DNA of 64,000 nucleotides from Thermoplasmata archaeon (GCA_015063285.1 SUST01000008.1:1-64000), one strand, 5' to 3'. Counted from the stretch's first letter, positions 1 through 64,000 are shown. The notes: generated by a model not told the origin, from the sequence alone. Program-made: numbers and translations.

Positions 1-167
1 TCGAGGTAGAAATAGACGCCCATAATCACACATGGATACACCACCAGAATCCCTATGACAGGCAGTAAGGCATCCATGAAGTCCACGGACAACAACATGA
101 TGACGGCCAATGATATTGCTATAATCGATAGAGTCGCCAGAATGTAGTTGCGCAAACGGGTGTCCAT
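1..167 (-). CDS. Membrane protein, 3' part cut off by the window edge
   Basis: Only the first 55 or so codons are inside the window. The gene starts at the ATG read from 167 downward; no in-frame ATG lies further upstream. The visible protein begins MDTRLRNYIL and contains two hydrophobic stretches, roughly residues 8-26 and 31-53, separated by a short polar turn, so it is an integral membrane protein. No family motif is visible in this short piece, and I do not assign a function. The gene is followed upstream by tRNA-Thr on the same strand. Confidence 0.6.
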   Translation of the reverse strand, partial: MDTRLRNYILATLSIIAISLAVIMLLSVDFMDALLPVIGILVVYPCVIMGVYFYL

Positions 168-200
168 GAAGCTGTATGATATCGGAAAAATAAAAAGAGA

Positions 201-271
201 GCCGTTGGAGGGAATCGGACCCTCGACCTATGCCTTACCAAGGCATCGCTATACCCCTTAGCCACAACGGC
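201..271 (-). tRNA. tRNA-Thr (anticodon GGT)
   Basis: On the minus strand the sequence folds as a cloverleaf: a 7-bp acceptor stem GCCGTTG/CAACGGC, a D arm, the anticodon stem ATGCC/GGCAT closing the loop TTGGTAA (anticodon GGT), and the T arm GAGGG/CCCTC with a TCCGATT loop. The 3' CCA is not encoded, since the bases after the acceptor stem read TCTC. Confidence 0.93.
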
Positions 272-390
272 ATGTGTATTCGTGGGTAAGTACAACTATA
301 TTATAAAAGTGATGGCTGAGTGATCGGTCCCGACGCCAAGATTTGGATTTAACATCAATATTGATATCGTTTCAGGTACATCCCGAAGGC

Positions 391-1008
391 ATGACGGAAG
401 ACCTCAGCCAATGTGCCTGTCCTCACGGTGACAAAGGGAAGGAGACAATAGACGGGATGAATGAGGAGCATGTCCCTCAGATCACCTGGGGGCTGGTCAA
501 TCTTCCGGAAATCGAGCCAAAAAGGATCCTCGATATCGGCTGCGGCGGAGGGATCTTCACCAAGCTGATCCTGGAAAGATATCCCGAGGCCAAGGCCTGG
601 GGGATAGACATCAGCGAGGTCTCCATCGATTATTCGAAGAGATTCAATTCAGAGCTCATAGAGGATGACCGCTTGGAGCTCAGCATAGGGAATGTCGCCG
701 ATATGCCCTATGAGGACGACTTCTTCGATCTGATAGTCTCCAACGCCAGCCATTTCTTCTGGCCCAATCTCCCCGAGAATCTCAAGGAGGTCTCCAGAGT
801 ACTCAGAAAAGGCGGTATTCTGTGCCTGACAGTCGGAATACACACCACCGACCCCGCCGTTATCAGCGGGTACAAACAACAGTTCCCCTCTATGACCATC
901 GTATCCGACCACACCATGTTGGAATACATGGAAGATGCGGGAATGAGCTCGGAATACAAAGTGAAACCTGACAGCACCTTCTGCTGCTATATCGGAATCA
1001 GGAGATGA
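391..1008 (+). CDS. Class I SAM-dependent methyltransferase
   Basis: A Rossmann-fold methyltransferase of 205 residues. Motif I is ILDIGCGGGIF, motif II is the acidic strand end WGIDIS, and the later strand ends in FFDLIVSNASHFFW, followed by LPENLKEVSRVLRKGGILCLT, the usual post-motif region of small-molecule or ubiE-like methyltransferases. The substrate cannot be read from sequence. I start it at the ATG at 391 (MTEDLSQC); an in-frame TTG at 343 would add 16 residues and is less likely. The N-terminal Cys-rich CACPHG is a little unusual. The stop codon abuts the stop codon of the convergent MATE gene with no spacer. Confidence 0.8.
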   Translation: MTEDLSQCACPHGDKGKETIDGMNEEHVPQITWGLVNLPEIEPKRILDIGCGGGIFTKLILERYPEAKAWGIDISEVSIDYSKRFNSELIEDDRLELSIGNVADMPYEDDFFDLIVSNASHFFWPNLPENLKEVSRVLRKGGILCLTVGIHTTDPAVISGYKQQFPSMTIVSDHTMLEYMEDAGMSSEYKVKPDSTFCCYIGIRR

Positions 1009-2406
1009 TCAAATCATCTCAGGCCCGTCATCGTGACCGATGTGGGCCATTACATCTTTCTTAAGCTTACTATACTCTCTGTAAGCGAGATAGATCAGAC
1101 AGACCGCACCGAACACATGGACTGCGACCATGCTGTAGATGATTCCCTCGAAAGGGTCGATACCGAAGTATCCGTATGCGGCCAGAGCATACAGCCCCAG
1201 CTTAACGAATCCCCAGAACATATAGTAGTACATCGGGATCTTCGCCCTCTTCATCGACTGGAGCATCGAAGATGCAACACCCATCATGGCACTGAATGGA
1301 ATCAGGAATACCGATGCACGAAGCGTCCATACGAACATATCGAGAATCTCATGCATGGATTCCTCCTGCGTCATTATGGACATGAACGGTTCGGCGAATA
1401 TGAACAGGATTATTGCGAATACGATACCGCATCCGATGACCAGCTGGGACGAGTAGATGAAACCGGTCTTCATCCTCTCCAGATCCTTAACACCGTATGC
1501 GGCTGAACACACTGGGAGCATCGCCATATCCACAGACCTGGCGGGGAGTCCTACCATTCCGATGTACCTCCATGTGTAGTTGTACAGCATGACGGCGGTG
1601 GTCCCTCCTGCTATGATCAGGAAGATCCTCTGGAGGAAGTCTGTGAGGTTGGATATGATCATCTGTATGGCCTTGGGGCCTCCAACACCAAGGACCTCCT
1701 TCATCGCCTCCTTGTCAGGGTGCAGAGTGGAACGGTTCATCGGGATTATCGTCCTGTTGCCCACATACCAATAGATTCCGATGCATATCGCGATGAGCGA
1801 TGAAAGAACGGTGGACAGGCCAGCTCCGAACACGCCCATATCCATAACATAGATGAGGATGGGATCGATAATCATATTCAAAATCGCTGAAATTGATTGT
1901 ATGATGGTTGACTTCTTCGCCGCCCCTTCTGCCCTCAGTGCCCCTCCCATAATGGCCAGAAGGGTTATGGTGGGGGACAGGACGATATACGGGATCATGT
2001 ACTGAATAGCCTCTTCGCGAACGGCATCTGCACCCATGACATCTATCACAGGGTTCAGGAAAATAGCGACCAGAATCGAGGAGATGACCGCGAAGATTAT
2101 TCCGAGTATCATCGAATTGGAGACCAGCTTGCCTGCGGCCTCATATTCTCCGCGTGCAAGACGGGATGCTGCGGTCGCCGTGACACCTGCGGCAACACCT
2201 ATGCCGGCGCATGCCATGAGCCCATAGATCGGCACTATGGTCGATACAGCTGAAGCGGAGTTCACTCCGAGTCCCGACACCCAATATGTATCGACGAATT
2301 GGTTGATTTCCATTACAGCAAGGGCGATGAAGAACGGTAGGATCATAGCTCTGATGGCGGCCTTGGGCTCACCTAGCATCCTTTGAAGATCGCCCTCCTT
2401 GCTCAT
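1009..2406 (-). CDS. MATE family multidrug/Na+ (or H+) antiporter
   Basis: A 465-residue polytopic membrane protein with about 12 hydrophobic segments and the two-fold internal repeat of MATE transporters. Recognisable stretches are the N-terminal FVDTYWVSGLG, the middle GGALRAEGAAKKS and the loop YGVKDLERMKTG, which match the MepA/NorM-like MATE pattern. It should expel cationic compounds across the cytoplasmic membrane, driven by an ion gradient; the substrate is unknown. The ATG at 2406 is chosen, with a TATA-like CTATAAATAT some 40 bases upstream. It is convergent with the preceding methyltransferase, and the metal ATPase lies upstream on the same strand with a 90-base gap. A second intact MATE gene lies at 7287 and a decayed one at 6123. 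Confidence 0.9.
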   Translation of the reverse strand: MSKEGDLQRMLGEPKAAIRAMILPFFIALAVMEINQFVDTYWVSGLGVNSASAVSTIVPIYGLMACAGIGVAAGVTATAASRLARGEYEAAGKLVSNSMILGIIFAVISSILVAIFLNPVIDVMGADAVREEAIQYMIPYIVLSPTITLLAIMGGALRAEGAAKKSTIIQSISAILNMIIDPILIYVMDMGVFGAGLSTVLSSLIAICIGIYWYVGNRTIIPMNRSTLHPDKEAMKEVLGVGGPKAIQMIISNLTDFLQRIFLIIAGGTTAVMLYNYTWRYIGMVGLPARSVDMAMLPVCSAAYGVKDLERMKTGFIYSSQLVIGCGIVFAIILFIFAEPFMSIMTQEESMHEILDMFVWTLRASVFLIPFSAMMGVASSMLQSMKRAKIPMYYYMFWGFVKLGLYALAAYGYFGIDPFEGIIYSMVAVHVFGAVCLIYLAYREYSKLKKDVMAHIGHDDGPEMI

Positions 2407-2493
2407 GCATCGTCATTCCAGTATGATATTTATAGTAACACGTTTTTGAAATTAGTAATAACTAAAATTCCCGGGTCTCCCCGGGATTGGTTT

Positions 2494-4419
2494 TCATCTC
2501 TTCCTGTACCTCAAAGCACGGGCCGAATTCAGGACTGCAGCTATCATCACACCGACATCAGCTATGATGGCCAGCCACATGTTGACGATTCCCACAGCCG
2601 ACAGCCCTAGGAACAGGAACTTGATCAGGAGAGTGAACACGATGTTCTCATGGATGATCAGCATGGTCTTGCGCGAGATACCCATGGCGGTGGCGACCTT
2701 CCTCGGATCATCATCCATGATGACGACATCCGATGCCTCGATGGCCGCATCGGAACCGATCGCACCCATGGTGATACCGATATCCGATCTGACCAGAGAT
2801 GGCGCATCGTTGATTCCGTCTCCCACAAAGGCGACCTTGCCGCTGGTATCCTTGAGTATCTTCTCCAGAAGCTCAAGCTTATCTCCGGGAAGAAGCTGAC
2901 TGTGAACCTCATCGATCCCGATCTCCGCCGCAACCTTCTGAGCAACGGCATTCTGATCTCCAGTGAGCATGACGGTCTTCTTGATGCCCGCAGCCTTTAG
3001 ATCCTTCATGGCCTGCGCGGACTCTTCCTTCACGACATCGGAGATTGTGATGCAGCCTGCATATCTGCCATCGATAGCGACATGAACGGTGGTCCCTGTT
3101 GCAGGAACATCCACGAACTCCAGTTCGAGCTTGTCCATCAGCCTCTTGTTTCCGACCGCAACAGGGATTCCATCGACCTTTGCGATCACACCCATTCCTG
3201 CCACATCCTCGATATCGGTTACCCTTGAACGGTCGATATCCATTCCGTGAGCGCGCACCAGACTGGCCGCAATGGGGTGAGGCGATGAGGACTCTGCCGC
3301 TGCCGCGAGCTCGATAAGCCTCTCGCGAGGAACGTCCTTGGTGATTACATCGGTGACCTCGAAAACTCCCTGGGTGAGGGTACCGGTCTTGTCAAAGACA
3401 ACGGTCTCCACATCGGAGAGCATCTCAAGGTAGTTGGAACCCTTTACGAGTATGCCTTCTCTGCTTGCACCACCCAATCCTGCGAAGAATCCCAGGGGGA
3501 TACTGATGACGAGAGCACAGGGACAGCTGATGACCAGGAAGGTCAGTGCACGGTAGATCCATTCCTCGACTGCGGTATCGAGGAGCTCGATGTCCGCTAG
3601 GAAATAAAGCAATGCAGGGATGACTGCCAGGAGCAGAGCCGAAACGACGACGAACGGGGTGTATACCTTGGCGAATCTTGTAATGAACGCCTCCGATTCA
3701 GATTTCCTGCTGCTTGCGTTCTCGACCATATCGAGGATCTTGGATACGGTGGATTCACCGAACTCCTTCGAAGTTTGGATCTTCAGAACCCCAGAGAGGT
3801 TGATGCATCCGCTGAGCACCTCATCTCCGACGATGACATCACGGGGGATGCTCTCTCCGGTAAGTGCGGAGGTGTTGAGAGAGGAGCTTCCTTCGACAAT
3901 CGTTCCGTCGATCGGGATCCTGTCCCCGGGCCTTACCACGATGACGGTGCCGATCTCGACCTCTTCCGGATCCACCTCAACGAGTTCTCCGTCCTCCTCG
4001 ATGAAGGCCGCATCCGGGCGGATCTCCATGAGCTTTGCGATGGACTGCCTGCTGCTGTCGACCGCGATGGACTGGAAGAGCTCTCCTATCTGATAGAAAA
4101 TCATGACAGCGACCGCTTCATCATAATCACCGGTGTAGGTGACTCCGAGAATCATCGCACCGATGGTAGCAATGGCCATGAGGAAGTTCTCGTCCATTGC
4201 CTGACCGTGTGCGATTCCCTTTACGGCCTTTATCAAAATGTCATATCCGATGATGAGGTACGGAATCAGATAGCAGACGAAATACACCAACTTCTCTGTG
4301 TCGGGATCGTCGAACTTGAACAGACCGAATGCCGCACTCGCTGCGAAGAAGATGGTCAGAACTGCTGCGATGATGATCCTTATGAGCATCTTCTTCTGCT
4401 TCTTCTTTAGTTTAACCAA
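2494..4419 (-). CDS. P1B-type heavy metal ATPase, Zn/Cd/Pb type
   Basis: A 641-residue metal pump. It has the transmembrane metal site CPCALV, the phosphorylation motif DKTGTLT, the TGES actuator motif (LTGESIP), the P1B-specific SPHP (ESSSPHPIA), TGD (MLTGDQ) and the hinge GDGINDAPSL. The last membrane segment contains IADVGVMIAAVLNS, the Asp-Gly pattern of ZntA/CadA pumps, which supports Zn(II)/Cd(II)/Pb(II) rather than copper. There is no cytosolic N-terminal HMA domain; a separate HMA gene sits just upstream (4455-4673). The start is a TTG at 4419, preceded by GGGGTGA at a good Shine-Dalgarno distance; the next ATG, at 4389, would remove a Lys-rich N-terminus. Likely co-transcribed with the HMA gene and controlled by the divergent ArsR protein. 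Confidence 0.92.
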   Translation of the reverse strand: MVKLKKKQKKMLIRIIIAAVLTIFFAASAAFGLFKFDDPDTEKLVYFVCYLIPYLIIGYDILIKAVKGIAHGQAMDENFLMAIATIGAMILGVTYTGDYDEAVAVMIFYQIGELFQSIAVDSSRQSIAKLMEIRPDAAFIEEDGELVEVDPEEVEIGTVIVVRPGDRIPIDGTIVEGSSSLNTSALTGESIPRDVIVGDEVLSGCINLSGVLKIQTSKEFGESTVSKILDMVENASSRKSESEAFITRFAKVYTPFVVVSALLLAVIPALLYFLADIELLDTAVEEWIYRALTFLVISCPCALVISIPLGFFAGLGGASREGILVKGSNYLEMLSDVETVVFDKTGTLTQGVFEVTDVITKDVPRERLIELAAAAESSSPHPIAASLVRAHGMDIDRSRVTDIEDVAGMGVIAKVDGIPVAVGNKRLMDKLELEFVDVPATGTTVHVAIDGRYAGCITISDVVKEESAQAMKDLKAAGIKKTVMLTGDQNAVAQKVAAEIGIDEVHSQLLPGDKLELLEKILKDTSGKVAFVGDGINDAPSLVRSDIGITMGAIGSDAAIEASDVVIMDDDPRKVATAMGISRKTMLIIHENIVFTLLIKFLFLGLSAVGIVNMWLAIIADVGVMIAAVLNSARALRYRKR

Positions 4420-4454
4420 GGTTTCACCCCTTCAGGGTTTATTGTTTAGTGATG

Positions 4455-4673
4455 TCAGATTTCGATCTCGCAATCGCTCTCTACTTTCTTACAGTTCTTG
4501 AGAACCTGTTTCATGACGGCATTGACGTCTGCTCCATCCTCGAACTCGACTGACATCTTCTGCATGACGAAGTTCACGGATGCGTTCTTGACACCCTCGG
4601 TCTTCTTTGCGGCGTCTTCCATCTTGGTCGCACAGTTCGCACAGTCAACTTCTATCTTGTAGGTCTTCTTCAT
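4455..4673 (-). CDS. Stand-alone HMA (heavy-metal-associated) metallochaperone
   Basis: A 72-residue ferredoxin-like metal-binding domain with the metal loop DCANCATKM (CxxC) near residue 11-14, then the KTEGVKNASVNF pattern of HMA domains. It ends in a small Cys/acid-rich tail (KKVESDCEIEI) that could add ligands. It probably hands metal to, or is the detached N-terminal domain of, the ATPase that follows 36 bases downstream. I start it at the ATG at 4673, because GGTGA (4680-4684) lies 6 bases upstream as a ribosome binding site; the in-frame GTG at 4682 overlaps that site. It is the first gene of the operon behind the ArsR-type operator. Confidence 0.88.
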   Translation of the reverse strand: MKKTYKIEVDCANCATKMEDAAKKTEGVKNASVNFVMQKMSVEFEDGADVNAVMKQVLKNCKKVESDCEIEI

Positions 4674-4690
4674 TTCATTCACCTTTCGCT

Positions 4691-4716
4691 AACAATTAAG
4701 CGTATGTTTAATTGTT
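4691..4716. promoter_or_regulatory. ArsR/SmtB-type 12-2-12 operator
   Basis: A 26-base imperfect palindrome in the short gap between the HMA gene and the divergent ArsR gene. The arms AACAATTAAGCG and TGTTTAATTGTT are separated by TA and match at 10 of 12 positions (the outer nine are perfect). The 12-2-12 layout is the known architecture of ArsR/SmtB/CadC operators, and a TATA-like ATATATAATA follows at about 4730. It is therefore the likely binding site of the 4770 gene product. The assignment is from symmetry and position. Confidence 0.75.
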
Positions 4717-4769
4717 ATATTCTGTTACATATATAATAATGTGGATAGGAAGATAAATCCATTAAACTA

Positions 4770-5183
4770 ATGCTTAATAATAAGAATAGTAATAACAGTC
4801 TGTTCAGTGGTACGATGACGGAGAACACATTGCCCCATGACCATGGGTCGATCAAAGATATTGAAGAATTCAGTAGACTCCTTTCCGAGAACAAAGGGTT
4901 CGACAATGTCTCCCGTACCTTGGCCCAAATGGTCGATGGTACGAGGATCCGTATCTTTTGGCTCCTCTGCCACTACGAGGGCTGCGTGATCAACATCTCA
5001 GCCATAATGGGGATGTCCAGTCCCGCGGTCTCCCACCATCTTCGCTCTCTGAAGGAGAGCGGGCTGATCGAAAGCAGACGCGTCGGTAAGGAAGTGTACT
5101 ACAAAGCGGTCGATTCCACAGAGGTCAGATTCCTTCACCACATGATCGAGGACCTAATGGAAATCACCTGTCCCAAACTCTGA
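4770..5183 (+). CDS. ArsR/SmtB family metal-sensing repressor
   Basis: A 137-residue winged-helix repressor. The recognition helix and wing read SSPAVSHHLRSLKESGLIESRRVGKEVYY, split over residues about 85-115, which is highly typical of ArsR/SmtB/CadC. LLCHYEGCVINI aligns with the alpha-3 metal site region of CadC-type sensors, with one of the two usual Cys retained there. HHMIEDLME near the C-terminus resembles an alpha-5 site, and the N-terminal PHDHGS could also supply ligands. It faces the HMA/ATPase operon across an 96-base intergenic region containing a 12-2-12 palindrome, so I infer Zn/Cd-responsive repression of that operon and of itself. The ATG at 4815 (MTENTLPHDHG) is an alternative start. 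Confidence 0.9.
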   Translation: MLNNKNSNNSLFSGTMTENTLPHDHGSIKDIEEFSRLLSENKGFDNVSRTLAQMVDGTRIRIFWLLCHYEGCVINISAIMGMSSPAVSHHLRSLKESGLIESRRVGKEVYYKAVDSTEVRFLHHMIEDLMEITCPKL

Positions 5184-5210
5184 TATTATCTTAGAATAAG
5201 ATAGAAAAGT

Positions 5211-5234
5211 CCAGGGCAGACAGGACCGCCCTGG
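5211..5234. terminator. Bidirectional hairpin terminator between arsR-like and peroxiredoxin genes
   Basis: The 7-bp stem CCAGGGC/GCCCTGG with a 10-base loop lies between two convergent genes. On the plus strand it is followed by GTTTTAG, and on the minus strand by a TTTT run, so it could end both transcripts. Confidence 0.6.
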
Positions 5235-5241
5235 TTTTAGA

Positions 5242-6060
5242 TCATGCCTTCTTCTTGGCAGGTGCCTTCTTTGCAGGAACTTTCTTAGCTGGAGCCTTCT
5301 TTGCTTTTGAGGGCTTATCCTTCTTGAAACACAGGAACCAATCGTAGCAGATCTTATCCGCTTCTTTGGTCTCGACCCTGTCCTTCGCGGTTCCGCAGGA
5401 TCCGGGTGCGGGAAGGATGACATCATCTCCAGGCCTCCAATCTGCAGGAGTGGCGACATTGTCGGCGTCCGCTTTCTGCAATGCGAGGATGACCCTCTTG
5501 ATCTCGTCGAAGTTCCTTCCGAGGGACTGGGGATAGTAGATCATTGCCCTGATCTTTCCGGCGGGATCGATGAAGAATACGGCCCTGACCGCCTGTGTGG
5601 TGGACACATGGGGTTGGATCATTCCGTACTTCTTGGCGACCTCCATCTTGATGTCTTCGATAAGAGGGAATGTGACCTCGATGTTCTTCATTCCTTTCCA
5701 CTCGATGTCTTGGATCTTCCTAAGCCAAGCGATATGAGCGTAGATGGAATCCACAGAGAGTCCGACGAGCTGAACATTGAGTGCCTCGAACTCTTTCATC
5801 ATATGACCGAATGTCATGAATTCAGTAGTACAGACGGGTGTGAAATCCGCAGGGTGCGAGAACAGGATGATCCACTTGCCCTTGAAGTCTCCCGGGAAGT
5901 TGATCTCTCCCTGTGTGGTGGTAGCTACGAACGAAGGTGCGTCATCACCTATCATCGGCGGCTTGTTCTGACAGCATTCGCATGTGCATCCGTCACAGCA
6001 TTCGCATCCCTTGGAGTTGTCGCAGCAGCATTCATCATCACATTTTGCTTTCTTTGCCAT
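5242..6060 (-). CDS. Peroxiredoxin with Cys-rich N-terminal extension and Lys/Ala/Pro tail
   Basis: A 272-residue AhpC/TSA peroxiredoxin of the Prx6-like archaeal type. The peroxidatic Cys77 lies in HPADFTPVCTTEF (PxxxTxxC) and the C-terminal pair sits in DKICYDWFLCF. It reduces peroxides in the cytoplasm. The ends are unusual. Residues 1-34 contain 11 Cys (positions 7, 11-13, 19, 21, 22, 25, 27, 29, 30), including CCC, CECC and CTCECC, like a metallothionein or a metal-cluster site. The last 27 residues are almost wholly Lys, Ala and Pro (AKKAPAKK repeats), a positively charged and probably disordered tail. I start it at the ATG at 6060, preceded by GAGGTAA. It is monocistronic with convergent arsR-like gene downstream. 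Confidence 0.93.
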   Translation of the reverse strand: MAKKAKCDDECCCDNSKGCECCDGCTCECCQNKPPMIGDDAPSFVATTTQGEINFPGDFKGKWIILFSHPADFTPVCTTEFMTFGHMMKEFEALNVQLVGLSVDSIYAHIAWLRKIQDIEWKGMKNIEVTFPLIEDIKMEVAKKYGMIQPHVSTTQAVRAVFFIDPAGKIRAMIYYPQSLGRNFDEIKRVILALQKADADNVATPADWRPGDDVILPAPGSCGTAKDRVETKEADKICYDWFLCFKKDKPSKAKKAPAKKVPAKKAPAKKKA

Positions 6061-6122
6061 GATATTACCTCGAATGCGAATCAAAGAGCATATTAGATAT
6101 AATTCGCTATAAGAATGTTGGA

Positions 6123-6613
6123 TTATTCATCCGTGTTACGAGGATTATGTATTGGACACTTCAATGCCCTATACACTACCTTGAACTCCGAATAAGAGAT
6201 AACGATCATCAGCAGACCACCTATTATTTCCGACACTGTGACGCCCCAGTAGACCCATTCCATGTCATGCAGAGTGCACAGCCAGATTATGCCTATGAAG
6301 ATTGCTTGACGTATGAAGATAGTTATCACGGAAATCTGACTTTTCCTCAGTGCACTGAGCAATGAGGAACCGAAAGTAATCAGCGCATAGAATATCATGA
6401 AAGGCACATAGATCCTCAAGACACGCACCAACTCATCATGCTGCTCGGCCATATCCCCTGAATAGCTGAACATGAACATCCAAAAGTAATGAATAATCTG
6501 AGTGTATGGTTGAAATCCGTGTCATTGTTCAAAACGTAACGTGCATACTCCACAAGACCAGGTACGCGATCTGACCAATACCTGTCAAAACCTTTCCTCA
6601 GTTCAGACACCAT
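6123..6613 (-). pseudogene. Remnant of a MATE family transporter (C-terminal part, frameshifted)
   Basis: The stretch 6123-6479 encodes about 118 residues that look like the last four membrane segments of a MATE protein: LRIYVPFMIFYALITFG, SSLLSALRKSQIS, then two more hydrophobic segments. It resembles the C-terminal third of the MATE gene at 1009-2406. There is no good start; upstream the reading is thrown into another frame (about 6416-6613) that carries a short leftover beginning MVSELRKGFDRYW. The N-terminal two thirds of the gene are absent. I read this as a decayed copy, with the intact MATE paralogue just upstream of it (7287-8693) pointing the other way. Confidence 0.65.
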
Positions 6614-6631
6614 ACTTGCACGCCCCTATAA

Positions 6632-7156
6632 TTACAATTCCTGATTCATTATTGCATAGAGCCTCATATTCTCATACTCAATATCCATCTGATGGACAAC
6701 ACTCTCTGAGTCGAGATAGTAGATGACATCTACACCTTTATCCGTGCCTTTCCACTTGTCGTAATCGCCTTCCTTTCCAAAATAAGAGAATCTATCGGTC
6801 GGGATCCTTTCCGAATCAAACATGATGCTGTAGGAGAATTGATCTATCGGATGGACAGAAGTACTGTTGTTAGCTTTATACGTCATGACCGACGCAACAA
6901 CCTTCTCTGATGAGAACTTCGACATTATCTTGCCTGAACAGGGAACACTCACGCCATCCTCCGTAATTGTTCCAAAAGCATCGTAAATTCTCTCCATCGA
7001 GAAGGCATCTTCATCCTGCATGTTCTGCAATGCAGAAACTATCAGCCAGCCGGAGACCGCCATACCCATGGCGAGAAGTACGACCACTGCTGAAAGGAGT
7101 AGCTTCTTCTGTTTCCTCCCGATGGTCAGTTCATACATCTCCGTGTCGTCAATCAT
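6632..7156 (-). CDS. Membrane-anchored hypothetical protein
   Basis: A 174-residue protein I do not recognise. A cytoplasmic N-terminus of about 17 residues (with GRKQKK just before the membrane) is followed by one hydrophobic segment, roughly residues 19-43, and then an extracellular domain of about 130 residues. That domain contains a single Cys-containing phrase (SVPCSGKI) and Tyr/Ser/Asp-rich beta-like sequence. It looks like a signal-anchored surface protein. It starts at the ATG at 7156. It stands between a decayed MATE gene and an intact divergent MATE gene, and its own stop codon is TAA. Confidence 0.65.
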   Translation of the reverse strand: MIDDTEMYELTIGRKQKKLLLSAVVVLLAMGMAVSGWLIVSALQNMQDEDAFSMERIYDAFGTITEDGVSVPCSGKIMSKFSSEKVVASVMTYKANNSTSVHPIDQFSYSIMFDSERIPTDRFSYFGKEGDYDKWKGTDKGVDVIYYLDSESVVHQMDIEYENMRLYAIMNQEL

Positions 7157-7286
7157 AGGAATATATGGAAGCTGGTCGATATATCCACTTCTCTGCCTGA
7201 ATCAGTGTTAATACTCTTTTTTCTTTGTTGCTAAGTTATTAACCTTGGTGACAAGCCTAAATTAAGCCTCTTTCATTGAAAAGGAT

Positions 7287-8693
7287 ATGCAAACTCGGGG
7301 CAAGAATATAGACAATCTGATGGGTTCTCCCCGCAGAGCCTTATTGACGATGTCACTTCCCCTATTGTTTGCGCTAATCGTCGAGAATCTACAATCTTTC
7401 ATCGACGGAGTCTGGTGCTCAGGATTGGGATCGGATGCCATGTCAGCGATCTCCCTGTCCCATCCCATCTATGCAATGATTGCTGGAGTAGGCACCGGAA
7501 TCGGTATTGGTGCTTCAGCGGCTATCGCCAGATTCATAGGTGCAGGCGACAGCGAATCCGCCGGGAATGCTGCCTCGGTGTCAATACTGCTCTCGCTGTT
7601 GCTATCCATATTGATGACCGTCTGTCTCTGGTTCGCGGCAGAACCTATAATCTCATTCTGCAGCAACGGCGAGAATCTTGAACTCTGTATGGAATACACC
7701 AGACCTATTCTGACATCTTCTTTCTTCTTAACCATGAACGCGGTTTGGGCAGGGATGCTCAGAGCAGAAGGTGCGGCAAGACGCTCCATGTTCCTGTCAA
7801 TCACAGCATCGATCGTCAACATAATTCTGGATCCGATATTGATTTACGGCCTTGACCTAGGAGTGACCGGTGCCTCTCTGGCCACATGCATTTCGTTCAT
7901 CGTGATAACGGCCATAGGGTTCTGGTGGTACCTTTCCGGAAAGACTTATGTCCGTCTCGATACCAGACGTTTCCGTATGCAGAAGGCAGCCCTTGTGGAG
8001 GTCCTCATAATAGCCGTTCCCTGCATAATAGAGATGATAATTCAGCCCATTATCATGGTGCCTCAGAATGCTATCATCTATGATGCGGGCGGAGAGGAGG
8101 GTTTCGTGTCCTACATCTATTCCTTCCGCTTCGTTACGATCACATTGATCCCTGTCGTGGCAATATCAAAATCACTCATCCCCATAGTTTCTGCTGGAAT
8201 GGGTGCGAAAAAACCGGATATGATTCTTGAGAGCTGCAGACTGGCGTACAAATACACATTGATATTCGAAGCGTTCTGCACCGTTTTCATCCTGATCACA
8301 GCAGATTATCTCGTCATGGCATTCATGGGCTCCGAGAGCATGATGGCCATCCATGATCAGATGGCCTTGGCATTGCGTATCTTCTCCCTGACATGTGTCT
8401 TGCACACGTTCCGTATCCTCGGCAATTCTATCATGCAGGCCACAAGGCATGCCGCCACATCCAGTGCGCTCACCATCGCTAGAGAATTCGTATTCCTGAT
8501 AGGGTTCGCCATAGCCGCCAACATGGTATTTGAAGCCATATACTGGTCATGCATCATCACCAATTTCGTAATGATGTTTATCATCACCCTGCTTGCCAAG
8601 TATTACCTGAAGGATATGATAGAAAGGATGCATGAAGATGAGATACCAAAGACTACCGTCCGATGCGACCTTTTATCTTATACATCCCTCTAA
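7287..8693 (+). CDS. MATE family multidrug antiporter
   Basis: A 468-residue, roughly 12-segment membrane transporter of the MATE family. The N-terminal SFIDGVWCSGLGSDA, the inner GMLRAEGAARRSMF and the second-half loop ISKSLIPIVSAGMGAKKPD are the family's recognisable points. It is about the same length as the MATE protein at 1009-2406 and related to it, although clearly diverged. It probably exports organic cations using an ion gradient. The ATG at 7287 follows AAAGGAT. The NFACT gene begins 9 bases after its stop codon, but a TATA-like TTTTATC at 8671-8677 near its 3' end suggests that gene has its own promoter. Confidence 0.9.
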   Translation: MQTRGKNIDNLMGSPRRALLTMSLPLLFALIVENLQSFIDGVWCSGLGSDAMSAISLSHPIYAMIAGVGTGIGIGASAAIARFIGAGDSESAGNAASVSILLSLLLSILMTVCLWFAAEPIISFCSNGENLELCMEYTRPILTSSFFLTMNAVWAGMLRAEGAARRSMFLSITASIVNIILDPILIYGLDLGVTGASLATCISFIVITAIGFWWYLSGKTYVRLDTRRFRMQKAALVEVLIIAVPCIIEMIIQPIIMVPQNAIIYDAGGEEGFVSYIYSFRFVTITLIPVVAISKSLIPIVSAGMGAKKPDMILESCRLAYKYTLIFEAFCTVFILITADYLVMAFMGSESMMAIHDQMALALRIFSLTCVLHTFRILGNSIMQATRHAATSSALTIAREFVFLIGFAIAANMVFEAIYWSCIITNFVMMFIITLLAKYYLKDMIERMHEDEIPKTTVRCDLLSYTSL

Positions 8694-8702
8694 CCCCCGA
8701 CC

Positions 8703-10634
8703 ATGAAGAAAGAGATGAGTTCCTTCGATGTCCGTTCCATAGCGACGGAGCTGTCCTCCCTGGAAGGCGCACACATGGACAAGATCTTCCAATGGGGTGC
8801 AGGGAACGTTCTGTTCCGCATCAACGTCCAGGGCGAAGGAAAGAAGGATCTCTTCTTCAAAGATAAGAAATGGCTTTATTCCCCGGCGAACAAACCGGAG
8901 ACCCCAATCCAGCCGACATCCTTCGCCACTTACCTGAGGAAGTATCTGGACAACGCCCGCATAGGGAAGGTCAGACAGATAGGGTTCGACAGGGTCGTGG
9001 AGATGGAGCTCCTCAAGGCAGATGCAGAGTACAAGCTCATCTTCGAGATATTCGGAGGCGGTAACGTCCTTCTCGTGAAGGACGGAATCATCGACACCTG
9101 TCTCATCCAGAAGACCATGAGAGACCGTAAGGTTCGTCCCAAGGAACAGTATATCTGGCCTCAGCCCAGGTTCAATCCCATAGAGTCCTCCGAGGAGGAT
9201 TTCAAAAATGCCTTCAAAGAGTCTGAAGCCGACTGCGTCAGGACGCTCGCGACTGCAGTGAATCTCGGAGGACAGTACGCCGAGGAGGTCTGCAAGCGTT
9301 CAGGGGTGGACAAGACACTGCCTGCTCCCGAGGTCCCCGACGATATGCTGTCCAAGATGTATGCGGAGGTCAAGGATATCGTCAACCACGTGATCGATGT
9401 CCCCGAGACCACAGCCTACTACAAGGATGGGAAGATCGAGGACTTCGCACCTATCCAGATGATCTCCCACGATGACCTTGAATCCAAAGGGTTCGGTAGC
9501 ATGTCAGAGGTCATAGATGCTTTCGTCCAGCAGATGAAGGATGAGGAGGAAGAGGCCTACGTCGATCCCGAGATCAAGAAGCTCAACAGGAGGATCGCGA
9601 AACAGGAGGAGACCGTCCAGGAATACAAGGAGAGATGCGAAGAGCTGAAGAGAAAGGCCGAAGCCCTCTACTCCGACTACCAGAAGACGGCACAGCTGCT
9701 GGAGGTCCTCAACGAGCAAAGTCAGAAGCTCACATGGGAGAAGCTTAAGGAGGGAGCCATGAAGATATCCTTCGTGAAGAGCATCGACCCCTCCAAGAAC
9801 CTGGTCACGGCGGAATTGGCCAATGAGACCGTCACGCTCGATTACACCAAAGGTCTGGATGCCAACGCATCGGACATCTATCAGCAGAGCAAGGACATCG
9901 GAGAGAAGGGGAAGCATGCCGAGGATGCCCTCAACGACAGCCGCGCCGAACTGGCCAAGAAGGAGAAGGGCCTTGCCAAGCAGAAGGCGGCCATGACCGG
10001 TAAGGCTCAGCCCACCAAACAGTTCTGGTTCGAGAGATTCAAATGGTTCTTCACATCCGAGGGCAAGCTGGTCATAGCCGGAAGGGACGCCCACACCAAC
10101 GACGGTGTGGTGAAAAAGCACCTCAAGGAGAAGGACCTGTACTGCCATACGGATATCCACGGAGCACCTTCTACGATCATCAAAGACGGTGCATCCGCTT
10201 CCAACCAGGAACTTAGGGAGGCATGCCAATTCGCTACCGCCCAATCCAAAGGATGGGTGGGTGCGGTCACCGAAGGAAGCGCATATTGGGTGTATCCCGA
10301 TCAGGTCAGCAAGACCCCCAACCCGGGAGAGTTCGTTCCCCGCGGAGCTTTCATCATACGCGGTAAGAGGAACTATGAATACCACCTGCCGCTGGAGCTC
10401 GTGGTCGGAGAGATAGAATACCAGGGAACCAGGAAGGTAATGTGCGGCCCTGCATCGTGCTTCAAGGACTGCGAGAGATACTTCGTCATCCGTCCGGGGA
10501 AGAACAAGAATCACATATCCGGAGAAATGGCCAAGAGGTTCAACGTACCTGAAGAAGAGATCTCGAGAATCATGCCGCCGGGAGAAAGCGAGATCGTCAA
10601 AGAGGTCTGGCCCAAGGAAGCGCCTGAAGAGTGA
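8703..10634 (+). CDS. NFACT family protein, archaeal Rqc2/RqcH homologue
   Basis: A 643-residue protein with the full NFACT layout. The N-terminal NFACT-N domain (about residues 1-270, with FGGGNVLLVKDG) is followed by a long charged coiled coil (about 280-430). The C-terminal NFACT-R domain (about 440-560) contains WFFTSEGKLVIAGRDAHTND and later GAFIIRGKRNYE. Family members bind the large ribosomal subunit carrying peptidyl-tRNA after stalling and, in bacteria and eukaryotes, direct C-terminal tailing; the archaeal protein is expected to act in the same rescue pathway. The ATG at 8703 starts it. The TATA-like element about 29 bases upstream, inside the preceding MATE gene, suggests a nearly leaderless transcript. 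Confidence 0.92.
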   Translation: MKKEMSSFDVRSIATELSSLEGAHMDKIFQWGAGNVLFRINVQGEGKKDLFFKDKKWLYSPANKPETPIQPTSFATYLRKYLDNARIGKVRQIGFDRVVEMELLKADAEYKLIFEIFGGGNVLLVKDGIIDTCLIQKTMRDRKVRPKEQYIWPQPRFNPIESSEEDFKNAFKESEADCVRTLATAVNLGGQYAEEVCKRSGVDKTLPAPEVPDDMLSKMYAEVKDIVNHVIDVPETTAYYKDGKIEDFAPIQMISHDDLESKGFGSMSEVIDAFVQQMKDEEEEAYVDPEIKKLNRRIAKQEETVQEYKERCEELKRKAEALYSDYQKTAQLLEVLNEQSQKLTWEKLKEGAMKISFVKSIDPSKNLVTAELANETVTLDYTKGLDANASDIYQQSKDIGEKGKHAEDALNDSRAELAKKEKGLAKQKAAMTGKAQPTKQFWFERFKWFFTSEGKLVIAGRDAHTNDGVVKKHLKEKDLYCHTDIHGAPSTIIKDGASASNQELREACQFATAQSKGWVGAVTEGSAYWVYPDQVSKTPNPGEFVPRGAFIIRGKRNYEYHLPLELVVGEIEYQGTRKVMCGPASCFKDCERYFVIRPGKNKNHISGEMAKRFNVPEEEISRIMPPGESEIVKEVWPKEAPEE

Positions 10635-10691
10635 TCTCATATCGCGATTCAATACCTGTTACACATTGGTAGATTAACTAAGGTCCATGGA

Positions 10692-10698
10692 TTTATAC
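10692..10698 (+). promoter_or_regulatory. TATA box of the 10719 gene
   Basis: TTTATAC sits about 21-27 bases ahead of the ATG at 10719, the spacing expected when transcription starts at or next to the start codon (leaderless mRNA, common in archaea). Confidence 0.6.
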
Positions 10699-10718
10699 AA
10701 AAGACTAGATTACATCAC

Positions 10719-11102
10719 ATGGACGACATAAGATACAAGATCAACGTCGTTGCAGCCATAGCGGCCGTAGGTGCGATCATCGCATTCATTGGGTGCATAA
10801 TGTCATGGAATCAGTTCCCGAAGGCAGTCGGATTCATAGACATGGTGATCTACGGAGCGATGTCCTTCGTGGCCATTGCGAACATCAGGCCCACTACGAA
10901 GGCAAGGTCTGCCATCTGGAATGCATTCCTTGGGATCCTAGGAATAGCCGTCGCTGCAGTGAACTACGTACGCATAAACGATCTGGTCCCTGACGCATCA
11001 TCCTTCATGGACGTCGGTCTAGGAATCTGGCTGACATTCGCTGGAATCATCGTGTTCACGATATTCAGCTTCTCTGACTTTATGTTCAAGTGGAAGCAGT
11101 GA
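10719..11102 (+). CDS. Four-helix membrane protein, hypothetical
   Basis: A 127-residue protein with four hydrophobic segments (about residues 8-27, 38-55, 65-83 and 98-121) and a short charged C-terminus ending FKWKQ. I recognise no family motif. It is flanked by the NFACT gene and tRNA-Arg, has its own TATA box and seems to be monocistronic. The ATG at 10719 is the only sensible start. Confidence 0.7.
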   Translation: MDDIRYKINVVAAIAAVGAIIAFIGCIMSWNQFPKAVGFIDMVIYGAMSFVAIANIRPTTKARSAIWNAFLGILGIAVAAVNYVRINDLVPDASSFMDVGLGIWLTFAGIIVFTIFSFSDFMFKWKQ

Positions 11103-11162
11103 AACAACTTCCCCATTCATCGAATGGGGTAATTTTCTACAATAATTGACATCAAAAGGGTA

Positions 11163-11239
11163 TGGTGCCCGCGCCGGGATTCGAACCCGGGTCAAAAGAT
11201 CCGCAATCTCACAGGATATCCAAGCTACCCCACGCGGGC
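11163..11239 (-). tRNA. tRNA-Arg (anticodon GCG), CCA encoded
   Basis: On the minus strand there is an acceptor stem GCCCGCG/CGCGGGC, a D arm opening with GGGT, an anticodon loop TTGCGGA (anticodon GCG) and a T arm CCGGG/CCCGG with a TTCGAAT loop. The anticodon stem has a U-U mismatch at its top pair, so the fold is slightly weak. The discriminator A is followed by an encoded CCA (11163-11165). Confidence 0.82.
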
Positions 11240-11275
11240 AAAATCTGCGGTACCTTATGAAAGGTTAAGGCGTTT

Positions 11276-11467
11276 TCATGCCTCAGGGTGCGACAGGTAG
11301 CGGGTGATGTACCCGGCGATCCTGTTCCTCATCGTCACCGAAGAGACATCTGTGAGGGTTGCGACCATCTCCTTGTTGCCCTCGAAATCCTTGGTGAAAG
11401 CCTGAGGATATTTGTTGAGCAACTCGATGGAAACTCTCTTGATGTATGTGGGTCTGATTCTTCCCAT
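11276..11467 (-). CDS. rps17e: Small ribosomal subunit protein eS17 (S17e)
   Basis: A 63-residue ribosomal protein found only in archaea and eukaryotes. It opens with the family signature MGRIRPTYIKR and ends RMRNRIAGYITRYLSHPE-like (here TMRNRIAGYITRYL). It belongs to the 30S subunit. The start at the ATG at 11467 is fixed by homology and by GGTGAG at 7 bases upstream; longer readings upstream have no family resemblance. It is transcribed towards tRNA-Arg. Confidence 0.97.
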   Translation of the reverse strand: MGRIRPTYIKRVSIELLNKYPQAFTKDFEGNKEMVATLTDVSSVTMRNRIAGYITRYLSHPEA

Positions 11468-11694
11468 ATATCTCACCGAATGAACCCGATTAAGCCGATA
11501 CCCTATATAATACTTATTTAACAAAAAAATGGGTTTTTTCAGGCTTGCCAAGACATTGGCCTGTATAAAACTGACTACTCGGTCGAAGGTCTTTAACATT
11601 CCGTTTTTGAACTATTTTTGCTTATCTAAATAAATTTAGGATATCCTATAATTTTAATATCTGCAGACTTATCGCCGTTTAGAAAGGTGATTGT

Positions 11695-11880
11695 TTGGAC
11701 AAAGATTCGATAGCGCTACTGAAGTTCGCGATCGCGATCGTCATCATCGCTGCACTCCTCATCGTGTGGTTCGCAACCATCGGTGCACCCAGCAGCGAAG
11801 AAGAGGATGCGGTAATCATCGTGAACAGCGTTCTTGATGCTACAGCATCAAAGTCCGCTGCTATTGTCCCGGTATTCTGA
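11695..11880 (+). CDS. Small single-span membrane protein
   Basis: A 61-residue protein with a short polar N-terminus (MDKDSIALLK), one strong hydrophobic segment (about residues 9-29) and an acidic stretch (SSEEEDA), ending in a second, mildly hydrophobic tail. I do not recognise it. It begins at a TTG at 11695, supported by an excellent ribosome binding site GGTGAT four or so bases upstream, and a clear hairpin terminator follows, so it is very likely a real gene despite its size. Confidence 0.65.
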   Translation: MDKDSIALLKFAIAIVIIAALLIVWFATIGAPSSEEEDAVIIVNSVLDATASKSAAIVPVF

Positions 11881-11900
11881 ACCTAGACGATACACAAACA

Positions 11901-11919
11901 GGGCCTCTGGCCCTTTTTT
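11901..11919 (+). terminator. Intrinsic terminator after the 61-residue membrane protein
   Basis: GGGCC/GGCCC with a 3-base loop (TCT) followed directly by TTTTTT, 20 bases after the stop at 11880. Confidence 0.7.
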
Positions 11920-11938
11920 CTCCTTTTTCCAGATCTGT

Positions 11939-12598
11939 TCAGAGATCCTTCCTTGGACTGCCGCAGGTCTTCTTTCCTTCCGGACAGGGGCCTCTCACGC
12001 ACGGCGGACCTGCGTTCTTGAAAATGATTGGCGAGATCTCCTTGCAGATCCTGAGCATCTGGTCGGACATCTCCCTGATCTCCCACTGTGCACGGTTGCA
12101 GCTCCTGAGCGAGAAGAAATGCAGGAGTTCGCGGGCATTCATGGTTATGGTGATGTTGGTCATGCATCCGTTCGGAAGAAGGTATCTTGCATCCTCTGCC
12201 GGTATTCCCATGGCCTCGAGCTTCTTGTATGCATCCCAAATCGTATCCATGACGGAATCATAGAGCTCCAGGGCATCGTTGTTGCCCTCCACGCTGTGAG
12301 GTGTGACGTATGATGCCTTGTCCATGGACACGTATCTTTGACTCTGCTGTGAGTATGAGGCCATCCTGTGCCTCACCAACTGATGCGTCAATGCACGGGA
12401 TGCCCCTTCAACTGAGAATGTGAACACGGCATGCTCTATGACGGAATGATGGCCCATACCGACGATCCTCGACAGAGTCTTTTCGGGATCGATATCCTCG
12501 ACGATGTCCGCTGAAGGCCTTTCGGAATAGCATGAGTTTCCTGCCGCCGCGCAGATCCTGTCCGCGTTCTGTGTGCATGCCAATAGTTTAACTTTCAA
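11939..12598 (-). CDS. thyX: Flavin-dependent thymidylate synthase ThyX
   Basis: A 219-residue enzyme that makes dTMP from dUMP using FAD, NAD(P)H and methylene-tetrahydrofolate or an archaeal analogue. The hallmark RHRMASYSQQSQR (RHRxxSxxxxSxR) is present around residue 75-90, with GHHSVIEHAVFTF ahead of it and RSCNRAQWEIRE in the C-terminal half. An archaeal-style Cys-rich tail (CVRGPCPEGKKTC) follows. I start it at the TTG at 12598, reading MKVKLLACTQN. A GGGAGG site lies about 8 bases upstream and there is no ATG near. The start overlaps the end of the TraB gene by 11 bases, so the two are co-transcribed. A thymidylate kinase gene is in the same window at 55746. Confidence 0.95.
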   Translation of the reverse strand: MKVKLLACTQNADRICAAAGNSCYSERPSADIVEDIDPEKTLSRIVGMGHHSVIEHAVFTFSVEGASRALTHQLVRHRMASYSQQSQRYVSMDKASYVTPHSVEGNNDALELYDSVMDTIWDAYKKLEAMGIPAEDARYLLPNGCMTNITITMNARELLHFFSLRSCNRAQWEIREMSDQMLRICKEISPIIFKNAGPPCVRGPCPEGKKTCGSPRKDL

Positions 12599-13307
12599 AC
12601 GATTCCCTCCCGTCCCAGACCATCTGGCGTATCTTGTTGAACTTCTCACGGTCCATGATGTCGTTCAATCTTATCTTCCGTATGTGTTCGTCGTTGATAA
12701 GCTTACAGAGTCCTTCCACGTGCGCATCGCCTACTACGACGACCATGTTGTGGTATTTGCCCGTCAATGCATTGATCTGATCTGCCATGTAGACGTTCCT
12801 CTCATCGATCAGCTTGCGGACCAGAGTAGGGTATCTCTTCCTCATGTTCTCCACATAGTCCTCCTCGTTATCGGCGAACTTCTTGTGCGTGCTACGGACC
12901 TTCTTGATCCCTCCGAAGGAATCCTTGAAACTGGAAACCCTGTAACGGAACCTCTCTCCTGCGGACATCTCATCCCACATCTCGTTCATGACGCGCATGG
13001 CATCTGTGTCGATTGGGATTATCTCAGCGTTTACCAGCTTCCCTGTGTTGACGGCTGCCAGGAACTCGCTTCCGAGCTTGCTCCCGCTCTGTTCCGACAT
13101 CTTCTGCTGATATTTGGCCGTATTAGCGTAGATGGTGGACATGTTCTGCTCGCCCTTGGGTTTCACCCCGTTGTAGTCGTTCATCATCGACTCGTAACGT
13201 GCCTTGTCCAGCTCTATGAGCACCGCATCGGGCCATGTGTTCTTCACTATGAAGGACACCGGTTCAGCGAGATTGAAAACGTGTCCCGTTCCGATGATGG
13301 TGATCAT
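12588..13307 (-). CDS. TraB/GumN family protein
   Basis: A 239-residue protein with the two family blocks of TraB/PrgY proteins: ITIIGTGHVFNLAEP at the N-terminus (GTxH) and VVVVGDAHVEGL near residue 205 (GxxH). Conserved Glu and His in these blocks resemble the catalytic residues of the Tiki/EreA-type metal-dependent hydrolase fold, so a hydrolase role is possible, but archaeal members are uncharacterised. No C-terminal membrane segments are seen; many archaeal TraB proteins have them, so this one is a short form. The ATG at 13307 is chosen (a GTG 6 bases earlier is possible). It is the first gene of a pair with thyX. Confidence 0.85.
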   Translation of the reverse strand: MITIIGTGHVFNLAEPVSFIVKNTWPDAVLIELDKARYESMMNDYNGVKPKGEQNMSTIYANTAKYQQKMSEQSGSKLGSEFLAAVNTGKLVNAEIIPIDTDAMRVMNEMWDEMSAGERFRYRVSSFKDSFGGIKKVRSTHKKFADNEEDYVENMRKRYPTLVRKLIDERNVYMADQINALTGKYHNMVVVVGDAHVEGLCKLINDEHIRKIRLNDIMDREKFNKIRQMVWDGRESFES

Positions 13308-13416
13308 GACCACACGGATGATTGGATGGGATATAAGGGCAACGACAGACGATTAGGAGGACATAACGAAAAACTAAATCGAAAGACCTCCAATCCTCAG
13401 TTGGAGATATGGACCG

Positions 13417-13701
13417 ATGGATCCGATCAAGAAGGACAAGATAATCACATTCGCAGTCGTCATCGCAGTCGCTGCCGTCATGATAGCCATGGCCGCGGTA
13501 GTCTATCTTCAGTCCGCTGGCAGCATCAAAGAAGAAAGCATGCTCATGATTTGCAGCATGTTTTCTGGCCTGATGTTCCTAATAATAGCTATCTACATGG
13601 TCTACAGCTACAAGACCAAAGCCTCACTCCAGATGTATAAGAAGCTGCGTGACGGCGACTTCAAGAATAAGAATGATGAACGCCCGAAATCCGAGGAATG
13701 A
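13417..13701 (+). CDS. Small two-span membrane protein
   Basis: A 94-residue protein with two hydrophobic segments (about residues 10-31 and 43-64) and a strongly charged C-terminus rich in Lys, Asp and Asn. I do not recognise a family. It starts at the ATG at 13417. A T-rich stretch (CTTTTTTA) 14 bases or so after its stop may end the transcript before the SerB-like gene. Confidence 0.65.
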   Translation: MDPIKKDKIITFAVVIAVAAVMIAMAAVVYLQSAGSIKEESMLMICSMFSGLMFLIIAIYMVYSYKTKASLQMYKKLRDGDFKNKNDERPKSEE

Positions 13702-13751
13702 AGCCTCACCATCCTTTTTTATCGGACATCCTATCTCGGAGCGTGGTTTGA

Positions 13752-14408
13752 ATGATGAAGTACGATCTCGTCTGTTTCGATATGGACGGAGTCCTGACCA
13801 AACTCAGGAGCTCCTGGTGCTGGGTTCACCAATGCTTCGATGTGGACAATGAACCTGCCTATCAGGCATACTGCAACGGAGAGATAGACGAATCGGAGTT
13901 CATGCGCAGGGACATAGGCCTCTGGACCGCGAAGAAGCCCGATGTGACCATCGACGAGATCACCAAGCTCTTCCAGGATATGCCCTTAATCGGAGGCATA
14001 CAGGAGACCATCGCCTGCCTTAAGGAGAACGGCATCAGATCCGTGATCGTCAGCGGCGGCATCGACAAGGCCGCGCTTCTGATAAAGAACGAGTTCGGCT
14101 TCGATGACTTCGCTGCAGATGAGATATGCACCAACCCGGACGGGACCCTCACCGGAGAGGGCAAACTTATAGTCGATCTCAAAGACAAGGGGATCAACGT
14201 ACGCGACTTCATCAAGAAGTACAACACGACCCCCGAGAGAACGGTGTCGATTGGCAATTCCTACACTGACATCCCCATGTTCAAGAACACGGGAATGTCC
14301 ATAGCATTCAACCCCACAGACCATTACACGAGCGATGCCGCGACGTACACGGTCGTTTCAGACAACATCGCCGACGTTCTGGATTACATCCTGGTCGAAG
14401 AGGAATGA
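13752..14408 (+). CDS. HAD family phosphatase, phosphoserine phosphatase-like
   Basis: A 218-residue HAD hydrolase of the SerB-like subgroup. Motif I is FDMDGVLT (nucleophile Asp near residue 10), motif II SGG (VIVSGGID), a Lys (DLKDKG) stands for motif III, and motif IV is GNSYTDIPMF, with the second Asp of the usual GDGxND kept and the first replaced by Asn. The small cap between motifs I and II fits SerB-like enzymes. It may dephosphorylate phosphoserine or a related small phosphate ester; the altered motif IV makes the exact substrate uncertain. ATG at 13752 or the second codon at 13755. The stop codon abuts that of the convergent ligase. Confidence 0.85.
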   Translation: MMKYDLVCFDMDGVLTKLRSSWCWVHQCFDVDNEPAYQAYCNGEIDESEFMRRDIGLWTAKKPDVTIDEITKLFQDMPLIGGIQETIACLKENGIRSVIVSGGIDKAALLIKNEFGFDDFAADEICTNPDGTLTGEGKLIVDLKDKGINVRDFIKKYNTTPERTVSIGNSYTDIPMFKNTGMSIAFNPTDHYTSDAATYTVVSDNIADVLDYILVEEE

Positions 14409-16082
14409 TCATTCCTCGTTCTCGGTAAGGATTCCTTGTTCCAACTTGCGGTAGTCGACCTTCTTCAGCTTGGTCCTGGGAAGGGAATCCACGAACACAT
14501 ATTCACGCGGCTTCGCATAGGCTGCGATGTTCTCCTTCACGAAGGATTTGATCGATTCCAGCGTTTCATCGTCCTTAGGCACGCCACCCTTCAGGACCAC
14601 GTACGCCTTGACCCTTGATCCCCTCTTCTCATCGGGGACTCCGACCACACATGAGATGTCCACTGCAGGGTGTCTGCTGAGAATCCCCTCTATCTGCGAG
14701 GGGTACACATTGTATCCGGATGTGATGATTATGCGCTTAATCCTGTTCTTGAAATAGATAAATCCATCATCGATGTATCCTACATCCCCTGTGTGAAGCC
14801 AGATCTTTCCGTCGTCATGCTTCACAAGGACCTCTGCGGTCTCCTCTGGGCGGCCATAATAGCAATCCATGAGGGACGGCCCGTAGATGCATATCTCCCC
14901 GTCCTCTCCGTCCGGAGCCTCCTCCGTGGTACCGATCTTCGTGATCTGGTAGGAGAATCCCGGGATCGGGACCCCGATGCTACCGGGCCTCTCATCGAAC
15001 TTGGGCGTGATAGCAGTGGCCGCAAGGCATTCGGTACATCCGAATCCTATCTTCACCCTCCTCTCGCTCCCATGTTTCATGAGGAACTCATCCACACGTG
15101 CCTTGGACTCGACGGACATGCTGTCCCCTCCGCAGTACATTCCCTTCAGGAACGAGAGATTGGCGTTGACCAAGTACTTGTTGTCGATCATCTTCTCGTA
15201 CATCGTCGGGACGCCGGCCATGTAGTTGATCTTCTTCTTAACGATGGTCTTGCAGAGCGAATCCAAAGTGAATGTGGGCATGAGGACTATCTTCAATCCT
15301 ATGCAGATGGGCAGGTGAACGCAGGTACACAGTCCGAATCCATGGAACATCGGCATCTCCGCCAGCATCGTGGTGCCCTCTCCGAGAACCCCAGAGAGCT
15401 CGATCATTCCCCATGCCGTGGAATTGAATGACCTGCTGGAATGCACGGCACCCTTGTTGACGCCTGTGGTCCCTCCGGTGTAGAGGATCGAGACGGGCTC
15501 GTCTGCAGATACCTGCGGCATCTCGGTAGGGACGTGGCTGATATCGTCCTTCATCATCTTCGCCCAGCGTATGGTACCGAATCCGAGGTGTCCCTTGGGC
15601 ATCCTCGCATCCTTGTTGACGAGTTCGGCGACCCTTGCGCTGACGTACGGCAGCATATCTACCGGCGATGTGACGATGAGCGTCTGGAATCCCTCGAACG
15701 AACCGATCTTGGGGAAATTATTGGCGAAAAGACCGAGCGTGATGGCCATCTTCGACTGCGAATCCTTGATGTAGTATTCGATCTCGTTCTTGGACGAGAG
15801 CGGGTGCACCATGACCGCTATGGCGCCGAGCCTACTCAATGCATAAAAGGCGACCAGGGATTGCGGGCAGTTCGGAAGACATACGATGACCCTGTCCCCC
15901 TGATACACTCCCATCTTCCTCAGGCGTAGCGAGAGGTCATCGACCTGTTTCAGAAACTTTTGGTAGTTGACCTTGTATCCGAAGTATTCGTAGGCGATGT
16001 TGTTCGGGTATTTCCCCGATGTATCCTTCAAGATGTCGTACGCAGAGAGGTTCGGTACGTCTATGGGTTCTGATGTAATCAT
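14409..16082 (-). CDS. AMP-forming acyl-CoA synthetase (fatty acid-CoA ligase type)
   Basis: A 557-residue ANL-superfamily adenylate-forming enzyme. The P-loop-like SILYTGGTTGVNKGA is near residue 195. The later blocks FGCTECLA, IWLHTGDVGYIDDGF and KRIIITSGYNVYPSQIE follow, and the C-terminal catalytic lysine lies in LPRTKLKKVDYRKL. It joins a carboxylic acid (probably a medium or long chain acid) to CoA through an acyl-AMP. The length is normal for the family. The ATG at 16082 follows AGGAG. It stands alone, convergent with the phosphatase gene. Confidence 0.9.
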   Translation of the reverse strand: MITSEPIDVPNLSAYDILKDTSGKYPNNIAYEYFGYKVNYQKFLKQVDDLSLRLRKMGVYQGDRVIVCLPNCPQSLVAFYALSRLGAIAVMVHPLSSKNEIEYYIKDSQSKMAITLGLFANNFPKIGSFEGFQTLIVTSPVDMLPYVSARVAELVNKDARMPKGHLGFGTIRWAKMMKDDISHVPTEMPQVSADEPVSILYTGGTTGVNKGAVHSSRSFNSTAWGMIELSGVLGEGTTMLAEMPMFHGFGLCTCVHLPICIGLKIVLMPTFTLDSLCKTIVKKKINYMAGVPTMYEKMIDNKYLVNANLSFLKGMYCGGDSMSVESKARVDEFLMKHGSERRVKIGFGCTECLAATAITPKFDERPGSIGVPIPGFSYQITKIGTTEEAPDGEDGEICIYGPSLMDCYYGRPEETAEVLVKHDDGKIWLHTGDVGYIDDGFIYFKNRIKRIIITSGYNVYPSQIEGILSRHPAVDISCVVGVPDEKRGSRVKAYVVLKGGVPKDDETLESIKSFVKENIAAYAKPREYVFVDSLPRTKLKKVDYRKLEQGILTENEE

Positions 16083-16178
16083 TGGACTGCTCCTCTGGTC
16101 ATACAGTGCTCGTACGTGACGTCTTCGCTCTGTCCCACCTGGTTATGCAATGTCCCAGCGTGTATTTATGAGCCTTGG

Positions 16179-16856
16179 TCACTCATCTTCCTCGAAGACG
16201 AAGTCATCGTAGTCCTCGTCATCCTCTTCGAGATCGAGGACGTCGTACCTCTTTTTCCTGATCTTTCCGTAGATCCTGGTGATGTCCCTGGCCTCCGCGA
16301 CACCTTTCTTCACGAGGCTGTGCTTAGTCTTGATCGCATGGATCAGACAGTCAAAATCCTCGAAGGACAGCTGTGTACCGACAACGAACTCGTCGTCGGG
16401 CTCTGCCTCCACCCTGAGGGAGTATGTCCTGTCGTCATCGTTGACGGATACCTTGATGCTGAGGATGTCGAACTGCTTCACCCAGAGCTTCCTGACGTTG
16501 GTAGCCAGGGTCTTCTTCTTCAGTTTCCCGTCAAGTGTGTCGATGTGTGTGACGCAGACCCTCCTGCCGTCGTCGAGGAAGAACTCGTCCTCCTCCTGGA
16601 TGATGTCGTTGCTCTCGATGGTCGTCCTGGTGGTCTCAGAAACGTCTCCGTCGCTGAATACCACGGGGACCTCGATGAGCTCGGGAATCTTGATGGTCTC
16701 CGAGGAGATACGGTTGCATACCGTGCACCTGAATGTGCCCTCTATGGAGGCCTTGCCCATCCTCCCCTTGAGGATCTCGTGCTCGGTCTCCTCATCGCAG
16801 TCGGGACAATCGAAATAGATCGTTTCGGGCATCTCTCTCTTCAACATCTTGATCAC
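16179..16856 (-). CDS. HVO_0476-like archaeal zinc finger protein
   Basis: A 225-residue archaeal protein. Its N-terminal zinc ribbon is made by FDCPDCDEET and, 30 residues later, FRCTVCNRIS (two CxxC pairs), followed by a beta-rich region and a strongly acidic C-terminal tail (DLEEDDEDYDDF). It resembles the archaeal zinc finger family exemplified by HVO_0476 (COG1326); function unknown, perhaps nucleic acid related. The GTG at 16856 overlaps the TGA of the upstream MBL gene (GTGA), so translation is probably coupled. ATG codons at 16847 and 16832 (MPETIYFDC, close to where relatives begin) are alternative starts. Confidence 0.75.
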   Translation of the reverse strand: MIKMLKREMPETIYFDCPDCDEETEHEILKGRMGKASIEGTFRCTVCNRISSETIKIPELIEVPVVFSDGDVSETTRTTIESNDIIQEEDEFFLDDGRRVCVTHIDTLDGKLKKKTLATNVRKLWVKQFDILSIKVSVNDDDRTYSLRVEAEPDDEFVVGTQLSFEDFDCLIHAIKTKHSLVKKGVAEARDITRIYGKIRKKRYDVLDLEEDDEDYDDFVFEEDE

Positions 16857-17431
16857 TGGTCCGCCATGAACGGGAAACCATGTCCCGGTATGACCACATC
16901 TGCGTAGTCCCTTATCTTCTTAATACTTTCCAATGCCTGTTTCTCGTCGGTGTTGAGCTTGGGCGCTATGTTCTTTGTGAAGTTATCTTCCAACGGGACA
17001 GCATCCCCTGCGATGACATAATGCCTGTCAGCATCCACGAACACAGACATCTCCTCTGGACAATGACCTGGCGTGTGCACAAGTTTGACACCCTCGCACA
17101 GTTCGAATACGTCACTGTCCACCACCGTGGCGCCTGGGATCTCTCTATCGGCGCCGCTGTGGACATAGACTTTAGCCTTGGGGAACATGTCCAAATTCTC
17201 GATGTGATCCTCATGGGTGTGGGTCAGAACGACTATGTCCACATCCTTGATGAACACCCCTATCTGCTTGAACGAGGTCTTCAGGAACGGCTTCATGTAC
17301 TTCGTGCTGGGGTCGACCACGATGGTGTGCTTGGGGGTGCGGACCAGAACGGATGTGGAATCCGCCTTGAGTATCTTCCCATCGGGATCGCGCTCGAGAT
17401 AGCCTACCGCCAGGATGTCCAATTGGATCAT
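16853..17431 (-). CDS. MBL-fold metallo-hydrolase
   Basis: A 192-residue metallo-beta-lactamase fold protein with the metal-binding HTHEDHIE (HxHxDH), then HTPGHCPEE, the bridging Asp in YVIAGDAV and the final His in VIPGHGFP. It is likely a cytoplasmic hydrolase of a glyoxalase II-like or unknown ester substrate. I start it at the ATG at 17431 (MIQLDILAVGYL) because a TATA-like TTATAT lies about 25 bases upstream, which fits a leaderless message. A longer reading would run into the divergent HMA gene. It is coupled by a GTGA overlap to the zinc finger gene. Confidence 0.85.
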   Translation of the reverse strand: MIQLDILAVGYLERDPDGKILKADSTSVLVRTPKHTIVVDPSTKYMKPFLKTSFKQIGVFIKDVDIVVLTHTHEDHIENLDMFPKAKVYVHSGADREIPGATVVDSDVFELCEGVKLVHTPGHCPEEMSVFVDADRHYVIAGDAVPLEDNFTKNIAPKLNTDEKQALESIKKIRDYADVVIPGHGFPFMADQ

Positions 17432-17503
17432 AAGGTCGTATAGGCATGGGTGAGATATAACAAGCATGTTGAATTGAAATAACTCCGAAACGATACGGGT
17501 AGC

Positions 17504-17725
17504 ATGAGGATGGTCTTCTTCGTATCGGGACTCACATGTCAGGAATGCGCTGACAAGCTCGAAGCCCATATCCAGAAACAGCCGGGAGTCATCGGTGCAG
17601 CGCTAATGGTCACGGGAAAGTTCGTGATAGAGTGCGAGGAGGATAAGGCGGAGGCCATCGCCAATGAAGTATTGGTATCTGCGCCCAAGGCACAGGGGGC
17701 AGTTGTAGCCAAACGCATCCAATGA
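17504..17725 (+). CDS. CopZ-like HMA metallochaperone
   Basis: A 73-residue HMA domain protein with the metal loop GLTCQECADKLE (CxxC near residues 12-15) and the HMA core around KQPGVIGAALMVTGKF. It should bind Cu(I) or a similar metal and pass it to the ATPase two genes downstream, which has no HMA domain of its own. ATG at 17504, with a second in-frame ATG two codons later. The CsoR gene follows after 39 bases with a separate TATA box. Confidence 0.88.
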   Translation: MRMVFFVSGLTCQECADKLEAHIQKQPGVIGAALMVTGKFVIECEEDKAEAIANEVLVSAPKAQGAVVAKRIQ

Positions 17726-17734
17726 ATGATACTT

Positions 17735-17742
17735 TTTATAAA
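17735..17742 (+). promoter_or_regulatory. TATA box of the csoR-like gene
   Basis: TTTATAAA ends 22 bases before the ATG at 17765, a spacing that fits a leaderless transcript and supports that ATG over the one at 17777. Confidence 0.65.
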
Positions 17743-17764
17743 GAGTGCCGATTAATCACGATTC

Positions 17765-18037
17765 ATGAGAGAGTGTATGGACTCTGAAAACCTGCACAGG
17801 CGCCTCAAGAAGATTAGCGGACAGGTGGCTGCAGTTGACCGTATGATTGACGAGGATGTTCCCTGTGAGGACATCATGATCCAGATCAACGCGATAAAGA
17901 GTGCCATTCACAGCGTTGGCCAGATTGTTCTGGAGGGTCACATTAGGCACTGCGTCAAAGATGGTATAGAGCACGGTGATGCGGAGAAGACCATCGAGGA
18001 GTTCGCCGAAGTCATAAGGCAGTTCTCAAAGCTCTGA
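17765..18037 (+). CDS. csoR: CsoR family copper-sensing repressor
   Basis: A 90-residue all-helical metal-sensing repressor of the CsoR/RcnR (DUF156) family, opening with the basic helix HRRLKKISGQVAAVDRMI. The Cu(I)-binding triad C-H-C is present at Cys34, His59 and Cys63, with exactly the spacing (25 and 29) of the known CsoR triad, which argues for copper rather than nickel or cobalt. It should leave DNA when Cu(I) binds. The gene lies between the CopZ-like gene and the ATPase, and a CsoR-like box is found directly after it in front of the ATPase. Confidence 0.92.
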   Translation: MRECMDSENLHRRLKKISGQVAAVDRMIDEDVPCEDIMIQINAIKSAIHSVGQIVLEGHIRHCVKDGIEHGDAEKTIEEFAEVIRQFSKL

Positions 18038-18058
18038 TTTTGAAGAGTATTTATACCC

Positions 18059-18076
18059 TATACCCCCTATGGTATA
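18059..18076. promoter_or_regulatory. CsoR operator overlapping the ATPase promoter
   Basis: An 18-base site with perfect 6-base arms TATACC and GGTATA around a CCCTAT centre, closely like the GC-centred TATACCC-type boxes bound by CsoR. A TATA-like TTTATACC (18050-18057) lies immediately upstream, so bound CsoR would block the start region of the ATPase transcript. Confidence 0.8.
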
Positions 18077-18089
18077 GCGGTAATGTAAA

Positions 18090-19940
18090 TTGACGTTAGT
18101 GGATACTTTCAAGTCCGAATGGATCGCATTGACAACAATCGGAATATGCATTGTTTTGGTATTACTGGCAGCTATTTTTTCAGATCTATGGTTCCTGCCG
18201 ATCGTCGCTACGTTGATGTGCAGTATCACCATTATAAAGGAGATCATCTCAGACATCCGCAGGAGCGAGATCTCGGCAGTGATGCTTGCCACTGCAGCCC
18301 TGATAGCAGGACTCATTCTCGGCGAGTACATAATCGCGGCTGAGATTGCAATAGTGATAGCCATCGGAAGCCTTTTGGAGACCGTGGTGGCTGACCATGC
18401 CACATCCAGCATTCAAGCTCTCGGTAAGGTGAAGACGCAAAGGGCTCACGTGATAAACGGGAACAATATCTACAACCTTCCTCTCGAAGACGTCAGAGTC
18501 GGTAAGCACATCCGCGTCTATCCAGGTGAGATAATACCCCTAGATGGTATAATCATCCAAGGGGACACTTCCGTTGACAAATCGATTATGACCGGCGAGT
18601 CCATCCCTGTCGACGCTGGTATAGGTGATGAAGTGTTCTCAGGCACCTGCAACCTCAACGGGACCATCGATGTAGAGGTCACCAGATGTGATGCGGACGG
18701 CATGCTAGGTCACATGTCGTCTCTGCTCAAATATGCCGATGCAGGAAAGAACAGGATAGTTGGAGCAGCCGACAGGTGGGCAAAGTACATTCTTGTGGTT
18801 GCAGCCGTTCTGACCGTCGGTACCTGCCTGATCACAGATGACCTGCGCCGCGGAATGACCATCATGATGGTCCTGTGTCCCTGTGCATTCGTCCTGGCTA
18901 CCCCTGCCGGAATCATGGCGGCCGCCATGAACATGGATAAGAACAACGTTCTTCTGAAGGAACCTTCTTCGATCGAAGGGATGAACAAAGTGGACATGAT
19001 CCTCTTCGACAAGACCGGCACTCTGACCTCTGGAGTCATCCATTCCCTTGGATTCACAAACGTTTCAGAAGATATGTCCTCTGAGAGAATAGTAGGACTC
19101 GTTGCATCGCTGGAATCCCGTTCTGAGCATCCACTTGGGATGGCCATCTCAGCGGATTACGAACAGATCGGACATGTCGAAGAATTCACGGACATACCTG
19201 GAAAGGGTGTGAAGGGAATCGTTGACGGCATCCGCATAGCGGCCGGGAACGCCGACCTCATGTCTTCCGAATCACCGATAGGGTTAGAGAATGCCATGGC
19301 GGCTACGAAGGAATCTTCCTGCACCATAGTGTATATAGGTATCGACGACAGATGCGTCGGATTCTTCAGTCTTGAGGACACTTTGAAAGAATGCGCACAT
19401 TCCACCGTAGAGGAATTGGAGGGAGAGGGACTCAATACCGTCATGCTCACAGGGGACAGCAAGGTCGTGGCCCAGAAGACCGCAGATCGCTTGGGGATCG
19501 ATCTCATCGTTTGGGATTGCAAACCGGAGACCAAACTCAGTTCCGTGGAAGAGTTCGAAAGGACCGGCCGCACATGCATGCTCGGAGACGGTATGAACGA
19601 CGCTCCGTCGTTGGGAAGAGCGACCGTCGGAGTATCGATGGGGATCATGGGCAACGATGTGTCCGTGAAGGCATCGGACATTGTGCTGCTGAATGATGAC
19701 ATCTCGAAGATCCCGGGAGTCTACAGGCTGTGCAAACGTTCCGTGAAGACGATATTTGCCAGCGTCATAATCGCAATGATCATCAGCGTCGCAGGTGCGG
19801 TCTTGGCCATATCGGGAACTGTGGACCCAATCATGGTCTCAACGGTGCACATCACCAGCTCCGGCATAGTGATGCTGGCCGCATCGACGCTGCTCTGGGC
19901 GAAGATATGGTCTCCCGAATATCAGGGCAAGAATCAATAA
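18090..19940 (+). CDS. P1B-type heavy metal ATPase, probably copper
   Basis: A 616-residue metal-pumping ATPase: four N-terminal membrane segments, MTGESIP in the actuator domain, the CPC metal site in MVLCPCAFVLATP, DKTGTLT, the P1B mark SEHPLG, TGDSK, and GDGMNDAPSLG. The last membrane segment reads VSTVHITSSGIVML, not the Zn/Cd pattern of the pump at 2494. With CsoR and CopZ neighbours, Cu(I) export is the best reading. It lacks an N-terminal HMA domain. The start is uncertain: a TTG at 18090 or a GTG at 18099, both just downstream of the promoter and its CsoR box, which implies a leader of only a few bases. The methyltransferase gene follows at 22 bases. Confidence 0.9.
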   Translation: MTLVDTFKSEWIALTTIGICIVLVLLAAIFSDLWFLPIVATLMCSITIIKEIISDIRRSEISAVMLATAALIAGLILGEYIIAAEIAIVIAIGSLLETVVADHATSSIQALGKVKTQRAHVINGNNIYNLPLEDVRVGKHIRVYPGEIIPLDGIIIQGDTSVDKSIMTGESIPVDAGIGDEVFSGTCNLNGTIDVEVTRCDADGMLGHMSSLLKYADAGKNRIVGAADRWAKYILVVAAVLTVGTCLITDDLRRGMTIMMVLCPCAFVLATPAGIMAAAMNMDKNNVLLKEPSSIEGMNKVDMILFDKTGTLTSGVIHSLGFTNVSEDMSSERIVGLVASLESRSEHPLGMAISADYEQIGHVEEFTDIPGKGVKGIVDGIRIAAGNADLMSSESPIGLENAMAATKESSCTIVYIGIDDRCVGFFSLEDTLKECAHSTVEELEGEGLNTVMLTGDSKVVAQKTADRLGIDLIVWDCKPETKLSSVEEFERTGRTCMLGDGMNDAPSLGRATVGVSMGIMGNDVSVKASDIVLLNDDISKIPGVYRLCKRSVKTIFASVIIAMIISVAGAVLAISGTVDPIMVSTVHITSSGIVMLAASTLLWAKIWSPEYQGKNQ

Positions 19941-19961
19941 GCGGGCGGTACATCCACCATC

Positions 19962-20534
19962 ATGGAATACGATCCCGAGATACGCATCGAGAGCGACCCC
20001 GACGTCTATCCGCCTTCGGACGACAGCATCCTCTTCATCCAATCGTTGGATGTGAAGGAAGGGGAGAAGGTACTCGAGATCGGATGCGGTTCGGGAGTGG
20101 TCTCCATACACTGCGCCAAGAACGGATGCGATGTCACCTGCGGCGACATAAACCCGAAGGCCGTGGAGCTGACAAGGAGGAACGCTGAACTGAACGGCGT
20201 ATCGCTGGATGTCCATGAGACCGACGTCTATTCCGATATCAAAGACAGGTTCGATACCATCTTATTCAACCTGCCTTACCTTCCCGTCGATGAGGACGGC
20301 CTCTTGGCAAGGTCTTGGTCTGGAGGGCCTGACGGACTAGGTCCCCTCCCCGACCTCCTTGAAGGAGCGCCGGAGCACCTGACGGGAAACGGCAGGATAG
20401 TTATCGTCATCTCTTCCCTGATGGACACCCAGGCTCTCTGGGACCTCCTGGATAGATATGAAGTATCGACATTGGGTGAGCTCAAACTGTTCTTCGAGAA
20501 ACTAGCCGTATTGCAGATCAAATCAAAAGCGTGA
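19962..20534 (+). CDS. HemK/Mtq2-type methyltransferase
   Basis: A 190-residue class I methyltransferase with motif I VLEIGCGSGVVS and the NLPYLP motif typical of N5-glutamine (HemK/PrmC/Mtq2) methyltransferases. Near the N-terminus it has VYPPSDDSILF, also a family block. Archaeal and eukaryotic homologues methylate the GGQ motif of the class I release factor together with a Trm112-like partner; this is the expected role here. It is a short form without the bacterial N-terminal domain. ATG at 19962, 21 bases after the ATPase stop codon. Confidence 0.88.
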   Translation: MEYDPEIRIESDPDVYPPSDDSILFIQSLDVKEGEKVLEIGCGSGVVSIHCAKNGCDVTCGDINPKAVELTRRNAELNGVSLDVHETDVYSDIKDRFDTILFNLPYLPVDEDGLLARSWSGGPDGLGPLPDLLEGAPEHLTGNGRIVIVISSLMDTQALWDLLDRYEVSTLGELKLFFEKLAVLQIKSKA

Positions 20535-20625
20535 ATGATTCGTTCTACTAATCACTGGTCTGGATGACATAGTGATCCTCAACAATGGACAGTCTGGTAC
20601 AGTGATAGCGAGGTGAGAACACACA

Positions 20626-21608
20626 TCAGGATTGTGAGATCTTCGTCCTCACATTGTCTCTGATATCCTCAGGTACTAATGCCAAGGCATCATCGAGTGT
20701 CCAGCCTTTCTCAACAAGCGTTTGTACAGTCTTCAAGTAATCCTCAACCTTCTGCTGTACTTGTTGCTGTACCTGTTGCTGTACCTGATCGGAAGTGAAC
20801 AGCCCATTCTCTTCCATATAATCCTACATGCGATCGCACATTATCTCTTCGTCCAATGTTGTATCATCGATGATCATGGAAAGCTTAGTCACCCCTTTGA
20901 TTAGATATTCTGATTTCTCAATATTATAGTATTCTCCTAGAAGTCTGATACGTTCAGAAGCATCGATATTCCTTGTAAATAGGATATTTAACAGGCCCAA
21001 CATACCATCTTTGAAGTCAAATCTATCGCCTATGTTAACCTCTATGATTTCCATCAGATTACAATTGCTGTCGTTTGAAGTGTTATTCCCATAAATTGTA
21101 TCTGCTACCATATGATGCCTGACTATCGAATTCATAGAATCCTTACGGGAGAAAGCATCAACCAGATACTATACACCTTATTCATCTTCTCATAATGCTC
21201 ACCCTTGAAGTATTTGCCCTTCTGGTCATGGATCATAGTTGAAGTGTAGTACAAGGCACGGTTTCCCATAGGGTAGCCAAGTCTCCTCTTTGCCTGTCCC
21301 TCCAAATTAACTTCAATGTTTATAGGTTGATTTCCAGGTATCCTCAATTCAAATAGAACATCAAGCCTTATCCCTGAGCCGTCAGGAGTTGGCAATTCCT
21401 GCTCCAACTTAATGATTCTATCCCCTTCCTTCTCCAACGGAAGATAACTTTTGATCACTTCCGGTTCAAGACCATTCAGTTCGGTAATAAGCGGACCTAA
21501 CGTGTGCGATAATATATCGGCCAGAGACATTACTTCTTTGAAAGCATTGTCTAATTTGTTATTCCTCAGTGTTTCCTTTTCATCAATACTGTCATTTCCC
21601 ACTACCAT
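20626..21608 (-). pseudogene. PD-(D/E)XK (Rpn/transposase-like) nuclease, broken by a frameshift and an in-frame TAG
   Basis: Read from 21608 downward, the protein starts MVVGNDSIDEKET and contains the nuclease core RLDVLFEL followed by INIEVNLEGQ, as in the Rpn recombination-promoting nuclease / putative transposase family. The frame stops at 21132, and the same protein resumes one frame over (KDSMNSIVRHHMVADT) near 21135-21145. That frame meets a TAG at 20824-20826 and, still in frame, continues with DYMEENGLF, a QVQQ repeat and a helical tail to the TGA at 20626. The TAG could be a nonsense mutation or could be read as pyrrolysine. With the frameshift included, decay is the simpler reading. 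The start at 21608 (GGAG upstream) is tentative; 21674 is possible. Confidence 0.7.
20753..20788. repeat. Three tandem 12-bp units in the nuclease gene tail
   Basis: The unit TGCTGTACCTGT is repeated three times, with a single base change in the first copy (TT for CT) and one in the last. On the minus strand it encodes QVQQ repeats of a helical C-terminal tail, typical of variable tails in this nuclease family. Confidence 0.8.
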
Positions 21609-21704
21609 TCTCGCAACTCCGAAGAATCGTTGGGAGATGATGCTATAATGCCATATTAGATTGTGAGCCGACATTCTAAGGTCTAGGGATGTGTGGTGAA
21701 TACA

Positions 21705-21733
21705 GAAAAATATGCCTCCGGTCACCCGGAGGC
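21705..21733 (-). terminator. Intrinsic terminator of gatDE
   Basis: The 8-bp stem GCCTCCGG/CCGGAGGC with a 4-base loop (21714-21733) lies 10 bases after the gatE stop on the minus strand and is followed there by ATATTTTTCT. Confidence 0.75.
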
Positions 21734-21742
21734 TTTGTAGTT

Positions 21743-23611
21743 TCAAAGGACTTTCTTGATGGCTTCGGAAAGAAGCTGGTTGGCCTGCTTTCCGTCGATC
21801 TTTCCCCTCAGTGCACCCATGACTGGGCCCATGAGTCCACCGATCGCCGCCATGCCCTTCTCCTTGACGAAGTCGATACGCTCATTGACGATCTGCTCGA
21901 TGATCTTCCTGGCCTCATCAGAGTCGACTGCCTCCAATCCGAGCTTCTTGATTGCTGCCTCGGCATCGGTGCCGTTGGCCATCTCCCTCAGTAATTTGGG
22001 CAGAGCCTCCTTCGCGAAGCGGTTCTGCTTGAGCATATCGAACACTTGGATGAGGTCGTCATCGGTGAGAGCGGTAGTGTCGATTCCGTCGTGCTCCATC
22101 TCGCTGTAGATGTTGAGGAACACCGTTGCGGCTACCGTAGCGAGGTCCTTGTTGCCTGATATGATCTTCTCGAAGCTCTCGTCATAGGACTCCCTGACAA
22201 GCTGCCTTGCCTGCTGGGCGTTGATTCCGTAGTCCTTCACGAGCCTCTCCTGGATCTGCTCGGGGAACTCCGGCATGTTGGCCTTGATCCTGTCCAGCCT
22301 CTCCTGCATGATGGTGATCGGAGGGACATCGGTCTCGGGATACATCCTGGCGGCTCCCGGCAGAGGCCTGGAGTACTTGGTGGTACCGTCTGGAAGCGGG
22401 TCCCTTGTCTCTTCGGGAACACCGATAAGACCCTGGTTGGCCCTTCCTACGGCGACCTCCAATGCCTCAGTGGCCTTCTTCTCCTTCGCTGCGCAGATGA
22501 CGAATGCATCGAACTCCCCGGTCATTCCGAGGTAGTTCCTCAGCTCGTCGACGTACATCTGCTCGATGCCGTAGTTAGGCAGCTCATCCGAATGGAAGAT
22601 TCCCTTGACGCCTTTGGTCCTTGCGTATCCAGCCATCTCGGAACCGAGCCTGAGGGTCTTGTTATCACCGTTCATGACACCGGCGAATCCGGGAAGCCTT
22701 ACGGCGATGACCTTTCCCTTGTCGTCCAGTGCGCCCTTGATGACCTTGGACTCGCACGTCTTGAAGATCTCGGTCACATCGACTGGTTCGAAGGGAACGG
22801 CCTTCGTTCCCCTATCCCTCAGGATATCCCTGACGCGGATGAGCATCTTCTGCCTGTTGACCTCGTTCCTTACGTAATCGGGAATGAGCTTCAAGTCTCC
22901 GACTCCCTTGAGCTCGATACGTGCTCCGCCGGGGATTGAGATGTTGAGGTCCTGACGTATGGTTCCCAGTCCTCTCTTGACCCTCCTGGTGGCCCTGAGC
23001 AGGGTACCGAGTCTGAATGCGACCTCCATGACCTCTTCAGGTGTCCTCATGTCTGGTCCGGTTGCGACCTCGATCAGAGGTATTCCCAAACGATCGGTCC
23101 TCCAGAGGACCTCGCTGGTGTTCGCCTCGACCTTACGGCTTGCATCCTCTTCCAGACAGACGGACAGAATCGAAATCTTCCTGTCGCCGACATCGACGGA
23201 ACCGTCTGTGGCGATCAGTGCCGTCCTCTGGAAACCGGATGTGTCCGATCCGTCGACGACGATCTTCCTCATGTAGTGGATCTCATCTATGATGTTCGCT
23301 CCGAGCATCTCGGAGAATGTGAGCGCGATGTCCATCGCATCCGGATTGCACTCGTGCGGGGGCTCTTCGTCCAACTCGACGAGACAAGAGGATCCCTGAC
23401 AGCACTGGTATCTGTAACCCAGGTGCTTCTGGAACTGCATGAGCGCCGCTCTGTCGATCTCTCCCATCTCGGATGTGGTGGGCCTCTGCCTCCTGTAGAT
23501 GGCCCCGGTCCCCTCCTCGTGGAGTACGCTGTCGCATGAGCAGAACAGCTTCTTTGTATCGAGCTGCTGGTGGATCTCGATACCACACATCATCTCGTAA
23601 TCCTCAGACAT
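21743..23611 (-). CDS. gatE: Glu-tRNA(Gln) amidotransferase subunit E
   Basis: A 622-residue subunit of the archaeal amidotransferase that converts Glu-tRNA(Gln) to Gln-tRNA(Gln). It opens with CGIEIHQQLDTKKLFCSC, the GatB/GatE catalytic cradle, followed by the kinase-like domain (LEEDASRK). An AspRS-like insertion begins near residue 270, and the YqeY-like tail runs to the end (GGLMGPVMGALRGKIDG). GatE phosphorylates the glutamyl group and GatD supplies ammonia from glutamine. Its start overlaps the end of gatD by 8 bases. The pairing with GatD is specific to archaea. Confidence 0.97.
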   Translation of the reverse strand: MSEDYEMMCGIEIHQQLDTKKLFCSCDSVLHEEGTGAIYRRQRPTTSEMGEIDRAALMQFQKHLGYRYQCCQGSSCLVELDEEPPHECNPDAMDIALTFSEMLGANIIDEIHYMRKIVVDGSDTSGFQRTALIATDGSVDVGDRKISILSVCLEEDASRKVEANTSEVLWRTDRLGIPLIEVATGPDMRTPEEVMEVAFRLGTLLRATRRVKRGLGTIRQDLNISIPGGARIELKGVGDLKLIPDYVRNEVNRQKMLIRVRDILRDRGTKAVPFEPVDVTEIFKTCESKVIKGALDDKGKVIAVRLPGFAGVMNGDNKTLRLGSEMAGYARTKGVKGIFHSDELPNYGIEQMYVDELRNYLGMTGEFDAFVICAAKEKKATEALEVAVGRANQGLIGVPEETRDPLPDGTTKYSRPLPGAARMYPETDVPPITIMQERLDRIKANMPEFPEQIQERLVKDYGINAQQARQLVRESYDESFEKIISGNKDLATVAATVFLNIYSEMEHDGIDTTALTDDDLIQVFDMLKQNRFAKEALPKLLREMANGTDAEAAIKKLGLEAVDSDEARKIIEQIVNERIDFVKEKGMAAIGGLMGPVMGALRGKIDGKQANQLLSEAIKKVL

Positions 23612-24899
23612 CGATGGTCCTCCTGTCGCTCATCTCGCCTGCAAGAGGCGTCATCATGACTTTCTTCGCCTCTTCGGGAGAAGAAGTGTTGGCCAGAGCC
23701 CACATGAGTTTCACGTAGGCGGTCTCGGGGAGCATATCCCAAACCGTAATCACTCCTGCTGAAAGCATGTCCCTTCCGGTGTTGTAGACGTTCAGGTTCG
23801 TCCTTCCGTTGAGGCACTGGGAGGTCATGACTATGACCGTTCCGTTGTCGCATGCCTTCTTCAGAAGAGGGACCATGTTGGAGTTCACGTGTCCCAATCC
23901 GGAACCGGCTATGACAATCCCTTTGGACTTCATGAAGATGTCCTCGAACAGCGCGGGATCCATACCAGGATAGTACTGGAGCAGAACGCATGACTTCTCC
24001 ATGGCGTTCTTCACCGTGACCTCTCCGGAGGTCACATCGTGACCCTCGATATGCATGTCTATCTTCCCGTCCTTGTCTATGTGTGCGACGGGCAGCACGT
24101 TGATGGAGTGGAATGCATCACGCCTGGAGGTGTGCATCTTCCTTACCCTTGTACCGATGTGGACTGCGAAGGAATCATCTCCGGAGGTGTCATGCATGAT
24201 GACGTATACTCCGGACTTCTTTCCCTTGACGCAGAACCTGGCGCATGCCATCAGATTGCTGGATGCATCTGAGGAGGGACGGTCGGACGATCTCTGCGCA
24301 CCGACCAATACGACCGGTTTCGGAACATCTCCGAGCATGAACGACAGTGCGGCAGCGGTGTATCCCATGGTATCAGTTCCGTGGGGGATGATTATACCGT
24401 CGGCTCCGTTGTCGATCTGCTTCTTGACCTCGTCGGCCAGCTGCTGCCAGTGGTCGACATCCATGTTCTCCGAGAATATGGAGAAGAGAACGGTCGCATC
24501 CACATTGGCGATCTCCCTGATCTCGGGGACCGCGTTGACCATGTCCGATGTGGACAATGCGGGGTGAACCGCTCCGGTCCTGTAATCCACATAGGATGCG
24601 ATAGTTCCTCCGGTACCGATGAGCACAAGCTTGGGGAGTCCCTTCTGGAATTCCACTGGAGTCTCCTTCCTGACCCTCTCCACGGGCTTCTCAAGGACTT
24701 CGATCTTGGTCTCGGGTGTGATCCTGATACCGACGTTGTATCCGCTCTTGACCTTGATGATCAGTACGTCGGGTGCGCTGAACTCGTGGTGGGGCATCAG
24801 TGTTCCCACGGAGTTCCTGCCATCCTTGGTGACGGATAACTTGGACCCCTCGACTGCGCCGAGGGCTTCCAGCTGCTTTGAAAGCGAATCTGAGTACAT
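23604..24899 (-). CDS. gatD: Glu-tRNA(Gln) amidotransferase subunit D
   Basis: A 431-residue asparaginase-like glutaminase subunit. The N-terminal beta-barrel domain is followed by the asparaginase core, with the nucleophile Thr in LVLIGTGGTIASYVDY and the second catalytic block HGTDTMGYTAAALSF. Later blocks are VLVGAQRSSDRPSSDA and GSGLGHVN. It releases ammonia for GatE. I start it at the ATG at 24899 (MYSDSLSKQL); a TATA-like AATATATTTTAG lies about 30-40 bases upstream. An upstream extension of 26 residues is unlikely. hypB diverges from the same intergenic region. Confidence 0.95.
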   Translation of the reverse strand: MYSDSLSKQLEALGAVEGSKLSVTKDGRNSVGTLMPHHEFSAPDVLIIKVKSGYNVGIRITPETKIEVLEKPVERVRKETPVEFQKGLPKLVLIGTGGTIASYVDYRTGAVHPALSTSDMVNAVPEIREIANVDATVLFSIFSENMDVDHWQQLADEVKKQIDNGADGIIIPHGTDTMGYTAAALSFMLGDVPKPVVLVGAQRSSDRPSSDASSNLMACARFCVKGKKSGVYVIMHDTSGDDSFAVHIGTRVRKMHTSRRDAFHSINVLPVAHIDKDGKIDMHIEGHDVTSGEVTVKNAMEKSCVLLQYYPGMDPALFEDIFMKSKGIVIAGSGLGHVNSNMVPLLKKACDNGTVIVMTSQCLNGRTNLNVYNTGRDMLSAGVITVWDMLPETAYVKLMWALANTSSPEEAKKVMMTPLAGEMSDRRTIDV

Positions 24900-25015
24900 G
24901 CTGTTCGGGAAACGATATCCGTGACTGTCTAAAATATATTGCGTGCGCGGGGGCGCTGTGAGAGCTTCCGTACGCAATAGTTACCCTTATTATCAGACAA
25001 GGGATATGACCAGAC

Positions 25016-25666
25016 ATGCACATAGTCCAGCCCGGAATGGAGATTGACGTTCTGAAAGAGAACGCCAAACTGGCCCACGAAAATTATCGCAAGCTCAAGG
25101 AGCACAAGATCAGATCCGTCGATTTCATGGGATCGATAGGTGCGGGAAAGACCGCCCTCATCATCAAATTGGCCGAGAAACTCAGGGCGAAGGGTGTCCG
25201 CGTATGCGCCATAGCGGGAGACGTCACCGGAGTGGATGACTACACTAGGTTCGAGAAATCCGGACTGAAGGCATTCAACTGCAACACCAAGAAGGAATGC
25301 CACCTGGACGCCCATCTGGTCAGGCACACTCTGGATGAGATAAATCTGGACGACTATGATGTGGTCTTCATCGAGAACGTGGGCAACCTCGTATGCCCGG
25401 CTGACTTCCCCCTGGGAACGGATTACAGAGTTGTGGTCATCTCCACCACGGAGGGCGACGACATGGTCAGGAAGCATCACGACATCTTCCTCCATTCGGA
25501 CATCGCCATCCTCAACAAGATGGACATATGCGATGCGGTCGGTGTGGACCCCGATGTCATCGCAAGCGACTACAACAAGCTCACGGGCGGGCTGAAGAAC
25601 ATCTACAAATGCAGCGTCAGGAAGGACGAGGGTCTGGACGAGATCCTGGCAGCTTTGAATCTCTGA
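25016..25666 (+). CDS. hypB: Hydrogenase nickel incorporation GTPase HypB
   Basis: A 216-residue G3E GTPase that delivers nickel to [NiFe] hydrogenases during maturation. The P-loop is MGSIGAGKTALI, the switch region has AIAGDVTG, the metal site region is CNTKKECHLDAHLV with ENVGNLVCPADF, and NKMD specifies guanine. There is no His-rich N-terminus. Its presence fits a hydrogen-using methanogen. ATG at 25016. It leads a compact set hypB-purD-truA (gaps of 8 and -4 bases). Confidence 0.95.
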   Translation: MHIVQPGMEIDVLKENAKLAHENYRKLKEHKIRSVDFMGSIGAGKTALIIKLAEKLRAKGVRVCAIAGDVTGVDDYTRFEKSGLKAFNCNTKKECHLDAHLVRHTLDEINLDDYDVVFIENVGNLVCPADFPLGTDYRVVVISTTEGDDMVRKHHDIFLHSDIAILNKMDICDAVGVDPDVIASDYNKLTGGLKNIYKCSVRKDEGLDEILAALNL

Positions 25667-25674
25667 GGGATAGA

Positions 25675-26997
25675 ATGAAGGTATTGGCAGTAGGCGGAGG
25701 CGGAAGGGAACATGCGGCAGTGGAAGCACTGTACAGATCTGGAGCGGAGATATACTCTGTCATGAAGAATGCGAATCCCGGAATAATCGCGAGATCGAAG
25801 AAGCACCTGCTCTGCAGCGAGAAGGACCTGGACAAGGTCTGTGCTTTCGCCAAGGAGAACGGTGTCGAGCTCGCCTACATCGGACCGGAGGCACCGTTGG
25901 AAGTTGGGATCGTCGATGCTCTCGAGGCAATCGGCGTGAAATGCGCAGCACCCACGAAAGCGGCCGCAAGGATAGAGACCTCCAAGACATTCATGAGGGA
26001 ACTCGTGGACAAGTACAAGATCGAGGGCAACCTGGGATTCGCCCACTTCGACAACGCAAAGGATGCCGAGGCATACCTGAAGACCATCGACCACGAGATC
26101 GTTGTCAAACCCGTAGGACTCACAGGCGGTAAAGGGGTCAAGGTCCAGGGAGAGCACCTGCACAACATGCAGGAGACCATGGAATACATCAACGAGATCT
26201 TCGATGCGAACATCGGAGGAGCCGGTGTCATCCTCGAGGAGAAGGCCGTCGGTGAGGAGTTCACGCAGATGGCATTCGTCGACGGTAAAAAGATCGTCCC
26301 CATGCCCCTCGTGCAGGACCACAAGAGGGCCTACGAAGGCGATGTAGGGCCGAACACCGGAGGAATGGGCTCCTACAGCGACAACGACCATCTCCTACCC
26401 TTCATAACGGCTTCCGAAAGGCAGGCTGCCATCGAGATCATCCAATCCGTCATCGATGCGATGGCAAAGGAGGGATGCCCCTACCGCGGACCCATCTACG
26501 GACAGTTCATGCTCACCGTGAACGGACCGAAGATCATCGAGTTCAACGCAAGGTTCGGAGACCCCGAGGCGATGAACGTCCTCACCGCTTTGGAGTCCAG
26601 CTTCCAGGACATATGCTGGCAGATGGCAACTGGAACACTGAGAGACGATGTGAAGTTCTTCAACAAGGCGACCGTCTGCAAGTACATCGTACCCAAGGGA
26701 TACGGGGTGAAATCCGAATCCGGACACGAGATCACGGTTGACGAGGAAGGAGTGAAGAATTCCGGTGCAGTGATCTACTACGCCAACGTGGACCAGAAGG
26801 ACGGTAAGCTCGTCACAGGAACATCCAGGTCCATCGGGGTAGTCGGTATCGGAAAGGACATAGAGGAGGCCGAGCAGAACTGCGAGAAGGCGGTACAGTA
26901 CATCAAGTGCGATGCCATCTTCATGCGTCACGATATCGGCACCAGGGCCCTCGTCCAGAAGAGGGTCGACCATATGAAGGAACTCCGTTCGGCATGA
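25675..26997 (+). CDS. purD: Phosphoribosylamine-glycine ligase
   Basis: A 440-residue ATP-grasp enzyme of purine synthesis (phosphoribosylamine + glycine + ATP to GAR). It begins MKVLAVGGGGREHA, the PurD signature, and contains the ATP-grasp blocks VVKPVGLTGGKGVKV, NTGGMGSYS and EFNARFGDPEAM. The start at the ATG at 25675 is supported by GAGGGAT 6 bases upstream; a longer reading would overlap hypB heavily. It follows hypB closely and overlaps truA by ATGA. Confidence 0.96.
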   Translation: MKVLAVGGGGREHAAVEALYRSGAEIYSVMKNANPGIIARSKKHLLCSEKDLDKVCAFAKENGVELAYIGPEAPLEVGIVDALEAIGVKCAAPTKAAARIETSKTFMRELVDKYKIEGNLGFAHFDNAKDAEAYLKTIDHEIVVKPVGLTGGKGVKVQGEHLHNMQETMEYINEIFDANIGGAGVILEEKAVGEEFTQMAFVDGKKIVPMPLVQDHKRAYEGDVGPNTGGMGSYSDNDHLLPFITASERQAAIEIIQSVIDAMAKEGCPYRGPIYGQFMLTVNGPKIIEFNARFGDPEAMNVLTALESSFQDICWQMATGTLRDDVKFFNKATVCKYIVPKGYGVKSESGHEITVDEEGVKNSGAVIYYANVDQKDGKLVTGTSRSIGVVGIGKDIEEAEQNCEKAVQYIKCDAIFMRHDIGTRALVQKRVDHMKELRSA

Positions 26998-27773
26998 AGA
27001 GGGTCGTCGTCAAGATCGCCTACCTGGGCGAGGGTTTCAACGGTTCGCAGATACAGCCCACCGGAAGGACTGTTGAGTCGGAAGTCCTGAACAAGCTCAT
27101 GCTTGTGACCAAGCTGACACCTGGAGAACTCGATCTGAAATTCTCGAGCCGCACAGACAGGGGAGTGAACGCACTCGGCAACGCGATTAGCTTCAACTCT
27201 ATGTTCACCAACAATTCCACCCTGCTCAGAGCCCTTAACGCTGTGGGCGGGGACATCTTCTTCAGATCCGTCTGCGACGTACCCGATGATTTCAACGTAC
27301 GCTTCGCAACTAGTAGGGTGTACAGATACATTCTCCCCGCCGAAGGCCTTGACATAGACCTCGCACTGGAATGCGCAGAGATATTCCTGGGAGAGCACGA
27401 TTTCGCCAGGTTCTGCAAGCCCGATAACAAGCCTACGGTGGCGAATGTGGAAAGGATCGACATAGACGTGCGCGGGGACATCATGATCCTGGAATTCGAA
27501 GCACGCTTCTTCCTATGGAATATGATCCGCAGGATAGTGGGCGCCATCGCTTCAGTAGCCGGGGGAATACATGACCTTGATGACGTCCACAGAGCTTTGG
27601 ATGACCTCCAGGAGATAAACTTCGGTGTGGCAAGACCAGATGCACTCACGCTGTTGGATGTAAACTATGATTGGCTTTCATTCGAAGAGGTCGACAAATC
27701 GTTGTTTGAGGAGAGGAAAACAGAGGAATCCTTCGTTCAGGACCTCCGCAGAACATTCTTCGAATCGTTATGA
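26994..27773 (+). CDS. truA: tRNA pseudouridine synthase TruA
   Basis: A 259-residue pseudouridine synthase acting on positions 38-40 of the tRNA anticodon arm. The catalytic Asp lies in SSRTDRGVNALGN, and the later RVYRYIL and FFLWNMIRRIVGAI are TruA blocks. It starts at the ATG at 26994, overlapping the purD stop (ATGA). Confidence 0.95.
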   Translation: MKRVVVKIAYLGEGFNGSQIQPTGRTVESEVLNKLMLVTKLTPGELDLKFSSRTDRGVNALGNAISFNSMFTNNSTLLRALNAVGGDIFFRSVCDVPDDFNVRFATSRVYRYILPAEGLDIDLALECAEIFLGEHDFARFCKPDNKPTVANVERIDIDVRGDIMILEFEARFFLWNMIRRIVGAIASVAGGIHDLDDVHRALDDLQEINFGVARPDALTLLDVNYDWLSFEEVDKSLFEERKTEESFVQDLRRTFFESL

Positions 27774-27790
27774 AAAAGGGGCAAAGCCCC
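27773..27790 (-). terminator. Intrinsic terminator of the InlB-repeat protein gene
   Basis: GGGGC/GCCCC around a 3-base loop, followed on the minus strand by TTTTT, 11 bases after the stop at 27802. It sits against the end of convergent truA, so it may shield both. Confidence 0.7.
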
Positions 27791-27801
27791 TAATTGGTTT
27801 A

Positions 27802-28452
27802 TCAGTTGGGGACAACCTGAGCAAGCATGTAACTGAACGTTACATCCTTGGATGTGTCATTCAACGTTATGATGGCATCAGAACCAGAAATACTGATTGA
27901 GATATCCTTCGTGAATAATGTGATAATGTAAAGGTAATTATCTCCAATATCCATCGTAATTGTATTGTCTTTGACACCAACAGTTGCAGTGCCTCCTGCA
28001 GGCGAGACACGAATCTTGTTATCAGAATTCAGATTGTACTCCCAAGCCTTATCGATGTTGGTTCCTGACGGCTCCAGATTGAAATGGAGTATCTTGGTAA
28101 AGGTATTGGCTGACTGAACGATCAGCTTAGGTTGATCGGCAGATTCCCATTGTGCGTACAGCTTGGTTCCGAGCATGACATTTGCGTTGGGGCCGTAGCT
28201 GGTTCCGGATCCATCCTTCTTATCGTTGTATCCTGTGCATACGTATCCGTCGCGTGTGAACAGGTTGTTGCCCAAGACCACAGTGCTTGTGCTCTTGATC
28301 ATATCTCCCTCACTGGAAGTTCCGCCGTTTGCGTAGTAATAGACGTACTCCTTGTCATCGCCACCGCCGTTGCTGAACATTACTGCACAGCCTGCGACTG
28401 CGATAAGGGCTACTGCAACAACAGCGATGATCGCGATTGTTTTGTTGTCCAT
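27802..28452 (-). CDS. Surface lipoprotein-like protein with InlB B-repeat
   Basis: A 216-residue secreted protein. The N-terminal hydrophobic segment ends in AVAGC, a lipobox-like cleavage site (Cys22), then GGGDDK. Residues about 37-100 form one Listeria-Bacteroides (InlB B) repeat: a YYANGG start, FTRDGYVCTGYND in the middle and LYAQWE at the end. The remainder is a beta-rich domain I do not recognise. Such repeats occur in adhesin-like surface proteins of gut methanogens. The ATG at 28452 follows a strong AGGAGGAAT site, implying strong translation. Confidence 0.8.
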   Translation of the reverse strand: MDNKTIAIIAVVAVALIAVAGCAVMFSNGGGDDKEYVYYYANGGTSSEGDMIKSTSTVVLGNNLFTRDGYVCTGYNDKKDGSGTSYGPNANVMLGTKLYAQWESADQPKLIVQSANTFTKILHFNLEPSGTNIDKAWEYNLNSDNKIRVSPAGGTATVGVKDNTITMDIGDNYLYIITLFTKDISISISGSDAIITLNDTSKDVTFSYMLAQVVPN

Positions 28453-28546
28453 TTTTATTCCTCCTGGCGATTGATTGCCAAGTATCGTTAAGTCTGCAGG
28501 GCGCTATTAAAATTCAGTGGCCCAGATATCGGACGATCCGTTATTG

Positions 28547-28582
28547 TGGTAAAAGGAAAAGATCCTGCGGGAGACCCGCAGG
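28547..28582 (-). terminator. Intrinsic terminator of the AglB-like operon
   Basis: The 8-bp stem CCTGCGGG/CCCGCAGG with loop AGA (28564-28582), 34 bases after the stop at 28616, followed on the minus strand by ATCTTTTCCTTTT. Confidence 0.75.
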
Positions 28583-28615
28583 CGGAAGGTTGCCCTCCCT
28601 TGATTTTTAAGGTTT

Positions 28616-29386
28616 TCAGCGCCTTGCCTTAGGCTTACCGTAGTTCTTGATAGGCCTGCGGTAGATGACGACAGCCCAGACGATGAGGGCGATGAGGATG
28701 ATGAACGCCAGGACGACAACGAGTGTGTAGTTGTTGTCCTCAGTGTAGAACGTGTGCACCTCATCGAGACCTTTGATCATGGACGTTCCTCCGACAGCCT
28801 GGACACTGAATGTGTGCGCTCCGGGCTCGGGGTCCGCGATCCAGTCGTAGGAGACAGTTCCGGTTCCGTCAGCGGAAAGGGAAATGGTCTTGTAACTGTC
28901 ATCGATCCTCTGGCCGTCCACGTAGAAGTAGACTCCGAACTCCTCGAGGTTCAGGGTGACATCCTCAGCCTTCAGGTTGACCTTCAGGACTATGGGGTTG
29001 ACTGCCTTGAACACGTACTCGGAGGTGGTCTTCTTCTCGCCATCCACGGTGAAGTCAACGGAGAGTGTATACTCCCCGACCTTGCTGGGCACGCTGACCT
29101 TCAGGGTCTGCGAGACACCGCTGTCGAGACTTCCTACCGAGGGTGAGACGGCGTTGGCCTGTGCGTTACCGGACTTGTCGACGACCTTGGCAGAGTACTT
29201 GATGTCCTTGCCGACGTCGGCCTCGTCTGCGGTGAACTTGATGTCGAAGTCTTCACTGGTGGAGACCTTGTAGACGTTTGTTCCGTCATGGGTGATCTCT
29301 CCCGTGGCTGCGTCGACGCCTGCGGGCACGAAACAGAGTGCTGCCAGGGCCAGCAGGGCGACAATTCCGAATGCTACTTTATTCAT
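28616..29386 (-). CDS. Ig-like surface protein with C-terminal membrane anchor, partner of the AglB-like protein
   Basis: A 256-residue protein with a signal peptide (MNKVAFGIVALLALAALCF, ending near VDA-A). Two beta-sandwich (CARDB/Ig-like) domains follow at about 30-120 and 120-205, then one membrane segment (about 223-243), and a basic tail (RRPIKNYGKPKARR) that keeps the C-terminus inside. So nearly all of it is extracellular. It starts at the ATG at 29386, overlapping the stop codon of the giant AglB-like gene by ATGA, so the two are translated together and may act as a complex. I see no catalytic motif. Confidence 0.8.
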   Translation of the reverse strand: MNKVAFGIVALLALAALCFVPAGVDAATGEITHDGTNVYKVSTSEDFDIKFTADEADVGKDIKYSAKVVDKSGNAQANAVSPSVGSLDSGVSQTLKVSVPSKVGEYTLSVDFTVDGEKKTTSEYVFKAVNPIVLKVNLKAEDVTLNLEEFGVYFYVDGQRIDDSYKTISLSADGTGTVSYDWIADPEPGAHTFSVQAVGGTSMIKGLDEVHTFYTEDNNYTLVVVLAFIILIALIVWAVVIYRRPIKNYGKPKARR

Positions 29387-32300
29387 CTGCGTGAGAACAC
29401 ACCCCCTCTCTTGGAGCCCATCCAAACAATGAGGATGAGCAGAAGGATGCTCACTCCGAGTATGAACCATACTCCGAGCGGAATTCCGGACTTCTGGTCC
29501 ACTGCAGTGTCTCCGGACACTGTCATGGATTCGACCTCGACGTCTATGGTGGAAGGACTGATCGTCACGGATCCACCGGTGACGTCCGCGTTGACGGTGA
29601 TCGAGGGCGCCTTGTCCATGTCTCCTCCGATCTTCATTACCTTGGCGTAGATGATGGTGGTGGACTGGGCTGCGATTATGAACTCGCTTCCGCTGTGCTC
29701 GATGTACTCGCCGTTCTGTGTCATGAGTGCGACATTGTATCCAGCCTCGGTGGTGACATCGATCTTGATACGGTCTGTCTGTCCCTCGTTGACGAAGGTC
29801 AGTGCGTACATGTACTCTGCTCCGGACAGCTTGTCCTTGTTGTCGCAGTCTGCCGCGGTCTTCATCGTGATGGACGACTTGTTGTCCCAAGTGGCTCCGT
29901 TCAGGACCTTCAGGGTCAGGCTGGAGCTTCCGTTGAAGTCGGATACAATGACCGACATTCCGACGGATCCGATTCCGGTTCCGTTAGGCTCGTAGGCTCC
30001 CTCGACGACGACCTCTTCCACGCTGTTCGCGGGGATGATGACCTGTACGACCTTATCGAGGACAAGGGCCGTTCCGGATGTCACTGCGTATGCCTTGACG
30101 GTATCGGTGTTGTTGTAGATCCTCAGACCGATCTTGGCCTTTCCGTCGTGGAACTCGGATGCGATGATGCATGCATCGAGATCGCCGTCAAAGTCGGCCA
30201 CGGACTGGTTGGAGTACACGGGGATGTTCACGGTCTTGCTGCTGAAGTCTGTGACCTCGAGGTATCCCTCGAATCCGAACTTCTGGGATGCGATGGTCTT
30301 GGTCACTTCGGCGTAGAAGTCCGCAGATGTTACGGTCTCGGGGAGATCCACTGTGAATGCTCCGCTCTTGACCTCTGCAACGACCTTAACATCTCCGTTG
30401 TAGAGCACTGTGACCTCTCCGTCAGCGATGGCGCTGACGAATCCCTTGATCTCGTTGACCCTTCCCTCGGTCTTCATGTCCATGGATGCGGGTGCGCTGC
30501 CTCCCTCTGCGATGTAGAGGTATCCGTTCTTCATGTAGCCGGTGCTGGGGTTCTTCGTTGTGAGGAAGTACTCGCAGTCGTACTCGAAGTAGTAGATACC
30601 GTCCTTGTTGTAGTCGCTGTGGGATTTCTCTCCGGTGATCTCGAGATCGTCGAGTTCGTACTTGTCGATCTTGACGCCGTATACCTCGATGACGTTGAGT
30701 CCGTCGAAGACGGTCTTTCCGGGGTACACGTAGATGGTACCGTCGAAGTAGTATCCTGTGTTAGCGTTGATCTTCGCTGTGTACTGACCGGGTGCAAGCT
30801 CGGTAGGTCCGATGATCGTTGTCTCGGTCTCCTCTCCGTAGGGCTTGATGGTGATCGTGTAATCGTTAGCGATGGTGTGCTTGACGAGCTTCTCCTTCGC
30901 GATGGTGATGGTCGCGGTGACCGCTGAGGTTCCCTTCTCGAAGTTGTAGTTGAGTCCGGTAGCCTCGAATGCATCGTTGGAGATTGATCCGTTGTTAGCT
31001 ATGACGGAGAGTCCGGTAGCCTCGACGGGTATTGCGAACGTTGCCTTTCCGGTCGTGTCGGTGACTGCGGGTACCGTCCATACGGTGGAACCGTAGCTCA
31101 TCGTGACGCAGATCGGTGTGAAGGGCAGTCCGACGTTGGACTTGCTGGTTCCGCTTGCATACTGGTATGTGGCGGTGACCTTCCTTCCGTTCTCGAGCTC
31201 GAGGGCTCCGAGATCGGTGTCGCCCTTGACGCTGGCGTTTCCGAGGTAGACCCTGTTGCTGTCGGTGTATGCCCAGATCTTGTAATCCTTGGCGGGCAGC
31301 ATGATCGCGAACTTTCCGTCCTTGTCGGTCTTGGCGGTGAACATCATATCAGAGTCGTAGAATGTGACGCTTCCCTCGGCCTCGATGCTTCCTGAGACCT
31401 TGTATGCCTTGGCGGTGTTGAGGGTCACGCTGCTTCCGGACTTGTACTCGGCCCAGTAGACGTTGCTTGCATCGACACCGTAGATAGTGAATGCATACAT
31501 CTGCGCTCCGATGGAGGTGGGCAGGTACATCTTGTCTCCCTCGACTGTGATACTGAAGTTTCCTCCGTATGCTGTCAAAGGTGTGTCGACGGGGTTGGTG
31601 ATTGTTACCTCGTTGGCCTCGTAGGCTGTGATGCTGACGGTCCTGTTGGTGTTGAGGATGAGCGATGTCGTACTGGCGCAGACATATCCGTCGGTGAGGG
31701 ACACTGTGTAGGTTCCTCCGGCAGGCACTGTGATGACTGCCTTTCCGTCCTCGATGGCCGCGGAGTACTCGAGGTATGTCGTTGCGTTCATGGCGACGAC
31801 GGTTCCGCTGGCGACGCTGTTTCCGAAGTAATCGGTGACAGTGGCGGTAATCGTGTAAGTCTTGGGGGAGATCATCAATGCGGGATTCTCTCCTGCGTAG
31901 AGTGTGACGGTTCCGCTGGCGACGGTGGCTGCAGTATCGTCGATGAGCTTGTAGCTGTACTGTCCGGGAGCGATGTGGATGTAGTTACCCTCTCCGTCCG
32001 TTGCGACTGCGGAATTCACGATTCCGAAGACGGAATTGACGTATGCCTTGAAGTCGCCCTTCTCGAGCACATACTTGTACTTGCTGTAGTCGATGTTGTC
32101 TCCGACGGTGATCACTGCCTTGAACTTGGCGGACTCCACCTGGACTCCTGCCGCTGTGGTGGTGGTCTGGAGGTCGACGTTTCCGCTCTTGAATGTCACC
32201 ATGTAGTAGTCGTTGGGCACCTGTACGGTGAAGTTTCCGTCCTTGTCGGTCTTGGTCTCGGAGTAAACTGTAGTGGCTTCGTATTTGGAGTTGAAGCTCG

Positions 32301-34842
32301 TGACCTGAACGGTGATTCCGTCGAGGGGCTCGTTGTACTCGTTGACGACCTTGGAGCTGTACGTGGCGGATCCGAATCCGATTCCGGAGTACTCGTAGAG
32401 GATCATGGAGGACAGGTAGTTGATGGTTCCTCCGTTCTTGGACTGGAGCTCAACTGCCTTGTCGTGTGTGACGTAATTCCATCCGTCGTCCTCGCTAGTG
32501 GCGTTAGCCTTCTCGTTGTACTTGACATACCAGCTGACGATGTTGTATCCGGCCAGTCCGTATCCGGGCATGGTCTTGACGGTTCCGTTGCTGGAGGCCA
32601 GGTCGTAGAGGTACGAGAAGGATGATGTGTATCCCATGTACTCAGGGGAGGGTCCGATAAGGGCCTTCCACATGAATGTGTCGTAGAGGGCATCTGTGGC
32701 CATCGCGGGATAGTAGTTCGAGTAATATGTAATGAGGGAGTAGAACTGGGTTGCTGCTCCGTAGCTGTCGGTGGAATAACCGGCGAAGTATGCCATGGTG
32801 GAGAGCGAGTCTCCGTCGCCGTATGCGAGAGGTACCATGGATCCGTCGACGAGGTAGTATCCGATCCTGTCGCTGGACTGTCCGCAGACACTGTCGTATG
32901 CGTCCATGATCGCAGCGGTGCTCATCGTATCCGTGATGAGTTTGGTTGTGACGAGGTAGACTGCATTCTCCTCCATTACATCGGAGTTGATGTTTCCGTA
33001 GACGGATGTGTCCTTGAGGACCTCATCGACCGCGGAACTGGGGTCGTCGATGTACGCCTTGATCTCAGCGTAGAGACCGGGGTAATCCTGGAATGCCTGT
33101 GCGAAGTTGGAGTCGGTGTTGGCGCAGATCACACGGATGATCTGGGCTGCCGTTGCTCCGGCCGCTCCTTCAGCCAAGTAGATCTGGGCTGCTGCGGATG
33201 CTCCGTCACCGAATCTGTCGTTGACGGTGCTGTAACCGGCCGCTTCGACGTCGGCTGCTGTGTTGATCCAAGTGAGGACTGCGCTGTCATCGTCCATGAG
33301 CTTGAGGTCATCGTAGATGTAGGACATGGGGTATGACTCGCCGGTCTCGATTGTATATGTGGTGTTTCCGTATGCGAAGTATCCGTAATCCTCATTGCTG
33401 GAGATTCCTGCATCGACTGCGTAGACTGCTCCGGGCAGGATGACGAGGAATGCTGCGACCAGTACTGTGAGGAGGGGTACGGGCTTGATCATCTTTCTGA
33501 AGAGTCCGGGGAATCCGGCGTTCTTCATGCTTGCCCAGTATGCTTTGAGATCTACCCTGGACAGGATCTCGAAGATGACGATCGAAGAGGCCAATGCGAA
33601 GACAGGTCCTGCGACGACTGCTGCCCCGTAGGAGGTCCATGCGAAAAACCAGGGGACGAGGAGGAGCATCACGAGGAACAGCTGCTTGTGGGAGCGGTCC
33701 TTCCTTGCGTATACGTAGAATTCGTAGAGTCCCAGTGCGAAGGGCATCCACATGAGGAGCCATCCGTAGTATGAGGACATTGTAGAGATGGAAACACTGG
33801 TTCTAGCCAGTTCATCCATGAGGGGGTTGATGTAGGCATCATTGCCCACGAGGAGCGCTGTGCAGAGGTCAGAATCGATGAAGAAGAGGATGACCGCCAC
33901 TGCTGCGAACGCTACGATGAATGCGGGGATCGTGAAGATCCAAGGCTTGCTTGAAACTGCCCTGAACAGGAATCCGAAGACCACCGCGACGAGAGTGATG
34001 AGAACAGGTCCGGAGAAAACCGCATCCCAAAGTCCCGCAGGGATGTAGTACACGGCACCGATGGCGACTCCGATGACCATGACGATGGAGTAGGAGTAGA
34101 GAGGTACCTTGAAATCCTTGGAGTTGAAACGGTCGAGAACGATCTGGATGACCATGACGATGATTAGAAGGACCAGGATCATGCGGAATCCGTTCCACGA
34201 AAGTGCGATGAGACCAAGGAAGAGGCCTGCGATTGCTGCTTCCTTAACGGCCAACTCGTTCTCGTTGACCTTCCTGACGAGTTTGATCATCATCAGGATG
34301 AAGAAAGCGAAGAGGAATGCTGTGAAAGCGAACTCAGTTCCGTTGGAGAACACAGATGCGCTGATAGGCAGGGCCATCAGGGCGTAGATGAGGGCAGCGA
34401 CGACTCCGGTCGTGACTCCCTTGAGTTCCTTACCAACGAGATAGACGGGGAACACCGTGAGGGCTCCGAAGATGGGAGCGAGAACGGCCAGCGCAAAGGA
34501 AGCGCCTGCGAATGAACCGATTCCTGCAGCGATCATGTCGTACAGGGGCGGGTTGATATTGAGTCCCCCGATAGGGTAATTGGCTGCCGCATCAGAACCG
34601 AAGATGAAGCTGCCATTGAGTATGCTTTCGACTACATGCAGATGATATTGTGCCTCTGATCCGCCGGACAGGGCGAAGTCCCCGTCTGCGGAAACACCGT
34701 AAGCGAACACCGTTCTGAGGACAAACGCCAGCAAAGCGATGATGCAAACGGCAAGAGCACCGTGGTTCTGCAACCACCCAGCACCGCTTTCGCGGCTTAC
34801 CCCTTCAGAAGGGGCGGTTGACTCTTTTCCGAATTTGCGCAT
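29383..34842 (-). CDS. Giant STT3/AglB-like membrane protein with extracellular beta-domain array
   Basis: An 1819-residue protein. Residues 1-480 hold about 12-13 membrane segments arranged as in STT3/AglB oligosaccharyltransferases, with a first loop SGGSEAQYHLHVVES (59-73) and YPIGGLNINPPLYD (89-102) in the places of the DxD-like loop and the YPPG region. A soluble domain follows (480-820) with YYLVDGSMV near 662-670, like the VDxxM region of AglB. Then comes a long array (about 826-1780) of carboxypeptidase-regulatory and Ig-like beta domains (TKTDKDGNFTVQVP and similar), and a final membrane anchor (about 1787-1810) with a short basic tail. Canonical key residues look altered: E63 stands where Asp is usual, and VLTWINTAAD (522-531) replaces WWDxG. 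So either a divergent N-glycosylation enzyme or a related GT-C protein. The start at the ATG at 34842 follows CGGAG. Confidence 0.8.
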   Translation of the reverse strand: MRKFGKESTAPSEGVSRESGAGWLQNHGALAVCIIALLAFVLRTVFAYGVSADGDFALSGGSEAQYHLHVVESILNGSFIFGSDAAANYPIGGLNINPPLYDMIAAGIGSFAGASFALAVLAPIFGALTVFPVYLVGKELKGVTTGVVAALIYALMALPISASVFSNGTEFAFTAFLFAFFILMMIKLVRKVNENELAVKEAAIAGLFLGLIALSWNGFRMILVLLIIVMVIQIVLDRFNSKDFKVPLYSYSIVMVIGVAIGAVYYIPAGLWDAVFSGPVLITLVAVVFGFLFRAVSSKPWIFTIPAFIVAFAAVAVILFFIDSDLCTALLVGNDAYINPLMDELARTSVSISTMSSYYGWLLMWMPFALGLYEFYVYARKDRSHKQLFLVMLLLVPWFFAWTSYGAAVVAGPVFALASSIVIFEILSRVDLKAYWASMKNAGFPGLFRKMIKPVPLLTVLVAAFLVILPGAVYAVDAGISSNEDYGYFAYGNTTYTIETGESYPMSYIYDDLKLMDDDSAVLTWINTAADVEAAGYSTVNDRFGDGASAAAQIYLAEGAAGATAAQIIRVICANTDSNFAQAFQDYPGLYAEIKAYIDDPSSAVDEVLKDTSVYGNINSDVMEENAVYLVTTKLITDTMSTAAIMDAYDSVCGQSSDRIGYYLVDGSMVPLAYGDGDSLSTMAYFAGYSTDSYGAATQFYSLITYYSNYYPAMATDALYDTFMWKALIGPSPEYMGYTSSFSYLYDLASSNGTVKTMPGYGLAGYNIVSWYVKYNEKANATSEDDGWNYVTHDKAVELQSKNGGTINYLSSMILYEYSGIGFGSATYSSKVVNEYNEPLDGITVQVTSFNSKYEATTVYSETKTDKDGNFTVQVPNDYYMVTFKSGNVDLQTTTTAAGVQVESAKFKAVITVGDNIDYSKYKYVLEKGDFKAYVNSVFGIVNSAVATDGEGNYIHIAPGQYSYKLIDDTAATVASGTVTLYAGENPALMISPKTYTITATVTDYFGNSVASGTVVAMNATTYLEYSAAIEDGKAVITVPAGGTYTVSLTDGYVCASTTSLILNTNRTVSITAYEANEVTITNPVDTPLTAYGGNFSITVEGDKMYLPTSIGAQMYAFTIYGVDASNVYWAEYKSGSSVTLNTAKAYKVSGSIEAEGSVTFYDSDMMFTAKTDKDGKFAIMLPAKDYKIWAYTDSNRVYLGNASVKGDTDLGALELENGRKVTATYQYASGTSKSNVGLPFTPICVTMSYGSTVWTVPAVTDTTGKATFAIPVEATGLSVIANNGSISNDAFEATGLNYNFEKGTSAVTATITIAKEKLVKHTIANDYTITIKPYGEETETTIIGPTELAPGQYTAKINANTGYYFDGTIYVYPGKTVFDGLNVIEVYGVKIDKYELDDLEITGEKSHSDYNKDGIYYFEYDCEYFLTTKNPSTGYMKNGYLYIAEGGSAPASMDMKTEGRVNEIKGFVSAIADGEVTVLYNGDVKVVAEVKSGAFTVDLPETVTSADFYAEVTKTIASQKFGFEGYLEVTDFSSKTVNIPVYSNQSVADFDGDLDACIIASEFHDGKAKIGLRIYNNTDTVKAYAVTSGTALVLDKVVQVIIPANSVEEVVVEGAYEPNGTGIGSVGMSVIVSDFNGSSSLTLKVLNGATWDNKSSITMKTAADCDNKDKLSGAEYMYALTFVNEGQTDRIKIDVTTEAGYNVALMTQNGEYIEHSGSEFIIAAQSTTIIYAKVMKIGGDMDKAPSITVNADVTGGSVTISPSTIDVEVESMTVSGDTAVDQKSGIPLGVWFILGVSILLLILIVWMGSKRGGVFSRR

Positions 34843-34947
34843 TCTATAAGTCTCCGTCTTATGAATGGCGTTGATACTCGGTTACATATTAAAACGTTTA
34901 GCGCGTTTCTTTTATTATATTATAAGAGGGGTAAAGGGAGACCAGCG

Positions 34948-35592
34948 TCAGAGCGCTGTCCTTATGTCCTCTGCGAAGGCTAGGGCCGATTCGCGGGGGT
35001 TGTCGGAACCGTATATCGCACGGCCGACTATGGTGTACGTGGCGCCTGCACGTATCGCATCCGAGGCCTTGCCTCCCTGGGCACCGACTCCGGGAGAGAG
35101 TATCTTCAGATCGCCGATGATCTTGCGGATGTCTGCTATCCTCTCCGGACGGGTGGCGGGTGCTATGAAACCTTTGACTCCGCACTCCACCCCGAGCCTT
35201 GCCATCTCCTCGGCATGCTTCGCGGTGAACATCTTGCCTCCGGGGTGACTCATCTCAGTGACCGCGTAGATCTCGGCATCGCCGGCTGCATCGACGGCCG
35301 CCTTGAGGGAATCGTCACCTGTGAATGCATGCACTATGACTGCTGAAGCCCCTCTGGAGACAGCGTTCTCCACGATCAGCCTGACGGTGTTGGGGATGTC
35401 GGCGACTTTGAAATCGCATATGACATCAGAGAATTCGGACAGCTTGGTAATCATCTGGGGGCCTTCGGACAGGACCAGGGGCCAGTTGATCTTGATAGCA
35501 TCGACCACATCGCTCACCAATTCGGCCACGTTGAGTGCTTTCTTACCATCGGTCTCGTCAAGCGCGAGAACAAGTCTGCTGTCCATCTTCAT
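34948..35592 (-). CDS. pyrF: Orotidine 5'-phosphate decarboxylase
   Basis: A 214-residue TIM-barrel enzyme for the last step of UMP synthesis. RLVLALDETD opens the barrel, the catalytic Lys/Asp tetrad lies in AIKINWPLVL and CDFKVADIPNT (DxKxxD), and the phosphate-binding end is GVGAQGG with VGRAIYGSDNP. The ATG at 35592 is chosen because a TATA box lies exactly 23 bases upstream (35616-35621), consistent with a leaderless message; the ATG at 35586 is an alternative. Confidence 0.95.
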   Translation of the reverse strand: MKMDSRLVLALDETDGKKALNVAELVSDVVDAIKINWPLVLSEGPQMITKLSEFSDVICDFKVADIPNTVRLIVENAVSRGASAVIVHAFTGDDSLKAAVDAAGDAEIYAVTEMSHPGGKMFTAKHAEEMARLGVECGVKGFIAPATRPERIADIRKIIGDLKILSPGVGAQGGKASDAIRAGATYTIVGRAIYGSDNPRESALAFAEDIRTAL

Positions 35593-35615
35593 GCGTCCCG
35601 CATCCGCGCCAGTGA

Positions 35616-35621
35616 TTATAA
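35616..35621. promoter_or_regulatory. Shared bidirectional TATA box for pyrF and the radical SAM gene
   Basis: The palindrome TTATAA lies in the centre of the 52-base gap between two divergent genes. Exactly 23 bases separate it from each start codon (35592 minus, 35645 plus). The core of the archaeal TATA box usually lies about 26 bases before the transcription start, so one box could serve two leaderless messages. Confidence 0.65.
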
Positions 35622-35644
35622 ACTGTCGTGCCGTAACACCCGGC

Positions 35645-36694
35645 ATGCTCAGGAAGATGGAATGCGGTTCGGCATGCAACGGACATGTGGCAAAAGGATG
35701 CGAACACTGCATCAACGGATCCAAGATGGTCCTTCTGGTTACAGGCCAGTGCAAATGGAACTGCTACTATTGTCCCGTCTCCCTGGAGAAGAAGGGCCTG
35801 GATGTCATCTACGCCAACGAGGCCAAGGTCACATCCGACGAGGAGATCATCGCCGAAGCAGAATCTATGGATGCGACGGGTACCGGAATAACCGGTGGCG
35901 ATCCTCTTCTGGCCATAGACCGCACACTCCACATGATCAAACTCCTGAAGGACAGGTTCGGAAAGGAGCATCACATCCATCTCTACACCGCCACCTTCGA
36001 CATCGACAAGGTGAAACAGCTGGAGGAAGCCGGTCTGGATGAGATCCGTTTCCACCCTATGGTCGGAGCATGGACACACATGGAGGACTCCGGCCTGAAG
36101 GATATCATCTCATCCACATCGATGGATGTGGGGATCGAGGTCCCCGCAATCCCTGGCAAGGAGAAGGAGCTGTCCGCTCTGGTCAGATATGCAGACTCCG
36201 TCGGTGCGAAGTTCATCAACCTCAACGAATTGGAGTTCTCAGAGAGCAATTGGGATATGATGGCTTCCCACGATTTCGAGGTGAAGGATGATATCTCCTC
36301 AGCGGTCAAAGGTTCCCACGAGACCGCGATGGCCGTCATGAAGGAGAACAAGAAGATCAACATCCACCTCTGCTCATCCGCATTCAAGGACGGGGTGCAG
36401 CTTAGGAAGAGGCTAATACGCCGCGCTCAGCACATCTGCACGGACTATCAGGCGGTCACAGACGACGGCACATTGGTCAGGGGATTCGTGTACTCGAACG
36501 ACCTCGATGCGGTGGTCTCAAAGCTGCGCGAACTGGATGTTCCAGACATACTATTTTCGGTATTGGAGAACAAGGTCGAGGTTGCTCCTTGGGTACTCGA
36601 GGACATAGCCGACGAACTAGGCTTCAAGTGCTATATCTCTGAACAATACCCCACCGCGGACGGCCTCGAGGTTGAGAGGACTCCGCTCAATTGA
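35645..36694 (+). CDS. Radical SAM protein, COG2108-like
   Basis: A 349-residue radical SAM enzyme. The cluster motif is GQCKWNCYYCPVS (CxxxCxxC) near residue 35-42, followed by ATGTGITGGDPLL, the SAM-binding GGE-like motif in the form GGD. A second Cys set precedes it (CGSACNGHVAKGCEHC), which could hold another cluster or zinc. It resembles archaeal proteins related to pyruvate formate-lyase activating enzyme (COG2108), whose substrates are unknown. The start at the ATG at 35645 matches the shared TATA box; the ATG at 35657 is a second choice. Confidence 0.85.
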   Translation: MLRKMECGSACNGHVAKGCEHCINGSKMVLLVTGQCKWNCYYCPVSLEKKGLDVIYANEAKVTSDEEIIAEAESMDATGTGITGGDPLLAIDRTLHMIKLLKDRFGKEHHIHLYTATFDIDKVKQLEEAGLDEIRFHPMVGAWTHMEDSGLKDIISSTSMDVGIEVPAIPGKEKELSALVRYADSVGAKFINLNELEFSESNWDMMASHDFEVKDDISSAVKGSHETAMAVMKENKKINIHLCSSAFKDGVQLRKRLIRRAQHICTDYQAVTDDGTLVRGFVYSNDLDAVVSKLRELDVPDILFSVLENKVEVAPWVLEDIADELGFKCYISEQYPTADGLEVERTPLN

Positions 36695-36774
36695 TCTTGA
36701 AAAGGAAAATGGTTTGAGAGTAAGAGGTTTGATTGATTCCCAACCGCACGATCGGCAGATCGTAAGGGGGACCG

Positions 36775-37203
36775 TCAGTCCACGCTGATGCTCTGGATCT
36801 CGTGATGCCTGTTCACGATGTCCCTGGCGATGCGCAGGTTCTTTCCGGCCTTGCCGATGGCGCGGCCCTTGAGCTTGGGATCCACTGTGACTGTGGCGTG
36901 AGTTATGTTTCCGCGCTGCTCGATAACGACCTTCTGAGGACCGTAAATGTGGAACACATTCTTCACAAACTGTTCCGGATCGTCAGAGTACTCTACGACC
37001 TGGATGTTCTTTCCGGTCTTATCCTTCAGCTTGATCACATGCTCTCCCTTCTTTCCGACAGCGACGTTGCCCTGTCCTTTCTCGACGACGAACACGAGTT
37101 TGTCCTCAGTGTCCATACAGTCGATGGCGTTTGCCTTGGTGATCTGCTCGAAGAGAGCGATGTACCTGAGCGTATCCTCGGTAAGTACGATATCTGCGGA
37201 CAT
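36775..37203 (-). CDS. nusA: Archaeal NusA-like transcription factor
   Basis: A 142-residue protein made of two KH domains and no more, as archaeal NusA is. The first KH-like block is NVAVGKKGEHVIKLKDK and the second is LKGRAIGKAGKNLRIARD. It likely binds RNA and elongating RNA polymerase. The ATG at 37203 follows GAGGAAC. It closes the rpo operon, 5 bases after rpl30e. In many archaea S12, S7 and elongation factors follow; here the next gene is convergent and unrelated. Confidence 0.93.
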   Translation of the reverse strand: MSADIVLTEDTLRYIALFEQITKANAIDCMDTEDKLVFVVEKGQGNVAVGKKGEHVIKLKDKTGKNIQVVEYSDDPEQFVKNVFHIYGPQKVVIEQRGNITHATVTVDPKLKGRAIGKAGKNLRIARDIVNRHHEIQSISVD

Positions 37204-37208
37204 GTTCC

Positions 37209-37487
37209 TCACAGCGTTAAGATGTTGGAGCTACCTTTGTCAATGATTGCAAGGGCAGAGACAGAGAAGGGTTTTCCGCACAGAGCACCGAGCTCCATGT
37301 TGTTCCCGTCGTAGATGTGAACCTTTACGTTCGCGTCCTTCAGGTCCTTGCTAGGACAGTTCCTGGCCAGGATGATCATCTGGGCCTTTCCGTCCTTCAC
37401 TGCTTTCATAGTCTGATCCAATCCGAACTGCACCTTTCCGGTGGTGATAGCGGATTTCAAAGCTCTGCTAATGTCTACTTCGCTCAT
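37209..37487 (-). CDS. rpl30e: Large ribosomal subunit protein eL30 (L30e)
   Basis: A 92-residue L7Ae/L30e-fold ribosomal protein. Recognisable parts are [29 protein letters not shown] and [16 protein letters not shown]. It overlaps the rpoA2 stop codon by 4 bases (ATGA) and stands in the classical archaeal place between rpoA2 and nusA. Confidence 0.96.
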
Positions 37488-38926
37488 TCTTTATCCCCCT
37501 TTTTCTTGGGTGTGTAAATAAGGTTTACAGCACCGGTACCTAAGGTGACCGGCTGTCCAACTATGATGTTCTCGGTCACACCCTCAAGGTGGTCGACCTC
37601 TCCTACCATAGCTGCGTGCAGAAGGTGCGCGGCGGTGATCTCGAAAGCTGCCCTGGCGAGAACCGAGGACTTCTTTCCGGACACTCCGTGCCTTCCGATT
37701 GCCTTCACATAACCGTCGTTGGTCATGAGATCGGCGACAAGCATGATGTGACGGATGTCGACATCAAGACCTGCCTCTCCGAGAGTTCCCATCGCTTCGT
37801 GGATGATGGAGTTCCTGGCCGCCTCGATTCCGAGGACGTCCGCAACCTCCAGGATGCTGTTCGTCATGACGTTCGGTGCATCCACTCCCTCGACTGCGAG
37901 GACCTCTTTCAGATTGCTTCCTTCAGTGACGATCTTCCAGTAGCCCTCTGTCTTGGACAGAACGGCCCTGGTGATTCCGTCGATACCTTTGATCTTGGCT
38001 GTCTTAACGGCATCATACATCGCCTGGAGTTTCTTGTAGGAAGGCTCGTCGGACTGGATCACGATGTCGTATCCCGACAGCTTGACCATTCCGCGGACTG
38101 CCTTCACTTTGTTCAGTCTGTCAACGAGCTCGTCCACCTCGATGTGCCTCTCCTCCATCTTACGGATGTTCGGCCTGACGATGAGCGTCATGTTGGTGAT
38201 GTCCGTGTCGATGGTGGCGACGTCCAGGATGGATGTCATCTCGATGTTAGATGCGACGAGACGCGCGACGCTCTCGTCCTGAGCTGCGATTCCTTCGAGA
38301 GGGATGTCCATCGAAGGGGTACTGGGGATGCGCCTTGCATCCACGATCTCGATCAGACGGGGAAGTCCCTGGGTAACGTTGATGTTAGCGACTCCGGCGT
38401 AGTGGAAGGTACGCATGTTCATCTGGGTACCGGGCTCTCCGATAGAGTGGGCCGCCATGACTCCGGCGGACTCGTTCTGGTCCATCTTGTGGCGTTGATA
38501 CATGTCGTAGGCCCTGACGATGAGCTCCCTGCACTTGTCATCGGGTACGTCGTGGCCCTCGATGCGTGCCGCGATGTCGACGATGATCTTCATGGGGAGT
38601 TCGATGCCTTCCTTCTGCATGATCGCCTTGAGCTTCAGCTCGGTCTCGTTGTAGGTGTAGAACTGTGTGACCTCCTCCATAGGGGTGACCACAGTCTTCT
38701 CCTCCTCCTTCTTCTTGGTGGACTTCGCCGAGGTGGTTCCGCTCTTCTTTCCGACCTTGGACAGGACGGACTTTGCCTCCTCTTCGGTCATTCCGAGCTC
38801 CACGAGCTCGGACTCGTCCGCACGGCTGATATCGCTCAGTGTGCTGAACTTCGTGAGCAGGAGCGTGGCGGATTCCTCGCTGATGTTCCTCTTAAGGAGT
38901 GCGTTCATGGTGTCTTTCTTTGCCAT
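37484..38926 (-). CDS. rpoA2: DNA-directed RNA polymerase subunit A'' with extra N-terminal domain
   Basis: A 480-residue C-terminal part of the split largest subunit. The family core starts around residue 85 ([18 protein letters not shown]) and contains the bridge/trigger region [26 protein letters not shown] and the C-terminal cleft. Ahead of it is an additional segment of about 80 residues: a helix-hairpin-helix-like part ([20 protein letters not shown], then [17 protein letters not shown]) and a Lys/Ser/Thr linker. Typical archaeal A'' is about 390 residues, so this is longer. The ATG at 38926 follows GAGGTGA at a good distance; rpoA1 ends 3 bases before it. Confidence 0.95.
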
Positions 38927-38928
38927 TA

Positions 38929-41745
38929 TCACTCACCTCCTCCGTCGTAGTCGATGTCAAGGTCGTCCATGTCCTCTCCGTCTCCCTCTTCCTCGATGTA
39001 TTCCATCTCGTCCTTCTCGAGGGATCCGTAGTCTCCGCCGACGTCCTTCTCGTTGTCCTGGATGAAGTCCTCGGCCGCGTCGCCAAACACCTCGAAGAAC
39101 AGGTCGTCGAGGTCGATTGCCTTACCCCTGACGGTCTTGGCGGGATCGACTCCGTCCTCTCCGTACTTGAACTGGACGACGGTTCCCACGGTGTTCCTTA
39201 CGGTTCCGTCGGATGTCAGCTTGAGGTCCTCCAGAGCGGAGACGAGCCTCCTCTGCATGTATCCTGACCTGGAAGTACGGACAGCGGTATCGACCAGTCC
39301 CTCTCTTCCTCCCATTGCGTGGAAGAAGAACTCGGTGGGCGTGAGTCCGGACTTGTATGAGTTGGAGCAGAATCCCCTGGCGTATGCCCCGAGGTCTCCC
39401 TTCTCGAAGTGGGAGAGCGTCCTGTTCCAATATCCTCTGGACAGCCTCTCTCCACGAACGGACTGCTGACCAACACAACCGGCCATCTGTGACAGGTTAA
39501 GCATCGATCCACGGGCTCCGGCCTTCGCCATGATGACAGCGGGGTTGTCCATTCCCAGGTATTTTCCTGCGATGTCTCCTGCCTCATCACGGGCCTCTCC
39601 CAGCTCCTTCATGACGCTGACCTCGAGGGTCTCCCTGAGAGAACGTCCGGGCATCTGCTGGAGGGTTCCGGAACGGTATGAGTCCACCAGAGCAGTCACC
39701 TTGTCGATGTGCTCGTTGGTGTTGTTGCTGATCTGGAGGAGTGCCTCCTGAGGGATATCCTCGTCGCTGATACCGGTACTGAATCCGTGGTTCATCAGTG
39801 CACCGAGGGCGAGCCTGGTGACCTGGTTGATGAACTGGGCGGCCCTATCAGATCCGTAGTCACGTGCGATACGATCGAGGATCTTACCCTTGCTGTTTCC
39901 GATTGCCTTGACGTCGATGGTTCCGCAGATCAGCTGACCGTCGCGGATGATGACGTATCCGTCGTTGGGGCAGTTTCCTTTCTTGCACTCTGCACGGTTG
40001 TTGCAGTTGCAGATGTTCGCCCTGAAGCTTGTGTTGAATCCTTTGGGAAGGATTGTCGAGAACAGCTGCCTTCCAGTCCAGTACTTCTCTCCCGTCTCCT
40101 CGTCGATGAAGGGTTCGGGCATGGGGACATCGTCCAGTTTGAACATGATGTTCGCCGCCTCCTCCGCGTTGAAGCGGGGGTTGAAGTGTGTGAGGAAGTA
40201 AGCTCCCGTGATGTGGTCGTGGATCGCACCGATGATAGGTCCTCCGTACCTGGGGGACAGGATGTTCTCCTGGACCTGCATGATGATACGTGCCTCTGCA
40301 CGTGCCTCATCGGACTGCAGTACGTGGAGGTTCATCTCGTCTCCGTCGAAGTCTGCGTTGTAGGGAGGACAATCGCACAGGTTGAACCTGAATGTCTTTC
40401 CCTCCATGACCTTGACGCGGTGCGCCATCATGGACATCCTGTGCAGCGAAGGCTGCCTGTTGAACAGGACGACATCTCCGTCTACGAGCTGTCTCTCGAC
40501 GGTGTATCCGATGTCGAGACCCTCGGCGACCTCCTCGGCGTTCCTCTCGGTGATCCTGATCTTCCTTCCGTCGGAACGGATGACGTAGTTCGCTCCGGGG
40601 ACGTAGGGGAAGTCCAGCTTATCCGCCATGGGACCGCGCCTGACGATCTCCCTGACCTTCTCGATGTTGTACTGGTTCACGCGGAGGGGAACGGTGAGTT
40701 CCCTTGCTGCGAACGTAGGTACTCCAACATCGTTGATGGAGAGCAGCGGATCGGGCGAGATGACGGTACGGGCGGAGAAGTTGACACGCTTACCGGAAAG
40801 GTTGGATCTGAAACGACCCTCCTTACCCTTAAGCCTCTGCTCGAGCGTCTTGAGGGGACGTCCGGACCTGTGCCTCGCGGGCGGGATACCGGATGTCTGG
40901 TTGTCAAAGTATGTGGTGACGTGGTACTGGAGAAGCTCCCACAGATCCTCAACGATCAGCTGGGGTGCTCCTGCATCACGGTTCTCTCTGAGCCTCTGGT
41001 TGATCCTGAGGACATCGACCAGCTTGTGGGTCAGGTCATCCTCGGACTTGTCTCCTGCCTCGAGTGTGATCGAGGGCCTGACGGAGACAGGGGGCACTGC
41101 GAGGACTGTAAGGACCATCCACTCCGGCCTGCAGGTCTCGGGGTCGATTCCCAGGGCCCTGAGATCCTCATCGGGGATCCTCTCGAGCCTCTCGCGGACC
41201 TCTTTGGGTGTGAGCTTGTGGTTGTCCTCGACCTCCCTGAATGTTGTGGGCTTGTCGAGCTTGATCTTGATCTGCGTCTCGTTACAGTAGGGGCAGACGG
41301 CCTTTCCGGATGCATCCTTGGCGGTGTCCTTCGTGAAGAGCTTCTTCTCGATGGTTCCTCCTCCGAGCTCCTCCATCTTCTCCATGCTGTCCATGCGGTC
41401 CTTGATCTGTTCGGGGGACAGCATGAGCCTGCCGCACTTGCAGCAGGTGGATTCCAGCAGCATCTTGATGTCCTTGATGAATCCGACGTGGATGACGGGC
41501 AGTGCGAGCTCGATGTGTCCGAAGTGTCCGGGACACTCGTCGACCTTGCATCCGCAGGTCTTACAGCGGATTCCGGGCTCGATGACTCCCATATGGGGGT
41601 CCATGAGTCCACCGGGGTAGGGATAGCCCTCGTCGTTGTACGTGTCGGGCGTGATGACCTTGATGGCGGACATCTTCCTGATCTCCTCGGGGGAGAGACA
41701 GGAGAACTTGATCGATCCGATCCTCTTCGTGATTCCGTATGTCAT
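38929..41745 (-). CDS. rpoA1: DNA-directed RNA polymerase subunit A'
   Basis: The 938-residue N-terminal part of the split largest subunit. It has the zinc-binding [17 protein letters not shown] and [44 protein letters not shown], and the catalytic [10 protein letters not shown] that holds the active-site magnesium. The funnel and cleft follow to about residue 890. The C-terminus carries an acidic tail of some 35 residues rich in Asp, Glu and Gly. The start at the ATG at 41745 overlaps the rpoB stop codon by 4 bases. Confidence 0.97.
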
Positions 41746-44700
41746 TTCAAATCCTCCAGCTGAAGCCTCATGGCTACACCAAGGGACAGAAGCTCATCCA
41801 TCAGCAGCTTGAAAGCGTAGGATGTCTGAACCTGGTAGATGTTTGTATTATTCTTACAGACAGGACAGTAAAGGGATCCATGCCTGTCCATGATTGCGAT
41901 GTGTCCGCAGGACGGGTTGCCGCAGATCCACTGCTGTGTTCCATCCGACTCGTCGAGGAGACGGTCCTTGATGACCATGGATACTCCGTGACCGATCAGA
42001 CAGTCACGCTCCATCTCTCCGAACCTGAGACCTCCCTGCCTGGAACGACCCTCGGTAGGCTGCCTGGTAAGGATCTGGACGGGTCCTCTGGACCTGACGT
42101 GCATCTTTCCGCTGACCATGTGGTGCAGCTTCTCGTAGAAGATGACTCCGGTGTATACCTCTGCCTGAATCATCTTTCCGGTCCTTCCGTCGTACATGAT
42201 CTCCTTTCCGGTGTTCTTGAATCCGTTCCTGACGAGACCGTCACGGATGGACTCCTCGTTCTCTCCGGAGAACGCTGTACCGTCGATGGTGCGTCCCTCC
42301 ATCGATCCGACCTTACCTGCGATCATCTCGAGGACGTGTCCGATGGTCATACGGGACGGGATACCGTGGGGGTTGACGACCAGATCGGGTGTCACTCCGT
42401 CCGCGGTGAAAGGCATGTCGCACTGGTCGACGAGCCTTCCGACGACTCCCTTCTGTCCGAACCTCGAACAGAACTTGTCACCGAGTTCGGGGATCCTCTG
42501 GTCCCTGACCTTGACGCGGACGAGCTTGCGTCCGTCGAGGTCCTCTGTGATCATGACTGAATCGACGTATCCGCTCTCTCCGTGCCTGACGGTGACGGAT
42601 GTCTCCCTCCTCTTCTGAGGTGTGAGGAAATCGGTGTCCTCCTCGTTGAACCTGGGAGGCGATGTCTTTCCGACGAGTACGTCGGAGCTTCCGACCTGGG
42701 ATCCGGGAAGGATCAGACCGTCGTCGCCGAGCATGGAGTACTTGTCCTCCTCACGGGCTCCGGTGACGTCGGGCTGGGGGATCTCGAACGCATCCTCGGT
42801 TCCTCCGGGGTAGCGGTGCTCCTCAGCGGAGTAGGACCTGAGGAAGGTGGATCTTCCGAGACCTCTCTGCACGGAGCTCTTGTTCATGACGAGCGCATCC
42901 TCGATGTTGTATCCGTGGTATGAGAGGACAGCGATACAGAAGTTCTGTCCTGCGGGCCTGTGCTCGTAGTGCATATAGTTCATGGTCTGCGTCTGGACCA
43001 TGGGCACCTGCGGGTAGTGCATCAGGTGTCCCCTGGTGTCGGGCCTGATCCTGTAGTTGGAACAGGAGATTCCCAGAGCCTGCTTACCCATTGCTGCACC
43101 CATTGTGATACGGGGTGCGGAGTTGTGCTCGGGATAGGGAACGATACCGCATCCGACTCCGATGATGATCATCGGGTCGACCTCCATGTGGGTGTACTTG
43201 GGGTCGAGCTTGCTGGGCACTGTGAACTCGTTGTCGCACCATCTGCACTTCAGGACCGCATCCTCATCCTTTCCGGGGTTGGTCCAGTCTGCGTCGGTGA
43301 CAGAGAGCGCATGACCGCAGCAGGGGCACCTGGAAGGCACGTCGTAGGGGTCGACGAGGACAAGTGCGTCCTCCTCTTCCTCTGCATCGATCCACTCGAT
43401 GATTCCCTCGCGGAACAGGTCGTTCCACCTGATCTTCTCCTCGCGGATTCCCTCGATGTGTTTCCTTGTAAGTGCCAGCCTTCCGTTCTTGACGATGAGG
43501 AGAGGCCTTCTGAGACGTCCCTCATCACAGTTGATTATGACCTCGTTGGTCTCCTGATCGAAACGGACATTGATCTGTCCGGAGATCAGACCGCATCTCC
43601 TGCGCTCCCTGATCTCGTTGACCAGCTTCTTGGCGTCCTCGTGAACTCCGACAAGGTCTCCGTTGACGTATACACGGGTCTCGTCGGATGTCTTGACTGT
43701 CTTGATTCCCAGCTCCCTGAGCATCCACCTGATGTCCATCTCGGGGATTCCCTCCGAGATCTCGATGATCAAGGCGGCGTTCTTCACCAGACCGCAGTTC
43801 TGTCCTTCAGGTGTCTCCGAGGGGCAGAGTCTTCCCCACTGTGTGGGGTGCAGGTCACGGGCCTCGAAGTGAGGCTGACTCCTGGTCAGGGACGATGTCA
43901 CCCTCCTGAGGTGAGACATAGCGGACAGGTTGGATGTCCTGTCGAGAAGCTGCGATACTCCTGCACGTCCGCCGACCCAGTTTCCTGTGGCGAGAGCGTG
44001 GATGAGCTTGTGTGTGAGCAGCTCGGTCCTGATGGAGGAACGGATGGTGTTGATGTCGAACTTCTCGTTCCTCTTCCTTCCCCAGCTCCTCTCGAGCTGG
44101 TATTTCAGGTCCTTCATGAGGCTGCTGAAGCTTGTCCTGAAGAGATCCTCCATGAGGTCTCCGGAGAGCTTGAGCCTCTTGTTTGCGTAGTGGTCCTTGT
44201 CGTCCTCCTTCCTCTTCTCGAGGGAAAGTTCGAGGACGGAACGTGCTACGCGGCCGAGGAAGATTGCTTTCTTCTTCCTGTCTTCGATTGAGTCTCCCAG
44301 GTGGGGGAGCAGTGAACGGTCGAGGATGGACTCAACCTTTTTGGTCCTGTATTCCTTCGCCTGACCGGCAGCGAAGTTCCTCTCAAGGAACAGGATCGCG
44401 TCCTCGGTTGTGTGGAATCCGTTGGGCGCGTATGTCTTCTTATCATAAGCGGTCTCGATGTTGGCGTACACGGTGTTTGCCATGAGCTCATCGGAGACGA
44501 TGGTCTCGTAGATCTCCTGATCTGATTCCATTCCGAGCGCCTTCATCAGTGCGATGAGGGGGATGGAACCGGAGACAGCGGGAACGGAAACGGAAAGCAT
44601 TCCGTCCTTCTTCTTCTCCACGAGGGTCAATGCGCGGTAACCGTCCTTCTGTGAGAAGACCTTGGCAACTTCGACTGCCGCGCCGTATTTCTCATTGTAC

Positions 44701-45362
44701 TCGACCATTACTCTGTTGGGTGCGAGATCCTCCAGCGTGATGAGTACCCTCTCGGTACCTCCTACGATGAAGTATCCTCCGGGCTCCCTGGGGTCCTCTT
44801 TCTCCATGACGAGCTCCTGCTCGTACTCCTCGGGGGTGAGAGAGCGCTCAAGGTGGTGCTCCAGGTTCTCCTTGTAAAGGCTGCATCCCTTGGATTTGAC
44901 CATGATGGGCAGGTCTCCGACCCAAAGCCATCCGGATCCCTCGGGGGAGTCGATCTCCTGTCCGTCCTCGAAGATCTCAAAGAACACTTCGACACGGGAT
45001 GCGTAGTTGAACTTTCTGAGCCTGGCCTCCATGGGGGTAGTCCAGTGCTCGCAACCGTTTGCCTCTTTTACGTAGGGCTCGCCGACACGGATGGTGGGCC
45101 TTGCGTTGACGTCGATGTGGCCGTCCTCATCCCTGGTCCTTCCGATACGGATCTCGAGGTTCCTTCCGCCGGTCCTCTCGGGGTCCAGCTTGATGACTCC
45201 GCGGGTAGCGTCGTCTGTGGGGACCCTGATGTCGTCGACGATCCTCTGCATCCTGCTGTTGGGGTTGTCCTCGGTCGCGAGGAAATCGTTGAAGGACGAG
45301 AGGTGGTGGTTCACAATGTTGTGTTCCGAGAAGTAGAGTTGTACTAGATCCCTCATCTTCAT
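41742..45362 (-). CDS. rpoB: DNA-directed RNA polymerase subunit B (unsplit)
   Basis: A 1206-residue single-chain second-largest subunit. Many methanogens split it into B'' and B'; here it is one gene, as in Thermoplasmata. Landmarks include GSGWLWVGDLPIMVKSKGC, GGYFIVGGTERVLI, CPSETPEGQNCGLVKN, a zinc ribbon CPCCGHALS with CRWCDNEF, YNIEDALVMN, and near the end GGLRFGEMERDCLIGHG with a second zinc-binding region (CGNPSCGHIA/CPVC). The ATG at 45362 overlaps the rpoH stop (ATGA). Confidence 0.97.
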   Translation of the reverse strand: MKMRDLVQLYFSEHNIVNHHLSSFNDFLATEDNPNSRMQRIVDDIRVPTDDATRGVIKLDPERTGGRNLEIRIGRTRDEDGHIDVNARPTIRVGEPYVKEANGCEHWTTPMEARLRKFNYASRVEVFFEIFEDGQEIDSPEGSGWLWVGDLPIMVKSKGCSLYKENLEHHLERSLTPEEYEQELVMEKEDPREPGGYFIVGGTERVLITLEDLAPNRVMVEYNEKYGAAVEVAKVFSQKDGYRALTLVEKKKDGMLSVSVPAVSGSIPLIALMKALGMESDQEIYETIVSDELMANTVYANIETAYDKKTYAPNGFHTTEDAILFLERNFAAGQAKEYRTKKVESILDRSLLPHLGDSIEDRKKKAIFLGRVARSVLELSLEKRKEDDKDHYANKRLKLSGDLMEDLFRTSFSSLMKDLKYQLERSWGRKRNEKFDINTIRSSIRTELLTHKLIHALATGNWVGGRAGVSQLLDRTSNLSAMSHLRRVTSSLTRSQPHFEARDLHPTQWGRLCPSETPEGQNCGLVKNAALIIEISEGIPEMDIRWMLRELGIKTVKTSDETRVYVNGDLVGVHEDAKKLVNEIRERRRCGLISGQINVRFDQETNEVIINCDEGRLRRPLLIVKNGRLALTRKHIEGIREEKIRWNDLFREGIIEWIDAEEEEDALVLVDPYDVPSRCPCCGHALSVTDADWTNPGKDEDAVLKCRWCDNEFTVPSKLDPKYTHMEVDPMIIIGVGCGIVPYPEHNSAPRITMGAAMGKQALGISCSNYRIRPDTRGHLMHYPQVPMVQTQTMNYMHYEHRPAGQNFCIAVLSYHGYNIEDALVMNKSSVQRGLGRSTFLRSYSAEEHRYPGGTEDAFEIPQPDVTGAREEDKYSMLGDDGLILPGSQVGSSDVLVGKTSPPRFNEEDTDFLTPQKRRETSVTVRHGESGYVDSVMITEDLDGRKLVRVKVRDQRIPELGDKFCSRFGQKGVVGRLVDQCDMPFTADGVTPDLVVNPHGIPSRMTIGHVLEMIAGKVGSMEGRTIDGTAFSGENEESIRDGLVRNGFKNTGKEIMYDGRTGKMIQAEVYTGVIFYEKLHHMVSGKMHVRSRGPVQILTRQPTEGRSRQGGLRFGEMERDCLIGHGVSMVIKDRLLDESDGTQQWICGNPSCGHIAIMDRHGSLYCPVCKNNTNIYQVQTSYAFKLLMDELLSLGVAMRLQLEDLK

Positions 45363-45625
45363 CCCCTCGTTACGAGCCTATACGCCACGAACTCCTGGGC
45401 GGTCTTGCTCTTCCTTACGATCTTTATGACGCGGCCCTCCTCGATGGGTCCGTGGATACTCTCCAGGACTTTGACTCCGGGGTCGCTTTTTCTTATCTTG
45501 GGAAGCTGCTCAAGTTTGATTCCCTTCCTATCGAGAACCGCTTGTGCCTCCTCTTCGGACAAGAGGTGATGCTCAGGCACTAGGCAGTGCGTGAGTACAT
45601 TGAACGAGATGTTTTCTGTTGCCAA
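45359..45625 (-). CDS. rpoH: DNA-directed RNA polymerase subunit H
   Basis: An 88-residue archaeal RNA polymerase subunit H (Rpb5 C-terminal domain). FNVLTHCLVPEHHLLSEEE opens it, and LPKIRKSDPGVK and VYRLVTRG-like AYRLVTRG close it. No ATG is in a suitable place; the start is a TTG at 45625 with GGTGA 5 bases or so upstream. It leads the rpoH-B-A'-A''-L30e-NusA operon. Confidence 0.95.
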   Translation of the reverse strand: MATENISFNVLTHCLVPEHHLLSEEEAQAVLDRKGIKLEQLPKIRKSDPGVKVLESIHGPIEEGRVIKIVRKSKTAQEFVAYRLVTRG

Positions 45626-45738
45626 GTTTTCACCTACTTTTGTTCCAGACCGGTCATCTGGCGAAGACGTTTGATTTTGAGAAAAAGTGTGTGCCTTTCC
45701 TCATACTTGATCTGCCGTCGATCTCTCATGAAGTCCAT

Positions 45739-45815
45739 TGGCGGGCCTGAAGGGATTCGAACCCTTGACAGCCTGATTAAAAGTCAGGTACTCTACCTAG
45801 CTGAGCTACAGGCCC
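45739..45815 (-). tRNA. tRNA-Lys (anticodon TTT), CCA encoded
   Basis: On the minus strand: acceptor GGGCCTG/CAGGCCC, D arm GCTC/GAGT, anticodon stem CCTGA/TCAGG around CTTTTAA (anticodon TTT), T arm AAGGG/CCCTT with a TTCGAAT loop. The discriminator G is followed by an encoded CCA at 45739-45741. The rest of the 45626-45946 gap holds the rpoH promoter region and nothing else I can name. Confidence 0.96.
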
Positions 45816-45946
45816 TTATGGATAGCTTTCAAGCTTGTAATTCGGGTGCAATAGATGGTATTATTAAAAGGTTGCTCCCCCTATAAGGCGCGTATAATAC
45901 AATATAGGGGAGAAAAGAGTGAGGTTTATGATAAAACCTCCGTTTT

Positions 45947-47761
45947 TCAGTCCATCTCGGTCTCCTCGAACTGACTGTCGTACAGGTCCTGATAGAATCC
46001 GCCCTTCGCGAGCAGCTCCTCGTGCGTACCCTGCTCGATGATACTGCCGTTTCTCATCACGATGATGAGGTCGGCATCCTTGATGGTCGACAGCCTGTGG
46101 GCGATCACGAAGGATGTCCTGTTATGTGCCAGATCATCCATTGCCTTCTGGATTATCAGCTCCGTTCTGGTGTCCACAGAACTCGTTGCTTCGTCCAAAA
46201 TGAGCATAGGGGAGGTGTCCAACATCGCACGGGCGATGGTCAGCTGCTGCCTCTGGCCGGCGGACAGGGTATCGTTATCCTCAAGGACAGTATCGTATCC
46301 GTCAGGAAGGGACATGATGAAGTGATGGATCCCCACCGCCTTGCAGACCTCCTCCAGCTTCTCGTCTGAGATGTCTTCTTTGTTGTAGACCAGATTCTCT
46401 TTGATGGTCCCCTCGAACAGCCAAGTGTCCTGGAGGACCATGCAGAACTGCTCATGTACGTTCTCCCTGGTGAGGTCCTTGATGGACACGCCGTCTATGA
46501 GTATGTCCCCGCTCCAGACCTCGTAGAACCTCATCAGCAGATTGACCATGGTCGTCTTCCCCGCACCGGTGGGCCCGACGATCGCGACCTTCTGACCCGG
46601 TTGGATGTCAGCGGAGAACCCGTGGATGATCTCCATATCGGGATTGTATCCGAAATGTACGTCCCTGAACTCGACGTGACCTTTGGCCTCTATCCTCTGG
46701 ACCTTGTCCGACTCGTCCTCGAACTCCTCCTCGTCGAGGAATCCGAAGATCCTCTCGGCCGCGGCCGCCACGGACTGCATTACGGTAAGACCCTGCGACA
46801 TCTGCTGCAGAGGGTTGGTGAATAGCCTGATGTAGATCATGAATGCGACGATGACCCCTATGGTGATCTCTCCGTCGAGGACCATCATCGCTCCGACGAT
46901 ACAGACCATGACGTATCCGAAGTTCCCGATGAAGCCCATCAGGGGCATCATGGTCCCTGCCATGAACATGGCCATGAAACCGCTGTGCTGAAGGTTGCTG
47001 TTGATGTCATCGAACTCCTTCTTGGCCCTCTTGTCGCCGTTGTAGGACTTGACGATGCTGTGGTTGTTGTACGTCTCGGTGATGTGGCCGTTCATGGCCC
47101 CCAGATAGTTCTGCTGGGCCTCGAAGTACTTCTGCGACCTGGACATGATCAGGGCCATCAGTATGAATCCGATGATGGTCGAACCGACTGCGACACCGGC
47201 CATGGTCAGGTTGGTGTACATCATCATGATCAGGGACCCTAGAAACTGCGTGATGGCCACGATCATGGTGCTCACGGAACGGTTCGTATCCTGTCCTAGC
47301 GAATCCGCATCGTTGGTCACACGGCTCATCAGGTCCCCTGATTTGGCGCTGTCGAAGTACTTCAGCTGGATGCGGTCAATCTTCGCAGAGATGTCATTAC
47401 GGAGGTTACCCGCGGTCCTCTGGGCGATGGTGGCCATAATCAGTCCCTGCACCAACGATATGACGGCGCTGCTTCCGTACAGAATCAGCAGCCAGACGGC
47501 AATAGACACTATCGCATCCATGTCTATGTCGCCGCTGAAGAGCCCATCCTTGATCAGGTCGGTCATGTCGCTGAGCATGTTCGGACCCAACAGGGTGAGC
47601 ACTGTACCGACTATGGCGAAGATCACCGCGATGATGAACAGGGGCTTGTACTTACCCATGTACTGGAAGAGTCTGGCCCATGCCTGTTTGAAGTTCTTGG
47701 GCTTCTCCGTGGGCATACCAGGAGCATTCCTAGGTCCTCTCCTTCTCTCGGGCGGACTCAT
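45947..47761 (-). CDS. ABC exporter, half-transporter with the catalytic ATP site
   Basis: A 604-residue permease-ATPase fusion. Six membrane segments occupy about residues 35-330. The ATPase has Walker A GPTGAGKTTMVN, Q-loop VLQDTWLFEGT, a slightly altered signature LSAGQRQQL, intact Walker B with catalytic Glu in LILDEATSS, and the switch His in IAHRLSTI. It pairs with the upstream subunit to make a heterodimeric multidrug or lipid exporter. It begins at the ATG at 47761, overlapping the upstream gene by 4 bases. Confidence 0.93.
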   Translation of the reverse strand: MSPPERRRGPRNAPGMPTEKPKNFKQAWARLFQYMGKYKPLFIIAVIFAIVGTVLTLLGPNMLSDMTDLIKDGLFSGDIDMDAIVSIAVWLLILYGSSAVISLVQGLIMATIAQRTAGNLRNDISAKIDRIQLKYFDSAKSGDLMSRVTNDADSLGQDTNRSVSTMIVAITQFLGSLIMMMYTNLTMAGVAVGSTIIGFILMALIMSRSQKYFEAQQNYLGAMNGHITETYNNHSIVKSYNGDKRAKKEFDDINSNLQHSGFMAMFMAGTMMPLMGFIGNFGYVMVCIVGAMMVLDGEITIGVIVAFMIYIRLFTNPLQQMSQGLTVMQSVAAAAERIFGFLDEEEFEDESDKVQRIEAKGHVEFRDVHFGYNPDMEIIHGFSADIQPGQKVAIVGPTGAGKTTMVNLLMRFYEVWSGDILIDGVSIKDLTRENVHEQFCMVLQDTWLFEGTIKENLVYNKEDISDEKLEEVCKAVGIHHFIMSLPDGYDTVLEDNDTLSAGQRQQLTIARAMLDTSPMLILDEATSSVDTRTELIIQKAMDDLAHNRTSFVIAHRLSTIKDADLIIVMRNGSIIEQGTHEELLAKGGFYQDLYDSQFEETEMD

Positions 47762-49515
47762 CTTACCAACTCCTCCTCTGAGAGCTGAGACCTGGCGATC
47801 TGATGGTATACCTCACAGTCCTTCAGCAGCTCCTGGTGTTTCCCGATGCCAACGATCCTTCCCTCGTCGAGGACGATGATCTTGTCGGCATCCTTGATCG
47901 TACCTATCCTTTGTGCGACTATGATTGTGGTGACTCCGGCCGTCTCCTTCTTCAATTGGCTTCTCAGGAGGTGGTCGGTCTTGTAGTCCAGGGCGGAGAA
48001 CGAATCATCGAAGATGTAGAACTCCGGCTTCCTGCATACCGCACGGGCGATGGACAGACGCTGCTTCTGCCCTCCTGATAGGTTCGTACCTCCCTCTGCG
48101 ACGGCACCTTGATACTGGCCTTCCATCTTCTCCACGAACTCGGTCCCCTGTGCGATGGCGATGGCTTTCTTCACATCCTCCTCGCTGCGTTCAGCCTCCG
48201 TGTCTCCGTAATTGACGTTCGATGAGACGGTGCCGTTGAACATGACGGCTTTCTGGGGAACGTATCCTATCTTCCTGTGCAGATAGTCCTGGTCGTATTC
48301 CTTTACATCCACTCCGTCCACGGTGATCTGTCCGGAGTTCGCATCGTAAAAGCGAGGGATGAGCTTCACCAGAGTACTCTTACCGGACCCGGTGGAACCG
48401 ATGATCGCTACGGTCTCTCCCTTGTCCACATCGAACGATATGTCCGTGAGCGAATCCTGAGGGGAACCGGGGTAAGCAAACGATACATTGCGGAATGATA
48501 TGCAACCCTCCATCTCCGGAGGGGACTCCCTGACACCTCCGTCCAGAACGGTGGGCTCGGTCCTTATGACCTCATCAATACGCCTGGCCGCGACCATGGC
48601 ACGGGGCAGGACCATGAACACGATGATCAGCATCATGAAGGCCGCGATGACCTGCATCGCATACGACGAGAACACGATCATATCGGAGAAGGCTGCATAT
48701 CTTTCGAGCATACCTTCAGTCCCCGAGATTATGACGGCGCCCATCCAGTAGATCGCCAGACCAAGAATGCTCATTATCGCCGTTATCACTGGCATGAGGA
48801 ACGCCAGAGCGCGGGTGACGGACACGTGTGTATCAGTCAGCCTATCGTTGGCCTCCCTGAACTTGTTCTCCTGGTAGGCCTCCGCGTTGTAAGCATGGAC
48901 AATACGAATCCCGCTCAGGCCTTCCTTCGTTATGCGGTTGACATCGTCGTTCATCCATTGGATCTTCTTGAAACGGGGGAAGGTGAACCACAGGATCACT
49001 CCTATGAATACGATCATGACCAAGAGACAGATAAGGGTGACCTCCACCCATCCGATGTTCTTGGTCGAGATCTTCATCAAGGCCAGAATTGCCATCATCG
49101 GTGCCCTGAGAGCCACCATGAGTCCCAAGATAAGGGCCATCTGGACCTGGTTGACATCGTTGGTGGAACGGGTGATGAGACTGTATATGGAGAATCTGTT
49201 GATCTCAGCGGCGGAATACTTCTCGACCTGGTTGAACTGGCGTTCACGCATGGTCTTTCCCAGGTTGGTTCCTATGTTAGCGATGATCAGTCCAGCTATC
49301 ACCGCGGTGACCAGACTTCCGGCAGCACAGGCCAGCATCCACTTACCCTGTTCCATGACCTCCTCGGAGGTGCCTCCGCGGGTCATGATGTTCGTGATCT
49401 CCGCCATATAGCCCGGGATCTCCAGCTCCAGCCAGACTTGAATATAGACGAGAACGAGCGTCACCGCCAGCAGGAGCCAGTCGATCCTCCTGAAATAATT
49501 GAAGATCAGCTTCAT
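47758..49515 (-). CDS. ABC exporter, half-transporter with a degenerate ATP site
   Basis: A 585-residue permease-ATPase fusion. Six membrane segments lie in the first 310 residues. The ATPase has Walker A GSTGSGKSTLVK and a canonical signature LSGGQKQRLSIARA. However, Walker B ends in IFDDSFSALD, with Asp in place of the catalytic Glu, and the switch His is Gln (IVAQRIGTI). Such asymmetry is known from heterodimeric exporters of the TM287/288 and BmrCD type, and its partner has the complementary pattern. The gene overlaps marR by 4 bases and its partner by 4 bases. Confidence 0.93.
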   Translation of the reverse strand: MKLIFNYFRRIDWLLLAVTLVLVYIQVWLELEIPGYMAEITNIMTRGGTSEEVMEQGKWMLACAAGSLVTAVIAGLIIANIGTNLGKTMRERQFNQVEKYSAAEINRFSIYSLITRSTNDVNQVQMALILGLMVALRAPMMAILALMKISTKNIGWVEVTLICLLVMIVFIGVILWFTFPRFKKIQWMNDDVNRITKEGLSGIRIVHAYNAEAYQENKFREANDRLTDTHVSVTRALAFLMPVITAIMSILGLAIYWMGAVIISGTEGMLERYAAFSDMIVFSSYAMQVIAAFMMLIIVFMVLPRAMVAARRIDEVIRTEPTVLDGGVRESPPEMEGCISFRNVSFAYPGSPQDSLTDISFDVDKGETVAIIGSTGSGKSTLVKLIPRFYDANSGQITVDGVDVKEYDQDYLHRKIGYVPQKAVMFNGTVSSNVNYGDTEAERSEEDVKKAIAIAQGTEFVEKMEGQYQGAVAEGGTNLSGGQKQRLSIARAVCRKPEFYIFDDSFSALDYKTDHLLRSQLKKETAGVTTIIVAQRIGTIKDADKIIVLDEGRIVGIGKHQELLKDCEVYHQIARSQLSEEELVR

Positions 49516-49928
49516 GCCTCCTTGACCGTATTGGAAATCTTCTGTAGGATTACCATGAGCGTATCCATCTCTTCGGGGGTGAGGTCCTTCAAAAGGCCCT
49601 TCCAGGCATCGTCCATAATGACCTTGATCTTATCGACGACAGCCTTCCCTTCCTCTGTAAGATATAATGAATATTCACGGCCTTCTGCCCTATCCTCAAC
49701 AAGGCCCGCCTCGATGAGTTTGGAAACGGTACGCGTGGTGTGCGCCTTGTCGACCATCAGGATCTCGGTGAGTCCCTTGAGGGATATGCCCTCGTTGTAT
49801 GCGATCTCGCCCAAGAACGGAGCTCCCGACGGCGTTACTCCCAGTTCCTCGAACTTGGGGCCTGTGGTCTTCTCCAGATAGGTCTTGATGACCCTGGGGC
49901 TGCAGATGCGTTCGTTCTCCTTTTCCAT
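49512..49928 (-). CDS. MarR family transcriptional regulator
   Basis: A 138-residue winged-helix regulator: GISLKGLTEILMVDKAHTTR is the helix-turn-helix and LIEAGLVEDRAEGREYSLYL the wing. It is first in the operon with the two ABC genes, which overlap it, so it probably senses a compound that the exporter removes. It begins at the ATG at 49928, about 25 bases from a TATA box flanked by two palindromes. Confidence 0.92.
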   Translation of the reverse strand: MEKENERICSPRVIKTYLEKTTGPKFEELGVTPSGAPFLGEIAYNEGISLKGLTEILMVDKAHTTRTVSKLIEAGLVEDRAEGREYSLYLTEEGKAVVDKIKVIMDDAWKGLLKDLTPEEMDTLMVILQKISNTVKEA

Positions 49929-49933
49929 AACGC

Positions 49934-49974
49934 AGTTGACTAATCAACTCGTATATATAGTTGACATATCAACT
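49934..49974. promoter_or_regulatory. Paired MarR operators around the TATA box
   Basis: Two 16-base palindromes with the same arms, AGTTGA and TCAACT, occur at 49934-49949 (centre CTAA) and 49959-49974 (centre CATA), their starts 25 bases apart. Between them lies the TATA box (TATATATA, 49952-49959) of the marR-ABC operon. The second palindrome reaches the stop codon of trmI. Both the symmetry and the placement suggest autoregulation by the MarR protein. Confidence 0.85.
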
Positions 49975-50750
49975 CATGGATTTCCTGAAGTTTTGCGTGC
50001 GAAAATGAGATAGCCCGTATGACCGAGCATCTCGAAGGACGGCCTCACTCCGCCGGGGTGGACCTCTAGACCGCGCTGCATGTTCTCCAGGGCATAGACA
50101 TTGGAGTAACCGTGCTCGCGCAGTGCATTGACGATTGATTCGGCCTGATTCATGTTGGGGACGTATGCACAGAGCCTACCTCCGGAACGGAGATGCTTCT
50201 CCAGATTGTCCAGCGCCAGCCACGGATCGGGCATGTCCATGGTGAGGGCATCTGCCTTCCAATCCACATCGACGGACATGTCCCTTGCGTCGCCTATCTG
50301 ATAGCTCCAGTACTTATCCAGACCGACCCTGGATACGTTCTTCTTGGCGCGGAGCGCGTTCTCCTCCTTGAATTCCAAAGTGAGAACCTGCCCGGTGGGA
50401 GCTACGGCATGCAGAAGTGCTGTGGTCAGTCCGCCGGATCCAGCTCCGACCTCGATCACCCTGTCGCCGGCCTTTATGTCGCAATGCATCAGGATCGTGG
50501 CGGCATCTTTAGCGGAAATGATCTGAGCGCCCCTGTCCAGGGATTCCATGAGTTCGAGCACACCGGGTCTGAATACCCTGTAGTCGCGGCCGACGATGGT
50601 GACCTTATCGCCCTCCTCAAGGTCCTTGAACCTGCTGCCGTCGATGGCCCCCAGGGACTGGACCTTCATCATGCCGTAGACCACTTTGAGCCATACCCTC
50701 TTGCCCGAGGTGTCCTCGAGGTAGATGTACTCGTCCTCCTGGAATGCCAT
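49974..50750 (-). CDS. trmI: tRNA (adenine-58-N1)-methyltransferase TrmI
   Basis: A 258-residue enzyme that makes m1A in the T loop of tRNA (also A57 in archaea). A small N-terminal beta domain is followed by a Rossmann fold with motif I VIEVGAGSGGLTTALL and TLEFKEE, and MDMPDPWLAL, the DxPxPW of the TrmI active site. It starts at the ATG at 50750, five bases after proS. Its stop codon lies in the second MarR palindrome of the next operon. Confidence 0.93.
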   Translation of the reverse strand: MAFQEDEYIYLEDTSGKRVWLKVVYGMMKVQSLGAIDGSRFKDLEEGDKVTIVGRDYRVFRPGVLELMESLDRGAQIISAKDAATILMHCDIKAGDRVIEVGAGSGGLTTALLHAVAPTGQVLTLEFKEENALRAKKNVSRVGLDKYWSYQIGDARDMSVDVDWKADALTMDMPDPWLALDNLEKHLRSGGRLCAYVPNMNQAESIVNALREHGYSNVYALENMQRGLEVHPGGVRPSFEMLGHTGYLIFARKTSGNP

Positions 50751-50754
50751 GGGA

Positions 50755-52164
50755 TCACATCGTGTGGGCTGCGTATGCGGGCTCTTCGGTGTCCTTTCCG
50801 CAGATTATGCACTTGCCCTTGAACTCCTCTTTGTGATAGGGCCTTCCAAGGATCTTGAAACCGGTGGTGTCCTCGAACTTGTGACCGCACTCGTCACATC
50901 CGCACCATCCGAACCTGAGGATCTTGTCCTCGGGGATGTTCTCAATGGAATCGATGTCCTGTGTGCGCTGCTTCTGGATCTCGTTGGCCCTGTTGAACAT
51001 GTTGTCAGAGATGTCGTCCAGGATGAGCTGTACTCCGGGAACGAGGTTCTCTATCGAAATGGTTCCCTTCTCCGCGGTGTCCCTCCTGAAGAACGATACG
51101 ACCTTGTTCTCGATGTCGCGTCCTCCGAGCTCGAGCCTGAGAGGTACACCTTTCATCTCCCACTCGTAGTACTTCGCTCCGGGACGGTCGTCGCGGTCGT
51201 CGAACTTGACCCTGAATCCTGCCTTGGAGAGGACGGTCTCCATCTCCTTGGCCGCGGCCAGAACGGTCTCCTGATTATCCTTCTTGAAGATGGGGATCAG
51301 GACGATCTGGTAGGGTGCGATTCCGGGGGGCATGATGAGTCCCTGGTCGTCTCCGTGGACCCCGATCAAGGCCCCGACCAGCCTCTCGGACATTCCGTAG
51401 GTGGTCTGATGGACGAACTTGTGCTCCCCGTCCTTGTCCTCGTAGGTGATCTCGTAGGGCTCGGAGAAGTTCGTCTTGTAGTGGTGGATGGAACCCATCT
51501 GGAGGGTCCTTCCGTTGGGCATCGACGTATCGATACCGACTGTGTAATACGCGCCGGGGAACTTGTCCCACTCGGTACGTATGAGTAGCGTGTAAGGCAA
51601 ACAGATCTTCTTGGCGATCCTGGAGAGGATCTCGATGTCCTCCTCGATCTGCTTCTGCGCATCGTCGTAGTCGACGTGGCAGGTGTGCGACTCGAAGAAG
51701 TGGATCTCACGGACCCTTATGAAGGGCCTGGTCTGCTTTGTCTCGTAACGGAACGTGTTGACGATCTGGTAGGTCTTGAGGGGAAGGTCCTGGTGGGATC
51801 TGATCCACAGTGCGAACATAGGGTACATCGCTGTTTCCGATGTGGGCCTGACGACGAGCCTCTCGTCGAGCTCATCCAGTCCTGCGTGTGTGACCCAATA
51901 GACCTCGCTGTCGAATCCCTTGATGTGCTCCTTCTCCTTGGCGAACTGACTCTCGGGGATGAGCAGGGGGAAACAGACCTCGTCATGGTTGGTGGCGTCG
52001 AACTCCTCGCGGATGTAGGTGTCGATCTGCCTCATGATCCTCCAGCCGTAGGGGGTCCAGACGTTCATTCCCTTGATGGGGTACCTCTTGTCGGAAAGGC
52101 CTGCCTTCTCGACGATGTCCAGATACCACTCTGCGAAATTCTCCTCCTTGTTGGTCATCTTCAT
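50755..52164 (-). CDS. proS: Prolyl-tRNA synthetase, archaeal/eukaryotic type
   Basis: A 469-residue class II synthetase. Motif 2 is FRYETKQTRPFIRVREIHFFESH, seen in parts: TFRYETKQTRPF and REIHFFE. The proline-binding region has VVRPTSETAMYPMF, and GMSERLVGALIGVHGDDQGL is motif 3 territory. After the anticodon-binding domain there is the C-terminal zinc domain of the archaeal type (CGCDECGHKF and CIICGKDTEEPAYAAHTM ending with Met rather than the common Tyr). It begins at the ATG at 52164, overlapping prs by ATGA; the ATG at 52158 is also possible. Confidence 0.96.
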   Translation of the reverse strand: MKMTNKEENFAEWYLDIVEKAGLSDKRYPIKGMNVWTPYGWRIMRQIDTYIREEFDATNHDEVCFPLLIPESQFAKEKEHIKGFDSEVYWVTHAGLDELDERLVVRPTSETAMYPMFALWIRSHQDLPLKTYQIVNTFRYETKQTRPFIRVREIHFFESHTCHVDYDDAQKQIEEDIEILSRIAKKICLPYTLLIRTEWDKFPGAYYTVGIDTSMPNGRTLQMGSIHHYKTNFSEPYEITYEDKDGEHKFVHQTTYGMSERLVGALIGVHGDDQGLIMPPGIAPYQIVLIPIFKKDNQETVLAAAKEMETVLSKAGFRVKFDDRDDRPGAKYYEWEMKGVPLRLELGGRDIENKVVSFFRRDTAEKGTISIENLVPGVQLILDDISDNMFNRANEIQKQRTQDIDSIENIPEDKILRFGWCGCDECGHKFEDTTGFKILGRPYHKEEFKGKCIICGKDTEEPAYAAHTM

Positions 52165-53021
52165 CCCTTCCTGATGGCATCGGCGATGAGTCCGGCTACG
52201 GAGATGTCCGACTGGGAGCTCTCCAGTGTGTTGCAGCAGAGGACCTTGTCCAATGCACTGTGCGTGAGCTTCTGGATAGCATCGTTGACGAAGACCCCGT
52301 GGGTGCAGGCTACGGAAACGCTCTTGGCGCCAGCGTCCCTGAGTGCCTGTGCGGCGGTCATGATAGTACCGCCGGTGGAGATCATGTCGTCCACGATCAG
52401 GATGTTCTTGCCTGCGCAGTCCATGGTGGCGGGGGCGATCTTGACCTCCGTTCCGGAAAGGCGGGTCTTGTTGAGATGGTCGTAGGGCTTGCCCATCCTC
52501 TCTCCGACATCCTTTGCACGGTTGGCCGCTCCGATGTCAGGTGAAAGGACCAGGTCGATTCCCTTGTCCCTGAAGTAGTCTGCGATGACAGGTGCCGCCT
52601 TGAGGTCTGTGTGCTTGCATGTGAATGCATCAAGCACAGCTTCCTTGTGGATGTCGACGGTGATGACGTGATCGCATGCCAGCGAATCCAGTAGTTTGCA
52701 CATGAGGATTGCGGATGCAGGTTCTCCCGGGTTGAAGAGCCTGTCCTGCCTGGCGTATCCGAAATAGGGGATGACCAGTGTGACCTTCTTCGCCTTGAGG
52801 CCCTTGACGATGTCCTGAAGAAGGAACATCTCCACAAGTTTGTCATCGGGGAAGGTGTTCTGAACGATGACGACATCATCGTTGAACTCTTCGCTGTCGA
52901 CCCTTGTGTAAACCTCTCCGTCGGGGAACTTCCTCGTGCCTGCCTGTATGTATCTGCATCCGAGGTTCTCTGCGATCTGCTTCGCCAGGACCTCCGATGT
53001 GGACCCGCCAATTACTATCAT
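52161..53021 (-). CDS. prs: Ribose-phosphate pyrophosphokinase
   Basis: A 286-residue enzyme that makes PRPP from ribose 5-phosphate and ATP. RKFPDGEVYTRV, PYFGYARQDRLF (catalytic flexible loop) and the PRPP-binding VDDMISTGGTIMTAA are all present. The short archaeal length suits the class. It starts at the ATG at 53021 (MIVIGGSTSE) with an AT-rich TATA-like region about 25-30 bases upstream. It leads prs-proS-trmI and diverges from the DUF357-like gene. Confidence 0.96.
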   Translation of the reverse strand: MIVIGGSTSEVLAKQIAENLGCRYIQAGTRKFPDGEVYTRVDSEEFNDDVVIVQNTFPDDKLVEMFLLQDIVKGLKAKKVTLVIPYFGYARQDRLFNPGEPASAILMCKLLDSLACDHVITVDIHKEAVLDAFTCKHTDLKAAPVIADYFRDKGIDLVLSPDIGAANRAKDVGERMGKPYDHLNKTRLSGTEVKIAPATMDCAGKNILIVDDMISTGGTIMTAAQALRDAGAKSVSVACTHGVFVNDAIQKLTHSALDKVLCCNTLESSQSDISVAGLIADAIRKG

Positions 53022-53077
53022 GTTCCCATGGTAATCCGTTCCCCTTAATATGATAATCGGGCGCGCGTCGCGAGAAG

Positions 53078-53084
53078 TATAAAA
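53078..53084 (+). promoter_or_regulatory. TATA box of the DUF357-like gene
   Basis: TATAAAA ends 23 bases before the ATG at 53108, giving a leaderless-type promoter. Confidence 0.65.
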
Positions 53085-53107
53085 CCGTCGCCGAACATTC
53101 ACCGACG

Positions 53108-53710
53108 ATGAGGAACGACATCGTCACCGAAGAACTCACATTGAAGACCCTGGACATGCTGGACGGGGCCCGCAAAGGTCTGGAGCTCATCCCCAAGGAA
53201 GGTACAATGCTCAGACCTCTGGCGGAGAGCGGGTTGGAGATGGTCGACTGCTATCGTTCAGATGCCTCGGATTTCATAAAGGCCAAGGACCTGGTGACCG
53301 CGTTCGCTGCCATCAACTACGCTCATGCATGGATAGGATGCTTCGGCAGGCTCGGACTTTTCGATTCTAAACCCAGAGACGAACTGTTCCTGAAACTCCC
53401 TGAATGCGGAACCGAGGACGGATGCAGGATCACCGAGGAGAAGATGGCCAAATACCTAGACATCACCACCCGGGCAAGGAAGAAGGTGAAGATAGCATCG
53501 CCGGTCAGGTCGTTCGACCGCAGGCTCGCGATAGAGTTCATGGACACATCGGATGATTTCTTCAAACAGGCTGTGGAATACCGCAGGGATGATGACTTTG
53601 TTAGGGCGTTCGCAGCGGTGAACTGCGCCCACGCATGGCTTGACGGGGCTGCGAGGATCGGTCTGTTCGATGTGGAAGAAGATGATGTCCTCTTCACTCT
53701 GTACGAGTGA
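53108..53710 (+). CDS. Tandem DUF357-like helical protein
   Basis: A 200-residue all-helical protein that contains two copies of a roughly 75-residue unit. Each ends in a closely similar phrase: DLVTAFAAINYAHAWIGCFGRLGLFD (in parts, residues about 61-86) and DFVRAFAAVNCAHAWLDGAARIGLFD (about 162-187). The phrase is the mark of the archaeal DUF357 family, normally a single small domain. The function is unknown. Its 3' end overlaps the 3' end of the convergent pantoate kinase by 17 bases. Confidence 0.82.
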   Translation: MRNDIVTEELTLKTLDMLDGARKGLELIPKEGTMLRPLAESGLEMVDCYRSDASDFIKAKDLVTAFAAINYAHAWIGCFGRLGLFDSKPRDELFLKLPECGTEDGCRITEEKMAKYLDITTRARKKVKIASPVRSFDRRLAIEFMDTSDDFFKQAVEYRRDDDFVRAFAAVNCAHAWLDGAARIGLFDVEEDDVLFTLYE

Positions 53711-54560
53711 CCTCAATAGGTCCGGAGAATGACGAGGTTTTGAACAGACTGGCACTTGGGAACATATCACGTGCCTTTTCCATCGGTATGTCGGAGTAGA
53801 TGCTGTTTCCGAGCATGCACATTCCTGCATGACCCCCCTCTTGTTTTATCGCCCTCAGCGCAACCTTGATTTCCTCGGATTCCAGACCGATGTATTCGGA
53901 GAACTCGTTCGCAGCGGAGAATAGCCCCGGGATCGTACGTTCTGAGGAGAATCTCCCCATAGCTACATCCCCGGCCTCCACTATCTTCTTCATCTCCTTC
54001 TCATCGCTCAGTACGGATTCGGTCCTCAGGGGTTCCTTGAAAACGATCAGCGTCAGCTCTGGGAAGGAGAGGTTCGAATCCGATGTCCTGCCGGATATCC
54101 CCTGTACTCCTGCCGCATCTCTTATCGGTACACCGTAACCGGAATTGATCGCTGCCAGATCCCCGAGGCCTCCGCCCAGGGTGCATTCCGCCTTATGAGC
54201 GGCCTTGACCGCTTCGAACCTGTCCATGCCTGACAGGGATGCCGCACAGAGTGCAGCAGCGAAAGTGCCCGACGCACTGGCACCGAACCCTTGTTCCAAA
54301 GGAAGACCATGTTCTAGGCGGATATCGAATCCTTTTCCGATGTCCATAGATTCTATCGCCAGACGTGTGACCGGAGCATCCGATTCTGCTCCATTCAGGA
54401 AGATGCGGACCTTCTCGTCATCCCTTGTTTCCACTATCGCGTTACAGCCGAGGCTTGTCCTGATCCCGAATCCGAGAGAACCTGTCCTCAGCACATCCTC
54501 AGACCTGACCGGTCTGAACACGCATGAAATATGCCCAGGGACGAAGACCTCAGCTCTCAT
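53694..54560 (-). CDS. Pantoate kinase (GHMP family)
   Basis: A 288-residue GHMP-superfamily kinase that phosphorylates pantoate, the first archaeal step to coenzyme A after pantoate. The glycine/serine-rich loop is PLEQGFGASASGTFAAALC, with VFVPGHISCVF at the N-terminus and AGMCMLGNSIYS near the C-terminus, as in archaeal PoK. It overlaps coaBC by 11 bases and starts at the ATG at 54560, with GGAG 6 bases upstream. The companion phosphopantothenate synthetase is not in this window. Confidence 0.9.
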   Translation of the reverse strand: MRAEVFVPGHISCVFRPVRSEDVLRTGSLGFGIRTSLGCNAIVETRDDEKVRIFLNGAESDAPVTRLAIESMDIGKGFDIRLEHGLPLEQGFGASASGTFAAALCAASLSGMDRFEAVKAAHKAECTLGGGLGDLAAINSGYGVPIRDAAGVQGISGRTSDSNLSFPELTLIVFKEPLRTESVLSDEKEMKKIVEAGDVAMGRFSSERTIPGLFSAANEFSEYIGLESEEIKVALRAIKQEGGHAGMCMLGNSIYSDIPMEKARDMFPSASLFKTSSFSGPIEVTRTE

Positions 54561-55749
54561 AGTCTCCGAAAAGGTCATCCAGGATTATCTCCGAGTTGTG
54601 AGCCTTGGTACCCGAGATGTCTATTGCGGCATCCTTGGTCACAAGTATAACGCTCGAATCCGACTTTCCTGCGGAACTGGTATCGTTAGCGATGACAGCG
54701 GTCAAATCGTACTCGTCCAGACGCTGACGGGCCTTATCAATGAGCTTCTCCTTGGTCAGTCCTGATTCTGCCTTGAATCCGATGACCGTTCCGCACTTCT
54801 TCCTGATGAGCGGGAGTACCTTCTGCACCGGAATCAGTCCGAGGTCGAATCCCTCTGAACTGGTAATCTTTCCGTGGTCGATCTCCTCGGGCTTGAAGTC
54901 AGAGAGCGCCGCAGGCACGATCACTATGTCGTGGTCTATGTCGTTGAGCATGCTGATCAGATCCGAAACGCTGGAGAAACGCTTCACATCGATGTAACCG
55001 GGAAGCTGAACGCTGCATCCGCCCATCCAGAGATCCACTTCCGCGCCTCTCCTGAAGGCTGCCTCGGCGAGCTTCACAGCCATGAGTCCGGATGACCTGT
55101 TGGTGATGACTCTCATCGAATCTATGGGTTCCTCGCTGCGTCCTCCGATGACCAGGACCCTCTTGCCCTTCAGATACGCATCCCCTACGATCCTCTCGAC
55201 GCTGTTCACAATCTCTTCTGTGGATGCCACCTTGGCCCTGACCCCATCGAGCCTCGGGCCTATGAACGCGATCCCCCAGGACTTCAGCTTCTCGATGTTG
55301 TCGCTCACGGCGGGGTTGTCGAACATCGCCTGGTGCATGGCCGGTGCGATGGCCACAGGCACGCCTTCCCCTATGGCAACGCTGGCCATGGAGGTGACCG
55401 TGGTATCGTCGATACCGTTGGCGATCTTGGAGATGGTGTTGGCCGTTGCCGGATAGATCAGAAGGAGATCGGCCGATTCCCTGTCTCCCAGGAGCGTGAT
55501 GTGCTCTGTGAGTCCGGTGAGCTCGGTGACGGGCTGGTTTCCCGATGCGAAGTACAGGGAATCCGGTGTCACCAGCTTCTGGGCTTCCTTCGTCATCACA
55601 GGAATCACGTCCGCTCCGCGTCTGATAAGTTCCCTGATCGTTCCGAAGCACTCGACGGCCGCTATGCTGCCGGTTATGCCCATGACTATGGTCTTTCCCT
55701 CGAGCGATGCGCTCTTCTCACAGTAAATCTCGTCTGCCGGATGTGTCAT
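54550..55749 (-). CDS. coaBC: CoaBC: phosphopantothenoylcysteine decarboxylase / phosphopantothenate-cysteine ligase
   Basis: A 399-residue bifunctional enzyme. The N-terminal flavoprotein half (CoaC, about 15-185) has GITGSIAAVE, YPATANTISKIANG and APAMHQAMFDNPA with the catalytic His. The C-terminal half (CoaB, about 190-395) has GGRSEEPIDSMRVITNRSSG and later GFKAE. It makes 4'-phosphopantetheine from phosphopantothenate and cysteine. It begins at the ATG at 55749, overlapping tmk by 4 bases (ATGA). Confidence 0.95.
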   Translation of the reverse strand: MTHPADEIYCEKSASLEGKTIVMGITGSIAAVECFGTIRELIRRGADVIPVMTKEAQKLVTPDSLYFASGNQPVTELTGLTEHITLLGDRESADLLLIYPATANTISKIANGIDDTTVTSMASVAIGEGVPVAIAPAMHQAMFDNPAVSDNIEKLKSWGIAFIGPRLDGVRAKVASTEEIVNSVERIVGDAYLKGKRVLVIGGRSEEPIDSMRVITNRSSGLMAVKLAEAAFRRGAEVDLWMGGCSVQLPGYIDVKRFSSVSDLISMLNDIDHDIVIVPAALSDFKPEEIDHGKITSSEGFDLGLIPVQKVLPLIRKKCGTVIGFKAESGLTKEKLIDKARQRLDEYDLTAVIANDTSSAGKSDSSVILVTKDAAIDISGTKAHNSEIILDDLFGDYES

Positions 55750-56345
55750 CTTATCACCTTCTCCACTATCTCCATCGCCTCTGCGAAGACCTGGTCCTGC
55801 GTCTGCGATGCGTCTATCACGCTGAATCCGAACTCCTTCGCCAGACGGAGATAGTTCTCGCGGACCTGATTCTGGAAATCGAGCCTCTCGAACTTGCTTA
55901 TTTCCTCTCCGCGGACGCCCACCCTGTCCATACCGACCTTGGGATCGATGTCCAGCAGTATGGTGGCATCCGGTCTGCCGATGAATTGTCTGTTTATGTC
56001 GATGAGCCAATCCCTGTCGGAGGCGTCGCCGTCCAGCTTCGCTGATTGGTAGGCCACTGTGGATGCGAAGTACCTGTCGCAGAGCACTACCTTCCCTTCG
56101 GATACTAGTTTTGTTATCTGTTCGGTGTGGTCGTTGCGGTCTGCGACGAACAGTAATGCCTCGGTCCTCTGCGAGATACTGCCAGCGTCCCCGCTGCGTA
56201 TGAACGCCCCGATCCTCTCATGCGTGGGCTCGGCCGTCAGGACGACCTCGATTCCCATCTCCATGAGCTGCTCGGAGATCCTCCTGCACAGTGAGGTTTT
56301 TCCTGCGCCGTCCGCGCCTTCGAAGACTATGAAAGCTCCGCTCAT
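55746..56345 (-). CDS. tmk: Thymidylate kinase
   Basis: A 199-residue P-loop kinase converting dTMP to dTDP: P-loop FEGADGAGKTSLCRR, dTMP-binding DRYFASTVAYQ, and the lid region following VGMDRVGVRGEE. The ATG at 56345 (MSGAFIVFEG) is preferred to the GTG at 56351. It works after ThyX, encoded at 11939. Confidence 0.95.
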   Translation of the reverse strand: MSGAFIVFEGADGAGKTSLCRRISEQLMEMGIEVVLTAEPTHERIGAFIRSGDAGSISQRTEALLFVADRNDHTEQITKLVSEGKVVLCDRYFASTVAYQSAKLDGDASDRDWLIDINRQFIGRPDATILLDIDPKVGMDRVGVRGEEISKFERLDFQNQVRENYLRLAKEFGFSVIDASQTQDQVFAEAMEIVEKVIR

Positions 56346-56399
56346 CGGCACGTGAATGGGTTGAGCTGATAAGTAATGTCGGTCGGATGTTCGAATTAT

Positions 56400-56810
56400 T
56401 CAAGGATGTTGAACCGATTCCGAGCGCTCCTCGAGAAGCCCGAAGACTGAATCCAGGGATTCGACGTCCTTGGAATACATCCTTGTTAGAAAGGCCAGGT
56501 CGGAACGTATGGAATCGTCGTATCCGACGCCCAAGGAACGGAGATTCTCCCTGAGGCTGTGGGCAAGGTTCCCTCCCCTGCCGTCCCAATCGGTAAGGAT
56601 AACGGCCTCCTTACCTGATCTCCAGACGTATTCGGCAGCCTTTACAGGTCCGCCTCCGCTCTGCACGCAGTAGATGTCGCCATGGATGTTCAGGTTTGCC
56701 AGGGCAGATACATCCTTGTTGCCTTCGACCAGTATCACATGGTCATCAGAGAGTTCCGAGAGCCTATCCAGAACTTCCTGGAGTTTCTCAAGACGCTCCT
56801 CGTCGTTCAT
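56400..56810 (-). CDS. Toprim domain protein (small primase-like)
   Basis: A 136-residue protein that is essentially one Toprim domain: the catalytic Glu in VILVEGNKDVSAL and the DxD-type motif in VILTDWDGRGGNLAH. It matches archaeal small primase-like Toprim proteins (COG1658, UPF0292) related to RNase M5. The role is probably in nucleic acid cleavage or RNA processing, unproven. It overlaps DUF167 by ATGA. Confidence 0.88.
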   Translation of the reverse strand: MNDEERLEKLQEVLDRLSELSDDHVILVEGNKDVSALANLNIHGDIYCVQSGGGPVKAAEYVWRSGKEAVILTDWDGRGGNLAHSLRENLRSLGVGYDDSIRSDLAFLTRMYSKDVESLDSVFGLLEERSESVQHP

Positions 56811-57106
56811 TGCATCGCCTTCTCGATGGCCTCGATGATGGCCTTCGGATCCCCTGCGATGGTGACGGTCTTCTGATGGCTTGTCATGCCTGCGGTAACC
56901 GAGGACTTGCAGCCGGTGACCTCCTTGAAGTAGGATTCCACCTCCTTGTTAGCCCTCCCGTCCAGCGGAGGAGACTTGACCCTGAGGATCGCACGCTTCC
57001 TCCATTCATCGAAACCTTCCAGACCGGAACGGTTGGACCTTGGAGAGACCATTATGTCGAATTCCAAACGGTCCCCTTTGTCCCTCGAGACATCCGCGAC
57101 TCTCAT
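56807..57106 (-). CDS. DUF167 / YggU family protein
   Basis: A 99-residue member of the DUF167 family, with SPRSNRSGLEGFDEWRKRA and the family motif PPLDGRANKEVESYF. The molecular function is unknown; members are widespread and often lie beside nucleic acid genes. It starts the five-gene operon DUF167-toprim-tmk-coaBC-pantoate kinase, diverging from the GINS gene. Confidence 0.9.
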   Translation of the reverse strand: MRVADVSRDKGDRLEFDIMVSPRSNRSGLEGFDEWRKRAILRVKSPPLDGRANKEVESYFKEVTGCKSSVTAGMTSHQKTVTIAGDPKAIIEAIEKAMQ

Positions 57107-57159
57107 AGCGTACCCGTATCGACGAATGAATTAATACATCACTTGAATATAGCCCATCG

Positions 57160-57975
57160 ATGAGTCCTGTGCTCCAGCCTATGACCTACGAGGAACTCTC
57201 CCAAATCTACAGGGAGGAGAAGAACGGTAAGGCTTTGATGCCCTGCAGACAGGATATGTACAGGGCTTTCGCCGACCTTCTCACCAGGCTGCGCCAGGAA
57301 TATGATAGGGAGATCGCCAAGGACCCCGATTCCATCATGGCTGAAGGCGCCAACCAGAAGCGGAAGAAGGCAGAGACGCAGATCAAATACATTGTGAGCC
57401 TAAGGGCCCGGAAGATCTGCAACAAGGCGGTGCTCTCAGCTGACGGGAACATCGAGGAATTGAGCGCATTGACACCCGAGGAACGCGACTACTATGAGAG
57501 AGTGGTAGCACTTTCCAAAGGACAGCTGACGCTCGTGGACGGATACAGAGGGAAGAAGACGGTCAACACCCTCATCGATGAGGAACCTCTCACACCTGCC
57601 CCGGTCATACCCGATAGGGAACCCGAACCCATGCCCGACCCCTCCGAGGCTGTTGCCAGCGGTGTAGAGGATGAGTTCCCTCCGGTCGTCGAAGAACCTG
57701 AGATGTTCGATGACAACACAGAGGAACCATTCGACGAGGAACCTGAGATACAGCCCATCCAGCAGCCTGCGGAGCCTGAAATCGTCACTACCGAGGAACC
57801 TCATGAGACGGAATCGGATACAATGGTCATCCGTGTGCTCGAGGACCTGCCCCCGTTCGCCGGTCCGGACAGGGATTATGAACTCCACAAGGAGGATATC
57901 GTCACCCTTCCCAAGGCCATGGCAGCAATACTTGTGAACTCTCAGAAGGCCGTGGAGATCGCTCCCTCACTTTGA
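57160..57975 (+). CDS. Archaeal GINS subunit (Gins51 type)
   Basis: A 271-residue replication factor of the GINS complex, which binds MCM and GAN (Cdc45/RecJ) in the archaeal replicative helicase. The alpha-helical A domain (about 1-135, MTYEELSQIYREE) comes first. A long acidic Pro/Glu-rich linker (about 140-220) follows. The small beta B domain ends the protein (MVIRVLEDLPPFAGPDRDYEL, in parts). This A-then-B order marks the Gins51 (Gins15) class. TATA-like AATTAATA lies about 27 bases upstream of the ATG at 57160. Its last 74 bases overlap the convergent MBL gene. Confidence 0.92.
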   Translation: MSPVLQPMTYEELSQIYREEKNGKALMPCRQDMYRAFADLLTRLRQEYDREIAKDPDSIMAEGANQKRKKAETQIKYIVSLRARKICNKAVLSADGNIEELSALTPEERDYYERVVALSKGQLTLVDGYRGKKTVNTLIDEEPLTPAPVIPDREPEPMPDPSEAVASGVEDEFPPVVEEPEMFDDNTEEPFDEEPEIQPIQQPAEPEIVTTEEPHETESDTMVIRVLEDLPPFAGPDRDYELHKEDIVTLPKAMAAILVNSQKAVEIAPSL

Positions 57976-58726
57976 GAGTGCGGGTGTCGCCGGGGAACTC
58001 CAGACAGTCGATCTTTATCCTCTTTATTCCCGTGACGTCGGATACCGATTGTCTTGCCGTATCCGGAGTGTTGTTCGTCTTGCTGAGGTGGGCGAGGAAG
58101 ATCTGCCTGTTCTCGCTCTTGTCCATGGTGCGCCTGATCGCGCGTGCGGTATCGACGTTGTTCATATGCCCGTGGTCGCTTCCGATCAGGGATTTGAGAC
58201 TTGGGGGGTACGGACCGTTGACAAGCATGTCCATATCATAATTCGCCTCGATCACGGCGACGTCCGCAATCCCCAGAGCATACTCGATCTGTGCGCTCAG
58301 CTTCCCTGTGTCGGTGGCCACCAGGACCTTCTTGTCGTTGTCCACCTCGGTGAAGTAGCAGTTGGGCTCCACAGCATTATGAGAAGTCGCCAGAGGCGTG
58401 ACGTGGAACTGACCTATATCGATACATGAATTGGACTTGTACACCCAATGCTGGACGCTGCCCAGATGAGATTCGTTGAACGTGGCCTCATTGGCCACTA
58501 CGGGAATGTCCAGCTTCCTGGCCGTCGCACCGGCACCGGAGACGTGGTCAGAATGCTCATGCGTGATGAGGATGGCCTTCAGAATATCCTTGTCAATGCC
58601 CTGGCGGTCCATGAGCGATAGGATGCGCCTGCAGCTGATGCCGGCGTCGATCATTATGGCCTCGCCGTCGTTCTCTATTATCGTGCAGTTGCCATCGCTT
58701 CCGCTGGCCAGTACGTGGACCTGCAT
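57902..58726 (-). CDS. MBL-fold hydrolase (YycJ/WalJ-like)
   Basis: A 274-residue metallo-beta-lactamase fold protein. HVLASGSDGNC opens it, the metal site is ITHEHSDHVSG (HxHxDH), followed by SHNAVEPNC, VATDTGKL (bridging Asp) and FLAHLSKTNNT. This set is typical of the YycJ-like group, possibly a nuclease. The last 24 codons lie on the opposite strand of the GINS 3' end. It starts at the ATG at 58726, with GAGG upstream, 5 bases after the CBS gene. Confidence 0.9.
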   Translation of the reverse strand: MQVHVLASGSDGNCTIIENDGEAIMIDAGISCRRILSLMDRQGIDKDILKAILITHEHSDHVSGAGATARKLDIPVVANEATFNESHLGSVQHWVYKSNSCIDIGQFHVTPLATSHNAVEPNCYFTEVDNDKKVLVATDTGKLSAQIEYALGIADVAVIEANYDMDMLVNGPYPPSLKSLIGSDHGHMNNVDTARAIRRTMDKSENRQIFLAHLSKTNNTPDTARQSVSDVTGIKRIKIDCLEFPGDTRTLKVRERSPRPSESSQVLLPWPWEG

Positions 58727-58731
58727 GGTCC

Positions 58732-59217
58732 TCAGGCCTTTTTCTTGTAGAGCGCGAAGATTATGTCGCCTCTGGAGATGATTCCGACAAGGACGCCCTT
58801 CTCGAGAACAGGGATACGGTTGATGCCGAGCCTGAGCATGATCCTGAGCACCTCCATGATGGATGCGTCGGGAGTCGTGGTCATGACCGAACGGACCATG
58901 ATGCTTGACATCTCGATGTTAGATATCTCCTCTGAAGCCTTCTTGAGATTGTCATCGGATTCTGCGAGGGAGTCCATAGAATAGTCGAGAAGACTGTCCC
59001 CTCCGATGTTGTTCTCCAATCTGGACTGGTATTTCATGATGACAGTTAGGATATCGTTCTCACTAACGAAACCGAGAAGATGGTTCTTGTTGTCGACGAT
59101 GGGCGCACCGGACATGTTCTCCAGAGCGAGCCTGGTTGCCGCCTTTTTGATCGTATCGTCAGGACGCAGGGTCGGAACCTCTGTCGTCATCAAATCCCTA
59201 ACCTTTAGCTTTGTCAT
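58732..59217 (-). CDS. Two-CBS-domain protein
   Basis: A 161-residue protein of two CBS domains in one Bateman module. The first is VRDLMTTEVPTLRPDDTIKKAA through LGFVSENDIL, the second VRSVMTTTPDASIMEVLRIM through LVGIISRGDII. Such modules bind adenine nucleotides or SAM and regulate partners. A TATA-like TTTATATC lies about 33 bases before the ATG at 59217. It probably forms an operon with the MBL gene. Confidence 0.9.
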   Translation of the reverse strand: MTKLKVRDLMTTEVPTLRPDDTIKKAATRLALENMSGAPIVDNKNHLLGFVSENDILTVIMKYQSRLENNIGGDSLLDYSMDSLAESDDNLKKASEEISNIEMSSIMVRSVMTTTPDASIMEVLRIMLRLGINRIPVLEKGVLVGIISRGDIIFALYKKKA

Positions 59218-59353
59218 CGGAAATCCTAATCCAGTGAGGACGATATAAACATTGGCCAACTACGATTTGAAAAGGTGTGGAATCAATCGGATAAAGGGAT
59301 TCGGAGACCGCCCGGACAGAGCGGCCCCCAGTATAATCTGGCACTTAGCAGCG

Positions 59354-59701
59354 TCAGTGTTTCTTCTGGATCTTTCCGTCCTTCTTCTGACGGATGATGT
59401 GAGTGCCCTGATTCTCGGCCACCTGCTTGGCGTACTCCTCTGCCTCGGCCTTGGTGTCGAATCTCTTCAGAGCCCTCTTCGCCTTAGTCCTCTTGACCTG
59501 CCATCCTCCGTCGGGGTGGGGCGATACGAAGTAGGGTCCGTTGCGCTCATCATCGTCGTCGATCTCTTCTTCCTTGGCGGGTTCCTCTTTCGGAGGGTTG
59601 ACTTCGACGGGCTCCTCCTTCAGCTTCTCTTCTTTCTTAGGCTCTGCTGCCGGAGTCTCCTCCGGTTTCTTCTTGTCTTTCCTCTTAAAGAATCCGAACA
59701 T
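59354..59701 (-). CDS. DUF2188-domain protein with charged N-terminus
   Basis: A 115-residue protein. The first 52 residues are Lys/Glu/Pro-rich and probably disordered (MFGFFKRKDKKKPEE at the start). The C-terminal half is a DUF2188-like domain: PYFVSPHPDGGWQVKRTKAKRALKRF, in parts, then TKAEAEEYAKQVA and a basic end. The function is unknown. It starts at the ATG at 59701. The 59218-59353 gap downstream contains nothing I can name. Confidence 0.8.
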   Translation of the reverse strand: MFGFFKRKDKKKPEETPAAEPKKEEKLKEEPVEVNPPKEEPAKEEEIDDDDERNGPYFVSPHPDGGWQVKRTKAKRALKRFDTKAEAEEYAKQVAENQGTHIIRQKKDGKIQKKH

Positions 59702-59830
59702 AGGGGACGTATCGTTTTACAATAGAAAAATAGTGCTGTTTACAATCAGTAAAGTGTGCATCATTCCAGAATAGCGGCCCAACATCCTCCCACATAAACA
59801 GTTTTTATCTGTGTTAACGATTTGTAAACT

Positions 59831-61480
59831 ATGGATTACATCGCAGTTGTCGAATGTGTTTCCTCGGGAATTCTCTACATCGACGAGATAATCGCCCATG
59901 GGTGCAAACCGTTGATCGTCAATACCAACATCAAGACGAATGATCTGGACAATTACAGGAGGATGCTCCGCGAAATCCTCAAGGACAAGGCAGAGTTCCT
60001 GGACGAGGGCGAGGACTTCGATACCCTGGTGGAGAAACTCCGCAGATTCAAGATAAAAGCGGTGTTTCCAGGAAGCGAATACGGAGTACGTCTGGCGGAT
60101 CGTCTGACCTCAGCTCTGGGCCTCAAGGGGAACGATGAGAAGACCACATATCTCCGCTGCACAAAAGCTGGTATGCATGAAGCCCTGGGCAAAGCTGGAA
60201 TCCGCAGGATTGAAACTGAAGAAGTGAACAGCGAATCTGATATCGGAGAATTCTGGAGAAAGAACAATCTTGACAAATGCGTTCTTAAATACTCCGAATC
60301 GGCGGCAACCGTCGGTCTTAAGATATGTTCCTCTGTAGATGAGGCGGTCGAGCACTACAGGCTCATGAGGAGTACTGCAAACTACAAGGGCGATATCGAT
60401 TCCGACATCTTGATTCAAGAGTACATCTCGGGTACGGAGTACATCGTGAACACACTCAGCTGTGACGGCAGACATATGCTAACTGACGTTTGGTCATACG
60501 CCAAGATACAGGCCGGAGACGGTACCCTGGCCTATGACTACGCAAAACTCGTCAAGGACCTGGAGCCGGGCCACATCGACATGATCCGCTACGCATACAA
60601 GGTGTTGGATGCAGTGGACATGAAATGGGGGCTCTGCCATATCGAGATCAAGATTGATCGCAAAGGACCCGTTCTGATAGAGACGAATGCACGTCCGATG
60701 GGTCTGGCGATGACCGCGTCGTATTTGGACGAAGTGCTGGGGTATCACCTGACCGACCTGGCCATAGAGACGTACTTCCGTCCTTCGGCCTTCAACAAAT
60801 ATATCCACAGGGTCTACAACCCGCCAAAATACGCACTGATGAAACTCCTAATCGTACCTGAGAAGATCAAAGGCAGCTTCGGACCCACGTTCCTCTTCTC
60901 CAATCTCATCCGCAGCACCAGAGAGATACTGTTCTTCGGCAAGGAAGAGGTATCCACCTACCCTCGTACGATAGACCTTGAAACCTGCCCCCTCGTCGTG
61001 AAGATGGTCAACCAGGACTACGGCGCTCTCATGAAGGACTATGAAATGCTCAGACAGATTGAGTCCAATTACTTCCATCTGCTATACTCCAGCAACAACA
61101 ACGTCCCTGCAGTGGAGCCCCACACTGACATAGAGGGCATAATCAAGACCCTGTATCCGAGCTGGAGATTCTGCGTTGTGACGGATGAGGGTGTGTCGAT
61201 AGCCCAAAATGGAAAAATGACGGAATTGGATAACTGGAGCATATTCGACGGTGCGATATACGCCAAATGTGGTAAAGACACCACAGAAGAAAGATGCCGC
61301 ACCATATACAGGACGATTCTGACAGTCAGATCCGGAGGGACGTTCATCATCGTTCCTGAATCGTTCAGCGCCATGGAGGATGGTTCTGTTATCGTCGAGT
61401 TCATCATGAATATAGCCGGCGTGCATGTCATCGCCCCGTCGTACGACTCCAACGGTTTGATCTATGGTCTGAAGAAATGA
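59831..61480 (+). CDS. ATP-grasp enzyme, probable carboxylate-amine ligase
   Basis: A 549-residue protein. The pre-ATP-grasp domain (residues 1-100) starts MDYIAVVECVSSG. The ATP-grasp core (about 115-310) has the ATP-binding KYSESAATVGLKI and QEYISGTEYIVNTL, and the metal-binding LCHIEIKI with GPVLIETNARPMG (ExN). An extra C-terminal domain of about 200 residues (350-549) shows no family I know. The core is like L-amino-acid ligases of the BacD kind, which join carboxylates to amino acids through an acyl phosphate. The adjoining MFS gene overlaps by 4 bases, a layout also seen in the bacilysin genes. A TATA-like TTTTTATC sits about 27 bases upstream of the ATG. The product is unknown. Confidence 0.8.
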   Translation: MDYIAVVECVSSGILYIDEIIAHGCKPLIVNTNIKTNDLDNYRRMLREILKDKAEFLDEGEDFDTLVEKLRRFKIKAVFPGSEYGVRLADRLTSALGLKGNDEKTTYLRCTKAGMHEALGKAGIRRIETEEVNSESDIGEFWRKNNLDKCVLKYSESAATVGLKICSSVDEAVEHYRLMRSTANYKGDIDSDILIQEYISGTEYIVNTLSCDGRHMLTDVWSYAKIQAGDGTLAYDYAKLVKDLEPGHIDMIRYAYKVLDAVDMKWGLCHIEIKIDRKGPVLIETNARPMGLAMTASYLDEVLGYHLTDLAIETYFRPSAFNKYIHRVYNPPKYALMKLLIVPEKIKGSFGPTFLFSNLIRSTREILFFGKEEVSTYPRTIDLETCPLVVKMVNQDYGALMKDYEMLRQIESNYFHLLYSSNNNVPAVEPHTDIEGIIKTLYPSWRFCVVTDEGVSIAQNGKMTELDNWSIFDGAIYAKCGKDTTEERCRTIYRTILTVRSGGTFIIVPESFSAMEDGSVIVEFIMNIAGVHVIAPSYDSNGLIYGLKK

Positions 61481-62883
61481 ATGAAAGTGACCTCCCGAAA
61501 GGTACGCTGCTTACGCTGATAATCGTGTTCCTAGTCGCATTAATAGACGGCTTGGATGTCAGCATAGTCTCGATCGCCCTTCCCACCATCACCGAAGATA
61601 TGGACGTCACATTATCCCAATCTTCTTGGTTCATATTCTCCTATGTGCTCGGACTTGCTGCCCTGCTACTGCCCTTCGGAAAGATGGCAAAGAACAACCG
61701 CGTTAAAAGATTCATTATCTGGGGGACCATCATTTTCGGCGTATCATCTCTGATGTGCGCCCTGTCTACAAACTTCTGGATGCTTGTCGCATTCAGACTC
61801 ATACAGGGTATGGCGGCGGCCATGATGAGCTCCGCTCTGCCGTCCATAATAGTGCACATGCTCCCTGTTGACCGCAAAGGGCTGGGCATGTCCGTCATGG
61901 GCGCATCTTCCGGTATCGCCCTGATAGCTGGACCGGTCCTCGGAGGTTTCCTCACCTCCACATTCTCTTGGCATGCGGTGTTCCTCATCAACGTACCCAT
62001 ATGCCTGCTTATCGTTGTAATGGTATCCTACCATCTGCCATCCGACGGCACTCCTGACCGCAGCAAGGACCCTTCATACATAGGAGGTCTGTCAGCGATG
62101 ATATTCATCGGCTCCATGCTGACGATTCTGGAGGATCTCGGGGACCCCGACCTCAACACCGTAGGAAAGATCGTGTGCGGGATACTCATGGTAGTATCGC
62201 TGATCATCCTCATAGCCGTCACACGCCGCGATATGAGCAGAGCGGTCATCGCTCCGAAGATGCTATTCAATTCGGAATATTTCATAGTGGGAATGTCGTT
62301 CCTGTTGTGCACTATCGTGGTGGCCGGAGCCAACTACCTTCTGCCATACATGCTTCAGGAATACTGGGGCATGGAACCGATGCTGTCCAGCCTTTACCTT
62401 TCCGCCATCTCGGTGGCCATGGTGATCACCGTCCTTCCTGTCGGCGGACTCTGCGACAGGTTCGGATGTAAAGGACCGGTCATGGTCGCGGTCATCATGA
62501 GGTCCCTGTTCTGCATCCTGATGATCGTGATGGTAGTGGATAATGCAGAGCCGTACCTGCTGTTGCTGCCTTTGATAGCGTTCGGAGTATCCCATGCATT
62601 CTCCGGAACCGCCCAGCCTACCCGTATGATCCATCATGCTACCCCGGGATATGAGGATGAAGCTACCAACTTCATGCTAGTGGTCAACTATGTGGCCAGC
62701 GCACTCGGGTGTGTGCTATTCGCTCTGGTCTATTCCATCACTTCAAATGCGGACATACATACCGAATACCTGCCTGCACTCGCCAACGGTTTCATAGGCA
62801 CCATGTGGTTCTCCCTGATCCTCCTGCTGGGTGCGATGATATGCACCCTCATCGTGAAGAACAAGATAATCAAGAAAGAATGA
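61477..62883 (+). CDS. MFS exporter, DHA2 (14-segment) type
   Basis: A 468-residue transporter with about 14 membrane segments. The opening LIDGLDVSIVSIALPTI is the DHA2 (EmrB/QacA) motif D1 region, GKMAKNNRVKRF the loop 2-3 motif A position, and SGIALIAGPVLGGFLT the antiporter motif C (GPxxGG). It should export a small molecule with proton antiport. It starts at the ATG at 61477 overlapping the ATP-grasp stop (ATGA), so the two are made together and the exported compound may be the ligase product. Confidence 0.92.
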   Translation: MNESDLPKGTLLTLIIVFLVALIDGLDVSIVSIALPTITEDMDVTLSQSSWFIFSYVLGLAALLLPFGKMAKNNRVKRFIIWGTIIFGVSSLMCALSTNFWMLVAFRLIQGMAAAMMSSALPSIIVHMLPVDRKGLGMSVMGASSGIALIAGPVLGGFLTSTFSWHAVFLINVPICLLIVVMVSYHLPSDGTPDRSKDPSYIGGLSAMIFIGSMLTILEDLGDPDLNTVGKIVCGILMVVSLIILIAVTRRDMSRAVIAPKMLFNSEYFIVGMSFLLCTIVVAGANYLLPYMLQEYWGMEPMLSSLYLSAISVAMVITVLPVGGLCDRFGCKGPVMVAVIMRSLFCILMIVMVVDNAEPYLLLLPLIAFGVSHAFSGTAQPTRMIHHATPGYEDEATNFMLVVNYVASALGCVLFALVYSITSNADIHTEYLPALANGFIGTMWFSLILLLGAMICTLIVKNKIIKKE

Positions 62884-62901
62884 CTAGCCAGTTGCAATAA
62901 G

Positions 62902-62909
62902 ATTATATT
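62902..62909 (+). promoter_or_regulatory. TATA box of the EamA gene
   Basis: TTATATTA in the 49-base gap lies 23 bases before the ATG at 62933, so this gene can be transcribed separately from the ATP-grasp/MFS pair. Confidence 0.6.
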
Positions 62910-62932
62910 ATTGAACTCTTCCCCATGCAATA

Positions 62933-63832
62933 ATGAAGGAATTGATCAACAGTGGCAACGCGAAGCTCATGATGATCCTCGCGATGTCCCTGTTCGGAAC
63001 ATTGGGTGTCTCCACCTATTTCATCGACCTGCCTGCCAGCATCATCGTGGTAGGCCGCGGTCTGATAGGTGCATCGTTCCTTCTGATCCTGATCCGCTTC
63101 AGCGGGTCCAAGCTCTCCAAGGACGACATCTACGGGAACATGTTCACACTGACATGCTCGGGTATCTGTCTGGGGCTGAATTGGCTCTTCCTCTTCGAAG
63201 CATACAAGAGCATAGAGATATCCGTTGCCACCGTCCTGAACTACCTTACTCCGGCCATGGTCATCCTGATCGCTCCCCTGGTGTTCAAGACCAAGCTTAC
63301 ATTCATAAAGCTCGGATGCGCGTTGCTTGCGCTACTGGGATTGGTTTTGGTCACAGGCATACTGGAGAACGACACGGAGGACATCAACTACTACGGACTG
63401 ATCTGCGGAGTTCTCGCTGCAGTCTTCTACACCGGACTGGTGGTCTTCAACAAGAAACTGAAGAGCATAGGCTCCTACGACAGGACCTTCGTCCAGCTGC
63501 TCATCGCCGGTATCGTCGTTGCGGTATACAGCCTATTCACGGTAGACTTCGGTTCGCTCCATCCTGATACGCTGTCCATCGTACTGCTGGTCGTCATCGC
63601 AGTTTTCCAAACAGCCATAGCATTCACGCTATACTTCGGATCGCTTGCTCATCTAGATGCCCCGACCGCCGTGATGTACGGTTACATAGAGCCTGTCATC
63701 AGCATAGCCCTCAGCGTCATCATACTGCATGAGGATCTGGGCATCATCGGATGGATCGGCGCGGCCCTGATCCTTGGCTCGACCTTCCTTTCCGAGATTC
63801 TGAGCAGAAGAAGGGAGCGCCAATCCGCTTGA
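62933..63832 (+). CDS. EamA/DMT family exporter
   Basis: A 299-residue drug/metabolite transporter with ten membrane segments in two EamA repeats (about 10-140 and 155-290). The first contains VATVLNYLTPAMVILIAPL and the second APTAVMYGYIEPVISIALS, the duplicated P/E-containing helix of the family. It may export amino acids or related metabolites. It follows the MFS gene by 49 bases and has its own TATA box. The start is the ATG at 62933. Confidence 0.92.
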   Translation: MKELINSGNAKLMMILAMSLFGTLGVSTYFIDLPASIIVVGRGLIGASFLLILIRFSGSKLSKDDIYGNMFTLTCSGICLGLNWLFLFEAYKSIEISVATVLNYLTPAMVILIAPLVFKTKLTFIKLGCALLALLGLVLVTGILENDTEDINYYGLICGVLAAVFYTGLVVFNKKLKSIGSYDRTFVQLLIAGIVVAVYSLFTVDFGSLHPDTLSIVLLVVIAVFQTAIAFTLYFGSLAHLDAPTAVMYGYIEPVISIALSVIILHEDLGIIGWIGAALILGSTFLSEILSRRRERQSA

Positions 63833-63924
63833 TGATGCTGGCCGTTGATGATTCCCGGTTCTTGATGCCTTTATCAGACAGACATCTTTATTTACAAGAA
63901 GTCACTAACGTGATTTCACTCAGT

Positions 63925-64000
63925 GGGCCTGTAGCTCAGCTAGGTGGAGCACTCGACTCTTAATCGAGGTGCCAAGGGTTCGAATCCCTTCAGGCCCGCC
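63925..64000 (+). tRNA. tRNA-Lys (anticodon CTT)
   Basis: Acceptor GGGCCTG/CAGGCCC, D arm GCTC/GAGC, anticodon stem CTCGA/TCGAG around CTCTTAA (anticodon CTT), T arm AAGGG/CCCTT with TTCGAAT. The discriminator G and the first two bases of CCA are the last bases of the window. Acceptor and T arms equal those of tRNA-Lys(TTT) at 45739. Confidence 0.96.

Follow-up and report, generated by a model that had tools for sequence, protein, structure and literature searches.

A ligase and exporter gene pair in a Thermoplasmata archaeon, with an L-amino-acid-ligase-type enzyme that carries an additional C-terminal domain

A 64,000-nucleotide stretch of DNA from a Thermoplasmata archaeon, a gut methanogen (GCA_015063285.1, SUST01000008.1:1-64000; hereafter the window), contains an ATP-grasp ligase gene that overlaps an MFS exporter gene. 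We read the pair as a mobile two-gene accessory unit, consisting of an L-amino-acid-ligase-type enzyme and the exporter of its product, with a probability of about two in three. The reading is built on the gene structure, the family and catalytic residues of the ligase, a pairing conserved in relatives, and an empty site in related genomes. The features concerned are the following.

59,831–61,480, + strand: ATP-grasp ligase, 549 aa, with an L-amino-acid-ligase core (residues ~1–417) and an extra C-terminal domain (~420–549)
61,091–61,477, + strand: extra C-terminal domain of the ligase, residues 421–549, without a Pfam family, Rossmann-like
61,477–62,883, + strand: MFS exporter (DHA2/EmrB-like), 468 aa, in ATGA overlap with the ligase, a partner kept in relatives
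62,933–63,832, + strand: EamA transporter, 299 aa, a neighbour outside the ligase–MFS unit
59,709–62,900, no strand: apparently inserted ligase–MFS segment, approximate extent against the empty site in genomes G054, G055 and G058
63,925–64,000, + strand: tRNA-Lys (CTT), belonging to the old EamA neighbourhood

The three open reading frames lie where a preliminary description of this DNA had placed them. The ligase stop is at 61,480 and the MFS start at 61,477, the two frames sharing ATGA, and 49 bases (62,884–62,932) separate the MFS gene from the EamA gene on the same strand. Pfam matches are ATP-grasp_4 (2.7e-9) for the ligase, MFS_1 (3.4e-50) and EamA (1.7e-32). The best NCBIfam model for the MFS protein is EmrB (TIGR00711), at 156 bits against a cut-off of 230.

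Over residues 1–417, the nearest named NCBIfam models of the ligase are PRK07206 (8.6e-73) and DdaF (8.9e-39). Its scores are below the cut-offs of both the PRK07206 subfamily (NF005543; 245 bits against 302) and the dapdiamide A synthase equivalog (NF041595; 133 bits against 840), and none of the dapdiamide genes of the DdaF system lies beside it. Among solved structures, the L-amino acid ligase 30vh is closest in sequence (PDB, 1.3e-40). An AlphaFold2 model made from an alignment of 60 homologues has a mean pLDDT of 91.6, and when it was searched against the PDB with Foldseek, ranks 1–6 were taken by BL00235, RizA and BacD, with 12–16% identity in the fold alignments. BL00235 (3vot), RizA (4wd3), BacD/YwfE (3vmm) and 30vh have the same fold and domain order over residues 1–417 and the same ATP and metal residues as the window ligase, which differs from them by the extra 130-aa C-terminal domain. 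With its best matches among the BacD/BL00235/RizA type in both sequence and fold, the protein is supported as an L-amino-acid-ligase-type enzyme, in line with the earlier comparison with BacD.

K112, K153, E203, H270, E272, E284, N286 and R288 are invariant among the 60 homologues. Fold, two ATP-binding lysines, an E...ExN metal site and a Pfam match above its cut-off place the core in the ATP-grasp superfamily of carboxylate-amine ligases, and the ExN metal site described earlier is confirmed as the motif E284-T-N286, invariant in the same homologues. In an HMMER alignment, E272, E284, R288 and L292 correspond to BacD E311, E324, R328 and W332 after a correction of two residues by which the chain is numbered ahead. 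The counterpart of the catalytic arginine R328 of BacD is R288, present in all 60 sequences. The W332 position is leucine in the window ligase and mostly Gly, Ala or Leu, also Ser, in the family, so pocket sizes probably differ among its members. Counting against the ligase–exporter reading, characterized ligases share no more than about 30% identity with the core, the NCBIfam scores fall below the cut-offs, and ATP-grasp enzymes can switch substrate class while the fold stays.

In the proposed reaction, the ATP-grasp enzyme would use ATP-Mg to phosphorylate a carboxylate on either an amino acid or a small acid, the acyl phosphate would be attacked by an amine, itself an amino acid, to form an amide, and the translationally coupled MFS protein would export the amide product. 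The ligase most likely forms amides independently of NRPS and is paired with the exporter of what it makes; the product may be dipeptide-like. Nothing else biosynthetic was observed next to the pair, so either ordinary cell metabolites would serve as substrates or genes at other sites would supply them. Several products could exist, because ligases of this kind can have broad specificity, as exemplified by PnaC (PMC11867202).

The ligase is present in 10 of the 102 Methanomethylophilaceae genomes, to which the wider order (147 genomes) adds none. At nine Methanomethylophilaceae loci the MFS gene adjoins the ligase gene, lying downstream on the same strand in the window's own genome (G000), G058, G004 (contig C116), G091 and G064 (C52), divergently in G018 and G019, and upstream in G074 and G077. 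A second ligase in G004 (C289) is an orphan, which counts against the pairing, and the ligase in G061 has its upstream side cut by a contig end. MFS homologues of at least 56% identity were found only in ligase genomes, where they adjoin the ligase. The pairing suggested earlier is therefore that of a two-gene unit kept in relatives. A second MFS protein of the window's own genome (L150; G000:C3:105645-107009) is 42% identical to the ligase partner and has no ligase beside it.

Ligase–exporter pairing has precedents in BacD–BacE and HilD–HilE (PMC3684760). The window ligase and its MFS protein are likened to BacD with the exporter BacE, and in the Pantoea Hil operon a PF13535 ligase (HilD) adjoins an MFS gene (HilE), as in the window. 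The dioxygenases and reductase with which the Hil operons make an unusual amino acid, on the other hand, have no counterpart at the window (PMC3684760).

The ligase belongs to a large, unnamed, rumen-associated family of bacteria and archaea. Scanning a single genome for each species gave 151 relatives, and the best 79 of the 151 loci were read; among these, the relatives are mostly 555–570 aa long and keep the tail. The family is hosted by Methanobrevibacter, Lachnospiraceae, Selenomonas, Prevotella, other Bacteroidales, Treponema, Fibrobacter and Synergistales, and nearly all relatives that name a source, in titles or isolate names, come from ruminant or horse gut. In an unrooted tree, one branch (100/99) sets the Methanomethylophilaceae sequences apart and another (100/100) those of Methanobacteriota, with Bacillota and Spirochaetota relatives intermixed. 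In one Methanobrevibacter genus, 26 of 67 genomes contain family members, as many as eight matches in a single genome, some of them broken. In one Methanobrevibacter genome, four copies lie next to one another (G492:C1:1009230-1016289), and elsewhere on the same contig (G492:C1:1575064-1578918) is a second run of three shorter, tail-less copies of ~425 aa, one with an internal stop codon. No plasmid-borne homologue among the matches listed extends past residue 426, and the more distant plasmid ligases of 420 aa have an MFS-type gene beside or near them in four of the five examined.

Because the gene caller misreads some GC-rich loci (L152, for example), exporter counts were repeated by tblastn. 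An exporter then adjoins 35 of the best 79 of 151 loci, being MATE at 22, MFS at 11 and ABC at 2. By gene calls, exporters occupy 29 of 140 flanking positions versus 8 of 312 genes farther away, for which the P value of 7e-10 is overstated because the family loci are related to each other. The objection that homologues are not linked to exporters elsewhere thus fails in this survey, while more than half of the loci, again among the best 79 of 151, have no recognized adjacent exporter, which counts against the ligase–exporter reading.

In a Lachnospiraceae cluster, the ligase is accompanied by a STAS–APH fusion, another ATP-grasp protein, a 470-aa protein and two phosphatases, one a tyrosine phosphatase and one of the SpoIIE type, joined in some loci by ABC exporters. 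NRPS-similar proteins, as judged by similarity grouping, occur within five genes of the ligase in eight loci, with one neighbour confirmed by Pfam, and the neighbours in Prevotella and several further loci are housekeeping or unrelated genes. The M. ruminantium NRPS mru0068 is reported to lie near a MatE exporter, serine phosphatases and an anti-sigma antagonist (PMC2812497), so the surroundings of the wider family are of the same kind. More generally, neighbours as described for the M. ruminantium NRPS clusters mru0068 and mru0351 (PMC2812497) recur in similar form around the Lachnospiraceae and Methanobrevibacter ligases, with the difference that the ligase stands in place of the NRPS or alongside it. 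Regulators of this type (phosphatase, anti-sigma antagonist) are absent beside the window's pair.

Several neighbours were observed apart from this comparison. No Pfam family matches the ~470-aa protein, whose gene comes after that of the ligase in eight Lachnospiraceae/Eubacterium loci (L033:10940-12343; relatives in L028, L052, L059, L072 and L076). The MATE protein beside bacterial and Methanobrevibacter ligases has a C-terminal tail of ~120 aa (L065:11683-13425; L088:2746-4464) that resembles an RsbW-type anti-sigma kinase fold, Pfam finding MatE only. At L050 (spans 1-6508, 10001-11689 and 16403-21652), a Methanobrevibacter locus, the ligase lies between two NRPS-like genes, and a nitrogenase-component-1-type protein (Pfam Oxidored_nitro) is found beside it.

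The pair could instead serve detoxification, in that the ligase would conjugate a toxic amino acid or a foreign amine or acid from the gut and the MFS protein would expel the conjugate, no bioactive product being made for others. Such a role would suit a locus of only two genes with no other biosynthetic genes beside them, an MFS protein of the EmrB multidrug type, and a patchy, mobile distribution of the ligase; the ligation step of the bacilysin and Hil pathways has also been suggested to protect the producer itself (PMC3684760). However, wider-family members accompanied by NRPS genes and SpoIIE/STAS regulators are in a biosynthetic-cluster setting like that of the M. ruminantium NRPS (PMC2812497), and wider-family members multiply within genomes. 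We consider detoxification unlikely and retain synthesis and export of an amide as the preferred reading.

The extra C-terminal domain had been described as about 200 residues long, spanning 350–549. The domain exists, but that span is too long. Residues 350–416 are ordinary ligase because PRK07206, DdaF and 30vh align to about residues 411–417, and since the core ends near residue 417 in all comparisons, the extra part covers about 420–549, or ~130 aa. L-amino acid ligases are usually ~410–470 aa long without a further domain, which is typical but not strictly defining; the window ligase departs from this architecture with 549 aa and its domain at 420–549. With a tail absent from known relatives, it is a new architectural variant of L-amino acid ligases.

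Pfam and PDB sequence searches gave no convincing match for the tail. When cut out and modelled alone (AlphaFold2, 60 sequences), it is well modelled, with a pLDDT of 90.9, and its top Foldseek matches in the PDB come almost entirely from class I SAM methyltransferases, although they are weak (best E value of 0.0028, TM-scores of ~0.3–0.45). These matches would favour an active SAM methyltransferase and hence a bifunctional ligase-methyltransferase. However, 59 of the 60 tail sequences lack the D/E-x-G-x-G motif I, the glycine-rich loop that binds SAM, the tail has ~130 aa versus 170–280 in the matched methyltransferases, and the match scores themselves are low, making an active methyltransferase very improbable. 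The model reads rather as a cut-down or degenerate class I methyltransferase-like fold without SAM chemistry, and our guess is that the tail would serve substrate or partner recognition, docking or assembly.

A rumen survey reports that, among methanogens, NRPS clusters occur only in Methanobrevibacter genomes (PMC8241843), and ATP-grasp goes unmentioned in it; in the literature library searched, no paper mentions L-amino acid ligases, ATP-grasp and the rumen together. The ligase–pump pair contains no NRPS genes. If it makes a secreted compound, the Methanomethylophilaceae would join the gut small-molecule producers, and the Methanobrevibacter copies of the family would be candidates for archaeal–bacterial chemistry in methane-producing communities. 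A tentative extension, to which we give somewhat less than an even chance, is that the family represents a class of peptide or amide synthases that work without NRPS and have yet to be described, marked by a methyltransferase-like tail lacking SAM chemistry. Such enzymes, found in at least six phyla of rumen archaea and bacteria and multiplied within genomes, would make secreted small molecules acting between gut microbes, and in Methanomethylophilaceae the system would be reduced to ligase and pump.

That a housekeeping ATP-grasp enzyme (PurD, PurK, CPSase or a cofactor ligase) stands beside a transporter by chance is highly improbable: the ATP-grasp fold is common to both and a purD model matches at 2.7e-9, but L-amino acid ligases score far better and outrank PurD, PurK and CPSase in sequence and fold, a profile of the 60 homologues placing 30vh (3.4e-69), BL00235, BacD and RizA above PurD and biotin carboxylases, and the ligase is confined to 10 of 102 family genomes with a partner MFS protein that co-occurs with it.

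G054, G055 and G058 have the order DUF2188 gene, EamA and tRNA-Lys (CTT), with the same further neighbours, without the ligase–MFS pair at this site; in G058 the pair sits on a different contig (C36). The DUF2188 gene and EamA are only ~70 bases apart in G054 and G055. Because the order is kept without the pair in these relatives, the pair appears to have been inserted as a segment of about 3.2 kb. The tested insertion flanks share no run of 8 bases or more that could be a target-site repeat. A phage origin was considered and rejected, as no phage record matched and viral contigs gave only four weak, core-only matches.

The preliminary description had proposed a two- or three-gene route, of which the two-gene ligase–MFS part stands and the third gene, EamA, does not. 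One export operon of all three genes is hardly credible. EamA is on the same strand as the pair after a 49-base gap, and some Hil operons contain both MFS and RhtA-type exporters (PMC3684760), but the pair has no EamA homologue after it in G058, G004, G091 and G064, and the three relatives above keep EamA beside tRNA-Lys without the pair. The three-gene version thus appears wrong and is already largely refuted by gene order. EamA also has its own TATA-like box, TTATATTA, ~28 bases before its start in the window; in G054 and G055, TATATAAAC lies ~20–25 bases before the EamA start.
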